This document shows, one piece after another, positions 1-64,000 of a DNA stretch of 64,000 bases. Source of the stretch: Odoribacter sp. (GTDB taxonomy: Bacteria; Bacteroidota; Bacteroidia; Bacteroidales; Prolixibacteraceae); assembly GCA_013824715.1 (NCBI GenBank), contig PNOH01000001.1, positions 1-64,000 of the forward strand, written 5' to 3'. Under the pieces are notes generated by a model, which had not been told where the DNA came from, did not search any database, and saw nothing but the letters and a program-made list of their open reading frames with translations. The number at the start of each line of letters is the position of its first letter. Position 1 is the stretch's first letter. Position numbers and translations under genes: made by a program.

Positions 1-312
1 ACTTCGGACTTCGGACTTCAGACTTTGGACTTTGGACTTCGGACTTTGGACTTTAGACTTCGGACTTTGGACTTTGGACTTTGGACTTTGGACTTTGGAC
101 TTCGGACTTTGGACTTCGGACTTCGGACTTTGGACTTCAGACTTCGGACTCCTGACTTCGGACTTCGGACTTCAGACTTTGGACTTTGGACTTTGGACTT
201 TGGACTTTAGACTTTGGACTTCAGACTTTGGACTTTGGACTTTGGACTTCGGACTCCTGACTTCGGACTTCAGACTTCGGACTCCTGACTTCGGACTTCG
301 GACTTCAGACTT
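1..312. repeat. heptanucleotide tandem repeat (satellite)
   Basis: About 44 imperfect copies of a 7-bp unit, consensus GGACTTT or GGACTTC, run from the window edge to within one base of the stop codon of the DAHP synthase gene. A CCTGACTTC variant recurs near 145, 255 and 285. Seven is not a multiple of three, so open frames through it are runs of a 7-residue repeat (DFGLRTL, DFGLWTS) and are not genes. The array may extend left of the window. Copy number of such arrays often varies by replication slippage. Confidence 0.95.
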
Positions 313-313
313 T

Positions 314-1402
314 TTACCTGTCCATAATCTCCGTCTGCATCCTGACCGAATCTTCGTGGATGTGCTGAAACAATTGCTGAACAAAAGCGCCATCCAGGTT
401 CAGGCTTTCGCCTAATTTGATTCGTTTTTCCATCAGTTCGGCAAAACGGCCAACCTGAAACGCGGTGACATTGTTCTCTTTTTTATACTGACCAATCAGT
501 CGCACAATTTCCATGCGCGACGATAAGGTTTCGAGCAATTCGGTATCAATGGCATCTATGCGGTTACGAAGCAATTCCAACTGATTTTCGAATAGTTTGT
601 TGCCCGAAGTAACCGTCCGGATAATCAGGCGGTCGAGTAATTTGGCCAAATCGGGCGGGGTGAGTTGTTGTTCCTTATCACTCAATGCACACGATGGGTC
701 GCGGTGCGATTCGATCATCAGTCCATCCATGCCCATATCGAATGCTTTCTGGCTGATGTCGAACAGATATTCGCGTTTGCCTCCAATGTGGCTTGGGTCG
801 CATATAATGGGCAGATTGGGCATCAAACGTCGCAATTCAATCACTGTTTTCCAGTTGGGGTAGTTACGGTACTCCGATTCGCGGAAAGGCGTAAAACCAC
901 GGTGGATGGCTACCATATTTTTGATTCCGGCCTGGCTGAGCCGCTCAAATGCCCCAACCCAGAGCTGAACATCGGGATTGACCGGATTTTTCACCATCAC
1001 CACTGCATCAGTCCCTTTTACCACATCGGCAATTTCCTGCACCACAAAAGGGCTGGCTGTTGAACGGGCGCCGATCCACAAAACGTCCAAACCCGCTTTA
1101 AGCGCTTCTTCGGCATGTTGCGCGTTTGCCACTTCGGTACCAACAGGCATACCAGTTTCTTCGCGGACCATTTGCAACCATTTCAGGCCAATGCTGCCAA
1201 TACCCTCGAAGCTTCCGGGGCGGGTCCGCGGTTTCCATACCCCACCCCGATAAACGAATACACGATGATCTTTTGCAAGCTGCCGTGCAGTATCCATGGT
1301 CTGATCCTCGGTTTCGAGGCTGCAGGGACCGGCAATAATAAGCGGGTTGTTTATTTGCGGCAACCAGTGCCTGATCGGGTTAATTTCTAAATGTATTCCC
1401 AT
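314..1402 (-). CDS. bifunctional DAHP synthase / chorismate mutase
   Basis: This 362-residue fusion should catalyse the first step of the shikimate pathway (phosphoenolpyruvate plus erythrose 4-phosphate to DAHP) and the chorismate-to-prephenate rearrangement. The N-terminal ~260 residues are a type Iβ DAHP synthase (IIAGPCSLE near the start, KPRTRPGSFEG, IESHRDPSCALSD). Residues ~270-355 are an AroQ-type chorismate mutase helix bundle (RNRIDAIDTELLETL, then MEIVRLIGQYK). The same order is known in Prevotella, where prephenate inhibits the synthase through the mutase domain; that regulation is inferred here. The ATG lies 2 bp after the tyrA stop, so the two are co-transcribed and share the upstream attenuator. 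The 3' end abuts the satellite array. Confidence 0.93.
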   Translation of the reverse strand: MGIHLEINPIRHWLPQINNPLIIAGPCSLETEDQTMDTARQLAKDHRVFVYRGGVWKPRTRPGSFEGIGSIGLKWLQMVREETGMPVGTEVANAQHAEEALKAGLDVLWIGARSTASPFVVQEIADVVKGTDAVVMVKNPVNPDVQLWVGAFERLSQAGIKNMVAIHRGFTPFRESEYRNYPNWKTVIELRRLMPNLPIICDPSHIGGKREYLFDISQKAFDMGMDGLMIESHRDPSCALSDKEQQLTPPDLAKLLDRLIIRTVTSGNKLFENQLELLRNRIDAIDTELLETLSSRMEIVRLIGQYKKENNVTAFQVGRFAELMEKRIKLGESLNLDGAFVQQLFQHIHEDSVRMQTEIMDR

Positions 1403-1404
1403 GA

Positions 1405-2298
1405 TTATTTGGTATAAAGTTTAACTATTGTCTTTTCATTTTTAACCAGCGAATCGCTTTGTCCGTCCAAAATTCCACGGATACGGTTGGCATTTTTCAT
1501 CAAAGCCATCATTTGTTCCGGATCAGATTCAATACTTTTTTTGAATACCTTCAGGTGTTTGATATAGACATCGAGCGATTCAACAACATATTCCCTGTTT
1601 TGTTGAAAAATGGGGCCCCACATTTCAGGAGAACTTTTTGCCAAACGAACGGTTGAATTGAACCCTCCACTGGCCAGGTCGAAAATGATTTCGCGGTCTT
1701 CCTTGTCGAGCACTGCATTCGCGAGCGCAAAAGCAGCAGCGTGCGGTAAATGTGAGATAAACCCGGTGCTGTGGTCCTGGTCGTCGGCAGTCATATAGGC
1801 AATGTCCATTCCCAATGCCTGAAACATTTTTTCGGCGAATGCCAGATGTTGCGGCCCGCATTTTTCCTGATCACAAATGATGTTGATTTTACCTTCGAAC
1901 AATCCCTCCAAAGCGGCTCCGGGCCCTGAGTTTTCGGTACCTGCCATCGGATGGGCCGGTATATAATTCCTGCGCTTTGGATGGTTTTCAACTGCTTCTG
2001 AAATTACTTTTTTGGTTGATCCAACATCAATCACTGTAGTTTGTGAAGAAACCAGATCAAGTACTGATATCAAAGTTGGTAAAACCTTATCAACCGGAAT
2101 GGCAATGATCACCATATCAGCTTTCGGAATGGCGCTTTCCAGCGTTTCAATCCGGTCAACTATTCCCAGGCGAAGGGCTTCCTGAGCATGATCAGGATTA
2201 GTATCCACGCCTGTAATTTCGGTAGCAAATCCGGCCTTTCGCAGGTCAATGGCCATCGATCCGCCAATCAATCCTAAACCAATAACTGTAAGTTTCAT
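1405..2298 (-). CDS. tyrA: prephenate dehydrogenase
   Basis: This 297-residue protein should oxidise and decarboxylate prephenate to 4-hydroxyphenylpyruvate, the tyrosine precursor. The NAD(P) fold is plain from GLGLIGGSMA at residues 7-16 and the VDTNPDHA acidic turn at the second strand. HPMAGTENSGPGAA is the family's active-site histidine loop. It lacks a fused chorismate mutase, which is instead supplied by the next gene. It is the first structural gene after the aromatic leader peptide and terminator (2311-2343), so its expression should respond to charging of aromatic tRNAs. The ATG follows the terminator T-tract by about 12 nt. Confidence 0.93.
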   Translation of the reverse strand: MKLTVIGLGLIGGSMAIDLRKAGFATEITGVDTNPDHAQEALRLGIVDRIETLESAIPKADMVIIAIPVDKVLPTLISVLDLVSSQTTVIDVGSTKKVISEAVENHPKRRNYIPAHPMAGTENSGPGAALEGLFEGKINIICDQEKCGPQHLAFAEKMFQALGMDIAYMTADDQDHSTGFISHLPHAAAFALANAVLDKEDREIIFDLASGGFNSTVRLAKSSPEMWGPIFQQNREYVVESLDVYIKHLKVFKKSIESDPEQMMALMKNANRIRGILDGQSDSLVKNEKTIVKLYTK

Positions 2299-2310
2299 AT
2301 TTTGATTATT

Positions 2311-2343
2311 AAAAAAGGGCCCCGTTTAACACGGGACCCTTTT
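2311..2343 (-). terminator. attenuator terminator upstream of tyrA
   Basis: Read on the minus strand, AAAA is followed by a 9-bp G/C-rich stem (GGGTCCCGT pairing with ACGGGGCCC, one T-G wobble, loop GTTAA) and then TTTTTT. This is a standard intrinsic terminator. It lies between the leader-peptide stop and the tyrA ATG, where it can only act as an attenuator. CGGGATC in the leader-peptide gene (around 2382-2388) could pair with GGTCCCG of the 5' arm as an antiterminator. Confidence 0.88.
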
Positions 2344-2372
2344 GAAAAATATCTTTTTGTAACAACAAGACA

Positions 2373-2447
2373 TTACCAGCCGATCCCGATATGAGAACAG
2401 AAGTAATAAAACCAATAAAAAAAACTGTTGTTACCTGTACGTTTCAT
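2373..2447 (-). CDS. aromatic leader peptide (attenuator)
   Basis: A 24-codon gene starts MKRTGNNS, continues FFYWFYYF, and ends in GIGW before TAA. Nine of 24 residues are Phe, Tyr or Trp and eight of them are consecutive. It lies about 13 nt after the predicted transcription start and about 30 nt before the terminator of the tyrA operon. This is the arrangement of translation-coupled attenuation: ribosomes stalling on scarce Phe-, Tyr- or Trp-tRNA would alter leader folding and let transcription reach tyrA. A 9-bp pairing between GTAACAACA (codons 5-8 region) and TGTTGTTAC just after the stop is a candidate pause or competing stem. Too short for ordinary gene finders. Confidence 0.87.
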   Translation of the reverse strand: MKRTGNNSFFYWFYYFCSHIGIGW

Positions 2448-2466
2448 TTTGCTTTCAATATGGAGG

Positions 2467-2495
2467 CAAATATAGAGTTTTTATTTCAAATCAAA
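2467..2495 (-). promoter_or_regulatory. Bacteroidota promoter of the tyrA operon
   Basis: On the minus strand a TTTG (-33 box, 2492-2495) is followed after 17 nt by TATATTTG (-7 box, 2467-2474), matching TAnnTTTG. Transcription would start near 2460, leaving a very short 5' leader before the leader-peptide ATG at 2447. Confidence 0.7.
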
Positions 2496-2596
2496 ATTTT
2501 AAGTGGAAAAAGAAACCATTGCGATCTGATAAAAATGCAGTTCAGTGTGACGAACGGGTCAACCTGATCCTGTATCCCGGAACGCGCAACAATTTT

Positions 2597-3478
2597 CTAC
2601 ACCCAGCTCTCTTCCAGGATTTCGCCTTTTATGCTGACGATGATTTCTTTTACAGGAACTTTTCGGGTAGCCTGAGATGCCCCCATCTGCACCAGTTGCG
2701 ACAAACCTCCACAGCAAGGAACTTCCATCATCATGATAGTTATGGTATTAACTTTGGCTTCATCAATCAGGCGACGGATTTTCTCTACGTATATTTCTTT
2801 GCCCTGATCGAGTTTGGGGCAGGCAATGACCAGTGATTTTCCGGCTAAATGTTTGGAGTGAAAATTACCCATACTGAACGCCACGCAATCGGCTGCCAGA
2901 AGAAGGTCGGTTCCCTGGAATGCAGAACCTGCCGGATTGATCAAATGCATCTGAACCGGCCACTGGCGCAAGGCCGATGGTACTTCGGAGACAGCAACTG
3001 CCGGGGCATAAAGCAGGTTTTTGGGTTCAAAACTTACCTCTTTTGATCCGGGGCAACCACCCGAAGCGCATCCGGCTGAAGATTCTATTTTTACTGAATG
3101 AACTTCAGCAATTACAGCATCTACACTGAATGGAATTTCACTGGCATGTAATTTCAGGTAACCAACCGCCTGTTTCAGGAACCCGGTTTCGCCATGTTCT
3201 TTAAGGTGTTTCATGTGAGCAATCAAGGTATTTTTCCCCTGTGGGATGATTTGCTTTACCACAACTACTTCGTCATACTCGTCGGCTTCGCGTTTCTCGA
3301 TGGTAATTGCTCCTTCAGGGCAATGGCCAAGGCAGGCTCCCAATCCGTCACACATCAATTCGCTAATGAGCCTGGCCTTTCCATCTATAATTTGTAACGC
3401 TCCTTCGTGGCAGTTCGGAATACAAATTCCACATCCGTTGCATTTTTCTTCATCAATATTTACAATTTCCCGTATCAT
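2597..3478 (-). CDS. ferredoxin-domain Fe-S protein, divergent from a Crp/Fnr gene
   Basis: A 293-residue protein with two N-terminal [4Fe-4S] motifs (CNGCGICIPNC and CDGLGACLGHC, residues ~13-55). The middle region holds a SSAGCASGGCPGS cysteine cluster and the C-terminal half CPKLDQGKEIY and EVPCCGG, suggesting further metal binding. Such proteins recur in anaerobic Bacteroidota beside Crp/Fnr regulators and often near hydroxylamine reductase (hcp) genes, pointing to a redox or nitrosative-stress role. No hcp lies in this window, so that is inference. It is divergent from the regulator at 3620 and a TAGTTTTG -7 box lies just upstream. Confidence 0.75.
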   Translation of the reverse strand: MIREIVNIDEEKCNGCGICIPNCHEGALQIIDGKARLISELMCDGLGACLGHCPEGAITIEKREADEYDEVVVVKQIIPQGKNTLIAHMKHLKEHGETGFLKQAVGYLKLHASEIPFSVDAVIAEVHSVKIESSAGCASGGCPGSKEVSFEPKNLLYAPAVAVSEVPSALRQWPVQMHLINPAGSAFQGTDLLLAADCVAFSMGNFHSKHLAGKSLVIACPKLDQGKEIYVEKIRRLIDEAKVNTITIMMMEVPCCGGLSQLVQMGASQATRKVPVKEIIVSIKGEILEESWV

Positions 3479-3500
3479 ATTTTTCCGTATTTTTCCGAAA

Positions 3501-3521
3501 CAAAACTACAACCGATCGGTT
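3501..3521 (-). promoter_or_regulatory. candidate Crp/Fnr operator and -7 box
   Basis: AACCGATCGGTT (3510-3521) is a perfect 12-bp palindrome in the 141-bp divergent intergenic region. It directly precedes TAGTTTTG (minus strand, 3501-3508), a match to TAnnTTTG for the Fe-S gene, while no clear -33 box is visible. An operator in the spacer of a promoter lacking a good -33 box fits activation by the neighbouring Crp/Fnr protein. The assignment is inferred from position. Confidence 0.5.
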
Positions 3522-3619
3522 CTTATAAATGTATCAAATGTTACAAACTGAAATAATAAATGCAAGTGATGGAGCCGTAAATCAACCATCAATCACAAAT
3601 AATAAATTATAATTGTACT

Positions 3620-4294
3620 ATGCTTCAAACCGAAATACTTTGCCAATCGCCCATTTTCAGGGGCATTTCTCCCGATGATCTCCGGGAACTTTTCAGCAGA
3701 ATCCTCTATCAGGTTAAAACATACCAGAAGAACGACCTGATCACCATTGGCGGTGAAATTTGCGACCGGTTGCTGATTATTCAGCAAGGTAGCGTTAAAG
3801 CTGAAATGACTGACTATTCAGGAAAAACAATAAAAATCGAAGATTTGGCCGCACCGTGGCCATTGGCAACAGCCTTTTTGTTTGGTAAGGAAAACCGGTT
3901 TCCGGTAACTGTTTCGGCAACATCGGAAGTTGAAATGGTGTCAATCCCAAAACCGGAATTTGTGAAGCTGTTGCAAATGAATTCCCTTATTTTGAACAAT
4001 TATCTGAATACCATATCCTCGCGGGCACAGTTTTTATCGCAGAAGCTGAAATTTCTGTCCTTCAAAACCATCCGGCAGAAAATTGCACATTTTCTGCTCG
4101 AAAAGGCCGGCGACAGGCTTCAAACAGTTGAAATCATGCAAACGCAGGGACAATTGGCCGAAATGTTTGGCGTCACCCGTCCGTCGCTTGCACGGACACT
4201 AAGCGAAATGAGTCAGGAAGGACTGATTGAAATAGATCGTCGCACCATCAAAATTCCTGATAAAAACCGGATGAACCAGTTACTGAAGAGCTGA
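3620..4294 (+). CDS. Crp/Fnr-family transcriptional regulator
   Basis: A 224-residue regulator with an N-terminal cyclic-nucleotide-like sensory β-barrel (GGEICDRLLIIQQGSVK, residues ~52-68), a long dimer helix, and a C-terminal winged helix (QGQLAEMFGVTRPSLARTLSEMSQEG). There is no FNR-type N-terminal cysteine cluster (only C9 and C55), so direct [4Fe-4S] oxygen sensing is unlikely. The phosphate-binding signature of cAMP sensors is also unclear, so the ligand may be haem, NO or absent. It is divergent from the Fe-S protein gene and probably controls it through the palindrome at 3510. The 3' end is followed by a dispersed repeat. Confidence 0.88.
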   Translation: MLQTEILCQSPIFRGISPDDLRELFSRILYQVKTYQKNDLITIGGEICDRLLIIQQGSVKAEMTDYSGKTIKIEDLAAPWPLATAFLFGKENRFPVTVSATSEVEMVSIPKPEFVKLLQMNSLILNNYLNTISSRAQFLSQKLKFLSFKTIRQKIAHFLLEKAGDRLQTVEIMQTQGQLAEMFGVTRPSLARTLSEMSQEGLIEIDRRTIKIPDKNRMNQLLKS

Positions 4295-4311
4295 GAAAAA
4301 GTACCCGGTGA

Positions 4312-4390
4312 TCAGTCGCAGTTTCCAGGGAAAAGTGTTGCGTGTTACGAGATGCGAGTAGTTGCAACCCGGAACCCGTATCCCGCAACA
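4312..4390. repeat. dispersed palindromic repeat (inverted copy)
   Basis: The gap between the Crp/Fnr gene and pgeF holds CAGTCGCAGT, then TGTTGCGTGTTACGAGATGC and the imperfect inverted partner CCCGTATCCCGCAACA. The same words occur in the opposite orientation at 44147-44312. It is non-coding and could fold into a long imperfect hairpin, possibly ending crp transcription. Confidence 0.7.
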
Positions 4391-4467
4391 TTCATTTAAT
4401 CTGAAAACGATAAATGTCATGTTTCACCTTGTTGTGGCTCATTAATATTGCGCAAATTTTTTAAACC

Positions 4468-5244
4468 ATGAGAAAAATGATCCAGGGACGACTTTCGGTA
4501 TTTAAATTCGAAAGCTTCAGGAAGTATAAGAATATAGCCCATTTTATGACTACCAAAGAAGGTTGGGTATCGGGCAGCAAACCCCGTTTCACCGGAAACC
4601 TTGAACCGGATTATCTGGATTTCCGCAAAGAACTGGCTGTTTCGGGTGATTGGGAAACGGATCAGTTCATTTTCCCCAGACAAACACATTCTGATCGGGT
4701 TGTAGTTGTATCTTCTGTGACAAACCTGACAACTATTGCTGATGCCGATGCTTTGGTTACCAACATTCCCCGACTATTTATTTGTGTTCAAACGGCCGAT
4801 TGTGTGCCGGTTTTGCTTTTCGATCCTGAGAAAAAAGTGGTGGCGGCTATTCATGCCGGCTGGCGCGGTACAGTTTCAAAAATTGCACAAAAAACCATTC
4901 TGACAATGACAGAAGAATTCGGTTGTCAACCTGCCGATATTATCGCCGGAATTGGCCCTTCCATTCATCTTCATGCCTACGAAGTCGGATCCGAAGTGGT
5001 TGAAGCCGTTGAGTCAGCTTTTAGTAATTCGCCTGCTTTACTGAAACCGTCACTGAACGACGGTCATGCGTATTTTGATTTGTGGGAAGCAAATCAAACG
5101 GTGCTGATTGAATCGGGTATTCCGGAAGAAAACATTGAATTAATGGGCTTGTGCTCGTTCGAACATTCCGGCCTGTTTTTTTCGGCCCGGCGTGATGGTG
5201 TAGATACCGGAAGAATGGTTAGTGGAATCGGGCTGGAATATTGA
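4468..5244 (+). CDS. pgeF: peptidoglycan editing factor / purine nucleoside phosphorylase, YfiH family
   Basis: A 258-residue single-domain protein of the former multicopper polyphenol oxidase family. Diagnostic motifs are FPRQTHSD (~70), QTADCVPVLLFD (~108), AIHAGWRGT (~130) and GIGPSIHLHAYEVG (~165), which supply the His/Cys zinc site. Family members act on purine nucleosides (phosphorolysis, deamination), and in E. coli the protein limits misincorporation in peptidoglycan precursors. It has no signal peptide, so it is cytoplasmic. A second ATG three codons in (MIQGR) is an alternative start. It converges on the DUF2807 genes. Confidence 0.88.
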   Translation: MRKMIQGRLSVFKFESFRKYKNIAHFMTTKEGWVSGSKPRFTGNLEPDYLDFRKELAVSGDWETDQFIFPRQTHSDRVVVVSSVTNLTTIADADALVTNIPRLFICVQTADCVPVLLFDPEKKVVAAIHAGWRGTVSKIAQKTILTMTEEFGCQPADIIAGIGPSIHLHAYEVGSEVVEAVESAFSNSPALLKPSLNDGHAYFDLWEANQTVLIESGIPEENIELMGLCSFEHSGLFFSARRDGVDTGRMVSGIGLEY

Positions 5245-5261
5245 ATCCGTTCGCTAAAGCG

Positions 5262-5317
5262 AAACGGCAAAGGATAAAAGCATTTTTAGATGAGAATCGC
5301 ACTATCCTTTGCCGTTT
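5262..5317. terminator. inverted repeat between convergent genes
   Basis: AAACGGCAAAGGATA (5262-5276) and TATCCTTTGCCGTTT (5303-5317) form a perfect 15-bp inverted repeat with a 26-nt loop. Small hairpins flank it: TTCGC/GCGAA just before and TTGCC/GGCAA just after. It sits between the 3' ends of pgeF and a DUF2807 gene, so a bidirectional terminator is the simplest reading. It lacks a strong T-tract. Confidence 0.6.
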
Positions 5318-5349
5318 GCCTTCAGGCAACGGGCATGAGTTTTTGTTTT

Positions 5350-6069
5350 CTATTTCCCGTGGACGTCGCCACCGCTCGATTTGTTAATGTCCTTGGTTTT
5401 TGGATTACCGGAATAGGTAATATCTCCGCCGCTGCTGGCATTGGCATCAAGTTCCTCAGAAACATTTACACGGATATCTGATCCGCTTGAAACACTGGCG
5501 ATACATTTTTTTGCATGAAGTTCGCTGGCATTAATGTCGCTTCCACTCGAGGCGCTGGCCTGTAAGACATTGACTTTGCCCTTCACATTGATGTCCGATC
5601 CGCTGCTCGATTCAACGCTCAATTCGTTGGCTTCCAATTCAAGTTTGATGTCTGAACCGCTGCTGGCATCCATATCAAGCTCATTCAGCGATAAAACTCC
5701 CTGCGAATAAACATCCGAACCAGCCGAAGCCTCTAATTTATCAAGGCTTATAAATGAAACATAGACTTTCCGCGACTGATTGTTCCAATTCATGCTAAAC
5801 CAGGATTTTTCCTTCACGTAGATCTTTAAAATCCCACTTTCAACCCTGGTTATGATTTTGTCCAGATCATCCGAATCGGCTTCTACAAAAACTTCCTCCA
5901 CATTTTTTTGCGTCAGATAGAGGTCTATCCCGCTTGAAACTGAAACTCCGTGAAATCCGGTTACCTGGCGTGTTTGCCGGCCATCGCCGGACTTTACAGC
6001 CTGAACAGAATTCACCTGAAATAATGCGATGCCCAGAAGAATTAGGGCAAAAAGTTTATTTGTTTTCAT
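5350..6069 (-). CDS. exported DUF2807 (GIN-domain) protein 1
   Basis: The chosen start (6069) gives a 239-residue protein opening with a signal peptide (MKTNKLFALILLGIALFQ, cleavage after VQA). Upstream in-frame sequence overlaps the neighbouring gene and does not look coding. The rest is a DUF2807 right-handed β-solenoid: SSGSD recurs about every 20 residues, turning to SSGGD at the C-terminus. Function is unknown; family members are periplasmic or surface proteins. It is a tandem paralogue of the gene at 6095, 25 bp away, and forms an operon with it. Confidence 0.85.
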   Translation of the reverse strand: MKTNKLFALILLGIALFQVNSVQAVKSGDGRQTRQVTGFHGVSVSSGIDLYLTQKNVEEVFVEADSDDLDKIITRVESGILKIYVKEKSWFSMNWNNQSRKVYVSFISLDKLEASAGSDVYSQGVLSLNELDMDASSGSDIKLELEANELSVESSSGSDINVKGKVNVLQASASSGSDINASELHAKKCIASVSSGSDIRVNVSEELDANASSGGDITYSGNPKTKDINKSSGGDVHGK

Positions 6070-6094
6070 GGTTCCTGAATTTATATTTCCTGAT

Positions 6095-6817
6095 TTATTT
6101 ACGATTGATGTTTCCCCCTGATGAAGTGTCAATATCGGTTGTTGATGGTTCGCCATAATAAACGATGTTTCCTCCGCTGGTTGCTTTGGCTTCAAGCTTT
6201 TCGACAACTGTTGAAGATACATTTCCTCCGCTGGATGCCCGCATTTTACATTGGTCGGCTTTCAATTCTGCACCCTTCAGGTTTGCTCCTGAAGAGGCTG
6301 CCAGTTCTGCTTCTTTAGCCAATCCGGAAAGCATAATATTGGCTCCCGAAGAACAATCAGCTTTCAGGTATTTAGCATTGACCTCCATTTTTAGGTTTGC
6401 TCCTGAACTGGCTTTTAATTCCAGATTTCCGGACATGATTTGTGCCTGTGAATAGGCATTTGCTCCCGAACTTACCTGAAGCCCGGTAAGTTTTTCGACG
6501 GTAACCATCACCTTTTTTTCTTTGGCCCACCGAATATTCTCGTTTACTGTTACTGTCAGGATATCGCCGTTTACTTCAGTTTCAATGCTCTCGTGCAGGT
6601 TGCTATCGGCAATAACCACCACTTTGGATGGGCTTCCCTGGGTAATGTAAACGTTCATTCCCCGGTTAACTTTGATCTGGTCAAATTCGTCAACCTGCCT
6701 GACCTGCTCGGTAACATTTCCGTTCCCTTTGACCGATGGGCCTAAAAACCAGCATGAGGAAAACAGGATACTCAGCACTGCAAAAATCCCGATAAGTTGA
6801 AAATGCACCCGTTTCAT
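6095..6817 (-). CDS. DUF2807 lipoprotein
   Basis: A 240-residue protein with a lipoprotein signal peptide (cleavage before Cys at LFSSC, ~residue 22), so probably anchored to a membrane facing the periplasm. The mature part is a DUF2807 β-solenoid with SSGAN/SSGGN recurring about every 20 residues, ending in SSGGNINRK. It is the first gene of the two-gene DUF2807 operon. The serine/glycine steps are SSGAN here and SSGSD in the partner, indicating an old duplication. Biochemical function unknown. Confidence 0.85.
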   Translation of the reverse strand: MKRVHFQLIGIFAVLSILFSSCWFLGPSVKGNGNVTEQVRQVDEFDQIKVNRGMNVYITQGSPSKVVVIADSNLHESIETEVNGDILTVTVNENIRWAKEKKVMVTVEKLTGLQVSSGANAYSQAQIMSGNLELKASSGANLKMEVNAKYLKADCSSGANIMLSGLAKEAELAASSGANLKGAELKADQCKMRASSGGNVSSTVVEKLEAKATSGGNIVYYGEPSTTDIDTSSGGNINRK

Positions 6818-6963
6818 AGTTTGATTGTTTTAAATAAATAATAGACGCACGAAAATCAAATTCGTTACCAAATTTATGGCCTGTGATTCGCATAAAATCA
6901 TTTTTTCGTTGAATGACCATTTTTTACCGGCAAATACAAAATTCTAAGGACTGGATATTTTCA

Positions 6964-7608
6964 CTACTCAAACTCCAAACCTCCAAAAAATTCAGGAACA
7001 TGAAACGATGGGCCGGGAGTTTTAATTTTGGTCCATGATACAAAATGCGGAACGCTCAGACCGTCGCCACATTTATAAAAATTACCCCGCATTTTCCTTC
7101 CTGACATGGGTTTCAGGCTGTGTTTAAAAAAGACGTTCCACGGAATGGCTATCGTGATCTTCCACCCGGTTTGCTCTTTTCGTTCAGGAAAGGGTAAATT
7201 GCCCAATGATGAAATCCTCCTGATGGTTGAAATCTGATCTTCCGTAGCATGAATTGCTGGCTCACCTTTTTTCCGGAACCCAAGCAAGGCAGTTCCGATG
7301 CAATTCATTTCCAGGTTATAATATTCGTCATTCCCATCAGGCGAAAGAAAAAATTCGACACAACTGTCGGTCCAGACGCTGCCATTGCTTTTGGTAATTT
7401 CGGCTTTAACGGATTGCTCGTTCACCTGATACTGCAGAAACAACTCGTTTTCGTTGAATGCAACCTGCACCGAAACTGCCGGTTTATAAGGAAATTCGGT
7501 CCAATTTACTATTTCAAGTGGAAGAGGAGCAATTTCCAAATCGAGCGTTTCTGCCACCAATTCCAAGGGTGGGTTAAAGAAGCCTTCGAGTATTTGCAGA
7601 ATTTTCAT
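6964..7608 (-). CDS. CBM9-like carbohydrate-binding protein
   Basis: A 214-residue protein without signal peptide. VWTDSCVEFFLSPDG (~80-95), YYNLEMNCIGTAL and GWKITIAIPW are hallmarks of the family-9-like carbohydrate-binding β-sandwich (DOMON relative), usually attached to xylanases or encoded alone in Bacteroidota. No catalytic domain is present. It lies 28 bp downstream of the phosphotransferase gene at 7637, suggesting a shared transcript and a link to sugar handling. Confidence 0.75.
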   Translation of the reverse strand: MKILQILEGFFNPPLELVAETLDLEIAPLPLEIVNWTEFPYKPAVSVQVAFNENELFLQYQVNEQSVKAEITKSNGSVWTDSCVEFFLSPDGNDEYYNLEMNCIGTALLGFRKKGEPAIHATEDQISTIRRISSLGNLPFPERKEQTGWKITIAIPWNVFFKHSLKPMSGRKMRGNFYKCGDGLSVPHFVSWTKIKTPGPSFHVPEFFGGLEFE

Positions 7609-7636
7609 GAATATTGATTTGAGTACGAGTTTTTTG

Positions 7637-8749
7637 CTAGCTGCCAGCGGCTGACTTCTTCAATCCGGAAGCTACTTCTTCCACAATCCGGCACATCTGC
7701 TGATATTGTTCTTCCATGCTCGTCAATAATTTGTATTGTGCCAGGGTGCGTTGGTAATTGTGTTGCGGATTTTTAATTTTATAATAGTTGTCGCCGTCAA
7801 TGTAGTCCATCAGAAAACGTAAAACCTGTTCGTAAGTAATATATTTGGCCGAAAATGCCAGGTATTCCAATTCTTTTTCATTCAGGAAGCCAATGGTTTC
7901 AGGCAAATATCCTTTTGTAAACCCTTCGAAAATAGAAAGATCGCACGAAACCGCATCGAGGTTTTCATCATCTTCCTCGCCGGTATTGGTGTACGAACGT
8001 ATGGCATCGCCAAAATCGTTCAGACAAGTGCTGTTTAATACTGTATCCAAATCAATGACACACAGAACCTCACCGTTCAGATCGAACAGGATGTTGTTTA
8101 TTTTGGTGTCGTTGTGGGTAACGCGGGTAGGTATTTCCCCGTTTTCAACCAGCATCCAGAAGTTGAGCATTTCTGCACGGCGGTTTTCAATCCAGCTTAT
8201 TTCCTGAGTGAGATTGGCTTTTCGGCCAACCGGATCTTTTGCCAAAACAGCGTCCCATTGGTTAAACCGATAACGAATGTTGTGGAATCCAGGCAAAATA
8301 TCAGCCAGTGGTACATTCATGTCCGAAACCATTTTCTGAAACATTCCGATTCCCTTTCCGCCCTGAAAAGCCAATTCAGGCGTTTTTGCCGATTGGTAGG
8401 CAACGGTATCGCTTATAAAAACACAAACGGCCCAAAATTCGCCTTCTTCATCCTGATAATATAACTTTCCGTCGGTAGCCGGAATAACGGTCATGGCTTC
8501 GCGCATTGGATCACCATTTCGCGCAATTACTTTTTTCCTGATGTGCAAACTAACTTTCTGAATATTCTCCATCATGGCCGGAACATTGGTAAAAATCCGT
8601 TTGTTCTTGCGCTGTAACAGGTAATTGGAAACCGATGCTTCCCGGGTATAAATGATGAATGTATCGTTGATAAATCCTTCACCCAAAGCTTCTACCCGGT
8701 CAATCATTCCATCAATCCGAAAATTGGAAGCTATTCTATTTAGGTCCAT
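7637..8749 (-). CDS. aminoglycoside-phosphotransferase-fold sugar kinase (NahK-like)
   Basis: A 370-residue kinase-fold protein. THNDTKINNILFD (~215-227) is the catalytic loop, with Asp as base and Asn as metal ligand, and CVIDLDTVL is the DxD equivalent of DFG. Overall length and the YLLQRKNKRIF and IDLDTVL regions resemble N-acetylhexosamine 1-kinases rather than antibiotic-modifying enzymes, so phosphorylation of a free amino sugar is the best guess. A TATCTTTG -7 box lies at 8776-8783. It is divergent from the cytochrome-SUMF1 gene. Confidence 0.72.
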   Translation of the reverse strand: MDLNRIASNFRIDGMIDRVEALGEGFINDTFIIYTREASVSNYLLQRKNKRIFTNVPAMMENIQKVSLHIRKKVIARNGDPMREAMTVIPATDGKLYYQDEEGEFWAVCVFISDTVAYQSAKTPELAFQGGKGIGMFQKMVSDMNVPLADILPGFHNIRYRFNQWDAVLAKDPVGRKANLTQEISWIENRRAEMLNFWMLVENGEIPTRVTHNDTKINNILFDLNGEVLCVIDLDTVLNSTCLNDFGDAIRSYTNTGEEDDENLDAVSCDLSIFEGFTKGYLPETIGFLNEKELEYLAFSAKYITYEQVLRFLMDYIDGDNYYKIKNPQHNYQRTLAQYKLLTSMEEQYQQMCRIVEEVASGLKKSAAGS

Positions 8750-8775
8750 TGCTTTTTGTTTGTTGGTTGATTCCT

Positions 8776-8783
8776 CAAAGATA
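8776..8783 (-). promoter_or_regulatory. -7 box of the kinase gene
   Basis: TATCTTTG on the minus strand matches TAnnTTTG exactly and lies about 27 nt before the kinase ATG. A TTTTG lies about 22 nt further upstream, slightly beyond the usual spacing. Confidence 0.5.
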
Positions 8784-8841
8784 TATTCTATTTTGAATTT
8801 TGGCTCAAAAGTGACATGGCCGTCCGGGTATTTTTATTATT

Positions 8842-8870
8842 TTTGGACGACCTGAATCTATGTATATTTA
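8842..8870 (+). promoter_or_regulatory. promoter of the cytochrome-SUMF1 gene
   Basis: TTTG (8842-8845) is separated by 17 nt from TATATTTA (8863-8870), one mismatch from TAnnTTTG. The ATG follows 18 nt later. This is a typical Bacteroidota promoter geometry. Confidence 0.5.
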
Positions 8871-8888
8871 CAAAAAACTAAACCATCC

Positions 8889-10442
8889 ATGTTCAAAAAG
8901 ATAGGAAACTTCCTGCGCAAGCGAATACTGCTTGTTTTATTCTTCTCATTTGCCATTGGAATACTGGCTGCCATATTCGGAAATCAAGCTATCGAACATA
9001 CTTCGACCGACGAATTTTGTGCCTCGTGCCATGTACACCCGCATGTGTTTGTTTCGTGGAAATTATCTACCCACTACGATAATAAAGGTGGAATTCAGGT
9101 ACATTGTGTCGATTGCCATTTACCTCCAAAGAGGCAGGGCTACCTGATTGAGAAAACAAAACTGGGACTAAAAGATGTTTATGGTTTCATGACCAAAGAT
9201 TCGTCGGAGTTTAACTGGGAGGCCAAACGTACGGTCGAAAAAGCGCCTCATTTCACATTTAAAGCTTCGTGTGTAAAATGCCATGCCAATTTATTTCCGT
9301 TAACACTGAAAAAAGAAGGCCAGGATGCGCATTTATATTATTCTCAAAACGAGGAAAAACTCGAATGCACCAATTGCCACCTGAATGTGGGCCATTACGA
9401 CCCCAAAGCCAAACATGCAAGCAACTCCGATTTTGGTAAAGGTTCAGGAGTTAATCAGGTTGTTTACACCGAGGCCACCAAAGTTGAGAAGTTTGCCAAT
9501 TTTACTGAAAAGATTCCAGGATCAACCATTTCATTCAATATGGTAGCCATCCCTGGCGGTAAGTTTAAAATTGGAAGTCCGGAAAGTGAGCCTTATCGAA
9601 GGTCGGATGAAGGTCCGGTAAAAGAGGTCGAACTCAGTCCGTTCTATATGGCCGAAGTGGAAGTTACCTGGGATGAATTTCTCGTTTTCTATAGCCAAAC
9701 CGGAGGCGAAGGAAGATCAAGCGATACCAAAAGCGTTGTTAAAACAAAAGCCAAAGGCGCCAGTTTATCTGGAGAAGTTGATGCCATCAGCGGACCAACC
9801 CCTCCCTACGGACAACCCGACCAGAACTGGGGTTTGGGAAGCCGCCCGGCCATAACCATGCGATACGCCACTGCCGAAACGTACTGCAAATGGTTATCGC
9901 AGGTTACCGGAAAAAGATACCGCCTCCCCACCGAGGCTGAATGGGAATATGCCTGCCGGGCCGGGTCACAAAATCCATATTTCTTTGAAGGCGATCCGAA
10001 AAAATATTCGAAAGACCGTTTCTGGAATAAACTGTTTGGGGCCGATACTACCAATATCAACCGGTACATTATTTACTCCGGAAACAGTTTGTTCAAGACA
10101 CATCTGCCCGATGCGGTCAAACCCAATCCGTTTGGCCTGAAAAATATGTTGGGCAATGTCGGGGAATTCTGTTCAGACTGGTATGCACCTGATGCCTACA
10201 CCTATTTGACCGATGGAATCAAAGACCCACAAGGACCAGGCTCCGGAACTGAAAGGATAGTTCGGGGCGGATCGTTTAAAAGTGAACCTGCCGAAGTACG
10301 ATGTGCGACCCGTGATTATACGCAGGATGAGGTATGGATGAGAACTGACCCGCAGATTCCAAAGAGTATCTGGTGGTATTCAGACTGCAACATGGTAGGA
10401 TTCCGCGTTGTCTGCGAAGCAGATGAAACTAACGGCAAATAA
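8889..10442 (+). CDS. NapC/NirT-type tetraheme cytochrome c fused to SUMF1 domain
   Basis: A 517-residue fusion. Residues ~13-32 are a membrane anchor. Four CxxCH motifs follow: CASCH (44), CVDCH (73), CVKCH (128) and CTNCH (160), the spacing of a small NapC/NirT quinol dehydrogenase. From residue ~218 (MVAIPGGKFKIGS) to the end is a formylglycine-generating-enzyme/SUMF1 fold, with RLPTEAEWEYACRAG, MLGNVGEFCSDWY and RIVRGGSF. The C-terminal copper-site region (EVRCATRD) has only one cysteine of the usual pair, so formylglycine synthesis is doubtful. It probably faces the periplasm and takes electrons from menaquinol. The Tat-exported oxidoreductase that follows may be functionally linked. Confidence 0.88.
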   Translation: MFKKIGNFLRKRILLVLFFSFAIGILAAIFGNQAIEHTSTDEFCASCHVHPHVFVSWKLSTHYDNKGGIQVHCVDCHLPPKRQGYLIEKTKLGLKDVYGFMTKDSSEFNWEAKRTVEKAPHFTFKASCVKCHANLFPLTLKKEGQDAHLYYSQNEEKLECTNCHLNVGHYDPKAKHASNSDFGKGSGVNQVVYTEATKVEKFANFTEKIPGSTISFNMVAIPGGKFKIGSPESEPYRRSDEGPVKEVELSPFYMAEVEVTWDEFLVFYSQTGGEGRSSDTKSVVKTKAKGASLSGEVDAISGPTPPYGQPDQNWGLGSRPAITMRYATAETYCKWLSQVTGKRYRLPTEAEWEYACRAGSQNPYFFEGDPKKYSKDRFWNKLFGADTTNINRYIIYSGNSLFKTHLPDAVKPNPFGLKNMLGNVGEFCSDWYAPDAYTYLTDGIKDPQGPGSGTERIVRGGSFKSEPAEVRCATRDYTQDEVWMRTDPQIPKSIWWYSDCNMVGFRVVCEADETNGK

Positions 10443-10541
10443 ATATTAATAGTTTTACTTCCTGAATTCAGGAATAAATGATTGATTAGTTATTATCTTC
10501 GGGGTATGAATCTGAACAAGAAACTATCCGATAAAGGTCTT

Positions 10542-10596
10542 CCTGAATTTGTTTCAGGGTCTCATTAATGTTGAGATGCTGAAACAAGTTCAGCAT
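10542..10596. repeat. triple-hairpin dispersed element
   Basis: Three small hairpins lie in a row in the 217-bp gap: CCTGAA/TTCAGG (10542-10558), TCTCA/TGAGA (10560-10576) and ATGCTGAA/TTCAGCAT (10576-10596). The word CTGAAACAAGTTCAGCATGA is common in Bacteroidota intergenic DNA. It may act as a terminator or as a REP-like element. Nothing else is visible in this gap. Confidence 0.6.
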
Positions 10597-10659
10597 GACG
10601 TTGTGTGAATAGTATGTTGACAAAACGACTTAATTGAATACTATAAAACTAAACGAACC

Positions 10660-12012
10660 ATGAGTGAATCAAATTTTTCAAGAAGGAAATTTCTGGCCAA
10701 TGCTGCAGCTATAAGTGCGGTAGGGGTTGTAGGAGTTAATGTATTGACTTCATGTTCAGGACCCAAAAAGCCTGACGTAGTATTAAATTTACCTCCGCTT
10801 TTAGAGAAGGCGCCTGATGGCCCTCCCCTGAAAGTTGGTATTATCGGTTGCGGCGGCCGCGGATCGGGAGCCATGATTGATTTTCTGAATGCAGGTCCAA
10901 ACCTGATCGTACATTCTCTTGGCGATACTTTTCAGGATAATATTACTTCTTGTCGAGAAAAACTGAAAAAAGAAAAGAACCTGGAAGTTGCCGACGAAAA
11001 CGTTTTTGTTGGATTCGATGCCTACGAAAAAGTGATTAATTCGGGAGTTGATGTGATCATTCTGGCTACTCCTCCTGTTTTCCGCCCTGTGCATTTCGAA
11101 GCAGCAGTTCAGGCACGTAAACATGTTTTCATGGAAAAACCAGTTGCGGTTGATCCTGTTGGTATCCGTTCGGTAATGGCTACAGCTAAAAAGGCTGAAT
11201 CAATCGGGTTGAAAATAGTTACAGGAACACAACGCCGTCACCAGCTCGATTATGTTGAAGTTTACAAACAGATCATGAATGGCGCCATTGGCGATATTAC
11301 TTCGGCCAACTGCTACTGGAATCAAAGCCAGCTTTGGTATCGCAATCCCAAGGCTGAATGGTCTGAAATGGAATACATGATCCGCGACTGGGTGAACTGG
11401 CTGTGGTTGTCGGGCGACCATATTGTAGAGCAACATGTTCACAATATCGATGTGATTGGCTGGTTTACAGGATTACATCCGGTTAAAGCCGTTGGATTTG
11501 GTTCTCGCCATCGTCGAGTAACCGGCGATCAATACGATAATTTCAGTGTCGATTTCGTTTATGAAAACGGAATGCACATGCACAGCATGTGCCGCCAGAT
11601 AAACGGTTGTGCCAATAATGTTTCCGAAATGATTCACGGGACAGAGGGTTCGACCAATTGCAAAGATAAAATATGGGATTTGAAAGGCGCCGAAAAATTT
11701 GCCTACAAATATCCGCTCAACGACAAAGGCGAACCTATGAAAAGTGTAAAAGTCAGTCCTTACGTTCAGGAACACATTGATTTGGTAACCTGTATCCGTC
11801 AGAATATCGCTGTAAACGAAGCAGAACAGACAGCCATTTCGAACATGGTAGCCATAATGGGCCGCGTTTCGGCCTATACCGGTAAAGAAGTAACCTGGGA
11901 CGAAATGATGAACTCTGACATGAAGCTTGGGCCAACAACTTATGTGATGGGACCTGTCGGAATTGTAGGAACAGCAACAGTTGCAGTACCAGGTGAAGAC
12001 AAAAAGGCTTAA
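10660..12012 (+). CDS. Tat-exported Gfo/Idh/MocA oxidoreductase
   Basis: A 450-residue protein whose N-terminus combines a twin-arginine motif (SRRKFLANAA) with a lipobox-like LTSCSG, suggesting a folded, cofactor-loaded lipoprotein exported by Tat. The Rossmann signature is GIIGCGGRGSGAM (~60) and the family's EKPVAVDP follows at ~155. These enzymes oxidise or reduce sugars or sugar acids with tightly bound NAD(P). It lies 80 bp before a Tat-exported TIM-barrel sugar isomerase, a pairing typical of Bacteroidota sugar catabolism. Substrate unknown. Confidence 0.88.
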   Translation: MSESNFSRRKFLANAAAISAVGVVGVNVLTSCSGPKKPDVVLNLPPLLEKAPDGPPLKVGIIGCGGRGSGAMIDFLNAGPNLIVHSLGDTFQDNITSCREKLKKEKNLEVADENVFVGFDAYEKVINSGVDVIILATPPVFRPVHFEAAVQARKHVFMEKPVAVDPVGIRSVMATAKKAESIGLKIVTGTQRRHQLDYVEVYKQIMNGAIGDITSANCYWNQSQLWYRNPKAEWSEMEYMIRDWVNWLWLSGDHIVEQHVHNIDVIGWFTGLHPVKAVGFGSRHRRVTGDQYDNFSVDFVYENGMHMHSMCRQINGCANNVSEMIHGTEGSTNCKDKIWDLKGAEKFAYKYPLNDKGEPMKSVKVSPYVQEHIDLVTCIRQNIAVNEAEQTAISNMVAIMGRVSAYTGKEVTWDEMMNSDMKLGPTTYVMGPVGIVGTATVAVPGEDKKA

Positions 12013-12092
12013 AATGATCAATGATTAACGATTGGCGAAGTAAAATCTTCAAACGTTGATCGTTAATCCTTAATCTCAAATCCTGATTTACT

Positions 12093-12998
12093 ATGACAAT
12101 CAATAGAAGATCTTTTTTAGGAACGGCTGTTTCTGGCGCTGCATTGGCAGCATCAGGCGGCCTTTTCTCTTCTTTTCAGGGTGAATCCTCTGCCAGTAAA
12201 AAGGATTCTGCAAAATTAAAAATTTCGTGTCAGGAAGGTGTTGCCTCAGGCAAAACCCTGACCGAAAAGCTTGATTTTATGGAATCTTTAGATATTGTTG
12301 GGCTTGAAATCTGGGGTGCCGGCCTTGAAAAAAGAGTGAATGAAATAAAACTGGCCCTGCAGAACCGCAACATGAAAGTGAGCGCGATCTGTGCTGGTTT
12401 TGAAGGTTGGCTAATTGCCGACGATCCTGCCATTCAGAAAAAATGTATGGATTCGTTGAAGGTAATCATTGGGGCAGCCGGAGAATTGGGTTCTACCGGC
12501 GTGATTTTCGTTCCTGCTTTCAATAATCAGAAATCGTTGCCCGACAAACAGGCCCGTGAGTTGCTAATTGGACAGATGAAAGAACTGGGCGATTTTGCCC
12601 TTCAGCACAAAACCCGTATTTTGCTCGAACCGCTAAACCGTAAGGAGTGCTATTTCTGCCGTCAGGTGGCCGATGGAGCTTCTATTGTTCGAGATGTAAA
12701 CAGTGCAGGCGCTGCCGTTATGGGCGACTTCTGGCACATGACCTGGGAAGAAACCAACGACCGGGCAGCATTTATTTCTGCCGGAGATTATTTGCACCAT
12801 GTACATATTGCCAGTCGCAAAAGGCGTAAAATGCCCGGAGAAGATGGTGAAGCCGATAATTACATCAATGGCTTCCGTGGCCTGAAGGAAATCAACTATC
12901 AGGATTACGTAAGTTTTGAATGTGGTTCGGTGGGCGACTCCAAAATCACTTTACCCGCCGCGGTTAAGCTGATGAACGAGCAGTGGAAGAAAGCGTGA
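12093..12998 (+). CDS. Tat-exported sugar phosphate isomerase/epimerase (hydroxypyruvate isomerase-like)
   Basis: A 301-residue AP-endonuclease-2-type TIM barrel. The N-terminus carries NRRSFLGTAVSGAALA, a Tat signal. Metal-site residues are visible in LLEPLNRKEC (Glu), MGDFWHMTWEE (Asp/His), HHVHIASRKR and SFECGS. Relatives isomerise or epimerise keto-sugars or hydroxypyruvate. It follows the Gfo/Idh gene and probably shares its pathway. Confidence 0.83.
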   Translation: MTINRRSFLGTAVSGAALAASGGLFSSFQGESSASKKDSAKLKISCQEGVASGKTLTEKLDFMESLDIVGLEIWGAGLEKRVNEIKLALQNRNMKVSAICAGFEGWLIADDPAIQKKCMDSLKVIIGAAGELGSTGVIFVPAFNNQKSLPDKQARELLIGQMKELGDFALQHKTRILLEPLNRKECYFCRQVADGASIVRDVNSAGAAVMGDFWHMTWEETNDRAAFISAGDYLHHVHIASRKRRKMPGEDGEADNYINGFRGLKEINYQDYVSFECGSVGDSKITLPAAVKLMNEQWKKA

Positions 12999-13006
12999 AA
13001 AAGCAA

Positions 13007-13027
13007 GTGTTCAGTCTCAGTATTCAG
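13007..13027. repeat. fragment of the dispersed repeat
   Basis: GTGTTCAGTCTCAGTATTCAG resembles CAGTCGCAGT-type words of the repeats at 4312 and 44189. It is a short remnant directly after the isomerase gene. Confidence 0.4.
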
Positions 13028-13072
13028 TAAATCAAACCTGCAAATTTTAATCAAGATTGGGAGGATTGACAT

Positions 13073-13102
13073 AAAGCCCGGGCTCATTTGAATCCGGGCT
13101 TT
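13073..13102 (+). terminator. hairpin terminator after the isomerase gene
   Basis: AAAGCCCGG (13073-13081) pairs with CCGGGCTTT (13094-13102) across a 12-nt loop, followed by TCACATTTT. It lies about 75 bp after the sugar isomerase stop. Confidence 0.65.
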
Positions 13103-13148
13103 CACATTTTGCTTCAGTACATCAGAATGTTTAAAAAACCCATTTAAC

Positions 13149-13161
13149 CCTCAAATTGAGG
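13149..13161. promoter_or_regulatory. palindrome upstream of the LytTR regulator
   Basis: CCTCAAATTGAGG is a perfect inverted repeat with one central base, about 90 bp before the regulator ATG. It is followed by CCTCCTTCAAAATGGC. Related text (ACCCTCAATCAGGG, then ATCCTTCAAAATAC) stands alone near 16878-16920. It may be a LytTR binding or promoter element; this is inferred from position only. Confidence 0.4.
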
Positions 13162-13252
13162 TGTTCCTCCTTCAAAATGGCACATTCAGGAATTAGCTTC
13201 ATCAACTACACTGTTTTATACGATATTTGTACAATGTCAATACTTGTTACCT

Positions 13253-14005
13253 ATGATTAGCTGTGTTATAATTGACGACGAGAAACCTGCCAGGGATGCC
13301 CTGGAGTTGATGTTAGCCCACTATTTTGGAGAAAAGATTAAAGTATTGGGTAAGGCAGAATCGCTGTAAGAAGGGGTTTTTGCTATTTACAAACACACTC
13401 CAGACATCGTATTCCTCGACATTGAGATGCCGGAGGAGAATGGTTTTAATATTTTCAATTATTTTCAGCAGGTTACATTCTCGGTAATTTTCACTACTGC
13501 GTATAAAGAGTATGCCATTAAAGCCATTAAAGTGGCCGCGCTCGATTATATCCTGAAGCCAATTGGTGTGGAGGATCTGAAGGAAGCCATCGGGTTATTT
13601 GAAAAACGGCAGTTATCGGGCATCTCCGTTGAGAATATCGAAAAACTGGTCAATGTCCTGAATCCTGCGAGTTCAAGCCTTGACAAAATCGCTTTTCCAA
13701 CAATTAATGGGTTTCAGCTCGAAAAAGTCAATGCGATTTTGTATTGCGAAGCAGATCAAAATTACACCAATGTTTATACCATCAACGGTAAAGTATTTCT
13801 GGTTTCAAAGCCACTCGCCGTTATAGAGAAATTGCTTCCGGGGAATATCTTTTTCAGGATACATCGTTCTCACTCGGTAAACCTGAATTACATTAAGACA
13901 TACAGCAAGGTTAATGGCTTTCAAGTTGTGCTTGAGAACCGTACTAAACTGAATGTTTCTTCGAGTCGCAAAGATGATTTCATCCGCATGCTGACACATG
14001 GATAA
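13253..14005 (+). pseudogene. LytTR response regulator with in-frame stop
   Basis: The reading frame from ATG 13253 encodes MISCVIIDDEKPARDALELM, the start of a CheY-like receiver. TAA at 13367-13369 (codon 39) breaks it, and the same frame then continues to 14005 with IVFLDIEMPEENGF (phosphoacceptor Asp), TTAYKEYAIKAI and LDYILKP. The C-terminal half is a LytTR DNA-binding domain (IHRSHSVNLNYI). One base change would restore a ~250-residue regulator. A restart at Met 13427 would drop most of the receiver, including the acidic pair. The partner kinase gene is also broken, which supports decay. Confidence 0.85.
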
Positions 14006-14028
14006 TAGGAGGGAAATAGGTAACGGGA

Positions 14029-15120
14029 ATGGACAAAGTCATTAATTTAATTGGTTTTAAAGTGGCAGGGCAGATGGTGAGGTACTTGCTCCTGCTAATG
14101 CTATGCCTGAACCCAATCTTTCTTTCGGCACAAAATTATCCCACCCGCCATTTTACCATGCGCGACGGCTTGCCAAGCATGTCGATACGTTGTGTTTATA
14201 AAGATTCCAGAGGATTGATGTGGATTGGAACCGACGCTGGTCTATGCACTTTCGATGGAAAATCATTCCGGATTTTTAAGCCTTCGGAAGGGCTGACAGC
14301 CAACAAGATATGGGCCATTGCAGAAGATGAAGAAGGTAATTTATGGTTTGGCAGTTATGGAGACGGCCTTTACAAGTACGATGGCATCCATTTCAAACGA
14401 TTTACCAAAAAAAATGGGCTTATCGATGATCACATCCGTGTACTTTGCTATTCCAAAAACTTTCATTGCCTAGTTGCCGGTTGCGAGGGTGGGGTAAGTT
14501 AGGCGCAAATGAACCCCCACTTTATTTTTAACTGTGTGAACGGAATTCAGTATTATGTTTTGGCCAATAAAACGGACGAGGTGCTGGTTTACCTTTCCTA
14601 TTTCTCGAAAGTTGTACGGGAATCGTTGGCTAATGCTACCCTCCGCTTGATTCCGCTGGAACAGGAAATTGACTTTTTGCACAGTTACCTCAAGCAGGAG
14701 CAGATGCGTTTTCCGGATAAGTTTGACTATGACATCCGCAGCTTCAAGGGCGAAGAAATTGGATTTGTTCAACTGCCCCCCATGCTGGTGCAGCCGTTTG
14801 CCGAAAATGCAATCCGGCATGGCTTTATGAACCTGAAAAAGAAGGGTCGTCTGTCTCTCTTTTTTGAAAAGGCAGGGGAAGATGTGCTTAAATGCACCAT
14901 CGCCGATAACGGTATCGGAAGGGACAAAGCCAGTTTACAAAAGGGGCAACCACAGGATAATAACCGACCGCATAGCGGCACAATCACCGAAACGCGAATC
15001 AGGCTGTTTAATACCACCGGTTCGCCCGATAAATACAAAATTGTTTACACCGACTTATCAAAAAACGGGAAGCCATGCGGGCTACAGGTGGAATTGTATT
15101 TGCCGATGGAGATAGGATAA
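14029..15120 (+). pseudogene. internally deleted propeller sensor histidine kinase
   Basis: The 5' part (14029-14502) encodes a signal peptide (LLLLMLCLNPIFLSA) and the first two or three blades of a periplasmic two-component propeller (DGLPSMSIRCVYKDSRG, MWIGTDAG). It ends in TAG at 14500. The next codons in the same frame read AQMNPHFIFN, the phosphoacceptor-His motif of LytS/YehU-type kinases, followed by an HATPase domain (PFAENAIRHG, DNGIG). Intact relatives are about 1000 residues; here the remaining blades, membrane span and linker are missing. One deletion with a stop at the junction explains it. AGGAGGG lies at 14007. Non-functional unless the 3' half is expressed alone. Confidence 0.87.
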
Positions 15121-15134
15121 TTTGTAGGTCTTGT

Positions 15135-16142
15135 TCAGGCAAAATTCAACATTTCCAGACGTTCGTAATAATGAGTGAGGTACTGCACTTTGGTTTCCTC
15201 ATCAAGAAACGATTTATGTACTAAATTTTCTACACCAGCTTGGTTTTTCAGGAAAGGTGCAAGCAATTTGCTGACCCTGGTTTCTGCTATCCCTATTTTC
15301 TTGCCGAATACAATAAAATCTTCCTTGCACGGATGGTGTTGCGGATTTTTAATCCGGAAATCAGACCAATGCCATTTTTTAAACAACTCATCACTTAAAG
15401 CGAAAAAATCATCTTCCTCAACATGGATCCGGGTATCCATCAGGTCATAGGCAGGGCTTAAAACATAGTCGCCGCTGGCCGTTTCCAAAATGGAGAAATT
15501 CTTTAAGTGGGCATCGCCATTCGAAAACAAAAAGTTGAAAACCACCAGGCTATAAAACTTTTCCATTTCTATTTTCCAGGCTCCAACATATTTCTGAATC
15601 AATTCGGCAATACCTTCATACGAATATTCATACCTGAAACTACTTCCTGCATTTTCTTCTGTTTTTCTGGCTAATGTCGCGAAATCTTCTTTCCCTAATT
15701 TAGTTCCGTTAGTGTCAATGTCAAATCGCTTCGTCAGATATGCCGGTTCGTCATTTATGAAAAATACCAGGCCATTTACAGCAGTCGGTATTCTATAAAC
15801 CTGATCGGCAATTTGCATGGTCACATGCTCGTTGGCGGGAGCCATCGCGGTTTTCCGAATTCCATGAGGTTTTGGTTTGAGAATATAAGAACCCTGTTCT
15901 TTTTCGATGGTTAACCTAAGGCTGTTTTTTTCGAGTAAGACGGAATATTTTTCCTGCATACCTGAAATAGAAATTCTTTTCCTGTTTTGCATAAATTTTT
16001 CCTGATCGTTTTCGTCAATTTCAGGAGCATTATACGGTAAGATATGACTGACCTTTCGCCCGGCAAACATCCTTCGTAAAAAGAGTGGGCTATATCCGTA
16101 ATTCCCTTCCAGCAGTATGCCTGGACAATAGTTTATTTCCAT
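15135..16142 (-). CDS. hipT: HipT-type kinase toxin (HipA C-terminal)
   Basis: A 335-residue HipA-family Ser/Thr kinase without the N-terminal subdomain. ISISGMQEK (residues 57-65) is the glycine-rich loop, with serines at 58 and 60 as S-I-S, the pattern autophosphorylated in HipT of HipBST. NGDAHLKNFS is the catalytic loop and LSPAYDLMDT the metal-binding segment. HipA-family kinases inactivate targets such as aminoacyl-tRNA synthetases; HipT acts on tryptophanyl-tRNA synthetase, but the target here is unknown. It lies 8 bp after hipS in a hipB-hipS-hipT operon. The kinase motifs look intact. Confidence 0.85.
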   Translation of the reverse strand: MEINYCPGILLEGNYGYSPLFLRRMFAGRKVSHILPYNAPEIDENDQEKFMQNRKRISISGMQEKYSVLLEKNSLRLTIEKEQGSYILKPKPHGIRKTAMAPANEHVTMQIADQVYRIPTAVNGLVFFINDEPAYLTKRFDIDTNGTKLGKEDFATLARKTEENAGSSFRYEYSYEGIAELIQKYVGAWKIEMEKFYSLVVFNFLFSNGDAHLKNFSILETASGDYVLSPAYDLMDTRIHVEEDDFFALSDELFKKWHWSDFRIKNPQHHPCKEDFIVFGKKIGIAETRVSKLLAPFLKNQAGVENLVHKSFLDEETKVQYLTHYYERLEMLNFA

Positions 16143-16150
16143 AATTTTTT

Positions 16151-16474
16151 CTATTTTATTTCCTTAACTGTTACCGCCCCAATGGTATCATATTGAGCGG
16201 TTGCCAGTAAGAGGCCAAAAAAATCATTTTCATCAATCTTTAATTGTCTCGATTGAACTTCCCGGTTCGAACCTTCGGATAGCATGTTATAGAAAAATGG
16301 GAATAAATGTTCAGAATTGTGAACCATTTGGTCTTTAGGCAATGTCAGGCTGATGGGCGGGTTTGAATGATCAGTGAAATATCCCGAATCGTATGTAAAC
16401 TCATAAGTCTGGTTGTTCGTTTCAATCAATGTACCAGTAAAAATACCGTTTCTATAAACTTCGGCGCTTCTCAT
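16151..16474 (-). CDS. hipS: HipS-like protein (HipA N-subdomain 1)
   Basis: A 107-residue protein matching only the N-terminal subdomain of HipA (RNGIFTGTLIETNNQTYEF, SLTLPKDQ, LFPFFYNMLSEG). In the three-gene HipBST arrangement this separate subdomain serves as the antitoxin that neutralises the kinase. Its ATG is adjacent to the hipB stop and hipT follows after 8 bp, so tight translational coupling is likely. Confidence 0.83.
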   Translation of the reverse strand: MRSAEVYRNGIFTGTLIETNNQTYEFTYDSGYFTDHSNPPISLTLPKDQMVHNSEHLFPFFYNMLSEGSNREVQSRQLKIDENDFFGLLLATAQYDTIGAVTVKEIK

Positions 16475-16708
16475 TTACCGGGGTTTTTTAAGTTCCAGAT
16501 TAATTTCAAGTCCCAATACGTCGGCAATTTTTTGTAAATTTTTTAAGGTGATATTACCTCTGCCGCTTTCGAACCGTTTTAATGTTGCAAGTCCAAGCCC
16601 CGAAAGTTCAGCAAGGTACTCCTGATTTACTGCCAGGATTTCTTTCCGGACTTTGATGGTTTTTATGATCTCTTCGTCTGTCATGTTCAAAAGATATGAT
16701 GGTATCAT
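16475..16708 (-). CDS. hipB: HipB-like helix-turn-helix repressor
   Basis: A 77-residue Xre-type HTH protein (NQEYLAELSGLGLATLKRFE, then NLQKIADVLGLEI). It should bind the three TATCAT-type palindromes at 16702-16839 and repress the operon. The first ATG (16708) lies inside the proximal operator. An internal ATG at 16684 (MTDEEIIK) gives a 69-residue protein and is a credible alternative start. Confidence 0.85.
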   Translation of the reverse strand: MIPSYLLNMTDEEIIKTIKVRKEILAVNQEYLAELSGLGLATLKRFESGRGNITLKNLQKIADVLGLEINLELKKPR

Positions 16709-16717
16709 AAATGATAC
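16702..16717. promoter_or_regulatory. HipB operator 1
   Basis: GTATCATAAATGATAC is a perfect 16-bp palindrome overlapping the upstream hipB start codon and the likely transcription start (imperfect -7 box TAATTTCG on the minus strand, 16725-16732). Its centre is 61 bp from operator 2. Confidence 0.75.
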
Positions 16718-16761
16718 TATTGGACGAAATTACAACAAATCTTATCAAAAAGCAAGTATCC

Positions 16762-16779
16762 AGTATCTTTTATGATACT
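16762..16779. promoter_or_regulatory. HipB operator 2
   Basis: AGTATCTTTTATGATACT is an 18-bp near-palindrome with the same half-sites, centred 61 bp from both operator 1 and operator 3. Confidence 0.72.
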
Positions 16780-16823
16780 ATCAGCAATTTTTTGTAGAAA
16801 AAATGTGGATTACACCGCCACCA

Positions 16824-16839
16824 GGATCATTTATGATAC
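16824..16839. promoter_or_regulatory. HipB operator 3
   Basis: GGATCATTTATGATAC carries one perfect and one variant half-site, centred at 16831.5. The remaining 300 bp up to 17150 contain no gene, only an orphan motif like that upstream of the LytTR regulator. Confidence 0.65.
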
Positions 16840-17150
16840 TTTACCGGGAAGTGCATCACGAAAAGTCAGCCCTCATTTTACGTTTAAACCCTCAATCAGG
16901 GCGTTTATCCTTCAAAATACAGCGTTTATACATTGACCAAAAAGCTTTTAAATTGATTTGGTAGGTTTGGAATTTTATCGCTATGCAGGCCTTATGTTCA
17001 GGGTAATTTGAAAGGAAGAGCAGTGTTGGATTCAACATTTAGACTTTTATCATTCCCCGGAACAATTGGCTAAGCGGGAAGATTAAATCCCAATTTTCGC
17101 CCCAACAGAGATTCCCGGCTTCTATTTTGTTTTCATCGGAAAAGGCTTTC

Positions 17151-17489
17151 TCAATTGGCGCTTCTGTTTTTGGGTTTATAGCTTTGGATAAATTCGCTTA
17201 CCATCCTATCCGCTTCTTCGTTAGGCTTTGTTTGTGATATCACTGTGAAATCAACCCCTTTCGGTTCTTTTATGTATCCTGAAGCTATTGCTGTCTCTAT
17301 CAAGCCCCTTGAAACTTCGTATTTCCGAAGAATTTCTATCGCTTTTGCTTCTATTTTAGCCCGTGTCTTAGGATTTTTAAGCTTGCGTTTCTGAATAAAT
17401 TCGCTAAACATTCTATCGGCATCCTTATCTGGTTTTATTTGTGGAATTACGGTGAAATCAACTCCTTCCGGTTCTTTAATGTATCCCAT
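17151..17489 (-). CDS. small protein with internal duplication, partner of a GNAT-like protein
   Basis: A 112-residue protein made of two copies of a ~35-residue module: GYIKEPEGVDFTVIPQ at the N-terminus and GYIKEPKGVDFTVISQ at ~72, each followed by a DADRM/EADRM-SEFIQ helix. The linker (KNPKTRAKIEAKAIEILRK) is charged and helical. I do not recognise a named family. The gene begins 4 bp after the GNAT-like gene, which suggests a toxin-antitoxin or accessory pair; that is inference. Confidence 0.6.
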   Translation of the reverse strand: MGYIKEPEGVDFTVIPQIKPDKDADRMFSEFIQKRKLKNPKTRAKIEAKAIEILRKYEVSRGLIETAIASGYIKEPKGVDFTVISQTKPNEEADRMVSEFIQSYKPKNRSAN

Positions 17490-17493
17490 GATA

Positions 17494-17997
17494 TTACTTA
17501 TTAAAATATTTTTCGATTAATAATAATGCTGGTTTTTCGTCAATAAACATTCTATTTCCTGCAAACAGTTCAGCCTTCAATGTTAACTTGTAATGCTCAA
17601 TTAATTTGGTTTTTGCTTCAAAAGCAACAATTCCGCCGTATCCTTTCTCAAAAGAAACCTGACAGGCAAAAGCGACTAAATTTCCGGCAACACCTTCATA
17701 GATTTTGCTTTTACCAAAGTTATGAGGGGTCGATTCTATCAAATTCATAAAGATATGATCCCCTTTGTCGCTGATGCTCACAAGTCCCTGAATTACTTCT
17801 GGTGAAAACCTGATTACCAATTTGTAAACCTTATTGCCAGTCTGAAATTCCCTTCCCCAATCGAATTTCCATTTTTTCTTCAGTGATTTTAGTTCCTCAA
17901 TTTTTAATTCAATTACATCGGTGGCAAAGCTATCGCGTGAAATACGGTTTTCGATTGAATTGGTTAGTTTGTCAATCTTTTGTGAAATCTTTGGCAT
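17494..17997 (-). CDS. GNAT-fold acetyltransferase-like protein
   Basis: A 167-residue protein. Its C-terminal two-thirds fit a GNAT fold: IYEGVAGNLVAFACQVSFEKGYGG resembles the acetyl-CoA loop and helix, followed by AFEAKTKLIEHY and a final RMFIDEKPALLLIEKYF. The N-terminal ~60 residues are helical and charged (IELKIEELKSLKKKWKF). GNAT proteins in small bicistronic operons are often toxins acting on aminoacyl-tRNA, but no substrate can be assigned. A TAAATTTG -7 box lies at 18022-18029. Confidence 0.6.
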   Translation of the reverse strand: MPKISQKIDKLTNSIENRISRDSFATDVIELKIEELKSLKKKWKFDWGREFQTGNKVYKLVIRFSPEVIQGLVSISDKGDHIFMNLIESTPHNFGKSKIYEGVAGNLVAFACQVSFEKGYGGIVAFEAKTKLIEHYKLTLKAELFAGNRMFIDEKPALLLIEKYFNK

Positions 17998-18021
17998 TTG
18001 ATTGATTGGCTTTTAATGAAA

Positions 18022-18029
18022 CAAATTTA
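18022..18029 (-). promoter_or_regulatory. -7 box of the GNAT operon
   Basis: TAAATTTG on the minus strand is an exact TAnnTTTG match, 24 nt upstream of the GNAT ATG. Confidence 0.5.
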
Positions 18030-18155
18030 ATCATTTTTTGAACGATTTCAGGTTTATAAACAATGCAAATTTATATTCCCTCAATGCCATATCTGTATTC
18101 GAAAATTCTGCAATCATAAAATTCAAATGTATTTTTTCAACAAACTTCAATGTGC

Positions 18156-18176
18156 AACTAAATTTAGTTACATTTG
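18156..18176 (+). promoter_or_regulatory. hicAB promoter and operator
   Basis: AACTAAATTTAGTT (18156-18169) is a perfect 14-bp palindrome whose last base overlaps TACATTTG (18169-18176), an exact TAnnTTTG -7 box. Transcription would start near 18183, just before the ATG at 18194. The palindrome is the probable binding site of the HicB ribbon-helix-helix repressor. Confidence 0.65.
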
Positions 18177-18193
18177 CAGCATAAAAGGATTAA

Positions 18194-18450
18194 ATGGGAA
18201 CAAAAGAAAAGCTGGTCGGAAGGTTAAAAAACAACCTAAAGATTTTACTTTTGATGAATTGATTCGCCTTTTTCAGGTACTTGGGTTTGAAATCAGCCAA
18301 AAAGGGAAAACATCTGGTTCGCGCGTTGAGTTTGTAAATCCTGAAAAAGGACTTTCGTTTGGAGCCCATAAACCCCACCCCGCCAGCGCAATAAAAGCTT
18401 GTGCGATGAAGCAAATTCTGGAATTTCTAACATTAAACAAACTTATATAA
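18194..18450 (+). pseudogene. hicA: HicA-family toxin gene with -1 frameshift
   Basis: The promoter-proximal ATG (18194) encodes MGTKEKLVGRLKN, a good HicA N-terminus. The body (PKDFTFDELIRL, KTSGSRVEFVNPEKG, AHKPHPASAIK with the catalytic His) lies in the -1 frame. The switch point coincides with A AAA AAC (18226-18232), phased as a canonical slippery heptamer. A -1 slip there gives an 85-residue HicA with no residue missing. The body frame extends upstream to ATG 18127, but that start precedes the promoter. Either a base was lost or the toxin is made by programmed frameshifting. HicA family members cleave mRNA. Confidence 0.75.
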
Positions 18451-18458
18451 CCCGCATT

Positions 18459-18803
18459 ATGGGAACATTAAAATATAAAGGTTATTCAGGAACAGTAGAG
18501 TATAGCGAAGAAGATAATTGTCTGTTCGGCAAGGTTATAGGCATGAACAAAAATAGTATTAGCTACGAAGGCAAAACGGTAGAAGAATTGAAATCAGATT
18601 TTGAGACAGGCATTGACTTATACCTCGAAAGTTGCAAAGAACGAAATGTAAAACCTCAAAAACCTTATAGTGGTACACTAAACATCAGGATTCCATCAGA
18701 GGTTCACAGTCAATTGGCGCTAAAAGCACAAATGACTGGAAGATCGATAAACGCGATTATTAAAGACCTGTTGACAAATCAGCAAAACTTATCAAAAGTG
18801 TAA
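18459..18803 (+). CDS. hicB: HicB-family antitoxin
   Basis: A 114-residue antitoxin with the HicB partial RNase H-like fold (KYKGYSGTVEYSEEDNCLFG, YEGKTVEELKSDFETGID) and a C-terminal ribbon-helix-helix (SGTLNIRIPSEVHSQLALKA, RSINAIIKDLL) for DNA binding. The start was taken at ATG 18459, 8 bp after the hicA stop. In-frame upstream sequence overlaps hicA. It neutralises HicA and should autorepress through the palindrome at 18156. Confidence 0.87.
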   Translation: MGTLKYKGYSGTVEYSEEDNCLFGKVIGMNKNSISYEGKTVEELKSDFETGIDLYLESCKERNVKPQKPYSGTLNIRIPSEVHSQLALKAQMTGRSINAIIKDLLTNQQNLSKV

Positions 18804-18913
18804 TCTACAAAAGCAGGTTCATATTTCCCCAGCGCCAAATCTGCGAAGGAAAATCAGGATAGGCAAAGGTAAAGACCCAGTATTTGGAAAGTTTTAGTTC
18901 ATTTTTAAGAATT

Positions 18914-21688
18914 TTACTCAATCCGGTAATTCACTAAACTATTCCCTTCGCTTCCTATTATCAGGTTGTACCAGGTTGATGAATCGTTAAATTTCCACAG
19001 GATGAAACCGGTATTTCCTTCAAGCGGAAATCCTTTTGTTATTGAACCATTCTTATCCAGTAAATAAACCTTGTTTTCACCTCCGACCACGATTCCGATT
19101 TTTTGGTTTTCAGGTCCAAAAGAAGAAACAAAGGGAGTTTCGGTAATATTACCATCAAAGGAGCGTTCAAACATTTTTATGCCGTCAACTGCAAAAACTG
19201 AAAGCTTTTTCCCATCAGCAAAAATATATTCAGGCGAACCGTTTCCGTCCAGATCTTCAGCAGCAAAATGATGGCTGGTGCCAAATTTCCCAACGTCCTT
19301 AATCTCCGCTTGTCCGGTAAAATCCTGAATATGAATTCTCCCTGAAAGGTCAGTAGTAATCAAACGTGGATTACCATCATTAAAAAAATACATCTCGTTT
19401 CCGGAAAGATCGAATGGCGTGGCATGAATATCCCGGCCCTTGCCTTGCCTGTCAAGAAAAAAGGTGTTTTGTTGGTCGCTAAAAACGAGGAAATCTTTGT
19501 CGCCAACTTCAATACGAATACCCGGTTTGGTGATAAGACTTTCGGAACCCGCAAAATTCCAGTTTTGAACGAGTTTGCCCCAACGGTCGAAGGCATAAAT
19601 CTTTTTGTCTTCGCCTGCGACAAAAAAGCGAAACTCCTTGTTTTTTCCATAGTCAACAACCGATACACCATTTGAGGCCATTGATTTGAGCGTAAGCGGG
19701 AATTTTCCAACTTTGTTTCCCATTCGGTCAACCACATAAAGTTGAGTCTTCGTATTGAAAACATATTGGAATTTGTTGTTCTGATAAAGGTCTATCTGGT
19801 GAATTTCAGAAACGATTTCTCCCGGAATATGGATGGTCCATAAAACAAGGCCTTCTTTATTGATGAGTGATAGGTTATTTCGTTTATCGCAAACAATGAC
19901 TTCACGATTGGGCAAGTCTTTATGGTTTAGAACTAGCCTAGGTGTTTTAGCCAGTCGTTCATCGAGTTTTAATTGCCAGACTGCCTGCGGTTCTTCTTTC
20001 TGATTCGGATCATATTTCAGGATAATCTGATTTTTAATCATGTTGTCAGAAACCGAAAACTGCCAGGAAAATGTGCTGAACTTACGGATGATATCTTCGT
20101 TTTCAGAAAGCGTTGTGCCGATTTCCGGCTTCAGAAAATCGTTCTTCAACCTAAAAACTTTGGGGACTTTGGCATACAGGTAAAAGTTTGGATTGGATGT
20201 CCTGTCGCGGGTATATTCCTTGTAAATGGAATCGTTTGCCATTGTCCTTTCTGATGCAAGGCTTTGCAGATAATTCTTAAGCCCGGGTAAATTATCGCCC
20301 CAAATCAGGTACTTGTCAAACACCGCAAAATATTCACCCAGGATTCCGGAAAAAGCCCGGCCAAAAAGCGATTCAGCCATGTTTTTGAAGGGCATCTGAT
20401 AGATTTCGAATGATTTTTTACCGGCAATTTTATATTCTGTAAAGGTTTTATTGTCAGTTATTTTATTCGATTTGCCATACTCTGCCACAGCCTTTTTTAG
20501 TTTTTCCCTGGCAACCGATTGATTTAAAAGTTCTGCTACAAAAAAACGGTTTTGGGTTGGATTCGATTTGTTGATGTTAGTGTAAACACCGGCAACCTGG
20601 GTCCCGCCAATTTCTTTGATTAATTTAACCGGATCGGTATTTGTTTTCTTTTTGAACTCAATCAGGTTCATTTCTCGGGGATAATATTGGTCGTTAGCCT
20701 TCAGATACGACTCATACCGGTCGATAAAACTGACTGTGTTTTTCAGGTTAAAAGCGACAAAAAAAGCGGCATTAGCCGGAATTGCTTTCTCAATGGTCAT
20801 TTTCTGAGCTTCCTGTCCGGAGAAGATGTTAAGAAAATTGTCGCTGGAATCTTTGGTAAAGCTATACCCGTTCAATTGTATCTGGGCAGAATTGGTTAAA
20901 TCAAGGTTGGTCCAGCTTGAATAACTGGCAAACTGATTGATTACTTTTTTTATTTCAGGGGTAACAATCCTCGCCAAAACCTGATGAATGGTGGCATGAT
21001 TAATAAAAATATTGGCCAGTGCAGTTTCTTCAATCGTTTTATATACTTCGGTAAATTCATAGTTGCTCAACAGATTTTGAGAATTGGAATGACGGATTGC
21101 CTCCTCAACCAAAATAAAATCTTCGCTGATCATGAAAATGTCGTTGGTGCAGGCAAAGTAGAAACTGTGTTTGTCTGACTTTGCTCCAATTATAGGTGTT
21201 GTATCGTAGTTTCTGCTGGTAATGGCGTATTGCGGTCCGAGTTCGAGCGATACGGTCTGAGCGGCCGAATTTGCTTCGCCTTGATCGTTCATCTGAACCA
21301 GGAAGAGGTTGGAAAGCTGGTTTTTTCCCGTTGGATTAACCGAAATAATGACCGATTTTCCTTTTAAAAGATTGCTTATCCCGCTATGTGATCCGACAAA
21401 TTCCCTGAAGCTGTTTATGTTCGAAAAAAGATCTTCGAACTCGTTGATGCCTCTTAACTCGGCAAATGCCGGTGTGCCACCTTTAAGTAAGTTGAAAAGG
21501 CCATCCTGATTTTTCACTTCAATCACCAATGGGCTTTTTTGTGGAACTGCCTTGAATGCGGGGTTTTGTTTGGTCGAGAAAGTCTGGATGACCGGTTTTT
21601 CCTTTTGAAAAGGAAAATATTTTATAACTAAAAAGGTCGAAGCAGCAACCAGGACAACTATTCCTGAAATGACAATAACTTTTCGCAT
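18914..21688 (-). CDS. large membrane-anchored protein, DUF3352-like with C-terminal β-propeller
   Basis: From ATG 21688 the protein has 924 residues; a TTG seven codons upstream is less likely. Residues ~4-22 form a membrane span (VIVISGIVVLVAASTFLVI) and the rest is predicted periplasmic. The N-terminal ~580 residues resemble Bacteroidota DUF3352-type proteins (KSPLVIEVKNQDGLFNLL, GKSVIISVNPTGKNQLSNLF). The C-terminal ~330 residues are a PQQ/VCBS-like propeller with repeated units such as LYVVDRMGNKVGKFPL and IYAFDRWGKLVQNWNF. Function unknown. It is a single-gene transcription unit between accessory genes. Confidence 0.72.
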   Translation of the reverse strand: MRKVIVISGIVVLVAASTFLVIKYFPFQKEKPVIQTFSTKQNPAFKAVPQKSPLVIEVKNQDGLFNLLKGGTPAFAELRGINEFEDLFSNINSFREFVGSHSGISNLLKGKSVIISVNPTGKNQLSNLFLVQMNDQGEANSAAQTVSLELGPQYAITSRNYDTTPIIGAKSDKHSFYFACTNDIFMISEDFILVEEAIRHSNSQNLLSNYEFTEVYKTIEETALANIFINHATIHQVLARIVTPEIKKVINQFASYSSWTNLDLTNSAQIQLNGYSFTKDSSDNFLNIFSGQEAQKMTIEKAIPANAAFFVAFNLKNTVSFIDRYESYLKANDQYYPREMNLIEFKKKTNTDPVKLIKEIGGTQVAGVYTNINKSNPTQNRFFVAELLNQSVAREKLKKAVAEYGKSNKITDNKTFTEYKIAGKKSFEIYQMPFKNMAESLFGRAFSGILGEYFAVFDKYLIWGDNLPGLKNYLQSLASERTMANDSIYKEYTRDRTSNPNFYLYAKVPKVFRLKNDFLKPEIGTTLSENEDIIRKFSTFSWQFSVSDNMIKNQIILKYDPNQKEEPQAVWQLKLDERLAKTPRLVLNHKDLPNREVIVCDKRNNLSLINKEGLVLWTIHIPGEIVSEIHQIDLYQNNKFQYVFNTKTQLYVVDRMGNKVGKFPLTLKSMASNGVSVVDYGKNKEFRFFVAGEDKKIYAFDRWGKLVQNWNFAGSESLITKPGIRIEVGDKDFLVFSDQQNTFFLDRQGKGRDIHATPFDLSGNEMYFFNDGNPRLITTDLSGRIHIQDFTGQAEIKDVGKFGTSHHFAAEDLDGNGSPEYIFADGKKLSVFAVDGIKMFERSFDGNITETPFVSSFGPENQKIGIVVGGENKVYLLDKNGSITKGFPLEGNTGFILWKFNDSSTWYNLIIGSEGNSLVNYRIE

Positions 21689-21966
21689 ATGGGGAAATAT
21701 TTGTCTCAAAAATACAAAGTTTGTTCGTCTCTTTGCTTAATTCTGCGGTCAAAAGAGAACTTAATAGATTATGCGTTTTATAAGTTTTGTTGACTTGTTA
21801 AGGCATCTTTAATAATCGCAATGATTGATTGTCCGGTCATTTGTGTTTTTAGTGCCAATTGACAGTATGCCTAAAGTGAAATTATCTGCTAAAATTAATA
21901 CGATTATTTATTACATTTGACAAAAATACAGACTACCATGTTGACATTAAACACTATATCAATGAT

Positions 21967-22284
21967 ATGATCGAAACAACAAAAATAAACGATATCGTTA
22001 GCCGGATTGCAATCCGATTCAAACCTGATAAAATCATCCTGTTTGGTTCTTATGCAGCAGGTACACCCAATAATGACAGTGATTTGGATTTACTGATCAT
22101 TCAGGATACCGATTTGCCGCGACACCGGAGAAGTTTTGATATTCAAAAGTTATTGATCGGTTCGATGATTCCGATGGATATTCTTGTTTATACCAACAAA
22201 GAATTTGAACAGGAACAAAATGAACAGTATTCCTTTTTAAACTCGGCTATTAAAACATCAAAAATTCTTTATGAACGCGGATAA
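21967..22284 (+). CDS. mntA: MntA-type minimal nucleotidyltransferase
   Basis: A 105-residue protein with the polymerase-β signature IILFGSYAAG followed by DSDLDLL (residues ~23-42). In MNT-HEPN systems this antitoxin AMPylates or tRNA-modifies the HEPN ribonuclease partner to silence it. It overlaps the HEPN-like frame that follows by 14 bp. That partner is truncated here, so the antitoxin may be a remnant. Confidence 0.85.
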   Translation: MIETTKINDIVSRIAIRFKPDKIILFGSYAAGTPNNDSDLDLLIIQDTDLPRHRRSFDIQKLLIGSMIPMDILVYTNKEFEQEQNEQYSFLNSAIKTSKILYERG

Positions 22285-22466
22285 TGAGCTAATCAGAGAG
22301 TGGATTGATAAAGCCGACCATGATCTGGGGTCTGCTAAATTAATATTCCTTCATATTCCTGAATACTTTGATACCATTGCATTTCATTGTCAGCAAGCAA
22401 CGGAGAAATACTATTACACAAGAATTCAGGGATTTGGCAATTAAGATCATTGGAATAAAAGAATAA
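22271..22466 (+). pseudogene. truncated HEPN toxin (HepT-like)
   Basis: ATG 22271 opens a frame starting MNADNELIREWIDKADHDLG and reaching FHCQQATEKY, the first two helices of a HEPN protein. It stops at 22444 after 57 residues. Another frame from ~22417 (TQEFRDLAIKIIGIKE, stop 22466) looks like the end of a HEPN protein. About 60 codons containing the RNase motif (R-x4-6-H) are missing, so an internal deletion is likely. The gene is probably inactive. Confidence 0.75.
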
Positions 22467-22491
22467 AAGTAGCTCCACACCAGTGAAACAC

Positions 22492-22531
22492 TTCCAATCT
22501 TTCGTTTGCAAGGCAACAGGATTACAAATCA
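22492..22531. repeat. 40-bp direct repeat, copy A
   Basis: CAATCTTTCGTTTGCAAGGC followed by AACAGGATTACAAATCA, matching 23464-23503 at 39 of 40 positions. It lies right after the HEPN remnant. The two copies flank the DUF2442/DUF4160 pair. Confidence 0.85.
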
Positions 22532-22582
22532 ACTCCAGCCTTCAAAACTGTTAAAGCATATCCAGAGGAGTTTGGGGTTGTT

Positions 22583-22876
22583 TTATCCTGGTATGATAGA
22601 ACCATTAAGCAGGTTTTTAACACCAATAATTTCGTCAATATCTTCCCAAAACACAAAATGTCCACGAATGACAAATTTTTCACGGGTAGTTTTTGACGCC
22701 TTTTCGAGTTTTGGCACCCAAACTATTGGTATTGTTATGGTACGGTAATCTGAAAGAATAAATGAAATTGCTTCCTTATCAAAACTAACATTCTTAATAG
22801 TGGGCATTTCAATAAACCGGGTACCTAATCTACTTATTTTTATATTCTTTCGTATGGGTGTTTTTACAGTGTTCAT
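22583..22876 (-). CDS. DUF2442 family protein
   Basis: A 97-residue protein with the DUF2442 pattern (SFILSDYRTITIPIVWVPKL, VIRGHFVFWEDIDEIIGVKNLL). It overlaps the DUF4160 gene by about 47 bp. An internal ATG at 22807 (MPTIKNVSF) would remove the overlap. DUF2442 and DUF4160 genes commonly pair in suspected toxin-antitoxin operons, with DUF2442 possibly the DNA-binding partner. No activity can be assigned. Confidence 0.72.
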   Translation of the reverse strand: MNTVKTPIRKNIKISRLGTRFIEMPTIKNVSFDKEAISFILSDYRTITIPIVWVPKLEKASKTTREKFVIRGHFVFWEDIDEIIGVKNLLNGSIIPG

Positions 22877-23102
22877 ACCATGTTTTTTGAATCAGTTTAA
22901 AATTTTCAAACACAATTTTACGGAGCTTTAAAAGCTCAGCTTTTGAAAAACCGCCATTGTCAGCCAAAACTACTATGCCGTCTTCTCTCAGCCAGTATTT
23001 ACATTCTTTGCGTCCGTCAACAACATGAATATGAATAGGCTCATAACAGTCATAGCTCGTAAAGAAAAATATAATTGAACCTATTTTCAGAACGGTGGGC
23101 AT
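22830..23102 (-). CDS. DUF4160 family protein
   Basis: A 90-residue protein with YEPIHIHVVDGRKECKYWL (His and metal-site-like residues) and a C-terminal helix (ELLKLRKIVFENFKLIQKTW), matching DUF4160. It is encoded first in a two-gene operon with DUF2442. The pair resembles a compact toxin-antitoxin cassette and is bracketed by direct repeats. Confidence 0.75.
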   Translation of the reverse strand: MPTVLKIGSIIFFFTSYDCYEPIHIHVVDGRKECKYWLREDGIVVLADNGGFSKAELLKLRKIVFENFKLIQKTWYEHCKNTHTKEYKNK

Positions 23103-23463
23103 AGCGGCTTATTTCTAACAAAACTACAAAAACTAAAGAGAACAAATCTATTACGAAAGATATATTTCGATTGGATTGTAAAACCCTAAATTTTAACGCA
23201 TATCTTGATAAACCAGATTTAGAAACTGTCGCCCGAAACTGTGTTCAGGATTGAGTTTGTCAACCTGTCGATTATAAAAACCTGTTCTATATTTTTTGAA
23301 CTTCCCATTTTTCAAAGGTAAATAATTTTAGCCTTTTGCCAATCATTTTCGTTAAGTCTCCATTCCATTTTTGCACTTCATACGCTGACTTCCAACACCG
23401 TTATATCTCCAAAATTGTGAATATATCGGCATTATCTTTATACACCAAATACCCGCAAAACAA

Positions 23464-23503
23464 TTCCAATCCTTCGTTTGCAAGGCAACAGGATTACAAA
23501 TCA
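23464..23503. repeat. 40-bp direct repeat, copy B
   Basis: CAATCCTTCGTTTGCAAGGC followed by AACAGGATTACAAATCA, one mismatch from copy A at 22492, same orientation, 972 bp apart. A small hairpin (GCAACT/AGTTGC) follows near 23527. The 479-bp gap 23103-23581 shows no gene. Confidence 0.85.
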
Positions 23504-23581
23504 GCACTAGCTTTTGTGTGTAAATGCAACTATTGTAAGTTGCAAATAATACTTGTCTGACAATAAATCTCTTTTATTAAT

Positions 23582-24838
23582 TTACTGTTGTTTCACCTCA
23601 GAAGCACCTACAATTTTATATAGTTTGTCCGATTTTCGGATCTTTGTTTCAACCGGAATGGAAATATATGAACCTTTCGGAGCCTCCTCAACCGATTGTT
23701 TATCAAGCTGAATTTCAGAAACTACGGTTTTGACCAAACCGGTTGTTGGACCAGTGATGTAAATTTCGTCACCCACTTTCAGTGGTCCGGTTTCGAGTTT
23801 AAATTCGGCAACTTTCAGGTTCGAAAAGTAGTTTATTCCTTTGCCGACATACACCTTACGGTGCGTTGCCAGCGAACCGTAATTTTTGCTCCATTCGCCC
23901 AGTCGCTGTCCAAGGTAATATCCGTCCCAAAATCCACGGTTAAAAACAGATGCCAACCTGAGATCCCAATCCGATATTTTTTCATCCGTGAAACTATTCT
24001 CAAAATAGGCATCAACCGCTTCGCGGTAACATTCGACCACCGTATAAACGTATTCGGGAGAACGCGCCCTGCCCTCAATCTTCAGGACAGAAACACCGGC
24101 ATCGAGTAATTTATTCAGAAAATGAATGGTTTTCAAATCTTTGGGCGACATGATGTATTCGTTTTCCACTTCCAGTTCTGCCCCGGTTTCCTTATCGGTA
24201 ACAATATAGGCGCGGCGGCACGATTGCATGCAGCTTCCTCGGTTGGCCGACGAATTCATTTCGTGCAGGCTAAGGTAACATTTGCCCGAAACAGCCATGC
24301 ACAGCGCACCATGCACAAACATTTCGAGCCGGACAAGTTCTCCGGAAGGACCGCAAATATTTTGTTCCCTGATTTGTCTTGAGATTTCCCAGACGCGACC
24401 AATGTTCATTTCGCGGGCAAGTACCACCACATCGGCAAATTGCGCATAAAACCGGACAGCCTCGATGTTGGTAATATTTACCTGAGTTGAAATATGCACC
24501 TCAACCCCAACTTGCCGGGCATACATGATCGCTGAAATATCGGAAGCAATTATCGCTGAGATTCCGGCAACCTTGGCAGCATCAATAATCTGGTGAAGTT
24601 GTTCCAATTCGGTATCGAAGACTACCACGTTTACAGTCAAATACGTCCTTACTCCTTTTGAATGAGCGATTCCGGTAATCTTATTTAAATCTTCGATTGT
24701 AAAATTATTCGACGAGCGGGCACGCATATTGAGTTGCTCAACACCAAAATACACCGATCCGGCCCCTGCCTGAATGGCTGCCATCAGCGATTCGTACGAA
24801 CCAACCGGAGCCATTATTTCAACCTCTTCTTTTTTCAT
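23582..24838 (-). CDS. trhP: peptidase U32 family protein (tRNA hydroxylation TrhP-like)
   Basis: A 418-residue U32 protein: MAPVGSYESLMAAIQAGAGS at the start, a TIM-barrel body, and the family cysteines in GALCMAVSGKCYLS and NRGSCMQSCRRAY (residues ~185-220), which hold an Fe-S cluster in characterised members. Length and the C-terminal β-barrel (KVGDEIYITGPTTG) resemble YegQ/TrhP, which works with prephenate-derived chemistry in hydroxylation of tRNA uridine 34. Despite the family name, protease activity is doubtful. The symbol is tentative because related paralogues share these motifs. Confidence 0.78.
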   Translation of the reverse strand: MKKEEVEIMAPVGSYESLMAAIQAGAGSVYFGVEQLNMRARSSNNFTIEDLNKITGIAHSKGVRTYLTVNVVVFDTELEQLHQIIDAAKVAGISAIIASDISAIMYARQVGVEVHISTQVNITNIEAVRFYAQFADVVVLAREMNIGRVWEISRQIREQNICGPSGELVRLEMFVHGALCMAVSGKCYLSLHEMNSSANRGSCMQSCRRAYIVTDKETGAELEVENEYIMSPKDLKTIHFLNKLLDAGVSVLKIEGRARSPEYVYTVVECYREAVDAYFENSFTDEKISDWDLRLASVFNRGFWDGYYLGQRLGEWSKNYGSLATHRKVYVGKGINYFSNLKVAEFKLETGPLKVGDEIYITGPTTGLVKTVVSEIQLDKQSVEEAPKGSYISIPVETKIRKSDKLYKIVGASEVKQQ

Positions 24839-24972
24839 TTAATCCTGAATTGCTGAGCTGCAAATTTAATTTTTATTTCGGCTTGAAACAGATAGTATTT
24901 TTTCACAAATGCTGCACGTGTGAACAACATTGCTACTTTTGAAACTGATTATACATTGTCAGCATATCCTGT

Positions 24973-25662
24973 ATGAAAATTGAAATACTACAATTGCTAG
25001 AAGGAGCCCAAAAGGCGCAAGGACTTACCGTAATTATTGATGTATTTCGGGCATTTTCGACTGCCTGTTATGCTTTTGAGGCAGGCATTCAGCGGATCTA
25101 TCCGGTTGGCGATCTTGAAAAAGCATATCAACTGAAGCAACAAAATCCTGATTATATACTGGTTGGCGAACGGTATGAACAGAAACCTGAGGGATTTGAC
25201 TTCGGAAATTCGCCTTCACAACTATTTAATGCCGATTTGACCGGGAAAACGATGGTTCATACCACCAGTTCAGGAACACAGGGAATTGCCAATGCAAAAG
25301 GTGCAGATGAAATAATTACCGGAAGCTTTGTGAATGCCAAGGCTATCAGTAATTACATACGAAAACAAAATCCGGACAAGGTTTCGCTGGTTTGCATGGG
25401 CTACAGTTGCCAGTATCCTACTGATGAAGATACCTTGCTCGCTGTTTATATAAAAAATGAACTTGAAGGAATTTCAAATGATTTTCAGGCCATGGTTGAG
25501 CAGATCAGAACAGGTGACGGAGCACGCTTTTTTGCACCTGAAAAACAGGAATGGGCGCCGACTGCCGATTTTGATCTTTGCCTTTCGCTGAACCGTTTCG
25601 ACTTTATCCTGAAAGTGGAGAATGAAAACGGATTAAACTATCTGAAGCGGATAAATGTTTGA
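24973..25662 (+). CDS. comB: 2-phosphosulfolactate phosphatase family (ComB)
   Basis: A 229-residue protein of the ComB fold: VIIDVFRAFSTACYAFEAG (~20), GFDFGNSPSQL, TTSSGTQGI (~97) and CMGYSCQYPTDED, which carry the Mg-binding and catalytic residues. In methanogens it dephosphorylates 2-phosphosulfolactate in coenzyme M synthesis. Bacterial homologues are widespread and their substrates are largely unknown. The gene precedes patB by 53 bp. Confidence 0.82.
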   Translation: MKIEILQLLEGAQKAQGLTVIIDVFRAFSTACYAFEAGIQRIYPVGDLEKAYQLKQQNPDYILVGERYEQKPEGFDFGNSPSQLFNADLTGKTMVHTTSSGTQGIANAKGADEIITGSFVNAKAISNYIRKQNPDKVSLVCMGYSCQYPTDEDTLLAVYIKNELEGISNDFQAMVEQIRTGDGARFFAPEKQEWAPTADFDLCLSLNRFDFILKVENENGLNYLKRINV

Positions 25663-25715
25663 CCATGTTATTATCTCAGGATAAAAGATAATTTCAACCA
25701 CATCTATATAAATAA

Positions 25716-26885
25716 ATGAAGACATACAATTTTGACGAACTGATTGACCGGACCCACTCCAACAGCGTTAAGTACGACGGACGAAAAGCTTTTTTTGGAA
25801 ACGCTGATTTGTTGCCACTTTGGGTGGCCGATATGGATTTCAGAACACCTGATTTTATTGTGGAAGCTATTAGAAAGAGGGCCGAACACGAAATATTCGG
25901 ATATACCTTGCGGGCCGATTCGTATCATCAATCCATCGTAAACTGGTTAAAACGCCGGTACAATTGGGAAATCAGGCCAGAATGGATTTCTTTCAGTCCC
26001 GGAGTGGTGGCAGGTTTAACTATCGCCATCGAAGCATTGTCAAAACCCGGTGATGGAGTGATTGTGCAGCCACCGGTATATTTTCCGTTTTTTGATTCCG
26101 TAAAAGGGACTGGTCGTGAAATGATAGAAAATCCATTAAAGCTTGAAAACGGACGATACTATTTTGATCTGGAAGATTTAAAAAGCAAAATTAAGCCATC
26201 AACCAGATTGTTGCTGCTTAGTAATCCGCACAATCCGGGAGGAATGGCGTGGAATAGGGAGGAACTTTCTGCACTTGCGCAAATCTGTCTGGAAAATAAA
26301 ATTCTGATTATTTCAGATGAAATTCATTCCGATCTGATCTTTGATGGATTCAGGCATACACCACTGGCCGGTATTTCTGAAGAGATTGCCCAAAACAGCG
26401 TTATTTGCATGGCGCCCAGCAAAACCTTCAATACAGCAGGTTTAACCACTTCATTTCTGGTCATTCCGAACAGAAGGCACTTTGTTGCCTATGAGCGGGT
26501 AATGCGGCTTCCGCATCTGCACATGGGAAATATTTTTGGCACAGTTGCGCTCGAAGCTGCATACACCCATGGTGATGAATGGCTGACACAATTACTTCAA
26601 TACCTTCAGGAAAATTATCAACAACTGGAGCAGTTTTTTCAGGAAAACATTCCGGAAGTTAAAGTGATGCGCCCTGAATCTACTTATTTAATTTGGATCG
26701 ACTTTTCGGCTTTGGGGCTTACTGATGAAATACTCAACAAAAAACTGATAGACGGCGGCGTCGGATTGAACCGGGGTGTTCAGTTTGGCAAACAAGGGAG
26801 TGGTTTTATGCGCATGAATATGGGATGCCCACGGTCTGTCTTAATGGAAGCATTGCTCCGGATTAAAAATGCTTTATTGAAATAG
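25716..26885 (+). CDS. patB: MalY/PatB-type PLP enzyme (cystathionine β-lyase)
   Basis: A 389-residue fold-type I PLP enzyme. LPLWVADMDFRTP (~33) is the MalY/PatB signature, LLLSNPHNPGG binds the cofactor pocket, ISDEIHSDL contains the pyridine-N Asp, and APSKTFNTAG the Schiff-base lysine. It should cleave cystathionine or cysteine conjugates to ammonia, pyruvate and a thiol. It ends 33 bp before the convergent hypB stop and marks the edge of the hydrogenase island. Confidence 0.88.
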   Translation: MKTYNFDELIDRTHSNSVKYDGRKAFFGNADLLPLWVADMDFRTPDFIVEAIRKRAEHEIFGYTLRADSYHQSIVNWLKRRYNWEIRPEWISFSPGVVAGLTIAIEALSKPGDGVIVQPPVYFPFFDSVKGTGREMIENPLKLENGRYYFDLEDLKSKIKPSTRLLLLSNPHNPGGMAWNREELSALAQICLENKILIISDEIHSDLIFDGFRHTPLAGISEEIAQNSVICMAPSKTFNTAGLTTSFLVIPNRRHFVAYERVMRLPHLHMGNIFGTVALEAAYTHGDEWLTQLLQYLQENYQQLEQFFQENIPEVKVMRPESTYLIWIDFSALGLTDEILNKKLIDGGVGLNRGVQFGKQGSGFMRMNMGCPRSVLMEALLRIKNALLK

Positions 26886-26917
26886 GCGCATGGAAGCCCG
26901 TGGTGGCAGCATCTATT

Positions 26918-27724
26918 TTAAATGGTGGAGTTGCTGTTCGGTTTGCGGGAATATGACTTTAGCCAATTGTACCACTCGTCCATTCCTTCTCCGGTTTTTG
27001 CTGAAACTTCAAAAAATTCCATTTCAGGATTTAACCTTTTTACCAGATTTTTAGCTTTTTCAATATCAAAATCAACGTAAGGCAAAAGATCTGTTTTGTT
27101 GATTATACAAACATTAGAAGTATGAAAAATGGTTGGATACTTGGCCGGTTTGTCATCCCCTTCCGTCACACTAAAAATGGTCACACGTTTACCTTCCCCC
27201 AAATCGAACATTGACGGGCAAATCAAATTCCCCACATTTTCAATAATCAAAAATGAATGACTTTCAGGGGCCAGTTGTTTGACTGCTTTTTTTACCATGT
27301 CCGCATCCAAATGGCAACCGTTTCCGGTATTTATCTGCACTGCCTCTGCTCCCGCTTTTTGAATGCGTTCGGCATCATTTGCAGTTTGCTGGTCGCCTTC
27401 AATCACATAAAATTTCAGTTGGTCGCCGATTTCAGCAATCGTTCTTTCAATAATGGAAGTTTTGCCCGACCCCGGTGAACTTACCATGTTTATGGCGAAA
27501 ATATCCAGGGCTTCAAAAAATCCCCGGTTGCGTTCTGCCAGCAAATTATTCTTTGAAAGAATGTTAGTTTCAACTGAGATTTCCCGATGCTGGTGTTCGC
27601 CAGGATGATGATGATGATGTGGAACAGTATGGTCATGGGAATGATGGTGATGTTCCAAATAGTCTTGTCCCGGTTTATAAATTCTAACATTGTCGTTTTC
27701 TTCGCAGCCACAAGTATCGCACAT
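26918..27724 (-). CDS. hypB: hydrogenase nickel-incorporation GTPase HypB
   Basis: A 268-residue metallo-GTPase. The N-terminus has MCDTCGCEE (high-affinity metal-site type) and a His-rich nickel-storage stretch (HHHHSHDH, then HHHHHPGEHQH, ~25-47). GTPase motifs are SSPGSGKTS (P-loop), EGDQQT and NKTDLLPY (G4). It delivers Ni to the hydrogenase large-subunit precursor together with HypA. It is last in the hypFCDEAB cluster, 15 bp after hypA. Confidence 0.95.
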   Translation of the reverse strand: MCDTCGCEENDNVRIYKPGQDYLEHHHHSHDHTVPHHHHHPGEHQHREISVETNILSKNNLLAERNRGFFEALDIFAINMVSSPGSGKTSIIERTIAEIGDQLKFYVIEGDQQTANDAERIQKAGAEAVQINTGNGCHLDADMVKKAVKQLAPESHSFLIIENVGNLICPSMFDLGEGKRVTIFSVTEGDDKPAKYPTIFHTSNVCIINKTDLLPYVDFDIEKAKNLVKRLNPEMEFFEVSAKTGEGMDEWYNWLKSYSRKPNSNSTI

Positions 27725-27739
27725 AACTTTTTATTTTTA

Positions 27740-28078
27740 TTATACTGTTAAAGATTTAACCCGCAATTGTTTTCCGTCAATAATTTTCAAAGTACCGCCA
27801 CCACAACCTGGACAAATGGCAAGTAAATCACCGATTTCGAACATGAGATTGCAATCGTTGCATACCGCTTTACCGGGAATTGGGAAAAAGTTTATTTGTG
27901 TTTCGCCCAAAATAGTCCCTTCCACCGTTATTTTCAATGCAAATTCCAAAGCATCCAAAACTACGCCTGACAAAGCGCCAATTTCAATATCGATAGATTG
28001 TATCTGATCTGCCTTCTCCTTCGTTGCAATTTCTTCAGCAATGTCAATAATTGATTGGGCTATTGAGAATTCGTGCAT
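27740..28078 (-). CDS. hypA: hydrogenase maturation nickel chaperone HypA
   Basis: A 112-residue protein beginning MHEFSIAQSI, where His2 is the Ni ligand. The zinc site CNDC with CPGCGG (residues ~74-96) is intact. It hands nickel from HypB to the large subunit. It sits 9 bp after hypE and 15 bp before hypB. Confidence 0.95.
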   Translation of the reverse strand: MHEFSIAQSIIDIAEEIATKEKADQIQSIDIEIGALSGVVLDALEFALKITVEGTILGETQINFFPIPGKAVCNDCNLMFEIGDLLAICPGCGGGTLKIIDGKQLRVKSLTV

Positions 28079-28087
28079 AATTTTCTT

Positions 28088-29104
28088 TTAACAAATTCTG
28101 GGCAATTGGTCGCCCGAAAGCATATCAACAATACGTTTCCCTCCAATTTTAGTCTGCAAAACTACCATTCCCGGGTGTTCACTTACAACCGTCCCAATGA
28201 TAGCAGCATTTTTCCCATACTCGTTCTTCTGTAAATTTAATAAAATTTGAGAGGCATCTTTTTCAGCAACAATAAAAACAATTTTCCCTTCATTGGCCAC
28301 ATATAACGGGTCGAACCCAAAGAACTCACACATTCCGCGTACACTTTCACGAACCGGAATTTGTTCCTCGGTTATCTCAATTCCGAAATTTTTGTTAGTT
28401 GTAATTTCAGCTAAAACAGTTGCCAGTCCGCCACGGGTAGCATCCCGCATAAATTTTATGTTTTCAGAGACTTGTAGCACCCCGTTTACCAAATCATTTA
28501 AAGGGGCACAGTCTGACTCTACCTTTGCGAGAACTTTAAAATCGTTACGGGCGCTCATAACTGCAATTCCATGGTCGGCAATAAATCCGTTTATCAATAT
28601 TTTGTCTCCCGGTTGAATTCCTTCCCCAGAACTTATTTTCCTGTGATGCGGTTTGAGTTTCCCAATTCCTGAAGTATTAATGAAAATTTTATCACATTTC
28701 CCCCGGTTAACTACTTTGGTGTCGCCGGCAACAATTTTAATGTTGGCCTGAATAGCGGTATCTGCCATGCTTTTTACAATTTTTTCGAGGATCTGAAAAT
28801 CCAGTCCTTCTTCTATGATAAAGCCTGCACTAAAAAATTCAGGTGTTGCCCCTGAAACTGCAAGGTCGTTTACAGTGCCGCAAATTGCCAGTTTCCCGAT
28901 ATCTCCGCCCGGGAAAAACAGTGGGTCAACGACATACGAATCGGTTGTAAATGCCAGGTTTTCACTATTCATGACCAACAAGGCAGAATCTCCCCCGGCA
29001 TTCAGGATTTCATTTCCAAAATACCTGAGAAACAATCCCTTTATTAATTCATTACTCCGTTTTCCTCCACTGCCGTGGCTTAATAAAATTGTTCCACTGT
29101 TCAT
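28088..29104 (-). CDS. hypE: hydrogenase maturation protein HypE
   Basis: A 338-residue PurM/ThiL-fold enzyme with LLSHGSGGKRSNELI near the start, AFTTDSYVVDPLFFPGGDIG, and the C-terminal PRIC whose cysteine carries the thiocarboxamide converted to thiocyanate, the cyanide ligand of Ni-Fe sites. It overlaps hypD by four bases, implying translational coupling. Confidence 0.95.
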   Translation of the reverse strand: MNSGTILLSHGSGGKRSNELIKGLFLRYFGNEILNAGGDSALLVMNSENLAFTTDSYVVDPLFFPGGDIGKLAICGTVNDLAVSGATPEFFSAGFIIEEGLDFQILEKIVKSMADTAIQANIKIVAGDTKVVNRGKCDKIFINTSGIGKLKPHHRKISSGEGIQPGDKILINGFIADHGIAVMSARNDFKVLAKVESDCAPLNDLVNGVLQVSENIKFMRDATRGGLATVLAEITTNKNFGIEITEEQIPVRESVRGMCEFFGFDPLYVANEGKIVFIVAEKDASQILLNLQKNEYGKNAAIIGTVVSEHPGMVVLQTKIGGKRIVDMLSGDQLPRIC

Positions 29105-30180
29105 AGTCTGTATTTATAATAAGCCTGACACGATCCTTCTGCCGAAACCATACAAGCGCCCACCGGATTATCCGGGGTACATATTTCCCCAAACAGTTTA
29201 CAGTCGGTCGGAAGTTTTTTCCCCTTCAGGATTTCACCACAAATACACCCTATTGCTTCCTCTGGTTCCGGCAAATTCAAATCAAAATACTTTTCAGCGT
29301 CAAATTCCTCAAACTCCTTTTTGAGCTTTAACCCACTGTTGGGAACCACTCCCAAACCCCGCCACCAATCATCTTTAAGTTCAAAAACTTCGTTTAAAAT
29401 TTTTAAGGCTTTTAGGTTCCCTTGTGGTTTAACTGCCCGTTTGTACTGAATTTCATTCCTTGGTTCTCCCGTTTCATACTGTATAACCAGCATTAAAATT
29501 CCCTGTAACAAATCAACAGGTTCAAAACCTGTGATTACGCAGCCCAGCCTTAATTTCTCAACTATATCATTGTAAATGCCGGAGCCTGTAATTGTACTTA
29601 CATGCCCGGGGCAGATGTACCCGTTTATTTTTACGCCTTCAACGATGAGGGCAGCCATGGCAGGCGGCATAATTTTATGAGCGCTCAACAAGTAAAAATT
29701 ATTGATTTTTTCATTCTTTGCCTGAAGGATGGTTACCGCACTTGCAGGCGAAGTCGTTTCAAAACCGATTCCTAGAAAAACTACTTTTTTCAATGGATTA
29801 TGTTTCGCAATTTCAAGCGCATCCAGCGGGGAATAAATCATTCTGACATCAGCGCTCTTTGCCCGTTCCTTTTCCAAGGTTGAATCTGAACCCGGTACCC
29901 GCAATAAATCGCCGTACGTTGTCAGGATTATATCGTCTTTTTCGGATAGTTTGATGGCTTTGTCTATGAATGATTTGCCGGTAACACAAACGGGGCAACC
30001 GGGACCGCTCAGCAACCGGATGGTTGGCGGAAGCAATGCCGGAATGCCGGATTTACGGATTGCCATAGTATGCCCACCGCAAACTTCCATTAACCGGACA
30101 GGATTTTTGCTTTCCCGGTGAATTGCCTTTACCAATTCGGTAACAGCGCTTTTGTCCCAGTACTCATCAATGTACCTCAT
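29101..30180 (-). CDS. hypD: hydrogenase maturation protein HypD
   Basis: A 359-residue [4Fe-4S] protein on which Fe(CN)2CO assembles with HypC. Hallmarks are MEVCGGHTMAI (~38), SGPGCPVCVT (~70) and the C-terminal cysteines (AIGCICGEILKGKKLPTDC, CTPDNPVGACMVS). It overlaps both hypC and hypE by four bases. Confidence 0.95.
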   Translation of the reverse strand: MRYIDEYWDKSAVTELVKAIHRESKNPVRLMEVCGGHTMAIRKSGIPALLPPTIRLLSGPGCPVCVTGKSFIDKAIKLSEKDDIILTTYGDLLRVPGSDSTLEKERAKSADVRMIYSPLDALEIAKHNPLKKVVFLGIGFETTSPASAVTILQAKNEKINNFYLLSAHKIMPPAMAALIVEGVKINGYICPGHVSTITGSGIYNDIVEKLRLGCVITGFEPVDLLQGILMLVIQYETGEPRNEIQYKRAVKPQGNLKALKILNEVFELKDDWWRGLGVVPNSGLKLKKEFEEFDAEKYFDLNLPEPEEAIGCICGEILKGKKLPTDCKLFGEICTPDNPVGACMVSAEGSCQAYYKYRL

Positions 30181-30401
30181 TCTTTTCCCTTTTGAATTAT
30201 TTCATTAAAAAGTTCCATGGTTTCCCGGGCTTCTTTTTCATCAATTATTTGAATTACAAATCCTGAATGCAATAAAACATAGTCGCCCACTTTTACATTT
30301 TCAACCAGGTCAAGGGCTGCGTTGTATTCTGCACCTCCCAACGAAATGCAGGTTTTCTGACCATCCACTGATAAAACTTTTGCCGGAATACTTAAACACA
30401 T
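30177..30401 (-). CDS. hypC: hydrogenase maturation chaperone HypC
   Basis: A 74-residue β-barrel protein starting MCLSIPAKVLS, whose Cys2 binds the iron and the large-subunit precursor. LLHSGFVIQIIDEKEA is the usual C-terminal helix region. It lies 64 bp downstream of hypF and overlaps hypD by four bases. Confidence 0.95.
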   Translation of the reverse strand: MCLSIPAKVLSVDGQKTCISLGGAEYNAALDLVENVKVGDYVLLHSGFVIQIIDEKEARETMELFNEIIQKGKE

Positions 30402-30465
30402 GTTGGTAGATTTTTAATGACAACTGATCATTTTTGATTTGAGACTTATCAAAGTTCACCATTCA

Positions 30466-32751
30466 TCAATGAATACTTATTTGATTTAAATTCCTTCTTT
30501 TTGCAGCAATTGCAAGTTGCCCCAGTGAAATTCCTCCATCGTTACAAGGGACCGAGCAGTTTGAAAACACATAGAACCCACATTTCAAAAGATTATTTTC
30601 TGTCCTTTCCAAAAGATACCGGTTTTGAAATGTCCCGCCCGACAAAACCACTTTGTTCAATCCTGTGTTTTTACTTATTTTTTTCACGCCCTCTGCTATA
30701 ATTGATGAAATCGTATTGTGAAATTTTGCTGAAATGATTTCAGTCCCTGTTTTTCGCTGTAAATCACGGACAATTTCCGAAAACATTTCCGAAAATACAA
30801 TGACATCGGACTGTTTGTATGTGTATTTTCTGTTTTCATTTTTTGCTGCAATATTTTCGAGCCGCATGGGCGCTTCAGCTTCAAAGGTAGAATGTGTGCA
30901 AAGATTTAATAGAGCTGAAACTGCATCGAATAACCGTCCGCAACTGCTTGTAAGCGGACAGTTGATGTTTCCATTGATCGCGTTAAAAATCCAGTCAATT
31001 TTTTCATCCGGAATTTTTTCAAGAAAAGGAAGATTAAAATGTAAAAAATCCCGGCCAAAAACTTTATATAACCATGAAACCGCCATCCTCCACGGTTCTT
31101 TGGCCGCCAAATCGCCGCCAGGCATCGGAATATACTCCAAATGAGTAACACGCTGGTAACGATCCAAATCGCAAACCATAAATTCTGAGCCCCAAATATT
31201 CCCGTCATCGCCCAGCCCTGTACCATCGAAACTCACACCAATTACCTTTTCATCTAATCCAAATTCAGCCATGCACGACGCAATGTGGGCGTGGTGGTGC
31301 TGCACAGAAAAAGTTGATAATCCTGAACTTAAAGCGTATTTGGTAGAAAGGTAGTCGGGGTGCAGGTCATGAACTACGATTTCCGGTTTGACCCTGAACA
31401 TTTTTTGAAATTGGATAATACTTTTCTCATAAAAAGAAAAAGTTTCAAAATCTTTTAAATCCCCTATGTGCTGGCTTAAAATTGCCTGGTTCCCCTTTCC
31501 CAGACAGAACGTGTTTTTAAGTTCCGCACCCGTTGCCAGAATTCCGTCAGAATTCCATTTCAAATTCACCGGGTTTGGCGCCCAACCCCTGGAGCGGCGC
31601 ATTATCCGGGGTTTATTACTGACCACCTGTAACACTGAATCGTCGCTTCGGTTATAAATAACCCGGTTGTAAATAACTACCGCATCACATATCGAACCTA
31701 GCTTTTTTTCCGCATCTTTATTTTCAATAATAATGGGTTCATCTTTTAAATTACCGCTGGTAAAAATTATTGCCGGTGTTTTTAATTTTTCAAAAAGCAA
31801 ATAATGAAATGGCATGTATGGAAGTAATGCACCTATTGTATTTATTCCGTTACTAACACCTTCAGGCAACAGGTTTTTAGACCTTAAAATTACAATTGGC
31901 CGTCGCCACGAATCCAGGGTGTCAATTTCTTTTTGATTTGCGGCACAGTATTGGGTTACAGTTTCAAGGTCCCGGAACATAACTGCAAAAGGTTTCCCCT
32001 CCCGTATTTTTATTTTTCTAAGTTGCTGCACGGAATACCCCTGCAAAGCATCACAAGCAATAAAAAATCCCCCGATCCCTTTAATGGCAACAATTTTCCC
32101 TTCTGATAAGTATAGGGCCATGTGTTCAAGAACCTCTTCAAAATTTTCTGTTTTAACATTTTCTGAAATGAACATGTAATTTGGGCCACAGTTCAGGCAG
32201 GCGACCGGTTGTGCATGAAACCTCCGGTTGGTAGGGTTTTCGTATTCCGAAGCACAGGTCGGGCACATTTCAAAAACATCCATTGTTGTTTTATTGCGGT
32301 CGTATGGCAAATTGCGTATGATTGAAAACCGGGGGCCACAATTGGTGCAGTTTGTAAACGGGTAATTTAGCCTATGTGGTTGTTTCCGGATGTCTTCCAG
32401 GCAGTTTGCACAAACCGCAATATCGGGGCCGATTTGTGTAATTTCCTTTTCCTCTGAATATTCATCACTTAAAACAATCTGGAAACCGTTTTTATGTGCC
32501 TGATCTGAAGGTAAAATCAATACATTTTCAATTTGAGCTGCAACAGGGGCATTACTTTTTAAATCCGATATAAAATCGTCAATATCCATCATTTTCCCCG
32601 AGGCTTCAATTAATATCCCTTCGCTTCGGTTTTTTACCCAACCTGAAATATTATTTTTCTGAGCTGCCTGGAAAACAAACGGACGAAATCCTACTCCCTG
32701 AACCAGGCCCTTAATTCGTATTGTAACATGTTCAAGGGTATCTTTTTTCAT
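30466..32751 (-). CDS. hypF: carbamoyltransferase HypF
   Basis: The start at 32751 (MKKDTLEHVTIRIKGLVQG) gives 761 residues, the family length; in-frame sequence upstream does not resemble HypF. Domains in order are acylphosphatase (GLVQGVGFRPFVFQ, ~10-90), two zinc fingers (CANCLEDI, CTNCGPRFS, CPTC, CLNCGPNY), a YrdC-like domain (EGKIVAIKGIGGF, MPFHYLL) and a Kae1-like domain (VQHHHAHIASCMAE, SFDGTGLGDDG). It makes the carbamoyl group transferred to HypE. First gene of the hyp cluster, divergent from the Crp/Fnr gene. Confidence 0.94.
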   Translation of the reverse strand: MKKDTLEHVTIRIKGLVQGVGFRPFVFQAAQKNNISGWVKNRSEGILIEASGKMMDIDDFISDLKSNAPVAAQIENVLILPSDQAHKNGFQIVLSDEYSEEKEITQIGPDIAVCANCLEDIRKQPHRLNYPFTNCTNCGPRFSIIRNLPYDRNKTTMDVFEMCPTCASEYENPTNRRFHAQPVACLNCGPNYMFISENVKTENFEEVLEHMALYLSEGKIVAIKGIGGFFIACDALQGYSVQQLRKIKIREGKPFAVMFRDLETVTQYCAANQKEIDTLDSWRRPIVILRSKNLLPEGVSNGINTIGALLPYMPFHYLLFEKLKTPAIIFTSGNLKDEPIIIENKDAEKKLGSICDAVVIYNRVIYNRSDDSVLQVVSNKPRIMRRSRGWAPNPVNLKWNSDGILATGAELKNTFCLGKGNQAILSQHIGDLKDFETFSFYEKSIIQFQKMFRVKPEIVVHDLHPDYLSTKYALSSGLSTFSVQHHHAHIASCMAEFGLDEKVIGVSFDGTGLGDDGNIWGSEFMVCDLDRYQRVTHLEYIPMPGGDLAAKEPWRMAVSWLYKVFGRDFLHFNLPFLEKIPDEKIDWIFNAINGNINCPLTSSCGRLFDAVSALLNLCTHSTFEAEAPMRLENIAAKNENRKYTYKQSDVIVFSEMFSEIVRDLQRKTGTEIISAKFHNTISSIIAEGVKKISKNTGLNKVVLSGGTFQNRYLLERTENNLLKCGFYVFSNCSVPCNDGGISLGQLAIAAKRRNLNQISIH

Positions 32752-32951
32752 ATTGTTTCGGCAAATAAACTCTGTTAATATCGAAAAATTAAAACAAATA
32801 AAGCTAATATAGCAGAAAAAATTATTTCCCTGTTTTAGCTGTTCCATCATTATAATTGTTAAGGGGGTTGAACGACGGATTTTCATGAATGTTATGAGAT
32901 ATATCCTTCTGCCAAAACCTAAGAGCAATTTCCCCGTAGAAATTCAGTAAT

Positions 32952-32959
32952 TAACTTTG
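32952..32959 (+). promoter_or_regulatory. -7 box of the Crp/Fnr gene
   Basis: TAACTTTG matches TAnnTTTG and lies about 54 nt before the chosen ATG (33013) in the 261-bp divergent region with hypF. No clear -33 box is visible. If it is real, the in-frame start at 32977 is still possible but tight. Confidence 0.4.
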
Positions 32960-33012
32960 GTTGTTTTTGCATATCGGTGTCTTGCCGGATTTTCAATTTA
33001 AATAACATACTA

Positions 33013-33720
33013 ATGAAAATTGTCCAGCCGTCTTGTCTTTCCTGCTTAACCAAAGCACTTTCATTCTTCAGTGAATTGGATTCATTTGATTTACTGAATC
33101 TTAGCAATAATAAAATCTGCAATTTCTATAAAAAAGGACATATTGTATTTTACGAAGGAAAAATTCCAACCGGTATTTACTGCCTGGAACAAGGAAAGGT
33201 AAAAATTTACCGGGTTGGCATAGATGGGAAAGAACAAATTGTACGTTTTTCAACTCCAGGGAGTTTCCTTGGTATCCGTTCGTTATTAAGCGAGGAAAGA
33301 TATACCGCTTCGGCCGCAACATTGGAAGATTCGGTGATTTGTTTTATCAATAAATCTTTCTTTTTCCACTTAATCAACAAGTACCCCAAAATGAATGTTG
33401 AAATTGTAGGCTACCTGTGTAAAATGCTTAAAGAAGCCGAGGATAAAATTATTTCGATTGCCCAAAAGCCTGTTAGGGAAAGGTTGGCAGAGTCGTTGTT
33501 AATTCTGAATCACGTTTATAAACCTAATGGGAAGTCCGTGTCTGAACCTAAAATTTTATTGTCCCGCGAAGACCTGGCAAACATTCTTGGGACTGCCACC
33601 GAAACCGTCAGTCGCCTCTTACATGAATTGAAGGATGAAAATCTGATTTCCATCGAGGGCAGGTCAATTACACTTACAGATGTAGAGGGATTAAAACTTA
33701 CCGCAAGGATTTTTGAATGA
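33013..33720 (+). CDS. Crp/Fnr-family regulator of the hydrogenase island
   Basis: From ATG 33013 the protein has 235 residues (an upstream start at 32977 would add 12). A sensory β-barrel (KGHIVFYEGKIPTGIYCLEQ), dimer helix and winged helix (LSREDLANILGTATETVSRLL) are clear, and that recognition helix resembles FNR's TVSR type. Cysteines at 8, 11, 36, 57 and 110 could include an FNR-like oxygen-sensitive cluster (CLSC at the N-terminus). It sits between hypF and the hydrogenase operon and probably controls both, perhaps through the FNR-like site at 33738. Confidence 0.85.
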   Translation: MKIVQPSCLSCLTKALSFFSELDSFDLLNLSNNKICNFYKKGHIVFYEGKIPTGIYCLEQGKVKIYRVGIDGKEQIVRFSTPGSFLGIRSLLSEERYTASAATLEDSVICFINKSFFFHLINKYPKMNVEIVGYLCKMLKEAEDKIISIAQKPVRERLAESLLILNHVYKPNGKSVSEPKILLSREDLANILGTATETVSRLLHELKDENLISIEGRSITLTDVEGLKLTARIFE

Positions 33721-33737
33721 ATAAATCCCCCAAAATA

Positions 33738-33751
33738 TTGACTTAGATCAT
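33738..33751. promoter_or_regulatory. FNR-like binding site
   Basis: TTGACTTAGATCAT matches the FNR consensus TTGATnnnnATCAA at 8 of 10 defined positions. It lies 18 bp after the Crp/Fnr gene and about 145 bp before the HdrA-like gene, well placed to control the hydrogenase operon. The regulator's recognition helix is of the FNR kind. Confidence 0.5.
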
Positions 33752-33896
33752 TTTTTAAGCTTACCTGTATCATACAATAAGAGATTAGTTTCCAATAAAT
33801 TTAAAGATGCGTTGAACCTTTATGTGTGGGTCAATTTGTCTGAAGGAAATCAACGCGGCTAATTAATTACTTAATCCGAATAGAACTTATCTTACT

Positions 33897-35708
33897 ATGA
33901 GTGAAAATGATTTAACTGGTATCTTTTTTTACCATCCTGGTAACGGGCATGTAAGCAACCTGGATTTCGAAGAATTGATTCAATTTTCAGGTACATTTAA
34001 ACATGTTGCGGTAGTTTGGGATTCGGAAAAATTTCCTCTGTGGGATAAAAAAAATCTCGAATCGGAAATTCGGAAATTTAATCTGAATCGTTTAGTCATT
34101 GCAGGTTATGACACCGGAATGATTAAACCGTTCTTTGCCATGGTATTTTCAACTCTGGGAATCCCGGTTGAAAATATCTTGCTTGCTGATTTTATGGAAC
34201 ATGGTGCGTTGGATAAAAGCTATACTGATCTGGCAAAAGCAATTGTGGTTTGTGGCATTTATAATGTTCCGTTTGAAGATGCTGCAAAGCCTGGTGAATC
34301 AGACGTATGCCCCGATACGCTTGTTATTGGCGGAGGAATTGCAGGAATTGAGGCTTCATTGGAAATTGCAAACGGCAATCAAAAAGTTTATCTGGTTGAA
34401 AAAACCGGGACAATTGGCGGCCACATGGCGATGTTCGATAAAACCTTTCCCACGTTGGATTGTGCAGCCTGCATTTTAACACCTAAGATGGTGGACGTAG
34501 GGCAACATCCCAAGATCGATCTGATGACCTATAGTGAAGTAAAGAGTATTGAAGGTCATCCCGGATGTTACAAAGTAAAAATCCTGAAAAAAGCCCGCAG
34601 GGTTGATCTCTCTAAATGCATTGGATGCGGAACCTGCTCAGAAAAATGCCCAGGCAAAACGTATAGCGAATTCGATCAGGGAACAACACTTCGAACGGCT
34701 ATTTACAGGCCATTTCCTCAGGCAGTGCCAAACAAGTATCTGATTGATGCCGAAAGTTGCCGTTATGTACAAGGGGAAAAGTGTGGCGTTTGTGTCAAAG
34801 TTTGCCCTGTTCCCGATTGTATCAATTTAGATGCAAAAGATGAAGAAGTTGAAATTACCATTGGAAATATTATTGTTGCTACCGGGTTCAAAGTTTTCGA
34901 TGCCAAACGGGCCGCGCAGTTTGGTTATGGGAAATACCCAAATGTTTTAACCTCACTTGAATTTGAACGCTTAATTAATGCTGCCGGGCCAACCGGAGGT
35001 AACATCACCTACCGGAACAAGGACAAAAAAGGCAATTGGGTTTTCACAACAGGCGCAGATGTCCCTGATTCTGTAGCTATTATCCATTGTATTGGTAGCC
35101 GCGACGAAAATTACAATGCTTATTGCTCAAAGGTTTGTTGTATGTATTCACTGAAACTTGCCCATTTGGTGAAGGAGAAATTGCCAGAGGCCGAGGTTTA
35201 CGAGCATTATATCGACATGCGGGCATTTGGGAAAGGGTACGAAGAATTTTACGAACGGATTAGAAATGAAGGAATTCATATCATCCGGGGACGCACTGCA
35301 ACCGTGAAATCAATTAATGGTGGATTAATAATTCGAAGCGAAGATATTGAAAGCGGCAGGCTGTTGGATCAGAAAGTTGAAATGGTAATCCTGGCAGTAG
35401 GTATGGAACCTACCGATGATGCAAGATCACTGGCTGGAATGCTGGGGATTGAAGTTGATAAATATGGGTGGATGAGTGGAATTAACAACATCAGTGATTC
35501 TGTAAATACACGCTCCGGAGGAGTGGCAATTGCTGGCACATGCCAGGGGCCAAAAGATATTCCTGACACCGTTGTACAGGCATCGGCAGCAGCATCCCGT
35601 GTTTTGCAAAACATTATAAAAGGTAAGGCTTCCAACGGGATTTCAAGCTTGTCTTTTTCTGATATCGAAAAAAGGGCAAAGGAACTTTCAACCATAAAAG
35701 AAATATAG
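33897..35708 (+). CDS. HdrA-like flavoprotein 1 (QmoA-like)
   Basis: A 603-residue HdrA paralogue, first gene of the hydrogenase operon. Residues ~1-135 keep the shape of the HdrA N-terminal domain but lack its cluster cysteines. The FAD fold starts at VIGGGIAGIEAS (143-154). LDCAACILTPKM (C189, C192) and C398/C410/C414/C415 are the canonical HdrA sites. An inserted ferredoxin domain binds two [4Fe-4S] clusters (CIGCGTCSEKC 241-251, and C288, C296, C299, C303). There is no C-terminal ferredoxin domain. It should pass electrons between the hydrogenase module and the membrane subunit. The next gene follows after 2 bp. Confidence 0.87.
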   Translation: MSENDLTGIFFYHPGNGHVSNLDFEELIQFSGTFKHVAVVWDSEKFPLWDKKNLESEIRKFNLNRLVIAGYDTGMIKPFFAMVFSTLGIPVENILLADFMEHGALDKSYTDLAKAIVVCGIYNVPFEDAAKPGESDVCPDTLVIGGGIAGIEASLEIANGNQKVYLVEKTGTIGGHMAMFDKTFPTLDCAACILTPKMVDVGQHPKIDLMTYSEVKSIEGHPGCYKVKILKKARRVDLSKCIGCGTCSEKCPGKTYSEFDQGTTLRTAIYRPFPQAVPNKYLIDAESCRYVQGEKCGVCVKVCPVPDCINLDAKDEEVEITIGNIIVATGFKVFDAKRAAQFGYGKYPNVLTSLEFERLINAAGPTGGNITYRNKDKKGNWVFTTGADVPDSVAIIHCIGSRDENYNAYCSKVCCMYSLKLAHLVKEKLPEAEVYEHYIDMRAFGKGYEEFYERIRNEGIHIIRGRTATVKSINGGLIIRSEDIESGRLLDQKVEMVILAVGMEPTDDARSLAGMLGIEVDKYGWMSGINNISDSVNTRSGGVAIAGTCQGPKDIPDTVVQASAAASRVLQNIIKGKASNGISSLSFSDIEKRAKELSTIKEI

Positions 35709-35710
35709 CC

Positions 35711-36901
35711 ATGGCAACAAGAGTGGACCCAAATTTTATGCAAAGCCTCGAAAAATTTGGGGTTAAAGACTGGAAAGGCTGCTTTCACTGTGGTAATTGT
35801 ACGGCGAGTTGCCCACTCATTGAAGAGGAGTACCAGTTCCCCCGGAAAGTGATACGCCAGGCACAAATGGGATTAAAAGATAGACTGGAAAGTAATATCG
35901 ATTTATGGATGTGTTATTTCTGTGGAGATTGTACCAAAACCTGCCCCCGGGAAGCCAATCCGTGCGAATTGATGCGTTCTATCCGGCGGTACCAGATATC
36001 AGCTTATGATTGGACCGGATTATCTAAAAAGTTCTTTACCTCACAAAAATGGGAACTTTCCTTTTTTTTCGGAATTGCCATTCTGATTTTAATCCTTTTT
36101 GCCATTTTCCTTCCACCTTCCCCTGAACTATGGACAAATCCCACACGGTTTATCAACGAACAGGGCGGGGTTATGATAAATAATATGGTGGACGGAATTT
36201 CCGGAGAAAAGTTTTTATACATTATACATTATGGCGACTGGATTATGGCATTTGTCGCTGGCGGGCTTTTAATAACCAACATCCTGCACATGTTCTACCT
36301 TACACTTTGGAGAGATAAAAGTGTTCAAATACCATTTTATGCCTATTTCACCCAATTATGGAAACTGATTTACCACTTTGCCACTCAGCCGAAACTCAGA
36401 AAATGCGACGACAAACTGTACTGGCTTGGACATATGGTCTTTATGACAGGTTATACCATAATGTTTGTATTAATTGTGGGCATGCTACCCCGATTTCAAA
36501 TTGAAGAAGTTGTTCCGTGGTACAACTGGCAAAGAATTCTTGGGTACTACGCAACCATTGGGATTATTGTATTCCTCATCCCTGTGGTAATCGGGCGGTT
36601 CAGAAAAAACAAGTGCAAACTCAAGTATTCGCATTTTACCGACTGGCATTTTATCATTATGCTCATCCTGACCACAATCTCCGGAATATTAATACACATT
36701 TTTCGCCTGGCCGGAATGCCCGTTGCAACCTATTTTTCGTATGTAATTCATCTGGCCATTCTTGTCCCGATGATTATGATAGAAGTTCCGTTCTCGAAAT
36801 GGTCGCATCTGGCTTATCGCCCGTTTGCGATTTATATTGCTGCATTGAAAAAAGCAGTTGTTAAAAAGAAACAACCTGAGCAAGTGCCGGTATTTGCCTA
36901 A
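35711..36901 (+). CDS. HdrC-cytochrome b fusion (QmoC-like membrane subunit)
   Basis: A 396-residue protein. Residues 1-95 are HdrC-like, with CFHCGNCTASC (24-34) and CYFCGDCTKTC (68-78) for two [4Fe-4S] clusters and an extra Cys85. The remainder has about six membrane segments, the first at ~108-130. Histidines in YGDWIMAFVAGGLLITNILH, LGHMVFMTGYTIMF, DWHFIIMLILTTISG and YVIHLAILVPM, plus SKWSHLAYRPFA, fit the HdrE/DsrM/QmoC haem-b family. There is no HdrB-type CCG domain. It most likely exchanges electrons with menaquinone. Confidence 0.88.
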   Translation: MATRVDPNFMQSLEKFGVKDWKGCFHCGNCTASCPLIEEEYQFPRKVIRQAQMGLKDRLESNIDLWMCYFCGDCTKTCPREANPCELMRSIRRYQISAYDWTGLSKKFFTSQKWELSFFFGIAILILILFAIFLPPSPELWTNPTRFINEQGGVMINNMVDGISGEKFLYIIHYGDWIMAFVAGGLLITNILHMFYLTLWRDKSVQIPFYAYFTQLWKLIYHFATQPKLRKCDDKLYWLGHMVFMTGYTIMFVLIVGMLPRFQIEEVVPWYNWQRILGYYATIGIIVFLIPVVIGRFRKNKCKLKYSHFTDWHFIIMLILTTISGILIHIFRLAGMPVATYFSYVIHLAILVPMIMIEVPFSKWSHLAYRPFAIYIAALKKAVVKKKQPEQVPVFA

Positions 36902-36912
36902 TATTTATACCT

Positions 36913-38658
36913 ATGGAAGAAATAAGAATAGGAGTATATGTTTGCTGGTGCGGAACCAATATTTCAAAAATGGTTGATGTTGAGGATGTTGCCAGGGAAA
37001 TTGAAACATTGCCTTATGTTGTGGTTGCCCGCGATTACAAATACATGTGTTCCGATCCGGGACAGGACTTGATAATCAACGATATAAAAAAACACAAATT
37101 AAACCGGATCGTAGTTTCAGCATGCTCGCCCAGAATTCATGAATTAACATTCAGAAAAGCGCTGGAAAATGCCGGATTAAATCCGTATATGTTTGAAATG
37201 GCAAATATCCGTGAGCACGTCTCGTGGGTGCATACCAGCAGGGAAGATGCCACCAAAAAAGCCAAAGCGCTTGTAGCAGGGGCAGTTAGCCGGGTCCGTT
37301 GGCACAATTCTCTGGATAAACGTTTCGTGGAAATAAATCCGGCAACTTTAATTATTGGAGGTGGGATTTCAGGAATTTCAGCAGCGCTTGAAATTGCTGA
37401 TTCGGGCAAGCAGGTTTATCTCATTGAAAAAACCGGGCAATTGGGAGGTTTCGCGGCAAAAATAGACCTCTCCTCTCCCTTTATGTACAGCGCTCCACAA
37501 ATGATTAATCCTAAAATTGACAAGATATTCAAACATCCCCAAATCACGGTTTTTCTAAATACCCAGGTGGAAGAGATGAGCGGATACTATGGAAATTTTA
37601 CAACCAAAATTAAAACGGAAGAAGATCATGAGGTTGAATTAAAATTTGGAAACATCATTCTGGCAATCGGGTTAAGCACTTTCGACCCTTCAGTAATTGA
37701 AAACTACAAATACGGAAAAATCCCGGATGTTATTACTTCACTCGAATTTGAACAGTACTTAATATCAGGAAAGATCTTAAGAAAAGACGGGAGTGTTCCC
37801 AAAAATGTGGCAATTATTCACTGCGTAGGAAGCCGTAATTCAAACTATCATGATTATTGTTCGCGGCTTTGCTGCAAGAATGCCTTGAAATATTCGAACC
37901 TGATCCGTGCTGCAATTCCTGATGCCAATATTTTTGAATTGTATTCCGACATGCGCGCCATGGGCGATGGTTGCGAAGAACTGTATTCGGCCACCTCGCG
38001 CAAGAATGTAATGTTTTTAATGTTCGATCAAAAAAACGGCATGCCCGACATCAGGGAAGCATCATCAGATGACAATTGTAAGATGGTAATTGAAATGGAT
38101 GAAAAACTTTCGGGTGAACGCGTTGAAATACCTGCTGATCTGGTCATTCTAATGGTGGCCATAGAAGCGCAAAAAGAAGCTAAAAAACTGGCACAAGCTA
38201 TCGGAATAAGCATGTGTGGAAACCAGTTTTTCATTGAGCGTCATCCAAAACTCGACCCCGTTGCGACTACTACTGATGGCGTATATATTGTTGGAAGTTG
38301 CCAGGCGCCCAAAGGCATCCCCCATTCGGTGGCCCAGGCAAGGGCCGCAACTGCACGGATTCTGGCCAGAATAAACGTTGGGCACGTTGAAGTGGAAGCT
38401 GCTACGGCCAAAGTAAATGAAGATATTTGCTGCGGATGCCAAACCTGCATCAGCATTTGCCCATATTCTGCAATTAGCCTCGACGAAGAAAAACAGGTGT
38501 CGGTTGTAAACGAGGTTCTATGCAAAGGCTGCGGAACCTGTTGCTCGGCCTGCCCAAACGGGGCTATCCGGGCACAACATTTTACCGACACACAAATTCT
38601 TTCCCAAATAGATGGATTACTTGAAAAATCACTTCAACTTCAGGAGGGTTTACTATGA
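36913..38658 (+). CDS. HdrA-like flavoprotein 2
   Basis: A 581-residue HdrA paralogue with the opposite cofactor set from the first. The N-terminal domain keeps its cysteines ([10 protein letters not shown]11/C13, C46, ACSPRIHE C71). FAD binding is [14 protein letters not shown] (147-160). The central CxxC site is replaced by [14 protein letters not shown], and the inserted ferredoxin domain is absent (sequence passes directly to [13 protein letters not shown]). C304/C316/C320/C321 remain, and a C-terminal ferredoxin domain is present ([10 protein letters not shown] ~507-516, [11 protein letters not shown] 537-547). It overlaps mvhD by four bases, so it probably docks the hydrogenase module. 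Confidence 0.87.
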
Positions 38659-39080
38659 ATTTCGAACCAACCATAATATCGTTTTTATGCAACTGGTGCT
38701 CATACACCGGCGCCGATTTAGCCGGAACTGCACGGATGAAGTACGCACCCAATATCCGTATTATACGCCTGATGTGTTCCGGCAGGGTAGATCCGACTTT
38801 TGTGCTGGAATCGTTTAAGAAAGGCGCCGATGGGGTTCTGATCTGTGGGTGTCATCCTGGTGATTGCCATTATCACGAGGGAAATTACAAATGCCTGCGC
38901 AGATACCATTTCCTCAAAAAATATATTACGCAATTAGGCATTGAACCGGAACGATTGCATTTGGAATGGATCAGTGCAAGCGAAGGGAAACAATTTGCGG
39001 AATTGATTAACTCATTTACTGAAACAATCAGGGAATTGGGCCCTAGTAAAATTAAAAATGTGATTGAAACTTATACATAG
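38655..39080 (+). CDS. mvhD: MvhD-type [2Fe-2S] electron-transfer subunit
   Basis: A 141-residue MvhD/FlpD protein that connects the hydrogenase to HdrA. Cysteines C12, C15, C41, C64, C66, C71 and C80 ([33 protein letters not shown]) match the family. ATGA couples it to the upstream HdrA-like gene. CAGGAGGG precedes the start, an unusually strong Shine-Dalgarno sequence for Bacteroidota. Confidence 0.92.
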
Positions 39081-39090
39081 GAGATTGATT

Positions 39091-40071
39091 ATGTCTGAAG
39101 AAGAAAATAAACCAAAACTAAAACTCGCGGTTTACTGGGGGGCCGCTTGCGGAGGGTGTTGTGTTTCAGTACTCGATGTCCATGAAAAATTGTTCGATGT
39201 TGTGGCTAATGCCGATCTGGTTTTCTGGCCTATCGCCCTTGATATTAAATATGCTGATGTTGAAGCAATGCCGGATGGGTACATCGATTTAACCTTATTT
39301 AATGGTGCAATTCGAAATAGTGAGAACAAACATATGGCAAAACTTCTGCGTCAAAAAACAAAGGTTCTGGTTGCTTACGGATCGTGTTCGTATATGGGTG
39401 GAATTCCTGGCCTGGCTAACCTAAATACCAAAGAGGATATCTTTGAGCGGATTTACAACGAAACCGAATCAACAATTAATCCGGAAAATATCAGGCCACA
39501 GGAAAGATATGAAGTGGATGAAGGAGTTTTGACCTTACCTGAATTTTATAATGATGTGAGGACATTGAGCCAGACGGTTGACGTTGATTACTACCTTCCA
39601 GGCTGCCCGCCTCAAACAGAACGGTTACTTGAGGTTTTCACGGCAATTGTAACAGGCCTTGGACTCCCTCCGAAGGGTTCAGTTATCGGCGCTGCCGAGA
39701 AATCGCAATGCGATGAGTGTACCAGGAAAAAAACCGAAAACAAACTTATTAAAAAGTTCTACCGACCTTGGGAAATTGTGGATGACGGGGAAACCTGCTT
39801 TCTGGAACAAGGAGTGATTTGCATGGGGCCAGCTACACGTTGTGGTTGTGGTAACCGGTGTATCATGGGGAATGCCCCTTGCCGCGGATGTTATGGCCCG
39901 GCTCCCGATGTCATTGACCCGGGTGCAAAAATGATGTCTGCTGTGGCAACAATGATCGATGCCAACGATGCCAATGAAATCGAAAAAATTATGGAAGATA
40001 TCATTGATCCGGCAGGGTACTTTTACAGGTATAGTTTGCCAGCTTCAATTTTAAGGAGGAAAATGAGATGA
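39091..40071 (+). CDS. mvhG: group 3c [NiFe] hydrogenase small subunit (MvhG-like)
   Basis: The start at 39091 (MSEEENKPKLKLAVYW) gives 326 residues. A TAGGAG lies 9 bp upstream, favouring it over the in-frame start at 39064. GAACGGCCVSVLD, AYGSCSYMGG and LPGCPPQ hold the proximal cluster. The C-terminal region has many cysteines (CDECTRKK, CFLEQGVICMGPATRCGCG, CRGCYGP) for further clusters. No Tat signal, so the enzyme is cytoplasmic-side. It overlaps the large-subunit gene by ATGA. Confidence 0.92.
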   Translation: MSEEENKPKLKLAVYWGAACGGCCVSVLDVHEKLFDVVANADLVFWPIALDIKYADVEAMPDGYIDLTLFNGAIRNSENKHMAKLLRQKTKVLVAYGSCSYMGGIPGLANLNTKEDIFERIYNETESTINPENIRPQERYEVDEGVLTLPEFYNDVRTLSQTVDVDYYLPGCPPQTERLLEVFTAIVTGLGLPPKGSVIGAAEKSQCDECTRKKTENKLIKKFYRPWEIVDDGETCFLEQGVICMGPATRCGCGNRCIMGNAPCRGCYGPAPDVIDPGAKMMSAVATMIDANDANEIEKIMEDIIDPAGYFYRYSLPASILRRKMR

Positions 40072-41531
40072 GAAGAATTACAATAGACCCGATTACACGT
40101 TTGGAAGGTCATGGTAAAATTGAAATTTTCCTCAACGATGAGGGGGATGTGGATAATGTTTATTTTCAGGTTCCTGAATTGAGGGGCTTTGAAAAATTTT
40201 GTGAAGGCAGGCCGGTTGAGGAACTTTCTCAGATTGTAACAAAAATTTGCGGAGTTTGCCCTGGTTGCCACCACATGGCAGCAGGCAAAGCAATTGACGC
40301 AGTTTTTGGGGTGGAACCTCCGCCAACTGCAAAAAAATTGCGCGAACTGTTTTACATGGCACATTTTGTACACAGCCACATCGCTCACTTTTACGCATTG
40401 GCTGCCCCTGATTTTGTTGTTGGTCCTACTGCTGCAAAAGCCGAAAGGAATATCCTTGGCGTAATCAATAAAGTAGGTGTAGATATTGGAACCGAAGTAA
40501 TTAAGCAACGCCGCATTGCCCAGGAGATTCAGGCTTTGCTGGGTGGTCATCAAACACATGTGGTTATGAACATTCCGGGTGGGGTGAGAAAAGGACTGAC
40601 CGGGGAGCAACGCGCCGACATTGAAGTAAAAGCGAAAGGATTTATTGATTTTTCCAAATTCTCGCTTAAAATTTTCTATGATATTGTGCTAGAGAATAAA
40701 GAATATGTGGATTTGATTTTGAACGGACCCTATGCATTGAAATTATACTCTATGGGTTTAGTTGACGAAAACAATAAAGTTAATTTCTACGATGGGAAAG
40801 TCAGGGTAGTTGATACTGCAGGAGAAGAGCATTGTAAATATTCTCCTGACAAATACCGCGAATTTATAGCCGAACGGGTTGAACCCTGGAGTTACCTCAA
40901 ATTTCCGTACTTAAAAAAAATAGGCTGGAAAGGTTTTGTTGAGGGCCAGGATTCGGGAATTTATCATGCAACACCTCTGTCCAGATTAAATGCTTCAGAT
41001 GGAATGGCCACCCCTCTTGCGCATGCTGAATACGAAAAAATGTATGGTATTTTAGGAGGGAAGCCTGTTCATGCCACACTGGCAATGCATTGGGCCCGCC
41101 TTATTGAATTACTTTATGCAAGCGAACGTTTGCTTGAACTGGCCACTGATCCTGATATAACAGGGAAAGAGTTAAGATCGCCGCTGCCAAATATCCCAAA
41201 CGAAGGTGTGGGCATTGTTGAGGCGCAGCGTGGGACACTTACTCACCATTACGTAACAGATGATAAGGGGATTGTTCAGAAAGTGAACATTATTGTTGGA
41301 ACAACCAACAATAATGCAGCCATTTGTATGTCACTTAAAAAAGCTGCCCAGAGGTTTATTAAAAAAGGGGTGGAAGTAAATGATGGCATCCTGAATATGA
41401 TTGAAATGGCATTTCGCGCTTATGATCCGTGTTTTTCATGTGCTACCCACAGCCTGCCCGGTGAAATGCCAATGATTTTAAATATTCATGAACCTGATGG
41501 TACATTGATCCGCACCCTGCAGCGAAAATAA
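40068..41531 (+). CDS. mvhA: group 3c [NiFe] hydrogenase large subunit (MvhA-like)
   Basis: A 487-residue catalytic subunit. The L1 motif is KICGVCPGCHH (C61, C64) and the L2 motif DPCFSCATH (C455, C458), the four Ni-Fe ligands. A 26-residue tail after H461 is the segment removed by the maturation protease. ITRLEGHGKIEI at the N-terminus and overall layout match the methyl-viologen-reducing Mvh class (group 3c). TTAAGGAGG lies 7 bp upstream. With MvhG and MvhD it forms the H2-reacting module of the Hdr/Qmo-like complex. Confidence 0.93.
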   Translation: MRRITIDPITRLEGHGKIEIFLNDEGDVDNVYFQVPELRGFEKFCEGRPVEELSQIVTKICGVCPGCHHMAAGKAIDAVFGVEPPPTAKKLRELFYMAHFVHSHIAHFYALAAPDFVVGPTAAKAERNILGVINKVGVDIGTEVIKQRRIAQEIQALLGGHQTHVVMNIPGGVRKGLTGEQRADIEVKAKGFIDFSKFSLKIFYDIVLENKEYVDLILNGPYALKLYSMGLVDENNKVNFYDGKVRVVDTAGEEHCKYSPDKYREFIAERVEPWSYLKFPYLKKIGWKGFVEGQDSGIYHATPLSRLNASDGMATPLAHAEYEKMYGILGGKPVHATLAMHWARLIELLYASERLLELATDPDITGKELRSPLPNIPNEGVGIVEAQRGTLTHHYVTDDKGIVQKVNIIVGTTNNNAAICMSLKKAAQRFIKKGVEVNDGILNMIEMAFRAYDPCFSCATHSLPGEMPMILNIHEPDGTLIRTLQRK

Positions 41532-41555
41532 CCATGGATTCGTCAAAAAAACAGG

Positions 41556-42065
41556 ATGGGCAAGAAAACCAATACGTTGATAATAGGCATTGGAAACGAT
41601 ATTTTAACCGATGATGGAGTTGGTCCAAGGTTGTGTGATTTTTTAAAGGAAGAATTTAAAAACACGTCGGTTAATTTTGAAAAATTGAATGTAGGCGGAC
41701 TGGAAGTATTAGAATTTATCCAGGGTTACCAAACAGTAATATTCATTGATGCGATTAAAACACATGACGGACGGGTAGGAGATGTGTATCTTTTTACACC
41801 CGGCGATTTCAGGGAAACACTGCACCTCTCAAACCTGCACGACACCAGTTTTTTAACAGCCCTGAAATTGGGCGGTTTAATAGGTTTTAAAATACCTGAA
41901 AGGATGTATATTATTGCAGTGGAAATTAAAGAAGATATGGTATTTTCTGAACACTTTACTGATGACCTGGCTTGCAAGTATAAAGAAATTAAGAACGAAG
42001 TAGTTGCCATCATAAATAGGTTAATTCCACAAGAGGTAAACCCTTCTGACATTTCCCCCTCATAA
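41556..42065 (+). CDS. [NiFe] hydrogenase maturation endopeptidase
   Basis: A 169-residue HycI/HupD-family protease. IIGIGNDILTDDGVGPRL (Asp/Glu metal ligand) opens the fold, and IFIDAIKT and HLSNLHDTSFLTAL carry the second Asp and the His. It should clip the C-terminal tail of the large subunit once nickel is in place. It starts 24 bp after that gene and closes the operon. Confidence 0.92.
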   Translation: MGKKTNTLIIGIGNDILTDDGVGPRLCDFLKEEFKNTSVNFEKLNVGGLEVLEFIQGYQTVIFIDAIKTHDGRVGDVYLFTPGDFRETLHLSNLHDTSFLTALKLGGLIGFKIPERMYIIAVEIKEDMVFSEHFTDDLACKYKEIKNEVVAIINRLIPQEVNPSDISPS

Positions 42066-42176
42066 ATTTTTAGTAGGTTCGTAGTGATAAAAATATGTAT
42101 ATTTGACATCACGCATCAAATTGGCCGATTAATTGGGGCTAAACCTTATACATTTAAACCTTTACAAAATTAAAGC

Positions 42177-43238
42177 ATGGAAAAGAAAAACATTAACCGT
42201 AGAAATTTTCTGGGTACCAGTCTGGCTGCTGCTGCCGTGGTAACTGTAGGAAATTCATTTGCTTCGGAAAACGGCATTAAACCGGTTCCCGTAAAAAAGA
42301 ACGATGAACATCCGTTTAATGAGCGGACTTACAGCGCCATGCCAACCCGTTCGTTTGGAAAGACCGGGTACAAGGTGGGAATCCTGAGCCTCGGCGGACA
42401 AGCTACCCTCGAAATGAAGGGAACCGAAACGGAATCGGAGAAGATCATTAACCGGGCTATTGATCTTGGCGTGAATTATATCGATACTGCGGCATCGTAC
42501 GGAGGTGGGATTAGCCAGTTAAATATTGGAAGGGTCATGAATACACGTCGTCGCGAAGTGTGGCTTGCCTCAAAAACGCATGACCGTACTTATGACGGTT
42601 CAATGAAATTACTTGAAGAAAGCTTGAAAAACCTGCAAACCGACCACCTCGATACCTGGCAGCTCCACAATGTTCAAACCATGGATCAACTGAACCAGAT
42701 TTTTGCAGGCGATGGTTCAATTAAAGCCATGGAAAAAGCAAAGGCAGAAGGCATGGTCCGTAATATCGGAATTACCGGGCATTTCGAACCACTGGTGCTT
42801 TTGGAAGCTATAAAACGATATCCTTTCGATTCAATCCTTTTGGCAGTTAATGCAGCCGACATTCATTACCTGAGCTTTATAAATTATCTGCTTCCTGAAG
42901 CTCAGAAACGGGGAATTGCCATTATAGGAATGAAAGTGGCAACTCGTGGAAGAATGATTTCGACCTGGACCCCACCGCCACTGGAAGAACAACCTGAACG
43001 GTTGCGCACTCCCAAATCAGGAACCATTACGATAAAAGAAGCATTGAGCTACAACATGAGTTTACCCGTGAGTACCACAATTATCGGAGTTGATAATGTG
43101 GCCCAAATTGAAGAAGACGTAAAAATCGCTTCTGAATTTTCGCCTCTTTGTGAAGCAGAAATGAAAGAAATTGAATTTAAAACTTTGCCCATTGTTCGTC
43201 AGGGATTGTATTTTCGTCGCTGGGATTTGGGCGCATAA
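42177..43238 (+). CDS. Tat-exported aldo/keto reductase
   Basis: A 353-residue TIM-barrel reductase with a Tat signal (NRRNFLGTSLAAAAVV). YIDTAASYGG contains the catalytic Asp and Tyr, ASKTHDRTYD the Lys region, and WQLHNVQ the active-site His. NADPH-dependent reduction of a carbonyl is the family reaction. It lies 16 bp upstream of the PIG-L deacetylase gene, suggesting a carbohydrate-related operon. Substrate unknown. Confidence 0.85.
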   Translation: MEKKNINRRNFLGTSLAAAAVVTVGNSFASENGIKPVPVKKNDEHPFNERTYSAMPTRSFGKTGYKVGILSLGGQATLEMKGTETESEKIINRAIDLGVNYIDTAASYGGGISQLNIGRVMNTRRREVWLASKTHDRTYDGSMKLLEESLKNLQTDHLDTWQLHNVQTMDQLNQIFAGDGSIKAMEKAKAEGMVRNIGITGHFEPLVLLEAIKRYPFDSILLAVNAADIHYLSFINYLLPEAQKRGIAIIGMKVATRGRMISTWTPPPLEEQPERLRTPKSGTITIKEALSYNMSLPVSTTIIGVDNVAQIEEDVKIASEFSPLCEAEMKEIEFKTLPIVRQGLYFRRWDLGA

Positions 43239-43254
43239 GAAACACACACAAGCT

Positions 43255-44127
43255 ATGTATAAAAAAATCATCATTGCCGGGTTACTGCTGATTTCGCTAA
43301 ATCCAGTTTTTGCACAGGATCAAAAAATCAATGTTGTTGTCATTGGGGCGCATCCCGATGATTGCGACCTTGACGCCGGAGGAACGGCCATCCTGTTTGC
43401 AAAATTGGGGCACCGGGTTTTATTTGTATCGGCTACCAATGGCGATGCTGGTCATTTTAACAAGGGCGGAGAAGTACTGGCCAAAATCAGAAAGGCTGAA
43501 GCCGAAGAGGCAGGCAAGCGCTTCGGAGTTACCTATAAAGTGCTGGACAATCACGATGGATTGCTGATGCCTGATTTAAACCTTAGGTTGCAGCTTATCC
43601 GGTTAATCAGGGAATGGAAAGCTGATGTGGTCATCGGTCACCGGCCTTATGATTATCATCCCGATCACCGGAATACTGCCATAGCCCTTCAGGATGCGGC
43701 ATTTTTGGTCATCGTTCCCAACATTGCGCCCGAAACGCCTGCCTTAAAGAAGAACCCGGTTTTTTTGTACAGCGAAGACCGTTTCAAAAAACCAAATCCT
43801 TTTTCTCCTGATATTGTTGTGGATATTTCGGATGTGTTCGAACAAAAGATGTATGCCGCTTCAGCACACCAATCCCAGTTTTTTGAATGGTTGCCCTGGT
43901 TGGCGGGCCAATTGGAAAGTGTTCCAAAAACTGAAACCGAACGGCTGAAATGGCTGGCAGAAAAGAGAATTGGAGGCATCACTAAAGAGATGAAAGCCGG
44001 ATTATTTAAATGGTACGGAGAAAAAGGAAATCAGGTAAAATATGCTGAAGCATTTGAGATTTGTGAATATGGCAGCTATCCGACGGATGAGGATATAAAA
44101 CGAATCTTCCCGATGTTGGGAAAATGA
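43255..44127 (+). CDS. exported PIG-L family deacetylase
   Basis: The start at 43255 gives 290 residues opening with a signal peptide (MYKKIIIAGLLLISLNPVFA). The PIG-L zinc site is intact: GAHPDDCDLDAGG (~33) and YDYHPDHRNTA (~137). These enzymes remove acetyl groups from N-acetylglucosamine-type substrates. In-frame sequence before 43255 overlaps the reductase gene and is not coding. Confidence 0.87.
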   Translation: MYKKIIIAGLLLISLNPVFAQDQKINVVVIGAHPDDCDLDAGGTAILFAKLGHRVLFVSATNGDAGHFNKGGEVLAKIRKAEAEEAGKRFGVTYKVLDNHDGLLMPDLNLRLQLIRLIREWKADVVIGHRPYDYHPDHRNTAIALQDAAFLVIVPNIAPETPALKKNPVFLYSEDRFKKPNPFSPDIVVDISDVFEQKMYAASAHQSQFFEWLPWLAGQLESVPKTETERLKWLAEKRIGGITKEMKAGLFKWYGEKGNQVKYAEAFEICEYGSYPTDEDIKRIFPMLGK

Positions 44128-44146
44128 CCGAAGGACTGTTTTTTTT

Positions 44147-44213
44147 GTTGCGGGTTACGGGATGCGAGTTTCGGGGTTAACACACACAAAACCCGCATCC
44201 CGTAACTCGCAAC
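44147..44213. repeat. dispersed repeat: inverted-repeat copy
   Basis: GTTGCGGGTTACGGGATGCG (from 44147) and CGCATCCCGTAACTCGCAAC (to 44213) are 25-bp arms matching at 23 positions around a 17-nt loop. The long hairpin lies 20 bp after the PIG-L stop and is preceded by T8, so it could terminate transcription from either side. Confidence 0.8.
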
Positions 44214-44312
44214 ATTTTTTCCTGAATACTGCGACTGAACGCTGCTTTGGGTTTAACACGAAACCCGCATCTCGTATCTCGCAACATTTTTTCCTGAATA
44301 CTGCGACTGAAC
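44189..44312. repeat. two direct copies of the 52-bp dispersed repeat
   Basis: Copies 44189-44240 and 44261-44312 start AAACCCGCATCCCG/AAACCCGCATCTCG, contain CTCGCAACATTTTTTCCTGA and end ACTGCGACTGAAC. They differ at two positions. An inverted relative sits at 4312-4390. The second copy ends 6 bp before the ABC-F stop codon. Confidence 0.85.
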
Positions 44313-44317
44313 ACTGA

Positions 44318-45958
44318 TTACTTCTTGCTGCGTTCCAGTTCCTTCAGGTTATCCATCTTTTTCTTCTGAAGGAAGCCTTTGATATCGTACAAGTGTTCTT
44401 TTATCTGTTTGTTCCCGAATTCAAATACTTTTTCGGCAAGTCCGTCTAAAAAATCGCGGTCGTGCGAAACCAGAATGAGCGTGCCGTCGAAATCTTTTAA
44501 GGCGCTTTTCAGGATGTCTTTGGTGCGCATGTCGAGGTGATTGGTTGGCTCATCCAGAATGAGCAGGTTCACCGGTTCGAGCAGCAGTTTCACCATAGCC
44601 AGGCGTGTACGTTCCCCTCCTGAAAGAACCTTTACCTTTTTGGTGATGTTGTCGCCGCCAAACATGAAGGCACCGAGTAGGTCTTTAATTTTAGTCCGGA
44701 TATCGCCTACGGCCACATCGTCGATGGTCTGGAAAACGGTCAGTTCTTCGTCGAGCAGCGATGCCTGGTTCTGGGCAAAATAGCCAATCATAGTATTGTG
44801 ACCCAGTGTTAATTTTCCGTCAAAATCAATTTCGCCCATCATGGATTTTACCAGCGTTGATTTTCCCTCACCGTTTTTGCCCACAAAGGCCACTTTTTCG
44901 CCTCTTGAAATGGCAAGCGAAGCATTTTTAAACACCAGATGATCACCGTAACTTTTACTTACTTCTTCCAGAATCACCGGATAATTTCCGGAGCGGGGCG
45001 ATGGTGGAAATTTCAACCGGAGAGCGGAAGAATCAACCTCATCAATTTCAACCAATTCGAGTTTTTCGAGCATTTTTACCCGCGACCCAACCTGTAATGT
45101 TTTGGAGTAAGTTCCCTTGAAACGCTCGATAAATTCGGTCGTTTCTGCTATCATTTTTTGTTGCTCGTCGAAGGCCTTTTGTTGCTGTTCGCGGCGTTCG
45201 CGGCGGAGTTCGAGGTAATGCGAGTAATTTACTTTGTAGTCGTAAATGCGGCCCATAGTTACTTCAATGGTCCGCGTGGTAATGTTATCGACAAATGCAC
45301 GGTCGTGCGAAATCACGATCACCGCTTTGGCGCTGTTGATCAGAAAATCTTCGAGCCACTGAATAGATTCGATGTCCATGTGGTTGGTGGGCTCATCCAG
45401 TAAAATCAAATCAGGTTTCTGCAACAGGATTTTAGCCAATTCAATGCGCATACGCCAACCTCCGCTGAATTCGCTGGTCGGTCGGGTAAAATCTTCACGT
45501 AAAAAACCTAATCCAAACAGAATTTTCTCAACTTCTGCATCAAAATTAATTTCTTCAATCGAATAGTATTTTTCGCTTAAGGTCGAAACCCGCTCAATCA
45601 GATCGGAGTAGTAATCCGATTCGTAATCGGTGCGGGTTGCCAATTCTTCGTTCAAAGAGGCAATCTCGCGTTCCATCTCAAAAATCCGGGCAAAAGCCTG
45701 TGTAGTTTCTTCAAAAACAGTGCGGTTGTCTTCGGTCAATAAATGTTGTGGAAGATATGCAATCACCGCATCTTTTGGCGCTGAAACCCGTCCTTTATTG
45801 GCTGTTCGTTCGCCTGCAATGACCTTCAGGAGTGTTGATTTTCCTGCCCCGTTTTTTCCCATCAAAGCAATGCGGTCTTTGTCGTTTATCACAAATGAGA
45901 TATCCGAGAAAAGAGCCGATCCGCCAAACTCCACCGTAAGTCCGTCAACTGAAATCAT
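44318..45958 (-). CDS. ABC-F family ATPase
   Basis: A 546-residue cytosolic protein with two ABC domains and no membrane segments. Walker A motifs are GKNGAGKST (~35) and GKNGEGKST (~355), signatures FSGGWRMRIELA and LSGGERTRLAMV, Walker B LILLDEPTNH and LLILDEPTNH. The basic linker (LELRRERREQQQKAF) is the ABC-F ribosome-contacting arm. Such proteins act on translating ribosomes (EttA/Uup/YbiT group). It is a housekeeping type rather than a clear resistance determinant. Confidence 0.92.
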   Translation of the reverse strand: MISVDGLTVEFGGSALFSDISFVINDKDRIALMGKNGAGKSTLLKVIAGERTANKGRVSAPKDAVIAYLPQHLLTEDNRTVFEETTQAFARIFEMEREIASLNEELATRTDYESDYYSDLIERVSTLSEKYYSIEEINFDAEVEKILFGLGFLREDFTRPTSEFSGGWRMRIELAKILLQKPDLILLDEPTNHMDIESIQWLEDFLINSAKAVIVISHDRAFVDNITTRTIEVTMGRIYDYKVNYSHYLELRRERREQQQKAFDEQQKMIAETTEFIERFKGTYSKTLQVGSRVKMLEKLELVEIDEVDSSALRLKFPPSPRSGNYPVILEEVSKSYGDHLVFKNASLAISRGEKVAFVGKNGEGKSTLVKSMMGEIDFDGKLTLGHNTMIGYFAQNQASLLDEELTVFQTIDDVAVGDIRTKIKDLLGAFMFGGDNITKKVKVLSGGERTRLAMVKLLLEPVNLLILDEPTNHLDMRTKDILKSALKDFDGTLILVSHDRDFLDGLAEKVFEFGNKQIKEHLYDIKGFLQKKKMDNLKELERSKK

Positions 45959-46138
45959 GCTATCCTGTTTTTTTGAAGGCGCAAAGATATACGATTTGAT
46001 GAATGAGTGTAAGATAGTTTTAAAAGGGTGCAGTAAAACTGTAATAAATAACGATTACTCGTATTTCTAATTGTGCCATTCAAACTTCGTTCTTAAATGA
46101 GAATATTGCTTTGAATAGAAACTCCAATTAAAAAAATA

Positions 46139-46164
46139 GCCGTCCCAATTTTTTTTGAGACGGC
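46139..46164 (-). terminator. terminator of the defence-like operon
   Basis: Minus-strand GCCGTCTC pairs with GGGACGGC across A8TT (one T-G wobble), followed by TATTTTTTTAATT. It lies 27 bp after the stop of the 65-residue gene. Nothing else is recognised in the 232-bp gap to the ABC-F gene. Confidence 0.75.
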
Positions 46165-46190
46165 CACTTGCCATTTAAACGCAGCGTTCG

Positions 46191-46388
46191 TTAAGCATTT
46201 AAAATCACCTGTGAAGCAGAGATTTGAGACAATCTTTCTTTCATTTGGTAATCTTTTCTTACTTCATCCATGTAGAGGTTCATCGAGGTAATTTTAGCTA
46301 AATCTTCTGCGGAATCAAGGAATCGAATTTTGCCTTCTTTTTCGAGTTTCTCATTAATTTCAGCAGATCGGCTAATTTTTTTGAACAT
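46191..46388 (-). CDS. 65-residue protein downstream of the protease
   Basis: A small, charged, mainly helical protein (SAEINEKLEKEGKIRFLDSA, KDYQMKERLSQISASQ) with no recognised family. It starts 6 bp after the protease stop and is followed by a clear terminator, so it is the last gene of the operon. A substrate, propeptide-like inhibitor or adaptor for the protease is conceivable but unproved. Confidence 0.6.
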   Translation of the reverse strand: MFKKISRSAEINEKLEKEGKIRFLDSAEDLAKITSMNLYMDEVRKDYQMKERLSQISASQVILNA

Positions 46389-46394
46389 AGCTTT

Positions 46395-47975
46395 TTATTT
46401 TAGATTATTTGTAAATATACTGAAATTTTGCAAAGGTAAATCTTTTTCTGATATTTTATGAGTCGTTGAATCAATTGAGATTAAATGGTTTGAATAGGCT
46501 GAAATTAGTAGTGGTTTAAGAAAGGAAGTATTAGCCTCAGTAGCATCCAGAAGTATTAAACCATTTGCTAAATGATCTTTAATTAACTTTTTAGTCGAGA
46601 TTTCTCCAACCCATATAAATTTTGGCATCGGTTTTTCAAGTATAAGTTGTTTGATTTCATCTGAAAAAGTTTGATTAAATCTTAATTTATCTTTGTAGGA
46701 ACGACTTGAGGTCAGATAAAAGCGCAAATAAAATTCTAATCCATCAGGAACATCAAGATAATTGAATATGAATTTCCGGCAAAAATTCTTTGCTTCAAAA
46801 GCCTCCAAATAAATTTTAGAATAAAGAGGAACAATGAAATGGGTTATCTCACAATTTTTGAAACTGGGTTGAGTATAGCCACCAACAGGATTCTCAAAAA
46901 GCAGTTGCTGATATACTGGCCTATTGTCATCAATAAAAACAAATTTCTTTTCAACATCATCGTTGTCGTAGAATGAAGTGTTATTTGACTTATAATAGTC
47001 TGAATACTTTGTTTCTGTGATTTTTATTTCTTCTAGCAAAAAATACTTTTCCTCAATTTTTGATTCTTTAAGAAAATCAACTTTATCCTCAGTTACTTTA
47101 TTGTGCCCGATACAGATTACTGCATGTGCGGTAGTTCCTTTATACTTGCGGTTATCTATTCCGACAATTAATGGAAGGCCACTTTCAATATAACAACTAA
47201 ACAATCGGCTAAATTCAAGATTACCAAATTCATTTCGTGAATAAAGCTTCGTTCCAAATCCAAATTCTCTTAAGGCATAGGATATCTGATCTACATTTAG
47301 CCCTTTCGAAGGCAATTGTCGTTCGGTTGAAACACCTCTTAATACTTCAATTATTCTTGAAGGTAAAACCGGGCTGTACTCGGCATACCTATGGCTAAAA
47401 TACTCCATTGTGGCCCACAAAGTAGTTTCTGCGCAGGATATGGTCTCTGCATCTTGCGATGAATAAGGAAATCCTTCAATGTCAAGTTTAATTGAATTTA
47501 CTGTAGTTGAAAACTTCGCCATACATGAAATAAAACCATTGTCTTTTAACGCTTTGGGGGAGATTATGCTACGTCCTATTATGTTTGAAATAGTTGGGCG
47601 AAGTACCATAAAACCTAAGAAATTGCTTTGCAAATGTTCTTTGTCAATATTGTATTTGAAATCTATGTCGGTTTTGCCTTTGAAATCTATGTCGGTTATA
47701 TTACCATTGAAGAAAGATAGCCGAATGCAATCCCTGAAATAATTATCCAACTTCGAAGAGAAATAGTAGTAATAGCTGTTTCGATAAACCTTATCAACGT
47801 AAGGAAATTCTACTACAATTGACAAAGAATCTTTTAGCTGATCGATATGAAATGTTAGTTGATCTTCGATCACTTTTTGCGCCAATACTTCATTGACCTC
47901 CAGAAGATTTTGAATGTCATTTATGATTCGCTTATGAAATTCATTCTTGCTTACAATATAACTTTTAATGTCCAT
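46395..47975 (-). CDS. papain-like (C39-like) cysteine protease in a defence-type operon
   Basis: A 526-residue protein. The papain-fold residues are Gln174 and Cys181 (SSQDAETISCAETTLW) and His284 (TTAHAVICIGH), with an Asp in FIDDNRP as a candidate third residue. The N-terminal ~165 residues form a helical then mixed domain of unknown type. There is no signal peptide or membrane span, so it acts in the cytoplasm. A 24-bp near-duplication encodes DIDFKGKTDIDFK at ~96-108. It follows the methylase gene by 27 bp. A cytosolic protease downstream of a nuclease-methylase suggests an effector or regulator; target unknown. Confidence 0.7.
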   Translation of the reverse strand: MDIKSYIVSKNEFHKRIINDIQNLLEVNEVLAQKVIEDQLTFHIDQLKDSLSIVVEFPYVDKVYRNSYYYYFSSKLDNYFRDCIRLSFFNGNITDIDFKGKTDIDFKYNIDKEHLQSNFLGFMVLRPTISNIIGRSIISPKALKDNGFISCMAKFSTTVNSIKLDIEGFPYSSQDAETISCAETTLWATMEYFSHRYAEYSPVLPSRIIEVLRGVSTERQLPSKGLNVDQISYALREFGFGTKLYSRNEFGNLEFSRLFSCYIESGLPLIVGIDNRKYKGTTAHAVICIGHNKVTEDKVDFLKESKIEEKYFLLEEIKITETKYSDYYKSNNTSFYDNDDVEKKFVFIDDNRPVYQQLLFENPVGGYTQPSFKNCEITHFIVPLYSKIYLEAFEAKNFCRKFIFNYLDVPDGLEFYLRFYLTSSRSYKDKLRFNQTFSDEIKQLILEKPMPKFIWVGEISTKKLIKDHLANGLILLDATEANTSFLKPLLISAYSNHLISIDSTTHKISEKDLPLQNFSIFTNNLK

Positions 47976-48002
47976 TTTCAGTGGTATTTAGTTAGAATAG
48001 GC

Positions 48003-51000
48003 TTATTTCCAATGTTCTTTAGTGTAGGTAAGAAACTCGTACATGGTTAATGCTATGGCGCTTGCATTACGACGGATTAAGAATTCCTCAGAACCACCTT
48101 TATCTGGATTTTTAAGAATAACCGGTTCAGGTGCTTTCCCTTTTACTTCAACCACTGCAATGGTTTTCTGGTCAATTACGTGAAATTGCACGTTCAGTAA
48201 TCCTGCCAAACCATTGCCGAAGTATTTTTCGGTGAGGTTGTCGAAATGTTTGAGGAACTCGTCTTTTTTGTTCATGCCTTTGAATGTGGCAAAGTCGGTT
48301 TGTTCCAAACCAAGGATTTCGCCGTTGTCATCAACTCCAACAAAGAGGTGGCCTCCATCGGAGTTTAGGAACGCGGCAAGGTTTTTAAAGCTACTGTGCT
48401 CCACATAAGCCTGTGGCGATTGCTGTTTTAGGCAATAGCGTAAGCATGATTTAAACTCTACCAACCGGCTTTCTCCCGCAGCAATTAGTTGGCGAATTAA
48501 TTCAGTTCCATCATCGGCCAGTTTTTTCTGCTGCAACTCTTCCGGGCTTTTGTAATAGGAGTATGTGGCCAGTTTGGGGTAACGGCGGGCAAACCAAGTC
48601 TCTACTTCGTTAATATCTTCCTCGTTTAATCCATAAAGTTCGTAAACCAAACGGTCAATTTCCTTTTGCTCGTTCGCGAAGTAGTTATACCTATTATCGA
48701 TCTTTTGATTATTAACTAATTCTTCAATAAGAGTTTGGAAAATGTCACTAATTTTTTCTGGAGTCAAAAGATTACTTTCAACAATATCGCCTTGCATTGA
48801 ATGAACTGTTCCATTGATATATTGCTTTTGAAAATACCGGTTCATCTTTGAGGCTAAAAGAGCAATCAATTCGTAAGTTGTGTAAATGGTTGAAAAAATT
48901 GCAGAACCTTCTTTATCAAAAGTACCATATTTCAATAATCTAAAAGTAGGCGCATATATTCCAGTTGGAGAAAATGTTACAGCCTCATTAAAATAGTATT
49001 CTTTGTTTTGAAATCTTGAACAGAGTCTATCGTCTCCTCCTATGATTTCGTTTAATTTATTCCTTTCTCTCGTAGTTAAAGTTTTTAATCTGAATATGGA
49101 ATCTGAACTCCAATCAATGAAATAATTTGTTGGTACATGGTAATTTGGCAACCAGCCTTCATCAGTATCACTTTCTCCACCTTTGTCGTAAGGCGCAATA
49201 TAATGTCCATCAAACCAACAATCAGTATCAAAATCGGGTTCACTTTGAAATTTGTGGATACCGTTTTCGATCACTTTCATGCGGACGAGTTCATTTTTCC
49301 GGATTTTATCCAAATCAACTTCTGTCAATAAAAACTGCCTGTATAGGTTTATATCTCTATAACTTCCGCGAGCCTCAGGGTTTTGGTACAAATAGTAATG
49401 ATTATCTCCGGTTGCCAAACCTTGTCTTACTTCTGCCATATCACCAAACCGCACCAGTTCTATTTCTTTTCCGTTAAAATCGATCTTACGGATTTCAGCC
49501 TCTTGGGAAGTTCCACCTGCTCCAATTTGTTTGGTTACTTTTAAACAGGTTGTATCGTTCATCAACAGAAATAATTTTGGGCTTCCTACGATGATTGGCT
49601 TATTGCTATTGGTATTCAGCAAGTTTTGGTGATAGTTATACACTGCAAATTGTGGAGAATATTGCCCTGAATAGGTTTCAAGGTGAAAGAGTTTGTCACG
49701 AAATTCGGGGACTTCTTTTCGGGTTGAAATATTGGTAAGGTCAGCGGCAAGAATTAAGCCTCCCCCAACCCCTCCAAATGGAGGGGAGTTTGGAATAGAA
49801 GAATCCGTATCACTCCTATTTTGGCTTTTAACCAATGTAAAAATGCAGGAGTTTACGGTGGCTTTAAAGCAGTCCTGATGTAAACGGATAACCTTTTTAA
49901 GCTGATAGTTCAATACCTGTTCACGAATCTCGAAATGCGATTTGATGGTGAGCCAGGTATCGGAAACAATGAAGGAAAGCACGCCATTGTCTTTCAACAG
50001 TTTTCGAATGGCCATGCTCATAAAAACACCATAACTGTCTTTACTGCCAAGGTTGTATTGATCCTTTATTTCATCATCAACCTTCACTCCATAAGGTGGG
50101 TTCCCAATCACAATATCGAATCCTTTGTTTCCTTCCTGCAAAACATCGGCAAAATAAAGGTTCCATAAAAAATAGGGACGTTCGATGCTGTTTTGCAAGG
50201 TTTCAATCTTCTCTTTCTTGGTTTGGATAAGCTGAAGATCGGCGGTGTACTTTTTCCAGTTCTTCCAGTCAGTTCCGCGCGATTGAACCGAAATGTCAAT
50301 TCCTTTCGACTGGTATTTGGTTTCCAGCTCGTTTTTCAGCTTGGTTGCCTGATTCTCTTTCAGTTCAACATTCCTGTAAATATGACCCAAAACTGCCTGA
50401 TCTATCTGGGCGTGGAGTTTCTCTTTGTCCTCACGCACCGTTTTTTCAAAATAGCTCGAAACCCATTCTTTGAGCTGTTCTTTTTCGTCAATCGAGAACT
50501 CAATCTCTTTTTGAGGTAGAGCAAACATATCTCCCAAAGTCATTTGTTTGGGCGCCAAAACCTGAACTTTTTTTTGCCACGAAATCGAATCCAAAGGGAT
50601 GTCCTCAAACGACTCTTTCAGCGAATCGCCCTGCATAATTTTGTAATCGAGATTGGGGAGTGGCGATGGTTCTTCTTCATCTACAATCAGGCTTAACCAA
50701 AACCGCAAGCGCGAGATATCAACCGCGCCTTTATCCAAATCAACCCCGTAGATCGACTCCTTCATGATGCGGAGTTTTTCGTCGCGGTAGTCAAAATGTT
50801 TACGGTCGAGAAGGCCGAATAACTCTTTTTTCAGGCGTAAGATTTCGTAAACCATTCCCATCGGGAAAGCGCCCGAACCAATGGCCGGATCGCAAATCTT
50901 CACCCGCGAAAGTGCCTGATCAATTTTTGATGCGTGTTTTTGAATCGTTAAATAATCAAAGCTTCCGCTTTGTTTGATATAGGTGTCAATGTCGGTTAAT

Positions 51001-52265
51001 TCTTTGGCTTCGGCAACGATTTTCAGTTCTTCACTGATATACAGCGAAAGGCTTTCCTTGCACATGAAATGCACCACCTCTTTTGGTGTGTAGAATGTAC
51101 CTTTGTCGCGGTTATCTTCAAGCAGGTTTTCGAAAATCTGGCCTAACATTTCAGGATCGATACCAATATCAAAGTCGTCGGGTGAATTTTCATCTATGGT
51201 AAAATTGTACTGGTCGAAAAAACCAAACAGATCCTGAAAAAGTTGAGGCTTGAACCGGATATTGATCGGTTCAACCGGGTCTTTGTCAAAGAGGCCTCCA
51301 TTCAGGTAAGGCACTTTTGTTCCGGAAATTGGGAAAAGATAATTGGTATGTTTCCTGTCCCTGTTTAACGTATCGAAGAACAAGGGAACGAGACAACTGG
51401 AATAAAAATTGATTTTATCCGAAAATCCGTCAAAAAATTCTCCCATGAAGTTACGTTCCCCATCGCCCCAATTCTGGTCGGCAGGAACGCCCAGCCAACC
51501 TTTCTTCTGCAAAAAATAGAGGAAAACAATTCGTCCCAGCAGTTTCTTTACAAAGTTACGGATCAGGCGTTCAGCTTCCTTTTGCTGTTCGTCGGTGGTA
51601 AGCGCAATATTAACCTGCTCTTTAAAATACTGAAAAGCGTCAGGATTTTCGGTAACATAAGCTTCAAAGGCTTTAAATTGGTGAAAATAACCTTCAAAAA
51701 ACTCATTCGAAATTTTCTCAACCGCAAAGGTTTTGATCAAATCCTGAATGGTAATCTCACGGTTTTTAATCTGACCGGCAAGCCATTGGAATTGCTTGAC
51801 AACGGTTTTGGTGCTTTCGGTTTCGCCCAACACATAAGTGTAACGTTTGGGGTGGGTTTCCGACTTAATTTCGTTCATTTCTTCATCCCAATAGAGCGAC
51901 TTTGAAATGAAAGTCAGCCGCCATTCGCGTGCATCGGGGACAAAGTAAGTAGCCAAAATCCCATCTACATCGCCCGGTATCACATCGGCATGAATCAGGT
52001 TTCTCAAACCCACACGACTTTTTACATCAGCCTTCCCCTGAGCCAGTTTCACTTCGTAGAACAAGATCCGGGAGTTGTCATTCAGCATAATATCCCCAAA
52101 TTCAAGAATCGAATCAATATTCTCATGTTTTTTCAGTCCTTCCTGTTTCTTTTCCTGAGGTGTCAGGTAAAATTCACGTTTGGGGAATATTGTTGAGAGG
52201 ATATTTTTCCAATCGGAAGGGTTGTATTTTGTATTAAATAACTTCGATAGGCGTTGAATGTCCAT
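48003..52265 (-). CDS. type IIG-like nuclease-methyltransferase with C-terminal AlbA domain
   Basis: A 1420-residue protein. The N-terminus has a PD-(D/E)xK-like nuclease core (EFGDIMLND, then LFYEVKLAQ). A helical connector leads to an Eco57I-type N6-adenine methylase: ICDPAIGSGAFPMGM (SAM motif I) and VIGNPPYGVKV (catalytic NPPY). The region to ~1260 is probably target recognition. Residues ~1264-1400 are an AlbA_2/Schlafen domain (SRLVEFKSCLRY, FLNSDGGHLFVGVDDNGEI), unusual in this position. It lies 12 bp after the helicase gene. A palindromic repeat is translated within it (49759-49793). Probable role: phage restriction. Confidence 0.82.
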   Translation of the reverse strand: MDIQRLSKLFNTKYNPSDWKNILSTIFPKREFYLTPQEKKQEGLKKHENIDSILEFGDIMLNDNSRILFYEVKLAQGKADVKSRVGLRNLIHADVIPGDVDGILATYFVPDAREWRLTFISKSLYWDEEMNEIKSETHPKRYTYVLGETESTKTVVKQFQWLAGQIKNREITIQDLIKTFAVEKISNEFFEGYFHQFKAFEAYVTENPDAFQYFKEQVNIALTTDEQQKEAERLIRNFVKKLLGRIVFLYFLQKKGWLGVPADQNWGDGERNFMGEFFDGFSDKINFYSSCLVPLFFDTLNRDRKHTNYLFPISGTKVPYLNGGLFDKDPVEPINIRFKPQLFQDLFGFFDQYNFTIDENSPDDFDIGIDPEMLGQIFENLLEDNRDKGTFYTPKEVVHFMCKESLSLYISEELKIVAEAKELTDIDTYIKQSGSFDYLTIQKHASKIDQALSRVKICDPAIGSGAFPMGMVYEILRLKKELFGLLDRKHFDYRDEKLRIMKESIYGVDLDKGAVDISRLRFWLSLIVDEEEPSPLPNLDYKIMQGDSLKESFEDIPLDSISWQKKVQVLAPKQMTLGDMFALPQKEIEFSIDEKEQLKEWVSSYFEKTVREDKEKLHAQIDQAVLGHIYRNVELKENQATKLKNELETKYQSKGIDISVQSRGTDWKNWKKYTADLQLIQTKKEKIETLQNSIERPYFLWNLYFADVLQEGNKGFDIVIGNPPYGVKVDDEIKDQYNLGSKDSYGVFMSMAIRKLLKDNGVLSFIVSDTWLTIKSHFEIREQVLNYQLKKVIRLHQDCFKATVNSCIFTLVKSQNRSDTDSSIPNSPPFGGVGGGLILAADLTNISTRKEVPEFRDKLFHLETYSGQYSPQFAVYNYHQNLLNTNSNKPIIVGSPKLFLLMNDTTCLKVTKQIGAGGTSQEAEIRKIDFNGKEIELVRFGDMAEVRQGLATGDNHYYLYQNPEARGSYRDINLYRQFLLTEVDLDKIRKNELVRMKVIENGIHKFQSEPDFDTDCWFDGHYIAPYDKGGESDTDEGWLPNYHVPTNYFIDWSSDSIFRLKTLTTRERNKLNEIIGGDDRLCSRFQNKEYYFNEAVTFSPTGIYAPTFRLLKYGTFDKEGSAIFSTIYTTYELIALLASKMNRYFQKQYINGTVHSMQGDIVESNLLTPEKISDIFQTLIEELVNNQKIDNRYNYFANEQKEIDRLVYELYGLNEEDINEVETWFARRYPKLATYSYYKSPEELQQKKLADDGTELIRQLIAAGESRLVEFKSCLRYCLKQQSPQAYVEHSSFKNLAAFLNSDGGHLFVGVDDNGEILGLEQTDFATFKGMNKKDEFLKHFDNLTEKYFGNGLAGLLNVQFHVIDQKTIAVVEVKGKAPEPVILKNPDKGGSEEFLIRRNASAIALTMYEFLTYTKEHWK
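49759..49793. repeat. palindromic repeat inserted within the methylase gene
   Basis: CCTCCCCCAACCCCTCCAAA continues into TGGAGGGGAGTTTGG. Its core CCCCTCC/GGAGGGG is a 7-bp hairpin (49769-49786). In the gene's frame it encodes NSPPFGGVGGGL between KSQNRSD and ILAADLTNIS. Similar palindromes are common in Bacteroidota intergenic DNA. The frame is preserved. Confidence 0.65.
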
Positions 52266-52277
52266 GAGGTTTAGCGG

Positions 52278-55200
52278 TTAGATGGAGAAAGATTCGGACA
52301 GAATGATCTGAGGCAAATCTGATTTTATCGTTGGTTTGGTTTTTACCGGTTGTGATTCAGTTTCTTCAGCGATGAATTCGAATAACGGATACGATTTGAC
52401 AATTTGAATCAGATTCTTAAATACATCGTTCCTGTTCAATCCTGATTTCTTTGCAGATTTCCCCAACTGAATAATTTCGCGTGGTAGTTTTTGGAATTTT
52501 CCTCTTTTTATAGCTGTTCTGGCTGCTTCAAGCAAATCTTTTTCATCATCGGTAGCAAATTCCTGCTTTTTATAATTCGCTAAATAGGCAATAGCTTTGC
52601 TTTCGTTTGGCCCCAGTTTCACATTTCCTTTATCACCCAATTTAGTCACATTCTCCTCGCTGTGAAACGAGTTTAGCGCGACATTGATCTGGTCGTAATG
52701 CAGATCGTGAATCTTTATCGGACGCTCAGGAATTTCGGCTTTAAACGTGCGTGCAGCTTCAACAAAAGTTAGCTCATCCCATTTCAAATCAGGATAGATC
52801 AGATAAAAACAATCGCGGTTTTTGTTCTTGATGAAAGTAATTGTTTGCCCTTTTGTACTTTTATTCTTGCGACCGGTACGAGCTCTCTGTGGCAGTCTGT
52901 TTTTGATATGTTTGTATAAATCAGGGTTCTCGTCACGAAATTTGCGCAGGAAGTTCAGGTACTCCAGTCGTTCGTCTTTTTCTTCTTCCGGTACTTTTTC
53001 GAATAACCCGAAAGACTCAAATTCTTCGGCAGTAGAATAAATCTGGCTGTCTTCGCCCAAAGCGGAATGAAATGCCTGAAGTTTCATGTATGCCTTTTTG
53101 TTGAGTTCTATTTCATTATCTGTCTGAACAGTCGGGAAAAAGTTATAAATGAGTATCTCTGTTGATGGCGATCCAATCCGGTTTACCCTGCCAATTCGCT
53201 GCATTAACCTGGTCGCATTCCAGGGAATATCGTAATTCAGGACAAAATTGGATCGATGCAAGTTAACTCCTTCGGCCAATACCTCCGTGGTTATAATCAT
53301 ATCATAGTTCGACCGTTGTGTCAGGATTGGAATATTCGCATCAAAATTTTCGGAAATATCGTCAATTAAGTCTTTCTGGTTTGACGAATCAACCGAAAGC
53401 ACTTTTTTAATGCCATCTTCTGCAAGCCGTTTCGACAAATAATCGGTGGTCTCTTTTGATTCAGAGAATACAATCAGCTTTTGGTTTGGATTGGTTTTTG
53501 GATCTAACAGCTCATTCTTTACTTTTTCAATAAACGTGTCGTATTTGGGGTCTTCAGTTACAAGTTCCCATTCATCAACCAAATGTTGAAGTATTTTTTG
53601 ATCTTTATTAATCCCATTGATAAATTCAGGTTCAAAATCATCGGATGAGAATGCCTGAATCAAAGCCGGATCATCGCTATCGTTGAGCAATTGTTCAAGG
53701 TATTGCTCATCTTCATTCATGATAAATTCACTCACTTTTAACTTGGGAGCGATATAAACACGGCCATTTTCAAGCATTTTCAACATAGCAGTATTCGCCC
53801 TGTAATAGCGTCCCAGACTCATCTTAAATGCATGGAAACTACTGTCGATACGTTTCACCAATAAGATTCGCATGATATGAGCTAACTGCTCGGATATACG
53901 TGAAGCCTGATTTTCATTTACATTGGCCAACCGCTTATATTCCTTCTTTGCATCATCTTTCAGAAATTTTATTGCCTGATAGCGAAAATATCCTAAACCT
54001 TTTTTTGTGTCTTTTAAAGTTCGCAAAGTCTCATCGTACAGGTCATTCAGTTTTTGATTTAACTGATAAAGAATTTGCTTTGGTGGAATAATATCTGGAA
54101 AATTTAAGCCCTGATTTCGAATGTCGTCCCAATAAGTTGGGGTATTTCGAATGTCAGTCCGGGTCCTGCGGACGATGATTGGTTCTAAAACCTTAACCCT
54201 GATTTCTTCATAAATTTCCTTTATACCGCTCGTAATTTTCAACTGATCTTTTTCCTTTTTGAGTTTTCCATACCGATCAATTAATGGACGGAAAAAATGT
54301 TGAAGGTTTCCTACTTCAATGGTTGATTGTTTGGAATCCAGGAATAAATAAAGCTGATTCCTTATATCTTCCGGCTTGTTGTTGAGTGGGGTCGCGGTAA
54401 CCAGAATCACTTTCTTTTTGGGTGTATTATCATTCCCAATTCTTTTTCTCGGCGTTTTGCATAGTTTCTGAAGCAGGTTGAACATCTCTGATTCATCGCT
54501 GCGAAACTTGTGAGCTTCGTCAACTATAATCAGGTCGTAATCCTCCGGATGTTTAATTTTATGAATGCTGCCATTCGTAATAAAATCGACATTGGGAACC
54601 TCAAAGTCACGGATTGTTTTGCGCCAGTTGTTTTCAACTGCCGGGGGATAAATGATCAAGGTCTTGGTTCGGTAACCGTTTGAGAAATAGAACTTTTTGG
54701 CGATTATGGTTGCAACAATAGTCTTCCCTAAGCCTACTACATCGGCCAGAATGAATCCGCTATGCCTGGTGAGTTTCTGATAACCATCGTTAACTGCATC
54801 AATCTGGTAAGCAAGCTTTTTATACCCTTTTGGAAGATCAGTAATTGATTCAGGATCATATTCAATGCTGTTCCCAAAATATTCAATCAATAACTTGATG
54901 TATAGTTCAAAAGGTGTGAAATCATTATTCAGATAGGTTAAGCCTTTCACCTCTTCGATCTGTCCCGGTAAAATATCAATGGATTCAGACCAAAGCTTAT
55001 CGAAGGTAGTTTTTGCAAATGCAACATCATCGAAATCCCTCAACTCCACATTGAATTCAAAGTTTTTCTGAATCCCGGATATGCTGAGATTCGAAGAGCC
55101 GGTAATTACTGAACCGCTGTTGTGTTCATTCCATTCTTTTGGCCTGAAAATATATATTTTGGCATGTATATTTTTATCCGGATGAGCTTTGATTTGAATT

Positions 55201-55559
55201 TTACCGGATATTACATCATCAACAAATTGCAGAATGCCATCTTCTACATCTTTTTTGTAATCTGAAGATTGAATATCCTCCTTCAATAACCGCATATATT
55301 CTTCACGGGTAACATCCGTATTAAAATTGAACTCTAATCCTTTTCTGGCTGCTTCACTGATCAAGTGATCAACATCAATGCCAACTAAGATTCTGATTGA
55401 TTCGACGTTTTCAAGGAAAGGTCTGATTCTGAAGTAACCTGAAGACCGGAAGTAACCAACAAGAGCATCAAATGCATGAACTGAAGTAAATTTAAAGACT
55501 CCTTCAAACTTGTTGATTAAAGTGTTATCGCCACTATTGGTAAAAAACTTTGTACTCAT
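52278..55559 (-). CDS. PLD-domain SNF2-type helicase
   Basis: A 1093-residue protein. Residues ~30-190 are a phospholipase-D-like domain (HAKIYIFRP, then GSVITGSSNLSISG) with one HKD-like motif missing its Asp, so nuclease activity is uncertain. A superfamily 2 helicase follows: VVGLGKTIVA (motif I, ~270), IIVDEAHKFR (II), VTATPLNN (III) and RLMQRIGRVNRIG (VI, ~790). The C-terminal ~200 residues are unassigned. Such helicases belong to DNA-translocating defence systems of the DISARM/BREX kind. First gene of the operon. Confidence 0.85.
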   Translation of the reverse strand: MSTKFFTNSGDNTLINKFEGVFKFTSVHAFDALVGYFRSSGYFRIRPFLENVESIRILVGIDVDHLISEAARKGLEFNFNTDVTREEYMRLLKEDIQSSDYKKDVEDGILQFVDDVISGKIQIKAHPDKNIHAKIYIFRPKEWNEHNSGSVITGSSNLSISGIQKNFEFNVELRDFDDVAFAKTTFDKLWSESIDILPGQIEEVKGLTYLNNDFTPFELYIKLLIEYFGNSIEYDPESITDLPKGYKKLAYQIDAVNDGYQKLTRHSGFILADVVGLGKTIVATIIAKKFYFSNGYRTKTLIIYPPAVENNWRKTIRDFEVPNVDFITNGSIHKIKHPEDYDLIIVDEAHKFRSDESEMFNLLQKLCKTPRKRIGNDNTPKKKVILVTATPLNNKPEDIRNQLYLFLDSKQSTIEVGNLQHFFRPLIDRYGKLKKEKDQLKITSGIKEIYEEIRVKVLEPIIVRRTRTDIRNTPTYWDDIRNQGLNFPDIIPPKQILYQLNQKLNDLYDETLRTLKDTKKGLGYFRYQAIKFLKDDAKKEYKRLANVNENQASRISEQLAHIMRILLVKRIDSSFHAFKMSLGRYYRANTAMLKMLENGRVYIAPKLKVSEFIMNEDEQYLEQLLNDSDDPALIQAFSSDDFEPEFINGINKDQKILQHLVDEWELVTEDPKYDTFIEKVKNELLDPKTNPNQKLIVFSESKETTDYLSKRLAEDGIKKVLSVDSSNQKDLIDDISENFDANIPILTQRSNYDMIITTEVLAEGVNLHRSNFVLNYDIPWNATRLMQRIGRVNRIGSPSTEILIYNFFPTVQTDNEIELNKKAYMKLQAFHSALGEDSQIYSTAEEFESFGLFEKVPEEEKDERLEYLNFLRKFRDENPDLYKHIKNRLPQRARTGRKNKSTKGQTITFIKNKNRDCFYLIYPDLKWDELTFVEAARTFKAEIPERPIKIHDLHYDQINVALNSFHSEENVTKLGDKGNVKLGPNESKAIAYLANYKKQEFATDDEKDLLEAARTAIKRGKFQKLPREIIQLGKSAKKSGLNRNDVFKNLIQIVKSYPLFEFIAEETESQPVKTKPTIKSDLPQIILSESFSI

Positions 55560-55732
55560 TAAGAAAAGATATAGCCTAGCTGTTGAACAAATAAAGTTTA
55601 AAAGTAACCAAATTCTGTTTTCGTATTAGGTAAATGAAATAATCTTTTTGCTATACGATGTTGTTAGGTCTGCAAACATATTTTCAGTTAAAAATTCATT
55701 AACTTTTACCTTTTAAAATAGAACCAAAAATC

Positions 55733-56974
55733 ATGAGCTATTTACCCAAAATTATGCTCTTGCTTATCATGCTGGGTTTTCGAAATCCGGTTCATGCCCA
55801 ATTACTAACCATCAAAGATGCGGTTGATCAGGCCATTCAGAACAATGCGCAAATCAATCAGATGCGCTCGCAATTGAACCAGAAGAAAGCAGAGTGGCGG
55901 ACCCAGACCGGCATTTCATCCCCCGAAATCAGTTACATGAAAGAGGGGATCGACAACAAAGCTGCTGATCCTTTTCAGGAACAGCGGTTAACGGTTTCAC
56001 AATCGGTTGATTTTCCGCTGACCACATCCTATCGTTTGAAAGCCTTGAAGGAGGAAGAAAAAGCGATGGAATTTAGTATTCGGGAAGAGGAGCGAAAAGT
56101 AAAAGTTGCGGTCAAATCGCGCTATGTTGAGGTCATTTACGCGCTTCACCTTCAAAAACTCCGCGACCAGCAACTGAAACTGGCTACCGAATTATATAAT
56201 GCGGTTTATACCCAATTCGAAACCGGCACGGGCAATGGCATGGACCTGACCAGGGCGGAATTGCAGGTAGCCGAATCAAACAACGACATTGACGATGCCC
56301 GCCGCCAGTTACATCAGGCGCGGTATTCACTTTTTAAACTGATGGGACTTCCTCCTGAAAACCAAAAATACTCCATTGAGTTTATGGATACCCTGAAAAG
56401 CAATGCTGTGGAAATCTCGCAGATTACGGCGCTGGCCGTTTTAACCGACCAACCTGCCTATAAGTCGTCGGAACGCGAAATGGAAGCTGCCAATTATTTC
56501 CTGAAAGAAGCCAAAAGCAACATTCTTCCTGATATCCGTTTCAATCTGTACAAACAAGACTATGGAACAGGCTACAATTTTAAAGGATTTGAAGTTGGGC
56601 TAAGTTTCCCGATCTGGTATCCGCTCGAACAAAAAGGCCGGATTAAAATGAACCTCGCCCGCCAGCAGGAGATCGGCTGGAAACAGAAGGGAATACGCTC
56701 AGACATGAAACAACAAATCGAACATGCCTGGCACAGCTACGAAGTAAGTAGTTCGACCATTAAGCGATACGACGAAACGATACGCAGTAAGGCCGAAAAG
56801 CTGCAAACCCTCACCATGAGCGCATACCGTTTGGGCGAAGTTGATTTGCTGAACCTGATTTTGGCACAGCAAATTTACCTCAACAGCCAGCAGCGCTACT
56901 TATCGGCCCTCCGCGAATTTTATATACAGCTCGTCGAACTCGAAAGATTTCTCGATTTGGAACTTGTTTATTAA
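55733..56974 (+). CDS. TolC-family outer-membrane efflux protein (CzcC/CusC-like)
   Basis: A 413-residue protein with a signal peptide (KIMLLLIMLGFRNPVHA) and the TolC architecture: two repeats of long coiled-coil helices (QNNAQINQMRSQLNQKKAEW, LHLQKLRDQQLKLATELYNA). It should form the outer-membrane channel of the tripartite exporter completed by the genes at 57380 and 58603. A 405-bp hairpin-rich gap separates it from the adaptor gene. Confidence 0.88.
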   Translation: MSYLPKIMLLLIMLGFRNPVHAQLLTIKDAVDQAIQNNAQINQMRSQLNQKKAEWRTQTGISSPEISYMKEGIDNKAADPFQEQRLTVSQSVDFPLTTSYRLKALKEEEKAMEFSIREEERKVKVAVKSRYVEVIYALHLQKLRDQQLKLATELYNAVYTQFETGTGNGMDLTRAELQVAESNNDIDDARRQLHQARYSLFKLMGLPPENQKYSIEFMDTLKSNAVEISQITALAVLTDQPAYKSSEREMEAANYFLKEAKSNILPDIRFNLYKQDYGTGYNFKGFEVGLSFPIWYPLEQKGRIKMNLARQQEIGWKQKGIRSDMKQQIEHAWHSYEVSSSTIKRYDETIRSKAEKLQTLTMSAYRLGEVDLLNLILAQQIYLNSQQRYLSALREFYIQLVELERFLDLELVY

Positions 56975-57013
56975 TTGTCTTTAAATCAAGATGATGATTA
57001 GCAGAAAGCCAAA

Positions 57014-57296
57014 TGTCCTGAAGGGACAACATATTCAAGCCCAGGGCAAACGACGAAGGAGTGTCGCCCTGGGTTGGAAAACGATGACAAAAAGCGTCCG
57101 CGAAATAATGACCATAAAAGAGAAATTATCATTTCGGACGAAATGGATAATTCCAATTTCCAAAAAAATAAGATCATTCAATTCCGTCCGAAATATTTTA
57201 TTTGCCTTTTTCATAAATTTCATCGGACGGTTTTCCTACTGCTTCCTTTTCCCGGGGCGATGCCCCGGGCTATTGATATTCTGCCCTTTCAGGGCA
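57014..57296. repeat. hairpin-rich dispersed element
   Basis: The gap between efflux genes holds at least four strong hairpins: TGTCC/GGACA (57014-57028), CCCAGGGC/GCCCTGGG (57040-57073), CCCGGGGC/GCCCCGGG (57251-57269) and TGCCCT/AGGGCA (57282-57296). Between them are weaker CGTCCG-type inverted repeats. Open frames through it do not resemble proteins. Similar multi-hairpin blocks recur in Bacteroidota intergenic DNA. It may affect operon readthrough. Confidence 0.7.
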
Positions 57297-57379
57297 AGGA
57301 ATTCTATGGCTTCGGGATGAGTATAACAAAAAAAAGCCCACGCCCAATAATTATAGTACCAAATAAAACTAAATCAAAA

Positions 57380-58579
57380 ATGAAACAATATCGCTATCAA
57401 ATTGCCACAATAAGTGTTCTGTGTTTGCTAATTTTAAGTTCTTCGTGCGGAAGTAAAACCCAAACAGTGAAAAAGGAGCAGGCCGGATCGGATACCCCAC
57501 CCTCCATTTCAGGAGCAAAGCCCGAAAATCTGGTAAAGCTTACATCAAAGGAGGTGACCGAGTTAAAAATCCAGACCCTTCCGGTTACAATCAGTTTTCA
57601 AAAATTTAGCCTTGCAGCTCCGGGAGTGGTATTTCCGGCGCCCAACCACATCAGTATTATTAGTACCCCTATTGACGGACGTATCAGCAAAATTTCGATA
57701 CAGGAAGGACAAGCGGTAAGAATGGGGCAGGAACTTTTTAGTATCGAAAGCCTCGAATTTGGGAATATGGTTTCAGAATTTTTGCAGGCAGTTTCAGAAG
57801 AAACTTTCCAGACTTCCAGGTTGCAGCGGCTCGAACAATTGGTTGAGCAAACCATCAGTTCGAAGAGTGAACTCGACAGGGCCCGATCCGATTTTCAACG
57901 TGCCAAAACGACGGTAATCGCGGCGGTTTCGAAACTCAAAGCCATTGGCGTTCCGGATAAGGAAATCACCGCGTTTAAGACTGCCGAGAGCATTGATCCG
58001 ACACTTAAAATTCATTCGCCGATTAGCGGAATTATGGATCAGAGATCGGTTGAACTGGGGCAATCGGTGAACGCGCTGCAAATGCTTGCCCGGGTTCTCG
58101 ACATCAGCCATGTGCTGGTTCGTGGCTATGTTTCTCCTGAAGACGCCCGTTTTATCAGCGCCGGCGATTCAGTGAAAATCTCAAGGCGGATAAATGACGT
58201 TTCTGAACTAAACGCGGTGGTAACTTCCATTAATCCAGGGCTCGATGAAAATAACCGGTCGGTTGTGGTGAATATTTTATTGCCAAGCGTAGGTGGCTGG
58301 CCAAAGCCAGGCGAAAACTTACGCTTATCCATTGTCACCTCATCGCCCGTTGAAGTCATTACTGTCCCGATTGAAGCCTTGACTTATGAAGGAAACGACC
58401 CGATCGTTTTTGTTCAGCAAAGCGAAACTACATTCGAAAAGCGAAAAGTTGATGTTCAGGAATTCAGAAATAAAACGGCTGTGGTGAAAAGTGGACTGGA
58501 AAAAAACGAAAAACTGGCTGTGACCCAGGTTTTCAGCCTGAAAGCCCTTTCGCGTTTCGATAAAATTGCTGAAGAATAA
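57380..58579 (+). CDS. RND efflux periplasmic adaptor lipoprotein (CzcB/CusB-like)
   Basis: From ATG 57380 a 399-residue membrane-fusion protein with a lipoprotein signal (VLCLLILSSSCGS). The biotinyl-lipoyl-like hairpin (IDGRISKISIQEGQAVRMGQ ... SPISGIMDQRSVELGQSV), coiled-coil helices and β-barrel (VLVRGYVSPEDARFISAGDS) follow in the usual order. It links the RND pump to the outer-membrane channel. The frame is open upstream through the repeat, but the signal peptide fixes this start. The pump gene follows after 23 bp. Confidence 0.9.
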   Translation: MKQYRYQIATISVLCLLILSSSCGSKTQTVKKEQAGSDTPPSISGAKPENLVKLTSKEVTELKIQTLPVTISFQKFSLAAPGVVFPAPNHISIISTPIDGRISKISIQEGQAVRMGQELFSIESLEFGNMVSEFLQAVSEETFQTSRLQRLEQLVEQTISSKSELDRARSDFQRAKTTVIAAVSKLKAIGVPDKEITAFKTAESIDPTLKIHSPISGIMDQRSVELGQSVNALQMLARVLDISHVLVRGYVSPEDARFISAGDSVKISRRINDVSELNAVVTSINPGLDENNRSVVVNILLPSVGGWPKPGENLRLSIVTSSPVEVITVPIEALTYEGNDPIVFVQQSETTFEKRKVDVQEFRNKTAVVKSGLEKNEKLAVTQVFSLKALSRFDKIAEE

Positions 58580-58602
58580 ACCCAATCATACCGGAAACCA
58601 CC

Positions 58603-61600
58603 ATGCTCAATCAAATCATTACTTTCAGTGTCAGGCAAAAATTTGTGGCGCTATCGCTGGTTCTTCTGATGGCCGTTGCGGGTTATTTCTCGCTCATCCA
58701 GTTGCCCATCAACTCCCTGCCCGATGTTACGCCCATTCAGGTTTTGGTCATTACCAAAGCTGGCCGCTTTTCGCCTTTCGATGTTGAAAAACTGGTCAGT
58801 TATCCGATTGAAACAGCCATGAACGGTTTACCCAAAGTGAAACAGGTCCGTTCAACTTCGCAATTTGCGCTATCGGCCGTCACCATCGAATTTGATGAAG
58901 GCACAGATATTTATTTCGCACGCCAAATGGTGAGCCAACGGCTGCAATCCATTTCGTCCGATTTGCCGCCCGACGTGTCGGCGCCGCAATTGGGGCCAAT
59001 TTCCACGGCGTTGGGCGAGATTTACCAATACGCTGTGAGGGGCGAAAGTAAATCGCTCACCGAATTGCGCGAAATTCAGGACTGGATCATCGCGCCACAA
59101 TTAAAAGTAGTGAAAGGAGTCACCGAGATTAATTCGTTCGGAGGTTTTGTCAAGCAATACGAAGTCATCATCATTCCGGGCAAGATCAGGACTTTTGGCA
59201 TAGGTATCAAGGAAATTATTGATGCTATCGCAAACAACAACAGTGTTTCAGGAGGTAATTTTCTGGAACACAACCGCGAGCAATACATTATCCGCGGCTA
59301 CGGACAAATCAACAAAGCCGATGATATCCGCAACATTATTGTCCGGAACATTAACAACAAACCCGTTTTCATTAAAGATGTAGCCGAAGTGGTGGTGAGT
59401 ACTCAAATCCGTCAGGGCGGTGTAACACAGGACGGGAAAGGCGAAATTGTGAGCGGAATCGTGATGATGCTTCGTGGCGGAAACGGGCGTGAAGTAATTT
59501 CGGACATTGAAGATAAGATTACAGAAATCAACAAATCGCTTCCTGAAGGTGTGCAGATTGAAAAGTTTTACGACCAGTCGGATTTGATCGACCGCACAAC
59601 CTCAACCATTTCGACGAACCTGCTTGAAGGAGGTTTTCTGGTAATTGTCGTGTTGCTGCTGCTGCTCGGAGAAATTTCAGGAGCATTGATTGTGGCGGCG
59701 GTAATCCCGTTTTCGATGCTGTTCGCTTTTATCGGGATGCGCGAATTCGGTCTGGCGGCCAACCTGATGAGTTTGGGCGCCATCGACTTCGGGATGGTAG
59801 TGGATGGCTCGGTGGTGATGATCGAAAACATTGTTCACCGTTTGCAAAAGCATAAGGGCGAAAAAACCGACGATCTGATTATTACAGCCTCCAAGCATGT
59901 GGTCAGGCCTATTTTCTTCGGAGTACTCATTATCCTGATGGTGTATGTTCCCATTATGACTTTCAGCGGAATGGAGGGTATTTTGTACAGGCCAATGGCC
60001 ATTACCGTTGCCGCGGCAGTTTTGGGCTCGCTATTGTTGGCGCTCATTTTTGTACCTGCTATATCGTCCATTATTTTCAGGAAAGGCGTAAAAATGCGCC
60101 GGAATTACCTGATCGACTGGATAAGGCCCCGATATAAAAGTGGGCTTGAAAAATACATTGAGCGTCGGTGGTTTGTTACGGTTACGGCAGTCGTTGTTTT
60201 TGGTCTTTCGATGATTGTGATGAGCCGCATGGGGACAGAATTTCTTCCTGAATTGGATGAAGGCTCTATTTTGGTTGAACAGGTACGGATGCCCTCGGTA
60301 ACCTTGAAAGAGTCGATGGATAATGCCAACTGGCTGGCCGGAAAGTTGATGGAAAATATTCCTGAAATTAAAACAGTAGTCCCGAAAACCGGACGATCCG
60401 ATCTGGCCAACGACTGGATGGGAGTGCACCAAACCGATGTTTGGATCGTTCTGAAACCTGTAGGTGAATGGCGCAAAGGAATTACCAAAGAGGATATCAT
60501 TACTCAAATTGAACCATTCCTGAAAACCGAGCCCGGCCTGGCTTACAATTTCACTCAACCCATCGCCATGCGGGTGGACGAACTGACCAGCGGTGTAAAA
60601 TCTGATCTGGCGGTAAAAATTTACGGCGAAGACCTCGATGAGCTGAACCGGATCGGAGAAAATATTTCTGCCGTTGTTTCTGAAATGGCAGGAACGGCCA
60701 ATTTTTTCGTGGAGCAACCCATTGGGCAACCATACCTGACCATCGAAATTGACCGTGAAGCGCTGGCTTCGTTCGGCCTCAACGTGAACGATGTTCAGTC
60801 GGTAATCGAAGCCGGAATTGGCGGACAGATTGCCGGTCAGTTGTACGAAGGCCAACGCCGGTTCGACATCCAGGTGCGGTATCCGGCTGAATTCCGTTCC
60901 GAATTGCAAAAAATCCAGGAGATTCCCGTACCTCTTCCCAACGGCGAATTTATCCCGATTAAACGGGTTAGCCGCATCGTCGCGCAGGAAGGCCCGCGCG
61001 AAATTCAGCGCGAAAACGGCTGGCGCCGGCTAATCGTTGGGATCAACATCAAAAACATAGACATGGGAACTTATGTGACCCAGTTGCAGGCTGCCATTGA
61101 CCAAAAAGCCAATGTTCCTCCGGGCTATTTTCTGGAATACGGCGGAACCTTCGAAAACCAGAAACGCGCCATGAACCATTTGCTTCTGGTGGTACCTTTG
61201 TCGCTATTCATCATTGTCGGGTTGATGTACCTCAACTTCGGGAAAATGCGTTACGCGATCATCATTTTAATGAACCTGCCTTTCGCATTTTCAGGAGGTA
61301 TTTTCCTGCTTTGGATGCGCGGTATGTATTTATCGGTGTCGGCCAGTATTGGTTTTGTAGCTTTGTTCGGGGTAGCAGTTCTCAATGGTATTGTGTTGCT
61401 CGACCACATCAACGAACTCCGGAAAGAAGGCGGACCACTGCGAAAGACCATCATTGATGGATCAGCCGACCGCTTGCGACCTGTTTTAATGACCGCTCTG
61501 GTGGCCAGTTTGGGTTTTATCCCGATGGCCTTTAACTCCGGACCCGGGTCTGAAGTTCAGCGTCCGCTGGCAACAGTCGTAATCGGCGGGCTGATCACCT

Positions 61601-61701
61601 CAACCTTCCTGACCTTGCTGGTTTTGCCTATCATTTACTACTGGGTGGAAGAAAAAAGGGAGAAGAAGGAAAGGATTGAGGGGGTGGTTGAGGGGGAATA
61701 A
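58603..61701 (+). CDS. czcA: heavy-metal RND efflux pump (CzcA/CusA family)
   Basis: A 1032-residue inner-membrane proton antiporter with twelve expected spans. The heavy-metal-efflux signature in TM4 is AIDFGMVVDGSVVMIEN (~390), matching the DFG-x2-VDG pattern of the divalent-cation (Zn/Co/Cd/Ni) branch rather than the monovalent Cu/Ag branch, so divalent metals are the likelier substrates. No metal-sensing regulator lies in the window. Confidence 0.9.
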   Translation: MLNQIITFSVRQKFVALSLVLLMAVAGYFSLIQLPINSLPDVTPIQVLVITKAGRFSPFDVEKLVSYPIETAMNGLPKVKQVRSTSQFALSAVTIEFDEGTDIYFARQMVSQRLQSISSDLPPDVSAPQLGPISTALGEIYQYAVRGESKSLTELREIQDWIIAPQLKVVKGVTEINSFGGFVKQYEVIIIPGKIRTFGIGIKEIIDAIANNNSVSGGNFLEHNREQYIIRGYGQINKADDIRNIIVRNINNKPVFIKDVAEVVVSTQIRQGGVTQDGKGEIVSGIVMMLRGGNGREVISDIEDKITEINKSLPEGVQIEKFYDQSDLIDRTTSTISTNLLEGGFLVIVVLLLLLGEISGALIVAAVIPFSMLFAFIGMREFGLAANLMSLGAIDFGMVVDGSVVMIENIVHRLQKHKGEKTDDLIITASKHVVRPIFFGVLIILMVYVPIMTFSGMEGILYRPMAITVAAAVLGSLLLALIFVPAISSIIFRKGVKMRRNYLIDWIRPRYKSGLEKYIERRWFVTVTAVVVFGLSMIVMSRMGTEFLPELDEGSILVEQVRMPSVTLKESMDNANWLAGKLMENIPEIKTVVPKTGRSDLANDWMGVHQTDVWIVLKPVGEWRKGITKEDIITQIEPFLKTEPGLAYNFTQPIAMRVDELTSGVKSDLAVKIYGEDLDELNRIGENISAVVSEMAGTANFFVEQPIGQPYLTIEIDREALASFGLNVNDVQSVIEAGIGGQIAGQLYEGQRRFDIQVRYPAEFRSELQKIQEIPVPLPNGEFIPIKRVSRIVAQEGPREIQRENGWRRLIVGINIKNIDMGTYVTQLQAAIDQKANVPPGYFLEYGGTFENQKRAMNHLLLVVPLSLFIIVGLMYLNFGKMRYAIIILMNLPFAFSGGIFLLWMRGMYLSVSASIGFVALFGVAVLNGIVLLDHINELRKEGGPLRKTIIDGSADRLRPVLMTALVASLGFIPMAFNSGPGSEVQRPLATVVIGGLITSTFLTLLVLPIIYYWVEEKREKKERIEGVVEGE

Positions 61702-61901
61702 CTTAGCGCAATGTTCAATTATTTTTATTTTCAGATTTTTTGCCTACCAGATTTTATCTGCTAAATGCTTTATTAATCAAAAAACTACCTCTATCTTGGC
61801 AAAATAAATTTGACCAACGAATTCAACTATTTCATTAAAAGTAAATATGAAATATTTAACGGTGGTTGTGCATTTAATATCGAACATAAACATACAGCGC
61901 A

Positions 61902-63887
61902 ATGAAATCTATAATAAATTACCAAAATGGATTTTGTTTAGAGCGGTTCTACAGCCTGATCATAAAAAGTCTTTTCATTGGTACATTGGTTTTTGCAGGT
62001 ATTCAATCGTCAGTTCTGGCACAGGATAGCATGTTTAAAAAATCATCCTGGTGGTTGGGTACATCAGGAGGCGCTAATTTAAATCTGTACCACGGTTCTA
62101 CTCAGGTTGTAAATTCAGGTTTAACCATTTCGGCGGCTTACCAAAACAGAAAAGGGATTGGGCTTTTTGCTTTCCCGGTTTTGGAGTTTCATCGTCCTGA
62201 TTCAAAATTAGGCTTCATTTTAAACGCAGGATATGAAAGCCGAAGAGGTTCGTTCGATGAAGCATTTTCCACTAAGCTTGCTTATATTACTTTAGAGCCA
62301 AACTTACGCCTTAATCTTTTCAGTTCACCTTTATATTTGTTTTCCGGACCCCGGTTTGCTTTAAACATCGATAACCGTTACACCTACCGGCAAGGAGTGA
62401 ATTCTTCAGAAACAAGTGGAAATTTCAGCAATATGAAAAAATCACTGGTTTCTATGCAAATTGGGGCAGGGTATGATCTCTCGCTTACAACTGAAAACAA
62501 AAAAACTCAAGTTATACTTGCTCCTTTTGTATCATTCCATCCATCTTTTGGTCAAAAACCACGTTCAATAGAATCGTGGAATCTAAGCACGTTGAGAGCC
62601 GGCATTGCTATTAAATTTGGGAGAAGCCATAAAATAGCCATTCCTGAGCAGGTTGAAGTACCAGTAGTGATTGCAGTTGAACCTGAAGCCAGATTTTTGT
62701 TGAACGATTCAAGAAATATTCCGGCTGAACCATCTGTTGAGGAAGTATTTCCACTTCGGAATTATATTTATTTCAATTCAAAATCATCCGCAATTCCAAA
62801 TATTAATGTTAAACCCGGTAATGATCAGGAAAAGGAACCCAAAGAAGACAGGGTTGCATTATCACCACTTTTAAATCTTTCTGACAGTTCTTTCCGCCAA
62901 ATGATTGTGCATGACAATTTTTTGAACATTCTTGGTGACCGGATGGTAAAAAATCCATCGAATGCAATCACTTTGATAGGTTCTTCGGAGCATGGAGCGA
63001 AGGATGGACAGCAAATGGCAGAGGCAATAAAATTATTTCTGGTTGGCGTTTATGGAATTGATGCTTCGAAAATTGACACCAAAGGTCGGAGAAATCTTAA
63101 AATCCAGTCAGAACAGTCTGTTAGCATACTGAAAATTGGTTTGCTTCAGGAAGGAAATAGAAAGGTGCTGATCGAGAGTAAATCCCGAAACCTACAGATG
63201 GAATTCAGGGGTGGGAGCGGCGTTCCCCTGAAACCTTTGAAATTGAATATGGTGCAGGAAACCAATGCTTTCAGTTATTTTACTTTCAAAACAGAAGGAG
63301 CAAATGAAGTTTTTTCTTCATGGATACTGAAAATTACAGACGATCAGGGAAATGTGCAAAATTTTGGACCTTACACCAAAGATTTGATCAGTATTCCCGG
63401 AAAATCTATTTTAGGTAATCGCACTTATGGCAAATATGAAATCATGATGAGTGGTAAATTGATGAGCGGAGAAACTGTAAAGAAGGATACGACAGCGTAC
63501 CTGGTACTCCTGACCCCGCCTGCATCTGATAGGGCCATGAGGTTTAGTTTCTTATATGAACACAACAATTCGAAGGCTATCAACATTTTCAACCGGTACT
63601 TAACTGATGTTGTTGCACCGAAAATTCCGGAAAACGCAACAGTTGTTATACACGGACATACTGAAAATGCCGGCGCCCGGGATTACGAACTGAAATTGTT
63701 TTTAAACCGTGCCAATGATGCCAAAACTATTATTGAAAATGCATTGGCAAAAACCGGCAGGCATGATGTTCAATTTGAAGTTTACACATTGGGAAATGAC
63801 CTTGTTTTAGCTCCGTTTGGCAATTCAAAGCGCCTGGAAAGTTTTTATAACCGGACGATTATCATTGATGTTATTTCCAATGAGTAA
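61902..63887 (+). CDS. OmpA-family outer-membrane protein
   Basis: A 661-residue protein with an N-terminal signal peptide (SLFIGTLVFAGIQSSVLA). Residues ~40-250 form an outer-membrane β-barrel-like domain (GLFAFPVLEFHRPDSKLGFI). The C-terminal ~115 residues are an OmpA-type peptidoglycan-binding domain (VVIHGHTENAGARDYELKLF, then RANDAKTII). The middle region (~280-540) is unassigned but contains a degenerate OmpA-like stretch (ITLIGSSEHGAKDGQQMAEA). It probably tethers the outer membrane to peptidoglycan. The 200-bp gap upstream shows no other gene. Confidence 0.8.
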   Translation: MKSIINYQNGFCLERFYSLIIKSLFIGTLVFAGIQSSVLAQDSMFKKSSWWLGTSGGANLNLYHGSTQVVNSGLTISAAYQNRKGIGLFAFPVLEFHRPDSKLGFILNAGYESRRGSFDEAFSTKLAYITLEPNLRLNLFSSPLYLFSGPRFALNIDNRYTYRQGVNSSETSGNFSNMKKSLVSMQIGAGYDLSLTTENKKTQVILAPFVSFHPSFGQKPRSIESWNLSTLRAGIAIKFGRSHKIAIPEQVEVPVVIAVEPEARFLLNDSRNIPAEPSVEEVFPLRNYIYFNSKSSAIPNINVKPGNDQEKEPKEDRVALSPLLNLSDSSFRQMIVHDNFLNILGDRMVKNPSNAITLIGSSEHGAKDGQQMAEAIKLFLVGVYGIDASKIDTKGRRNLKIQSEQSVSILKIGLLQEGNRKVLIESKSRNLQMEFRGGSGVPLKPLKLNMVQETNAFSYFTFKTEGANEVFSSWILKITDDQGNVQNFGPYTKDLISIPGKSILGNRTYGKYEIMMSGKLMSGETVKKDTTAYLVLLTPPASDRAMRFSFLYEHNNSKAINIFNRYLTDVVAPKIPENATVVIHGHTENAGARDYELKLFLNRANDAKTIIENALAKTGRHDVQFEVYTLGNDLVLAPFGNSKRLESFYNRTIIIDVISNE

Positions 63888-64000
63888 GTATTTCTTCAAG
63901 GTATGAAGTCCTGAAAAAATAGTATCTTTTGGCTGTTCTGCTGATTTCGATGTTGAAATCTTATTCACCTCAGCCAATTGATGTATCCATGTACCAAAAA

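Follow-up and report, generated by a model that had tools for sequence, protein, structure and literature searches.

The window analyzed here, a DNA stretch of 64,000 nucleotides, carries between positions 33897 and 42065 seven genes on the + strand that overlap or are spaced by 2, 11 or 24 bases. A preliminary description had read them as one operon; each gene was found at its proposed position and, with the families assigned by profile searches, this gene architecture is well supported. The first gene (33897..35708) encodes an HdrA-like flavoprotein of 603 aa, hereafter A1, that combines an FAD domain with an inserted ferredoxin domain and the cluster of the TrxR domain. It is followed by a QmoC-like HdrC/cytochrome b fusion of 396 aa (35711..36901), hereafter C, and by a second HdrA-like flavoprotein of 581 aa (36913..38658), hereafter A2, which has an FAD domain and a C-terminal dicluster ferredoxin. 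Next come the iron-sulfur protein MvhD (FlpD; 38655..39080, PF02662), expected to connect the hydrogenase with HdrA, the hydrogenase small subunit MvhG (open frame 39064..40071, for which an ATG near 39091 is a likelier start than that of the open frame), the large subunit MvhA of group 3c-type [NiFe] hydrogenases (40068..41531) and a HycI-type hydrogenase maturation protease (41556..42065), which scores above the cut-off of TIGR00072. Directly upstream of A1, also on the + strand, lies a Crp/Fnr-family gene (32977..33720) that likely encodes a local regulator of the operon; a Crp match immediately precedes A1 in 18 of 80 retrieved loci as well. A hyp set on the - strand (26918-32928) adjoins the hydrogenase operon and comprises HypF (30466..32928; named from its sequence, with a listed start that is probably too long and homologues adjoining the operon in relatives), HypC (30177..30401), HypD (29101..30180; also named from its sequence), HypE (28088..29104), HypA (27740..28078) and HypB (26918..27724).

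The L1 and L2 motifs of group 3c hydrogenases, ICGxCxxxH and AYDPCxxCATH (PMC6085437), are both found in MvhA, the first as ICGVCPGCH at residue 60, the second as RAYDPCFSCATH around residue 453; the protein also has a C-terminal extension. Its partners MvhD and MvhG are also those of the Mvh/Vhu group, with scores below the equivalog cut-off for MvhA (364.3 bits against 800 for VhuA) and below that of the VhuG profile for MvhG. The earlier claim that a group 3c hydrogenase is encoded here with a QmoC-like membrane subunit is borne out. MvhD, MvhG and MvhA, like A1, A2 and the HdrC portion of C, have their best solved relatives among chains of the Mvh-Hdr, Elp-Hdr and Fdh-Hdr complexes of methanogens. 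In the phylogenetic tree of MvhA, five Bacteroidota rows of the HdrCBA type (96 aLRT) are nested within the A1-C-A2 rows (support 81-90), a nesting that hangs on unstarred branches and is not forced by the starred branches alone. Both acceptor modules, A1-C-A2 or HdrCBA, occur on closely related hydrogenases.

A1 and A2 match the HdrA2 profile NF040770 (E 2.6e-158 and 4.2e-171, respectively), both under its 1100-bit cut-off. The preliminary description had rightly noted two HdrAs but missed that the pair complement each other as halves of a single HdrA cluster set. A1 contains Cys189 and Cys192, equivalent to the trans-ligand Cys194 and Cys197 of Mt HdrA, the eight Cys of the inserted ferredoxin domain and the TrxR-domain cluster; its N-terminal domain is present but devoid of its cluster Cys, and the C-terminal ferredoxin is absent. 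A2 retains the N-terminal cluster Cys 11, 13, 46 and 71 and the C-terminal dicluster ferredoxin, whose motifs lie at 506 and 537, and has neither the inserted ferredoxin nor the Cys194/197 pair. Counts of Cys columns across homologous sequences follow the same split: C194, C197 and the eight Cys of the inserted ferredoxin are present in 50/50 A1 rows, none of which has C13, C46, C71 or the C-terminal ferredoxin Cys, while C11, C13 and C46 occur in 54 of the 56 A2 rows, C71 in 55 and the C-terminal ferredoxin Cys in all, and none of these rows carries C194, C197 or the inserted domain. The TrxR cluster, E356 and K409 are common to every A1 and A2 row, and the whole cluster set is found in 5/5 single HdrAs. 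Instead of a single HdrA with all cluster ligands, as in HdrABC-MvhADG, the ligands are thus shared out between A1 and A2 in the pattern proposed for the heterodimeric HdrA of ANME archaea, with the N-terminal cluster in the protein lacking Cys197 (A2) and Cys197 in the protein lacking the N-terminal cluster (A1). In a distant relative from another family of the phylum, A1-like and A2-like halves are fused in a protein of 1490 aa whose neighbours are a QmoC-like protein, MvhD, MvhG and an MvhA sharing 45% identity with that of the window; in the stretches read beside the fusions L174, which begins at its contig end, and L175 there was no match to C.

The membrane subunit C combines an HdrC domain, with a CxxCxxCxxxCP-type motif at residue 24 and another at residue 68, and a cytochrome b-like membrane domain of six hydrophobic stretches. 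This layout agrees with the QmoC-like subunit described earlier, but its match to qmoC NF038018 (E 1.3e-56, 192.6 bits) does not reach the equivalog cut-off of 300 bits; QmoC itself was found at 496-502 bits in three of 13 genomes searched. Cys232, His241, His347 and His366 are invariant, and two bis-His hemes are not secured because only three His are invariant over 55 rows. His173/His222 versus Glu/Asn was considered as a marker of two kinds of C and dropped, the 55 rows comprising 20 H/H, 16 E/N and 19 in ten other combinations. In the predicted structure (pLDDT 87.4) the HdrC domain sits on a bundle of helices, and a Foldseek search with this model returned only weak matches, HdrC, EtfD and NarI (E 0.57) among them, the best having E 0.029 and none falling under E 0.001. 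In locus L016, C is 47% identical to that of the window, while A1 and A2 are 81% identical, and groups with the C of locus L028 (98 aLRT); this one case suggests that C may have been replaced inside a similar operon.

Of the 80 retrieved loci, 32 have full flanks. A1-C-A2 adjoins MvhDGA in 29 of these 32 loci, 20 with the order A1-C-A2-D-G-A and nine with D-G-A-A1-C-A2; two others have a single HdrA in the order HdrCBA-D-G-A and one has another layout. In loci of both types, I and II, the gene for C is flanked by those for A1 and A2, and the gene order is shared by many contigs, far beyond chance. The system is not rare and recurs across Bacteroidales. The MvhA of the window is nevertheless confined, among 23 genomes of the genus, to the window's own (1/23; 0/22 congeners). 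A search of 395 genomes of the phylum gave HdrA matches at E 1e-60 in 74, the window's genome included, a figure that cannot serve to count this complex, since many of the matches listed are pieces breaking near residue 236, which is what single HdrAs with the inserted domain would give. The absence of HdrB from the operon, also claimed before, was confirmed over the whole window, in which five HdrB/LutA-type queries found no match at E 1e-3. HdrB-type matches occur in all six loci with a single HdrA and MvhDGA, in none of the other 74 (many of them cut contigs) and in 0/29 full-flank A1-C-A2 loci.

With a group 3c hydrogenase, a QmoC-like C and an operon devoid of HdrB, H2:menaquinone electron transfer is the likeliest function, in keeping with the oxidoreductase first suggested; we infer the acceptor, the direction of H2 uptake and the physical assembly alike. 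The complex probably has an A1-A2 heterodimer at its core, whether or not it bifurcates electrons, and the seven genes would give one membrane-anchored assembly in which H2 is oxidized by MvhAG at the cytoplasmic face and the heterodimer receives its electrons from MvhD. If the Elp-Hdr structure is taken as a guide, a mobile arm formed by MvhD and the C-terminal ferredoxin of A2 may serve the FAD of the partner A1. High-potential electrons would then move from the TrxR-domain cluster of A1 via the HdrC domain of C and heme(s) b to menaquinone, and low-potential electrons via the inserted ferredoxin domain of A1 to soluble ferredoxin. Since the C-terminal arm is missing from A1 and the inserted ferredoxin from A2, a full bifurcating path would be left in just one half of what is usually a two-fold HdrA dimer. 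Bifurcation to ferredoxin as such has about an even chance, and the ligands of bifurcating HdrAs are present together with E356 and K409; for the complete scheme of a symmetry-broken, one-sided bifurcating hydrogenase, in which quinone replaces the heterodisulfide, our confidence is tentative. Calculated for 1e-3 bar H2, bifurcation releases energy (-15 to -24 kJ per 2 H2); for 1e-5 bar H2 it is near zero or uphill (-1.5 to +8.1 kJ). It also counts against bifurcation that QmoA retains the inserted ferredoxin too, in an enzyme whose own bifurcation or confurcation is no more than a proposal. Possible quinol sinks in the genome are NarGH, above cut-offs, and a Phs/Psr-like Mo-enzyme with an NrfD-like subunit, below cut-offs.

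The A1-A2 pair might alternatively deliver all electrons to quinone as a plain H2:menaquinone oxidoreductase, the inserted ferredoxin being a wire or docking site only. We regard this as a real possibility, if not one to bet on: the transfer of electrons from H2 to menaquinone alone is strongly exergonic (calculated at -37 to -66 kJ per H2), RnfC is absent from the genome above cut-off, and the MetFV-HdrABC-MvhD complex of Moorella gave no ferredoxin reduction in the tests reported (PMC8578096), yet the invariance of the eight inserted-ferredoxin Cys, E356 and K409 in 50 A1 rows is hard to explain without a path to ferredoxin. A confurcating producer of H2, oxidizing menaquinol and reduced ferredoxin together in fermentation, appears unlikely. 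Qmo has been suggested to confurcate (PMC10553843, PMC3949148), and the reaction turns favourable at very low H2; however, the genome is already equipped with two [FeFe] hydrogenases of the group A6 type, and its respiratory nitrate reductase would consume quinol. Quite improbable is a disulfide or protein thiol as partner at the HdrC face, with C as membrane anchor only; although the usual electron acceptor of HdrC is HdrB, no HdrB-type match accompanies the A1-C-A2 genes in the window or in the full-flank loci, and the cytochrome b-like bundle of C has three invariant His.

The earlier note had named, as one finding that could overturn its reading, an HdrB encoded elsewhere and shown to complete a soluble HdrABC, and the genome does contain six CCG matches in four genes, all on contigs other than the window's, including an HdrB-like gene on contig C26, which has an HdrC and a short HdrA of its own. 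This type of HdrB is present in 19/23 genomes of the genus, the window's included (18/22 congeners), and thus tracks the genus and not the hydrogenase. A soluble Mvh-Hdr complex completed by such HdrB (and HdrC), with C alone or with another partner, was set aside as most improbable, for although the hdrABC genes may lie apart from mvh (PMC6085437), this distribution, the short HdrA of C26 itself, the constant position of C between A1 and A2 and the restriction of HdrB-type matches, among the 80 loci, to those with a single HdrA speak against it.

Returning to H2:menaquinone transfer by the A1-A2 complex, a close parallel in layout is QmoABC, which also has two HdrA-like subunits with the cluster split of A1/A2 (as QmoA/QmoB), keeps the inserted ferredoxin in QmoA and shares with C the HdrC-membrane layout, Cys232 and the three invariant His. 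It differs in that hydrogenase genes here take the place of the APS reductase link (the nine genes scanned at the operon gave no apr match), MvhD has a gene to itself, A1 retains the N-terminal domain without cluster Cys and C remains under the QmoC cut-off. The HdrA tree was redone without both halves of the L176 protein, one of which lay on a branch of 6.2 in the first version, and without the short C26 HdrA. In AU tests, which involve two Qmo sets and long branches, a clade of A1, QmoA and the N-halves was rejected (p 0.015), as was one of A2, QmoB and the C-halves (p 0.028), while A1 with the QmoA-like protein of L171 and the N-halves gave p 0.054 and all six groups together p 0.125. The trees speak somewhat against a simple shared ancestry of A1 with QmoA and of A2 with QmoB; the term Qmo-type used earlier holds for layout and not for demonstrated descent, and the operon was not placed in QmoABC because of the score of C and the HdrA trees. 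A quinone-coupled HdrA bifurcation driven by H2 would possibly have arisen in parallel with Qmo.

HydDB classes group 3c hydrogenases as heterodisulfide reductase-linked (PMC5037454). If our reading is correct, these enzymes would supply the quinone pool in many anaerobic Bacteroidota, and their role in metagenomes may therefore be misread; H2 would feed respiration in some of these organisms, maybe also giving strongly reducing electrons. The A1/A2 pair would be a natural asymmetric HdrA that isolates one bifurcation path, making the electron route of HdrA (and Qmo) testable without a second identical half.

Searches of the open-licence literature (PMC) brought up no description of this complex composition. 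Appel et al. in 2021 reportedly dealt with HdrA(BC) modules that could take in related complexes. EtfABCX uses NADH and not H2 as donor, and its proteins are unrelated to these. It is, similarly to the scheme above, a bifurcating flavoenzyme with menaquinone as high-potential acceptor (PMC10734219). Earlier hints of group 3c hydrogenases without HdrB or with Qmo-type HdrA come from the Mvh hydrogenase without HdrBC of Ca. Symbiobacter mobilis (PMC4053972) and from Mvh:Hdl of Archaeoglobus, with its suggested Mvh-QmoB pairing (PMC3949148); the parts of these sources at hand describe no membrane subunit linked to quinone and encoded in one operon with the hydrogenase. In ANME archaea and Moorella, heterodimeric HdrA encoded in tandem or as a fusion shows the same complementarity of Cys197 and N-terminal cluster, pointing to a heterodimer; the partners named for it are FdhAB-like proteins, HdrBC and MetFV/MvhD, the available text mentioning no 3c hydrogenase with a QmoC-like subunit (PMC9012536). 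HdrABC-MvhADG, the H2:CoB-CoM heterodisulfide, ferredoxin reductase (5odc and relatives), has in common with the present operon MvhA, MvhG, MvhD, the L1/L2 motifs, the HdrA fold with its cluster inventory and the HdrC domain; the operon described here differs in having no HdrB, an HdrC joined in one protein to a cytochrome b-like membrane domain and, in place of one homodimeric HdrA, two complementary HdrAs.

The operon at 33897-42065 of the forward strand contains the seven genes reported in the preliminary description, which encode an HdrA-like flavoprotein (A1), a QmoC-like HdrC/cytochrome b membrane protein (C), a second HdrA-like flavoprotein (A2), MvhD, MvhG, MvhA and a protease; they run in a single direction and are spaced by 2 to 24 bases or overlap. 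A Crp/Fnr-type regulator lies upstream and hypF, hypC, hypD, hypE, hypA and hypB are on the opposite strand, HypD and HypF being identified from their sequence and from homologues adjoining the operon in relatives. Among solved structures, the closest matches by sequence are to chains of methanogen Mvh-Hdr, Elp-Hdr and Fdh-Hdr.

Compared with methanogen HdrA (5odc, the numbering of which is used here), A1 lacks both the C-terminal ferredoxin and the ligands of the N-terminal cluster while retaining Cys194, Cys197 and the inserted ferredoxin, whereas A2 has the reverse pattern. Among rows spanning most of the protein (window included, fragments excluded), Cys194, Cys197 and the eight inserted-domain cysteines are present in 50/50 A1 sequences and 0/56 A2 sequences. 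Conversely, Cys13, Cys46, Cys71 and the C-terminal ferredoxin cysteines occur in 0/50 A1 rows, in which Cys11 is retained in 24/50; A2 has Cys11, Cys13 and Cys46 in 54/56 rows, Cys71 in 55/56 and all eight C-terminal cysteines in 56/56. The four TrxR-domain cysteines, Glu356 and Lys409 are found in every row of both proteins, which occur together in 47 sources (window counted), and single HdrAs of the canonical arrangement keep the entire ligand set (5/5). Since the N-terminal cluster in the methanogen structure takes its ligand Cys197 from the other HdrA, this complementary split implies, at the level of sequence, that A1 and A2 would form an obligate heterodimer; Chadwick et al. (PMC9012536) reached the same conclusion for ANME archaea with tandem HdrAs, from Cys197 and the N-terminal cluster. 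Another family of the phylum offers a Rosetta-stone example (L172, genome G319), in which a 1490-aa fusion protein, its A1-like half preceding the A2-like one, neighbours a QmoC-like protein, MvhD, MvhG and MvhA (45% identical to that of the window), with a small gene at the protease position giving no protease match. Similar fusions adjoin MvhD and MvhG at loci L174 and L175, and MvhA too at L174; no match to C was found in the stretches read, that of L174 starting at a contig end.

Scanning genome contigs with MvhA retrieved at least 588 stretches, at least 560 of them encoding a relative, and the best 80 of these at least 560 were retained. Going by record titles, Bacteroidota account for 71 of the 80, the others being L019, L028, L065, L085 and L090-L094. 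Full flanks, meaning 6.5 kb or more upstream and 6 kb or more downstream, are available for 32 of these best 80 loci, and the proposed search for co-occurrence recovered the gene order of the window, A1-C-A2-D-G-A or type I, in 20/32; type II (D-G-A-A1-C-A2) accounts for 9/32, type III (the canonical HdrC-HdrB-HdrA-D-G-A) for 2/32, and the remaining locus, L092 (titled as Bacillota), shows G-A only by the queries used. With shorter contigs included, complete loci among the best 80 number 33 of type I and 16 of type II, alongside 6 type III loci; the other 25 are cut, partial or unclassified. One genome carries type I and type II complexes back to back, with differing C subunits (L173, G058:C35:1-20000), and two others (G522, G658) have two A2 copies each. 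An A2-like protein at E 1e-130 is present in 26/393 genomes and 22/207 genera sampled from the order (window's genome counted), and the window's MvhA in 1/23 genomes of the genus, namely its own; three other genus genomes give weak partial MvhA matches in a different large-subunit frame. Because of this distribution the operon is considered patchy and accessory; transfer is likely.

All five type III rows from Bacteroidota group together (96 aLRT; one of them, L070, typed solely from a single HdrA on a short contig) in a quick tree built from 70 MvhA rows. Their clade is nested within type I rows (81-90, unstarred branches), a nesting not forced by the starred branches alone. At face value, a single hydrogenase lineage would be coupled to A1-C-A2 in some loci and to soluble HdrCBA in others; this provides the best sequence argument for A1-C-A2 as the hydrogenase partner. 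The absence of HdrB noted earlier extends to relatives: five HdrB/LutA-type queries match all 6 type III loci and 0/74 others among the best 80 of at least 560, including 0/29 full-flank A1-C-A2 loci, a search that a very divergent CCG protein may escape. An HdrB encoded elsewhere and completing a soluble HdrABC is the alternative raised in the preliminary description. The whole genome has six CCG matches in four genes, and one gene is indeed HdrB-like (354 aa, contig C26), but 18 of the 19 carriers among 23 genus genomes lack the window's MvhA. It belongs to a second Hdr-like cluster (L109:5972-11551, equivalent to C26:31971-37550) of HdrC (243 aa), HdrB, short HdrA (340 aa), a small gene with a putative ferredoxin-like frame and a 613-aa DsrK/HdrD-like CCG protein with a hydrophobic N-terminus, which may be akin to sulfur-linked Hdr sets. 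Of the remaining two CCG genes, one encodes an LdhH/LutA-like protein and the other a GlcD-type fusion.

When C is modelled with AlphaFold2 from a 55-row alignment (mean pLDDT 87.4, pTM 0.86), its HdrC domain sits on a bundle of helices that includes six hydrophobic stretches. Foldseek ranks HdrC chains and EtfD first and NarI tenth, all weakly, with no match passing E 0.001. Cys232, His241, His347 and His366 are invariant in the 55 rows, QmoC among them, and the spacing of the last two is similar to that of NarI. At L016:5589-6737, C is 47% identical to that of the window and A1 and A2 are 81% identical, an apparent replacement within a conserved operon.

The gene architecture and heterodimer signature of A1-C-A2-Mvh are well supported, H2:menaquinone function is likely and electron bifurcation has about even chances. 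According to the Elp-Hdr study (PMC12350162), an MvhD-like arm of one HdrA serves its partner's FAD. Cluster HA4' carries the high-potential electron onward, and the low-potential one reaches HA5' by way of the C-terminal shuttle cluster. With the arm only in A2 and the inserted domain only in A1, the pair would therefore possess a single complete bifurcation path. From potentials of -414 mV (H2), -74 mV (MK) and -450 to -500 mV (ferredoxin), taken from PMC9304861 and PMC10734219, the calculated bifurcation energy per 2 H2 is -49 to -59 kJ at 1 bar, -15 to -24 kJ at 1e-3 bar and -3 to -13 kJ at 1e-4 bar; at 1e-5 bar it lies between -1.5 and +8 kJ. Possible quinol sinks in the genome include NarGH, which scores above its cut-offs, and a Phs/Psr-like enzyme that falls below its own. 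Internal H2 could come from two [FeFe] group A6-type hydrogenases above cut-off (C7:92703-101851, L112), one adjoining a NuoF-like subunit; a profile search of the genome found no RnfC above cut-off. No description of A1-C-A2 with MvhDGA was found in the open-licence papers searched, and related hints appear in PMC3949148, PMC4053972 and PMC5317091.

Elsewhere in the window, a three-gene block on the minus strand (46395-55559) looks like a restriction or defence island; it encodes a 526-aa protein without Pfam or PADLOC match, a 1420-aa Eco57I-type methylase with a Schlafen/AlbA_2 domain and a 1093-aa PLD-Snf2 helicase. At 8889-10442, a 517-aa protein shows an odd fusion of NapC/NirT-type cytochrome and FGE-sulfatase-like domains.

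In the HdrA phylogeny (58 core sequences), A1 and A2 each form a single clade (100/98), and A1 is joined by A2, the QmoB-like protein of L171 and C-halves (75/96). AU tests reject A1 with QmoA and N-halves (p 0.015) and A2 with QmoB and C-halves (p 0.028), are borderline for A1 with the L171 QmoA-like protein and N-halves (p 0.054) and do not reject all six groups together (p 0.125). We lean towards a parallel origin of the A1/A2 and QmoA/QmoB splits, as a tendency rather than a result because the few Qmo rows sit at the end of long branches. The Qmo-like set of L171 (5574-10207), which shares its genome with the fused-HdrA hydrogenase, comprises QmoA-like, QmoB-like (without MvhD domain, and with Ala at the Lys409 position), 104-aa and QmoC-like proteins. 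The designation of the complex as Qmo-type holds only in part: C scores 192.6 bits versus a QmoC cut-off of 300 and two of the AU groupings are rejected, but the cluster split is that of L170, where a QmoC above the family cut-off is adjoined by QmoB- and QmoA-like proteins and by two proteins that may be AprA and AprB, judging by their size and position. There, QmoA resembles A1 in having Cys197 together with the inserted ferredoxin, and QmoB resembles A2 in having the N-terminal cysteines and the C-terminal ferredoxin; QmoB also carries a fused MvhD-like domain.
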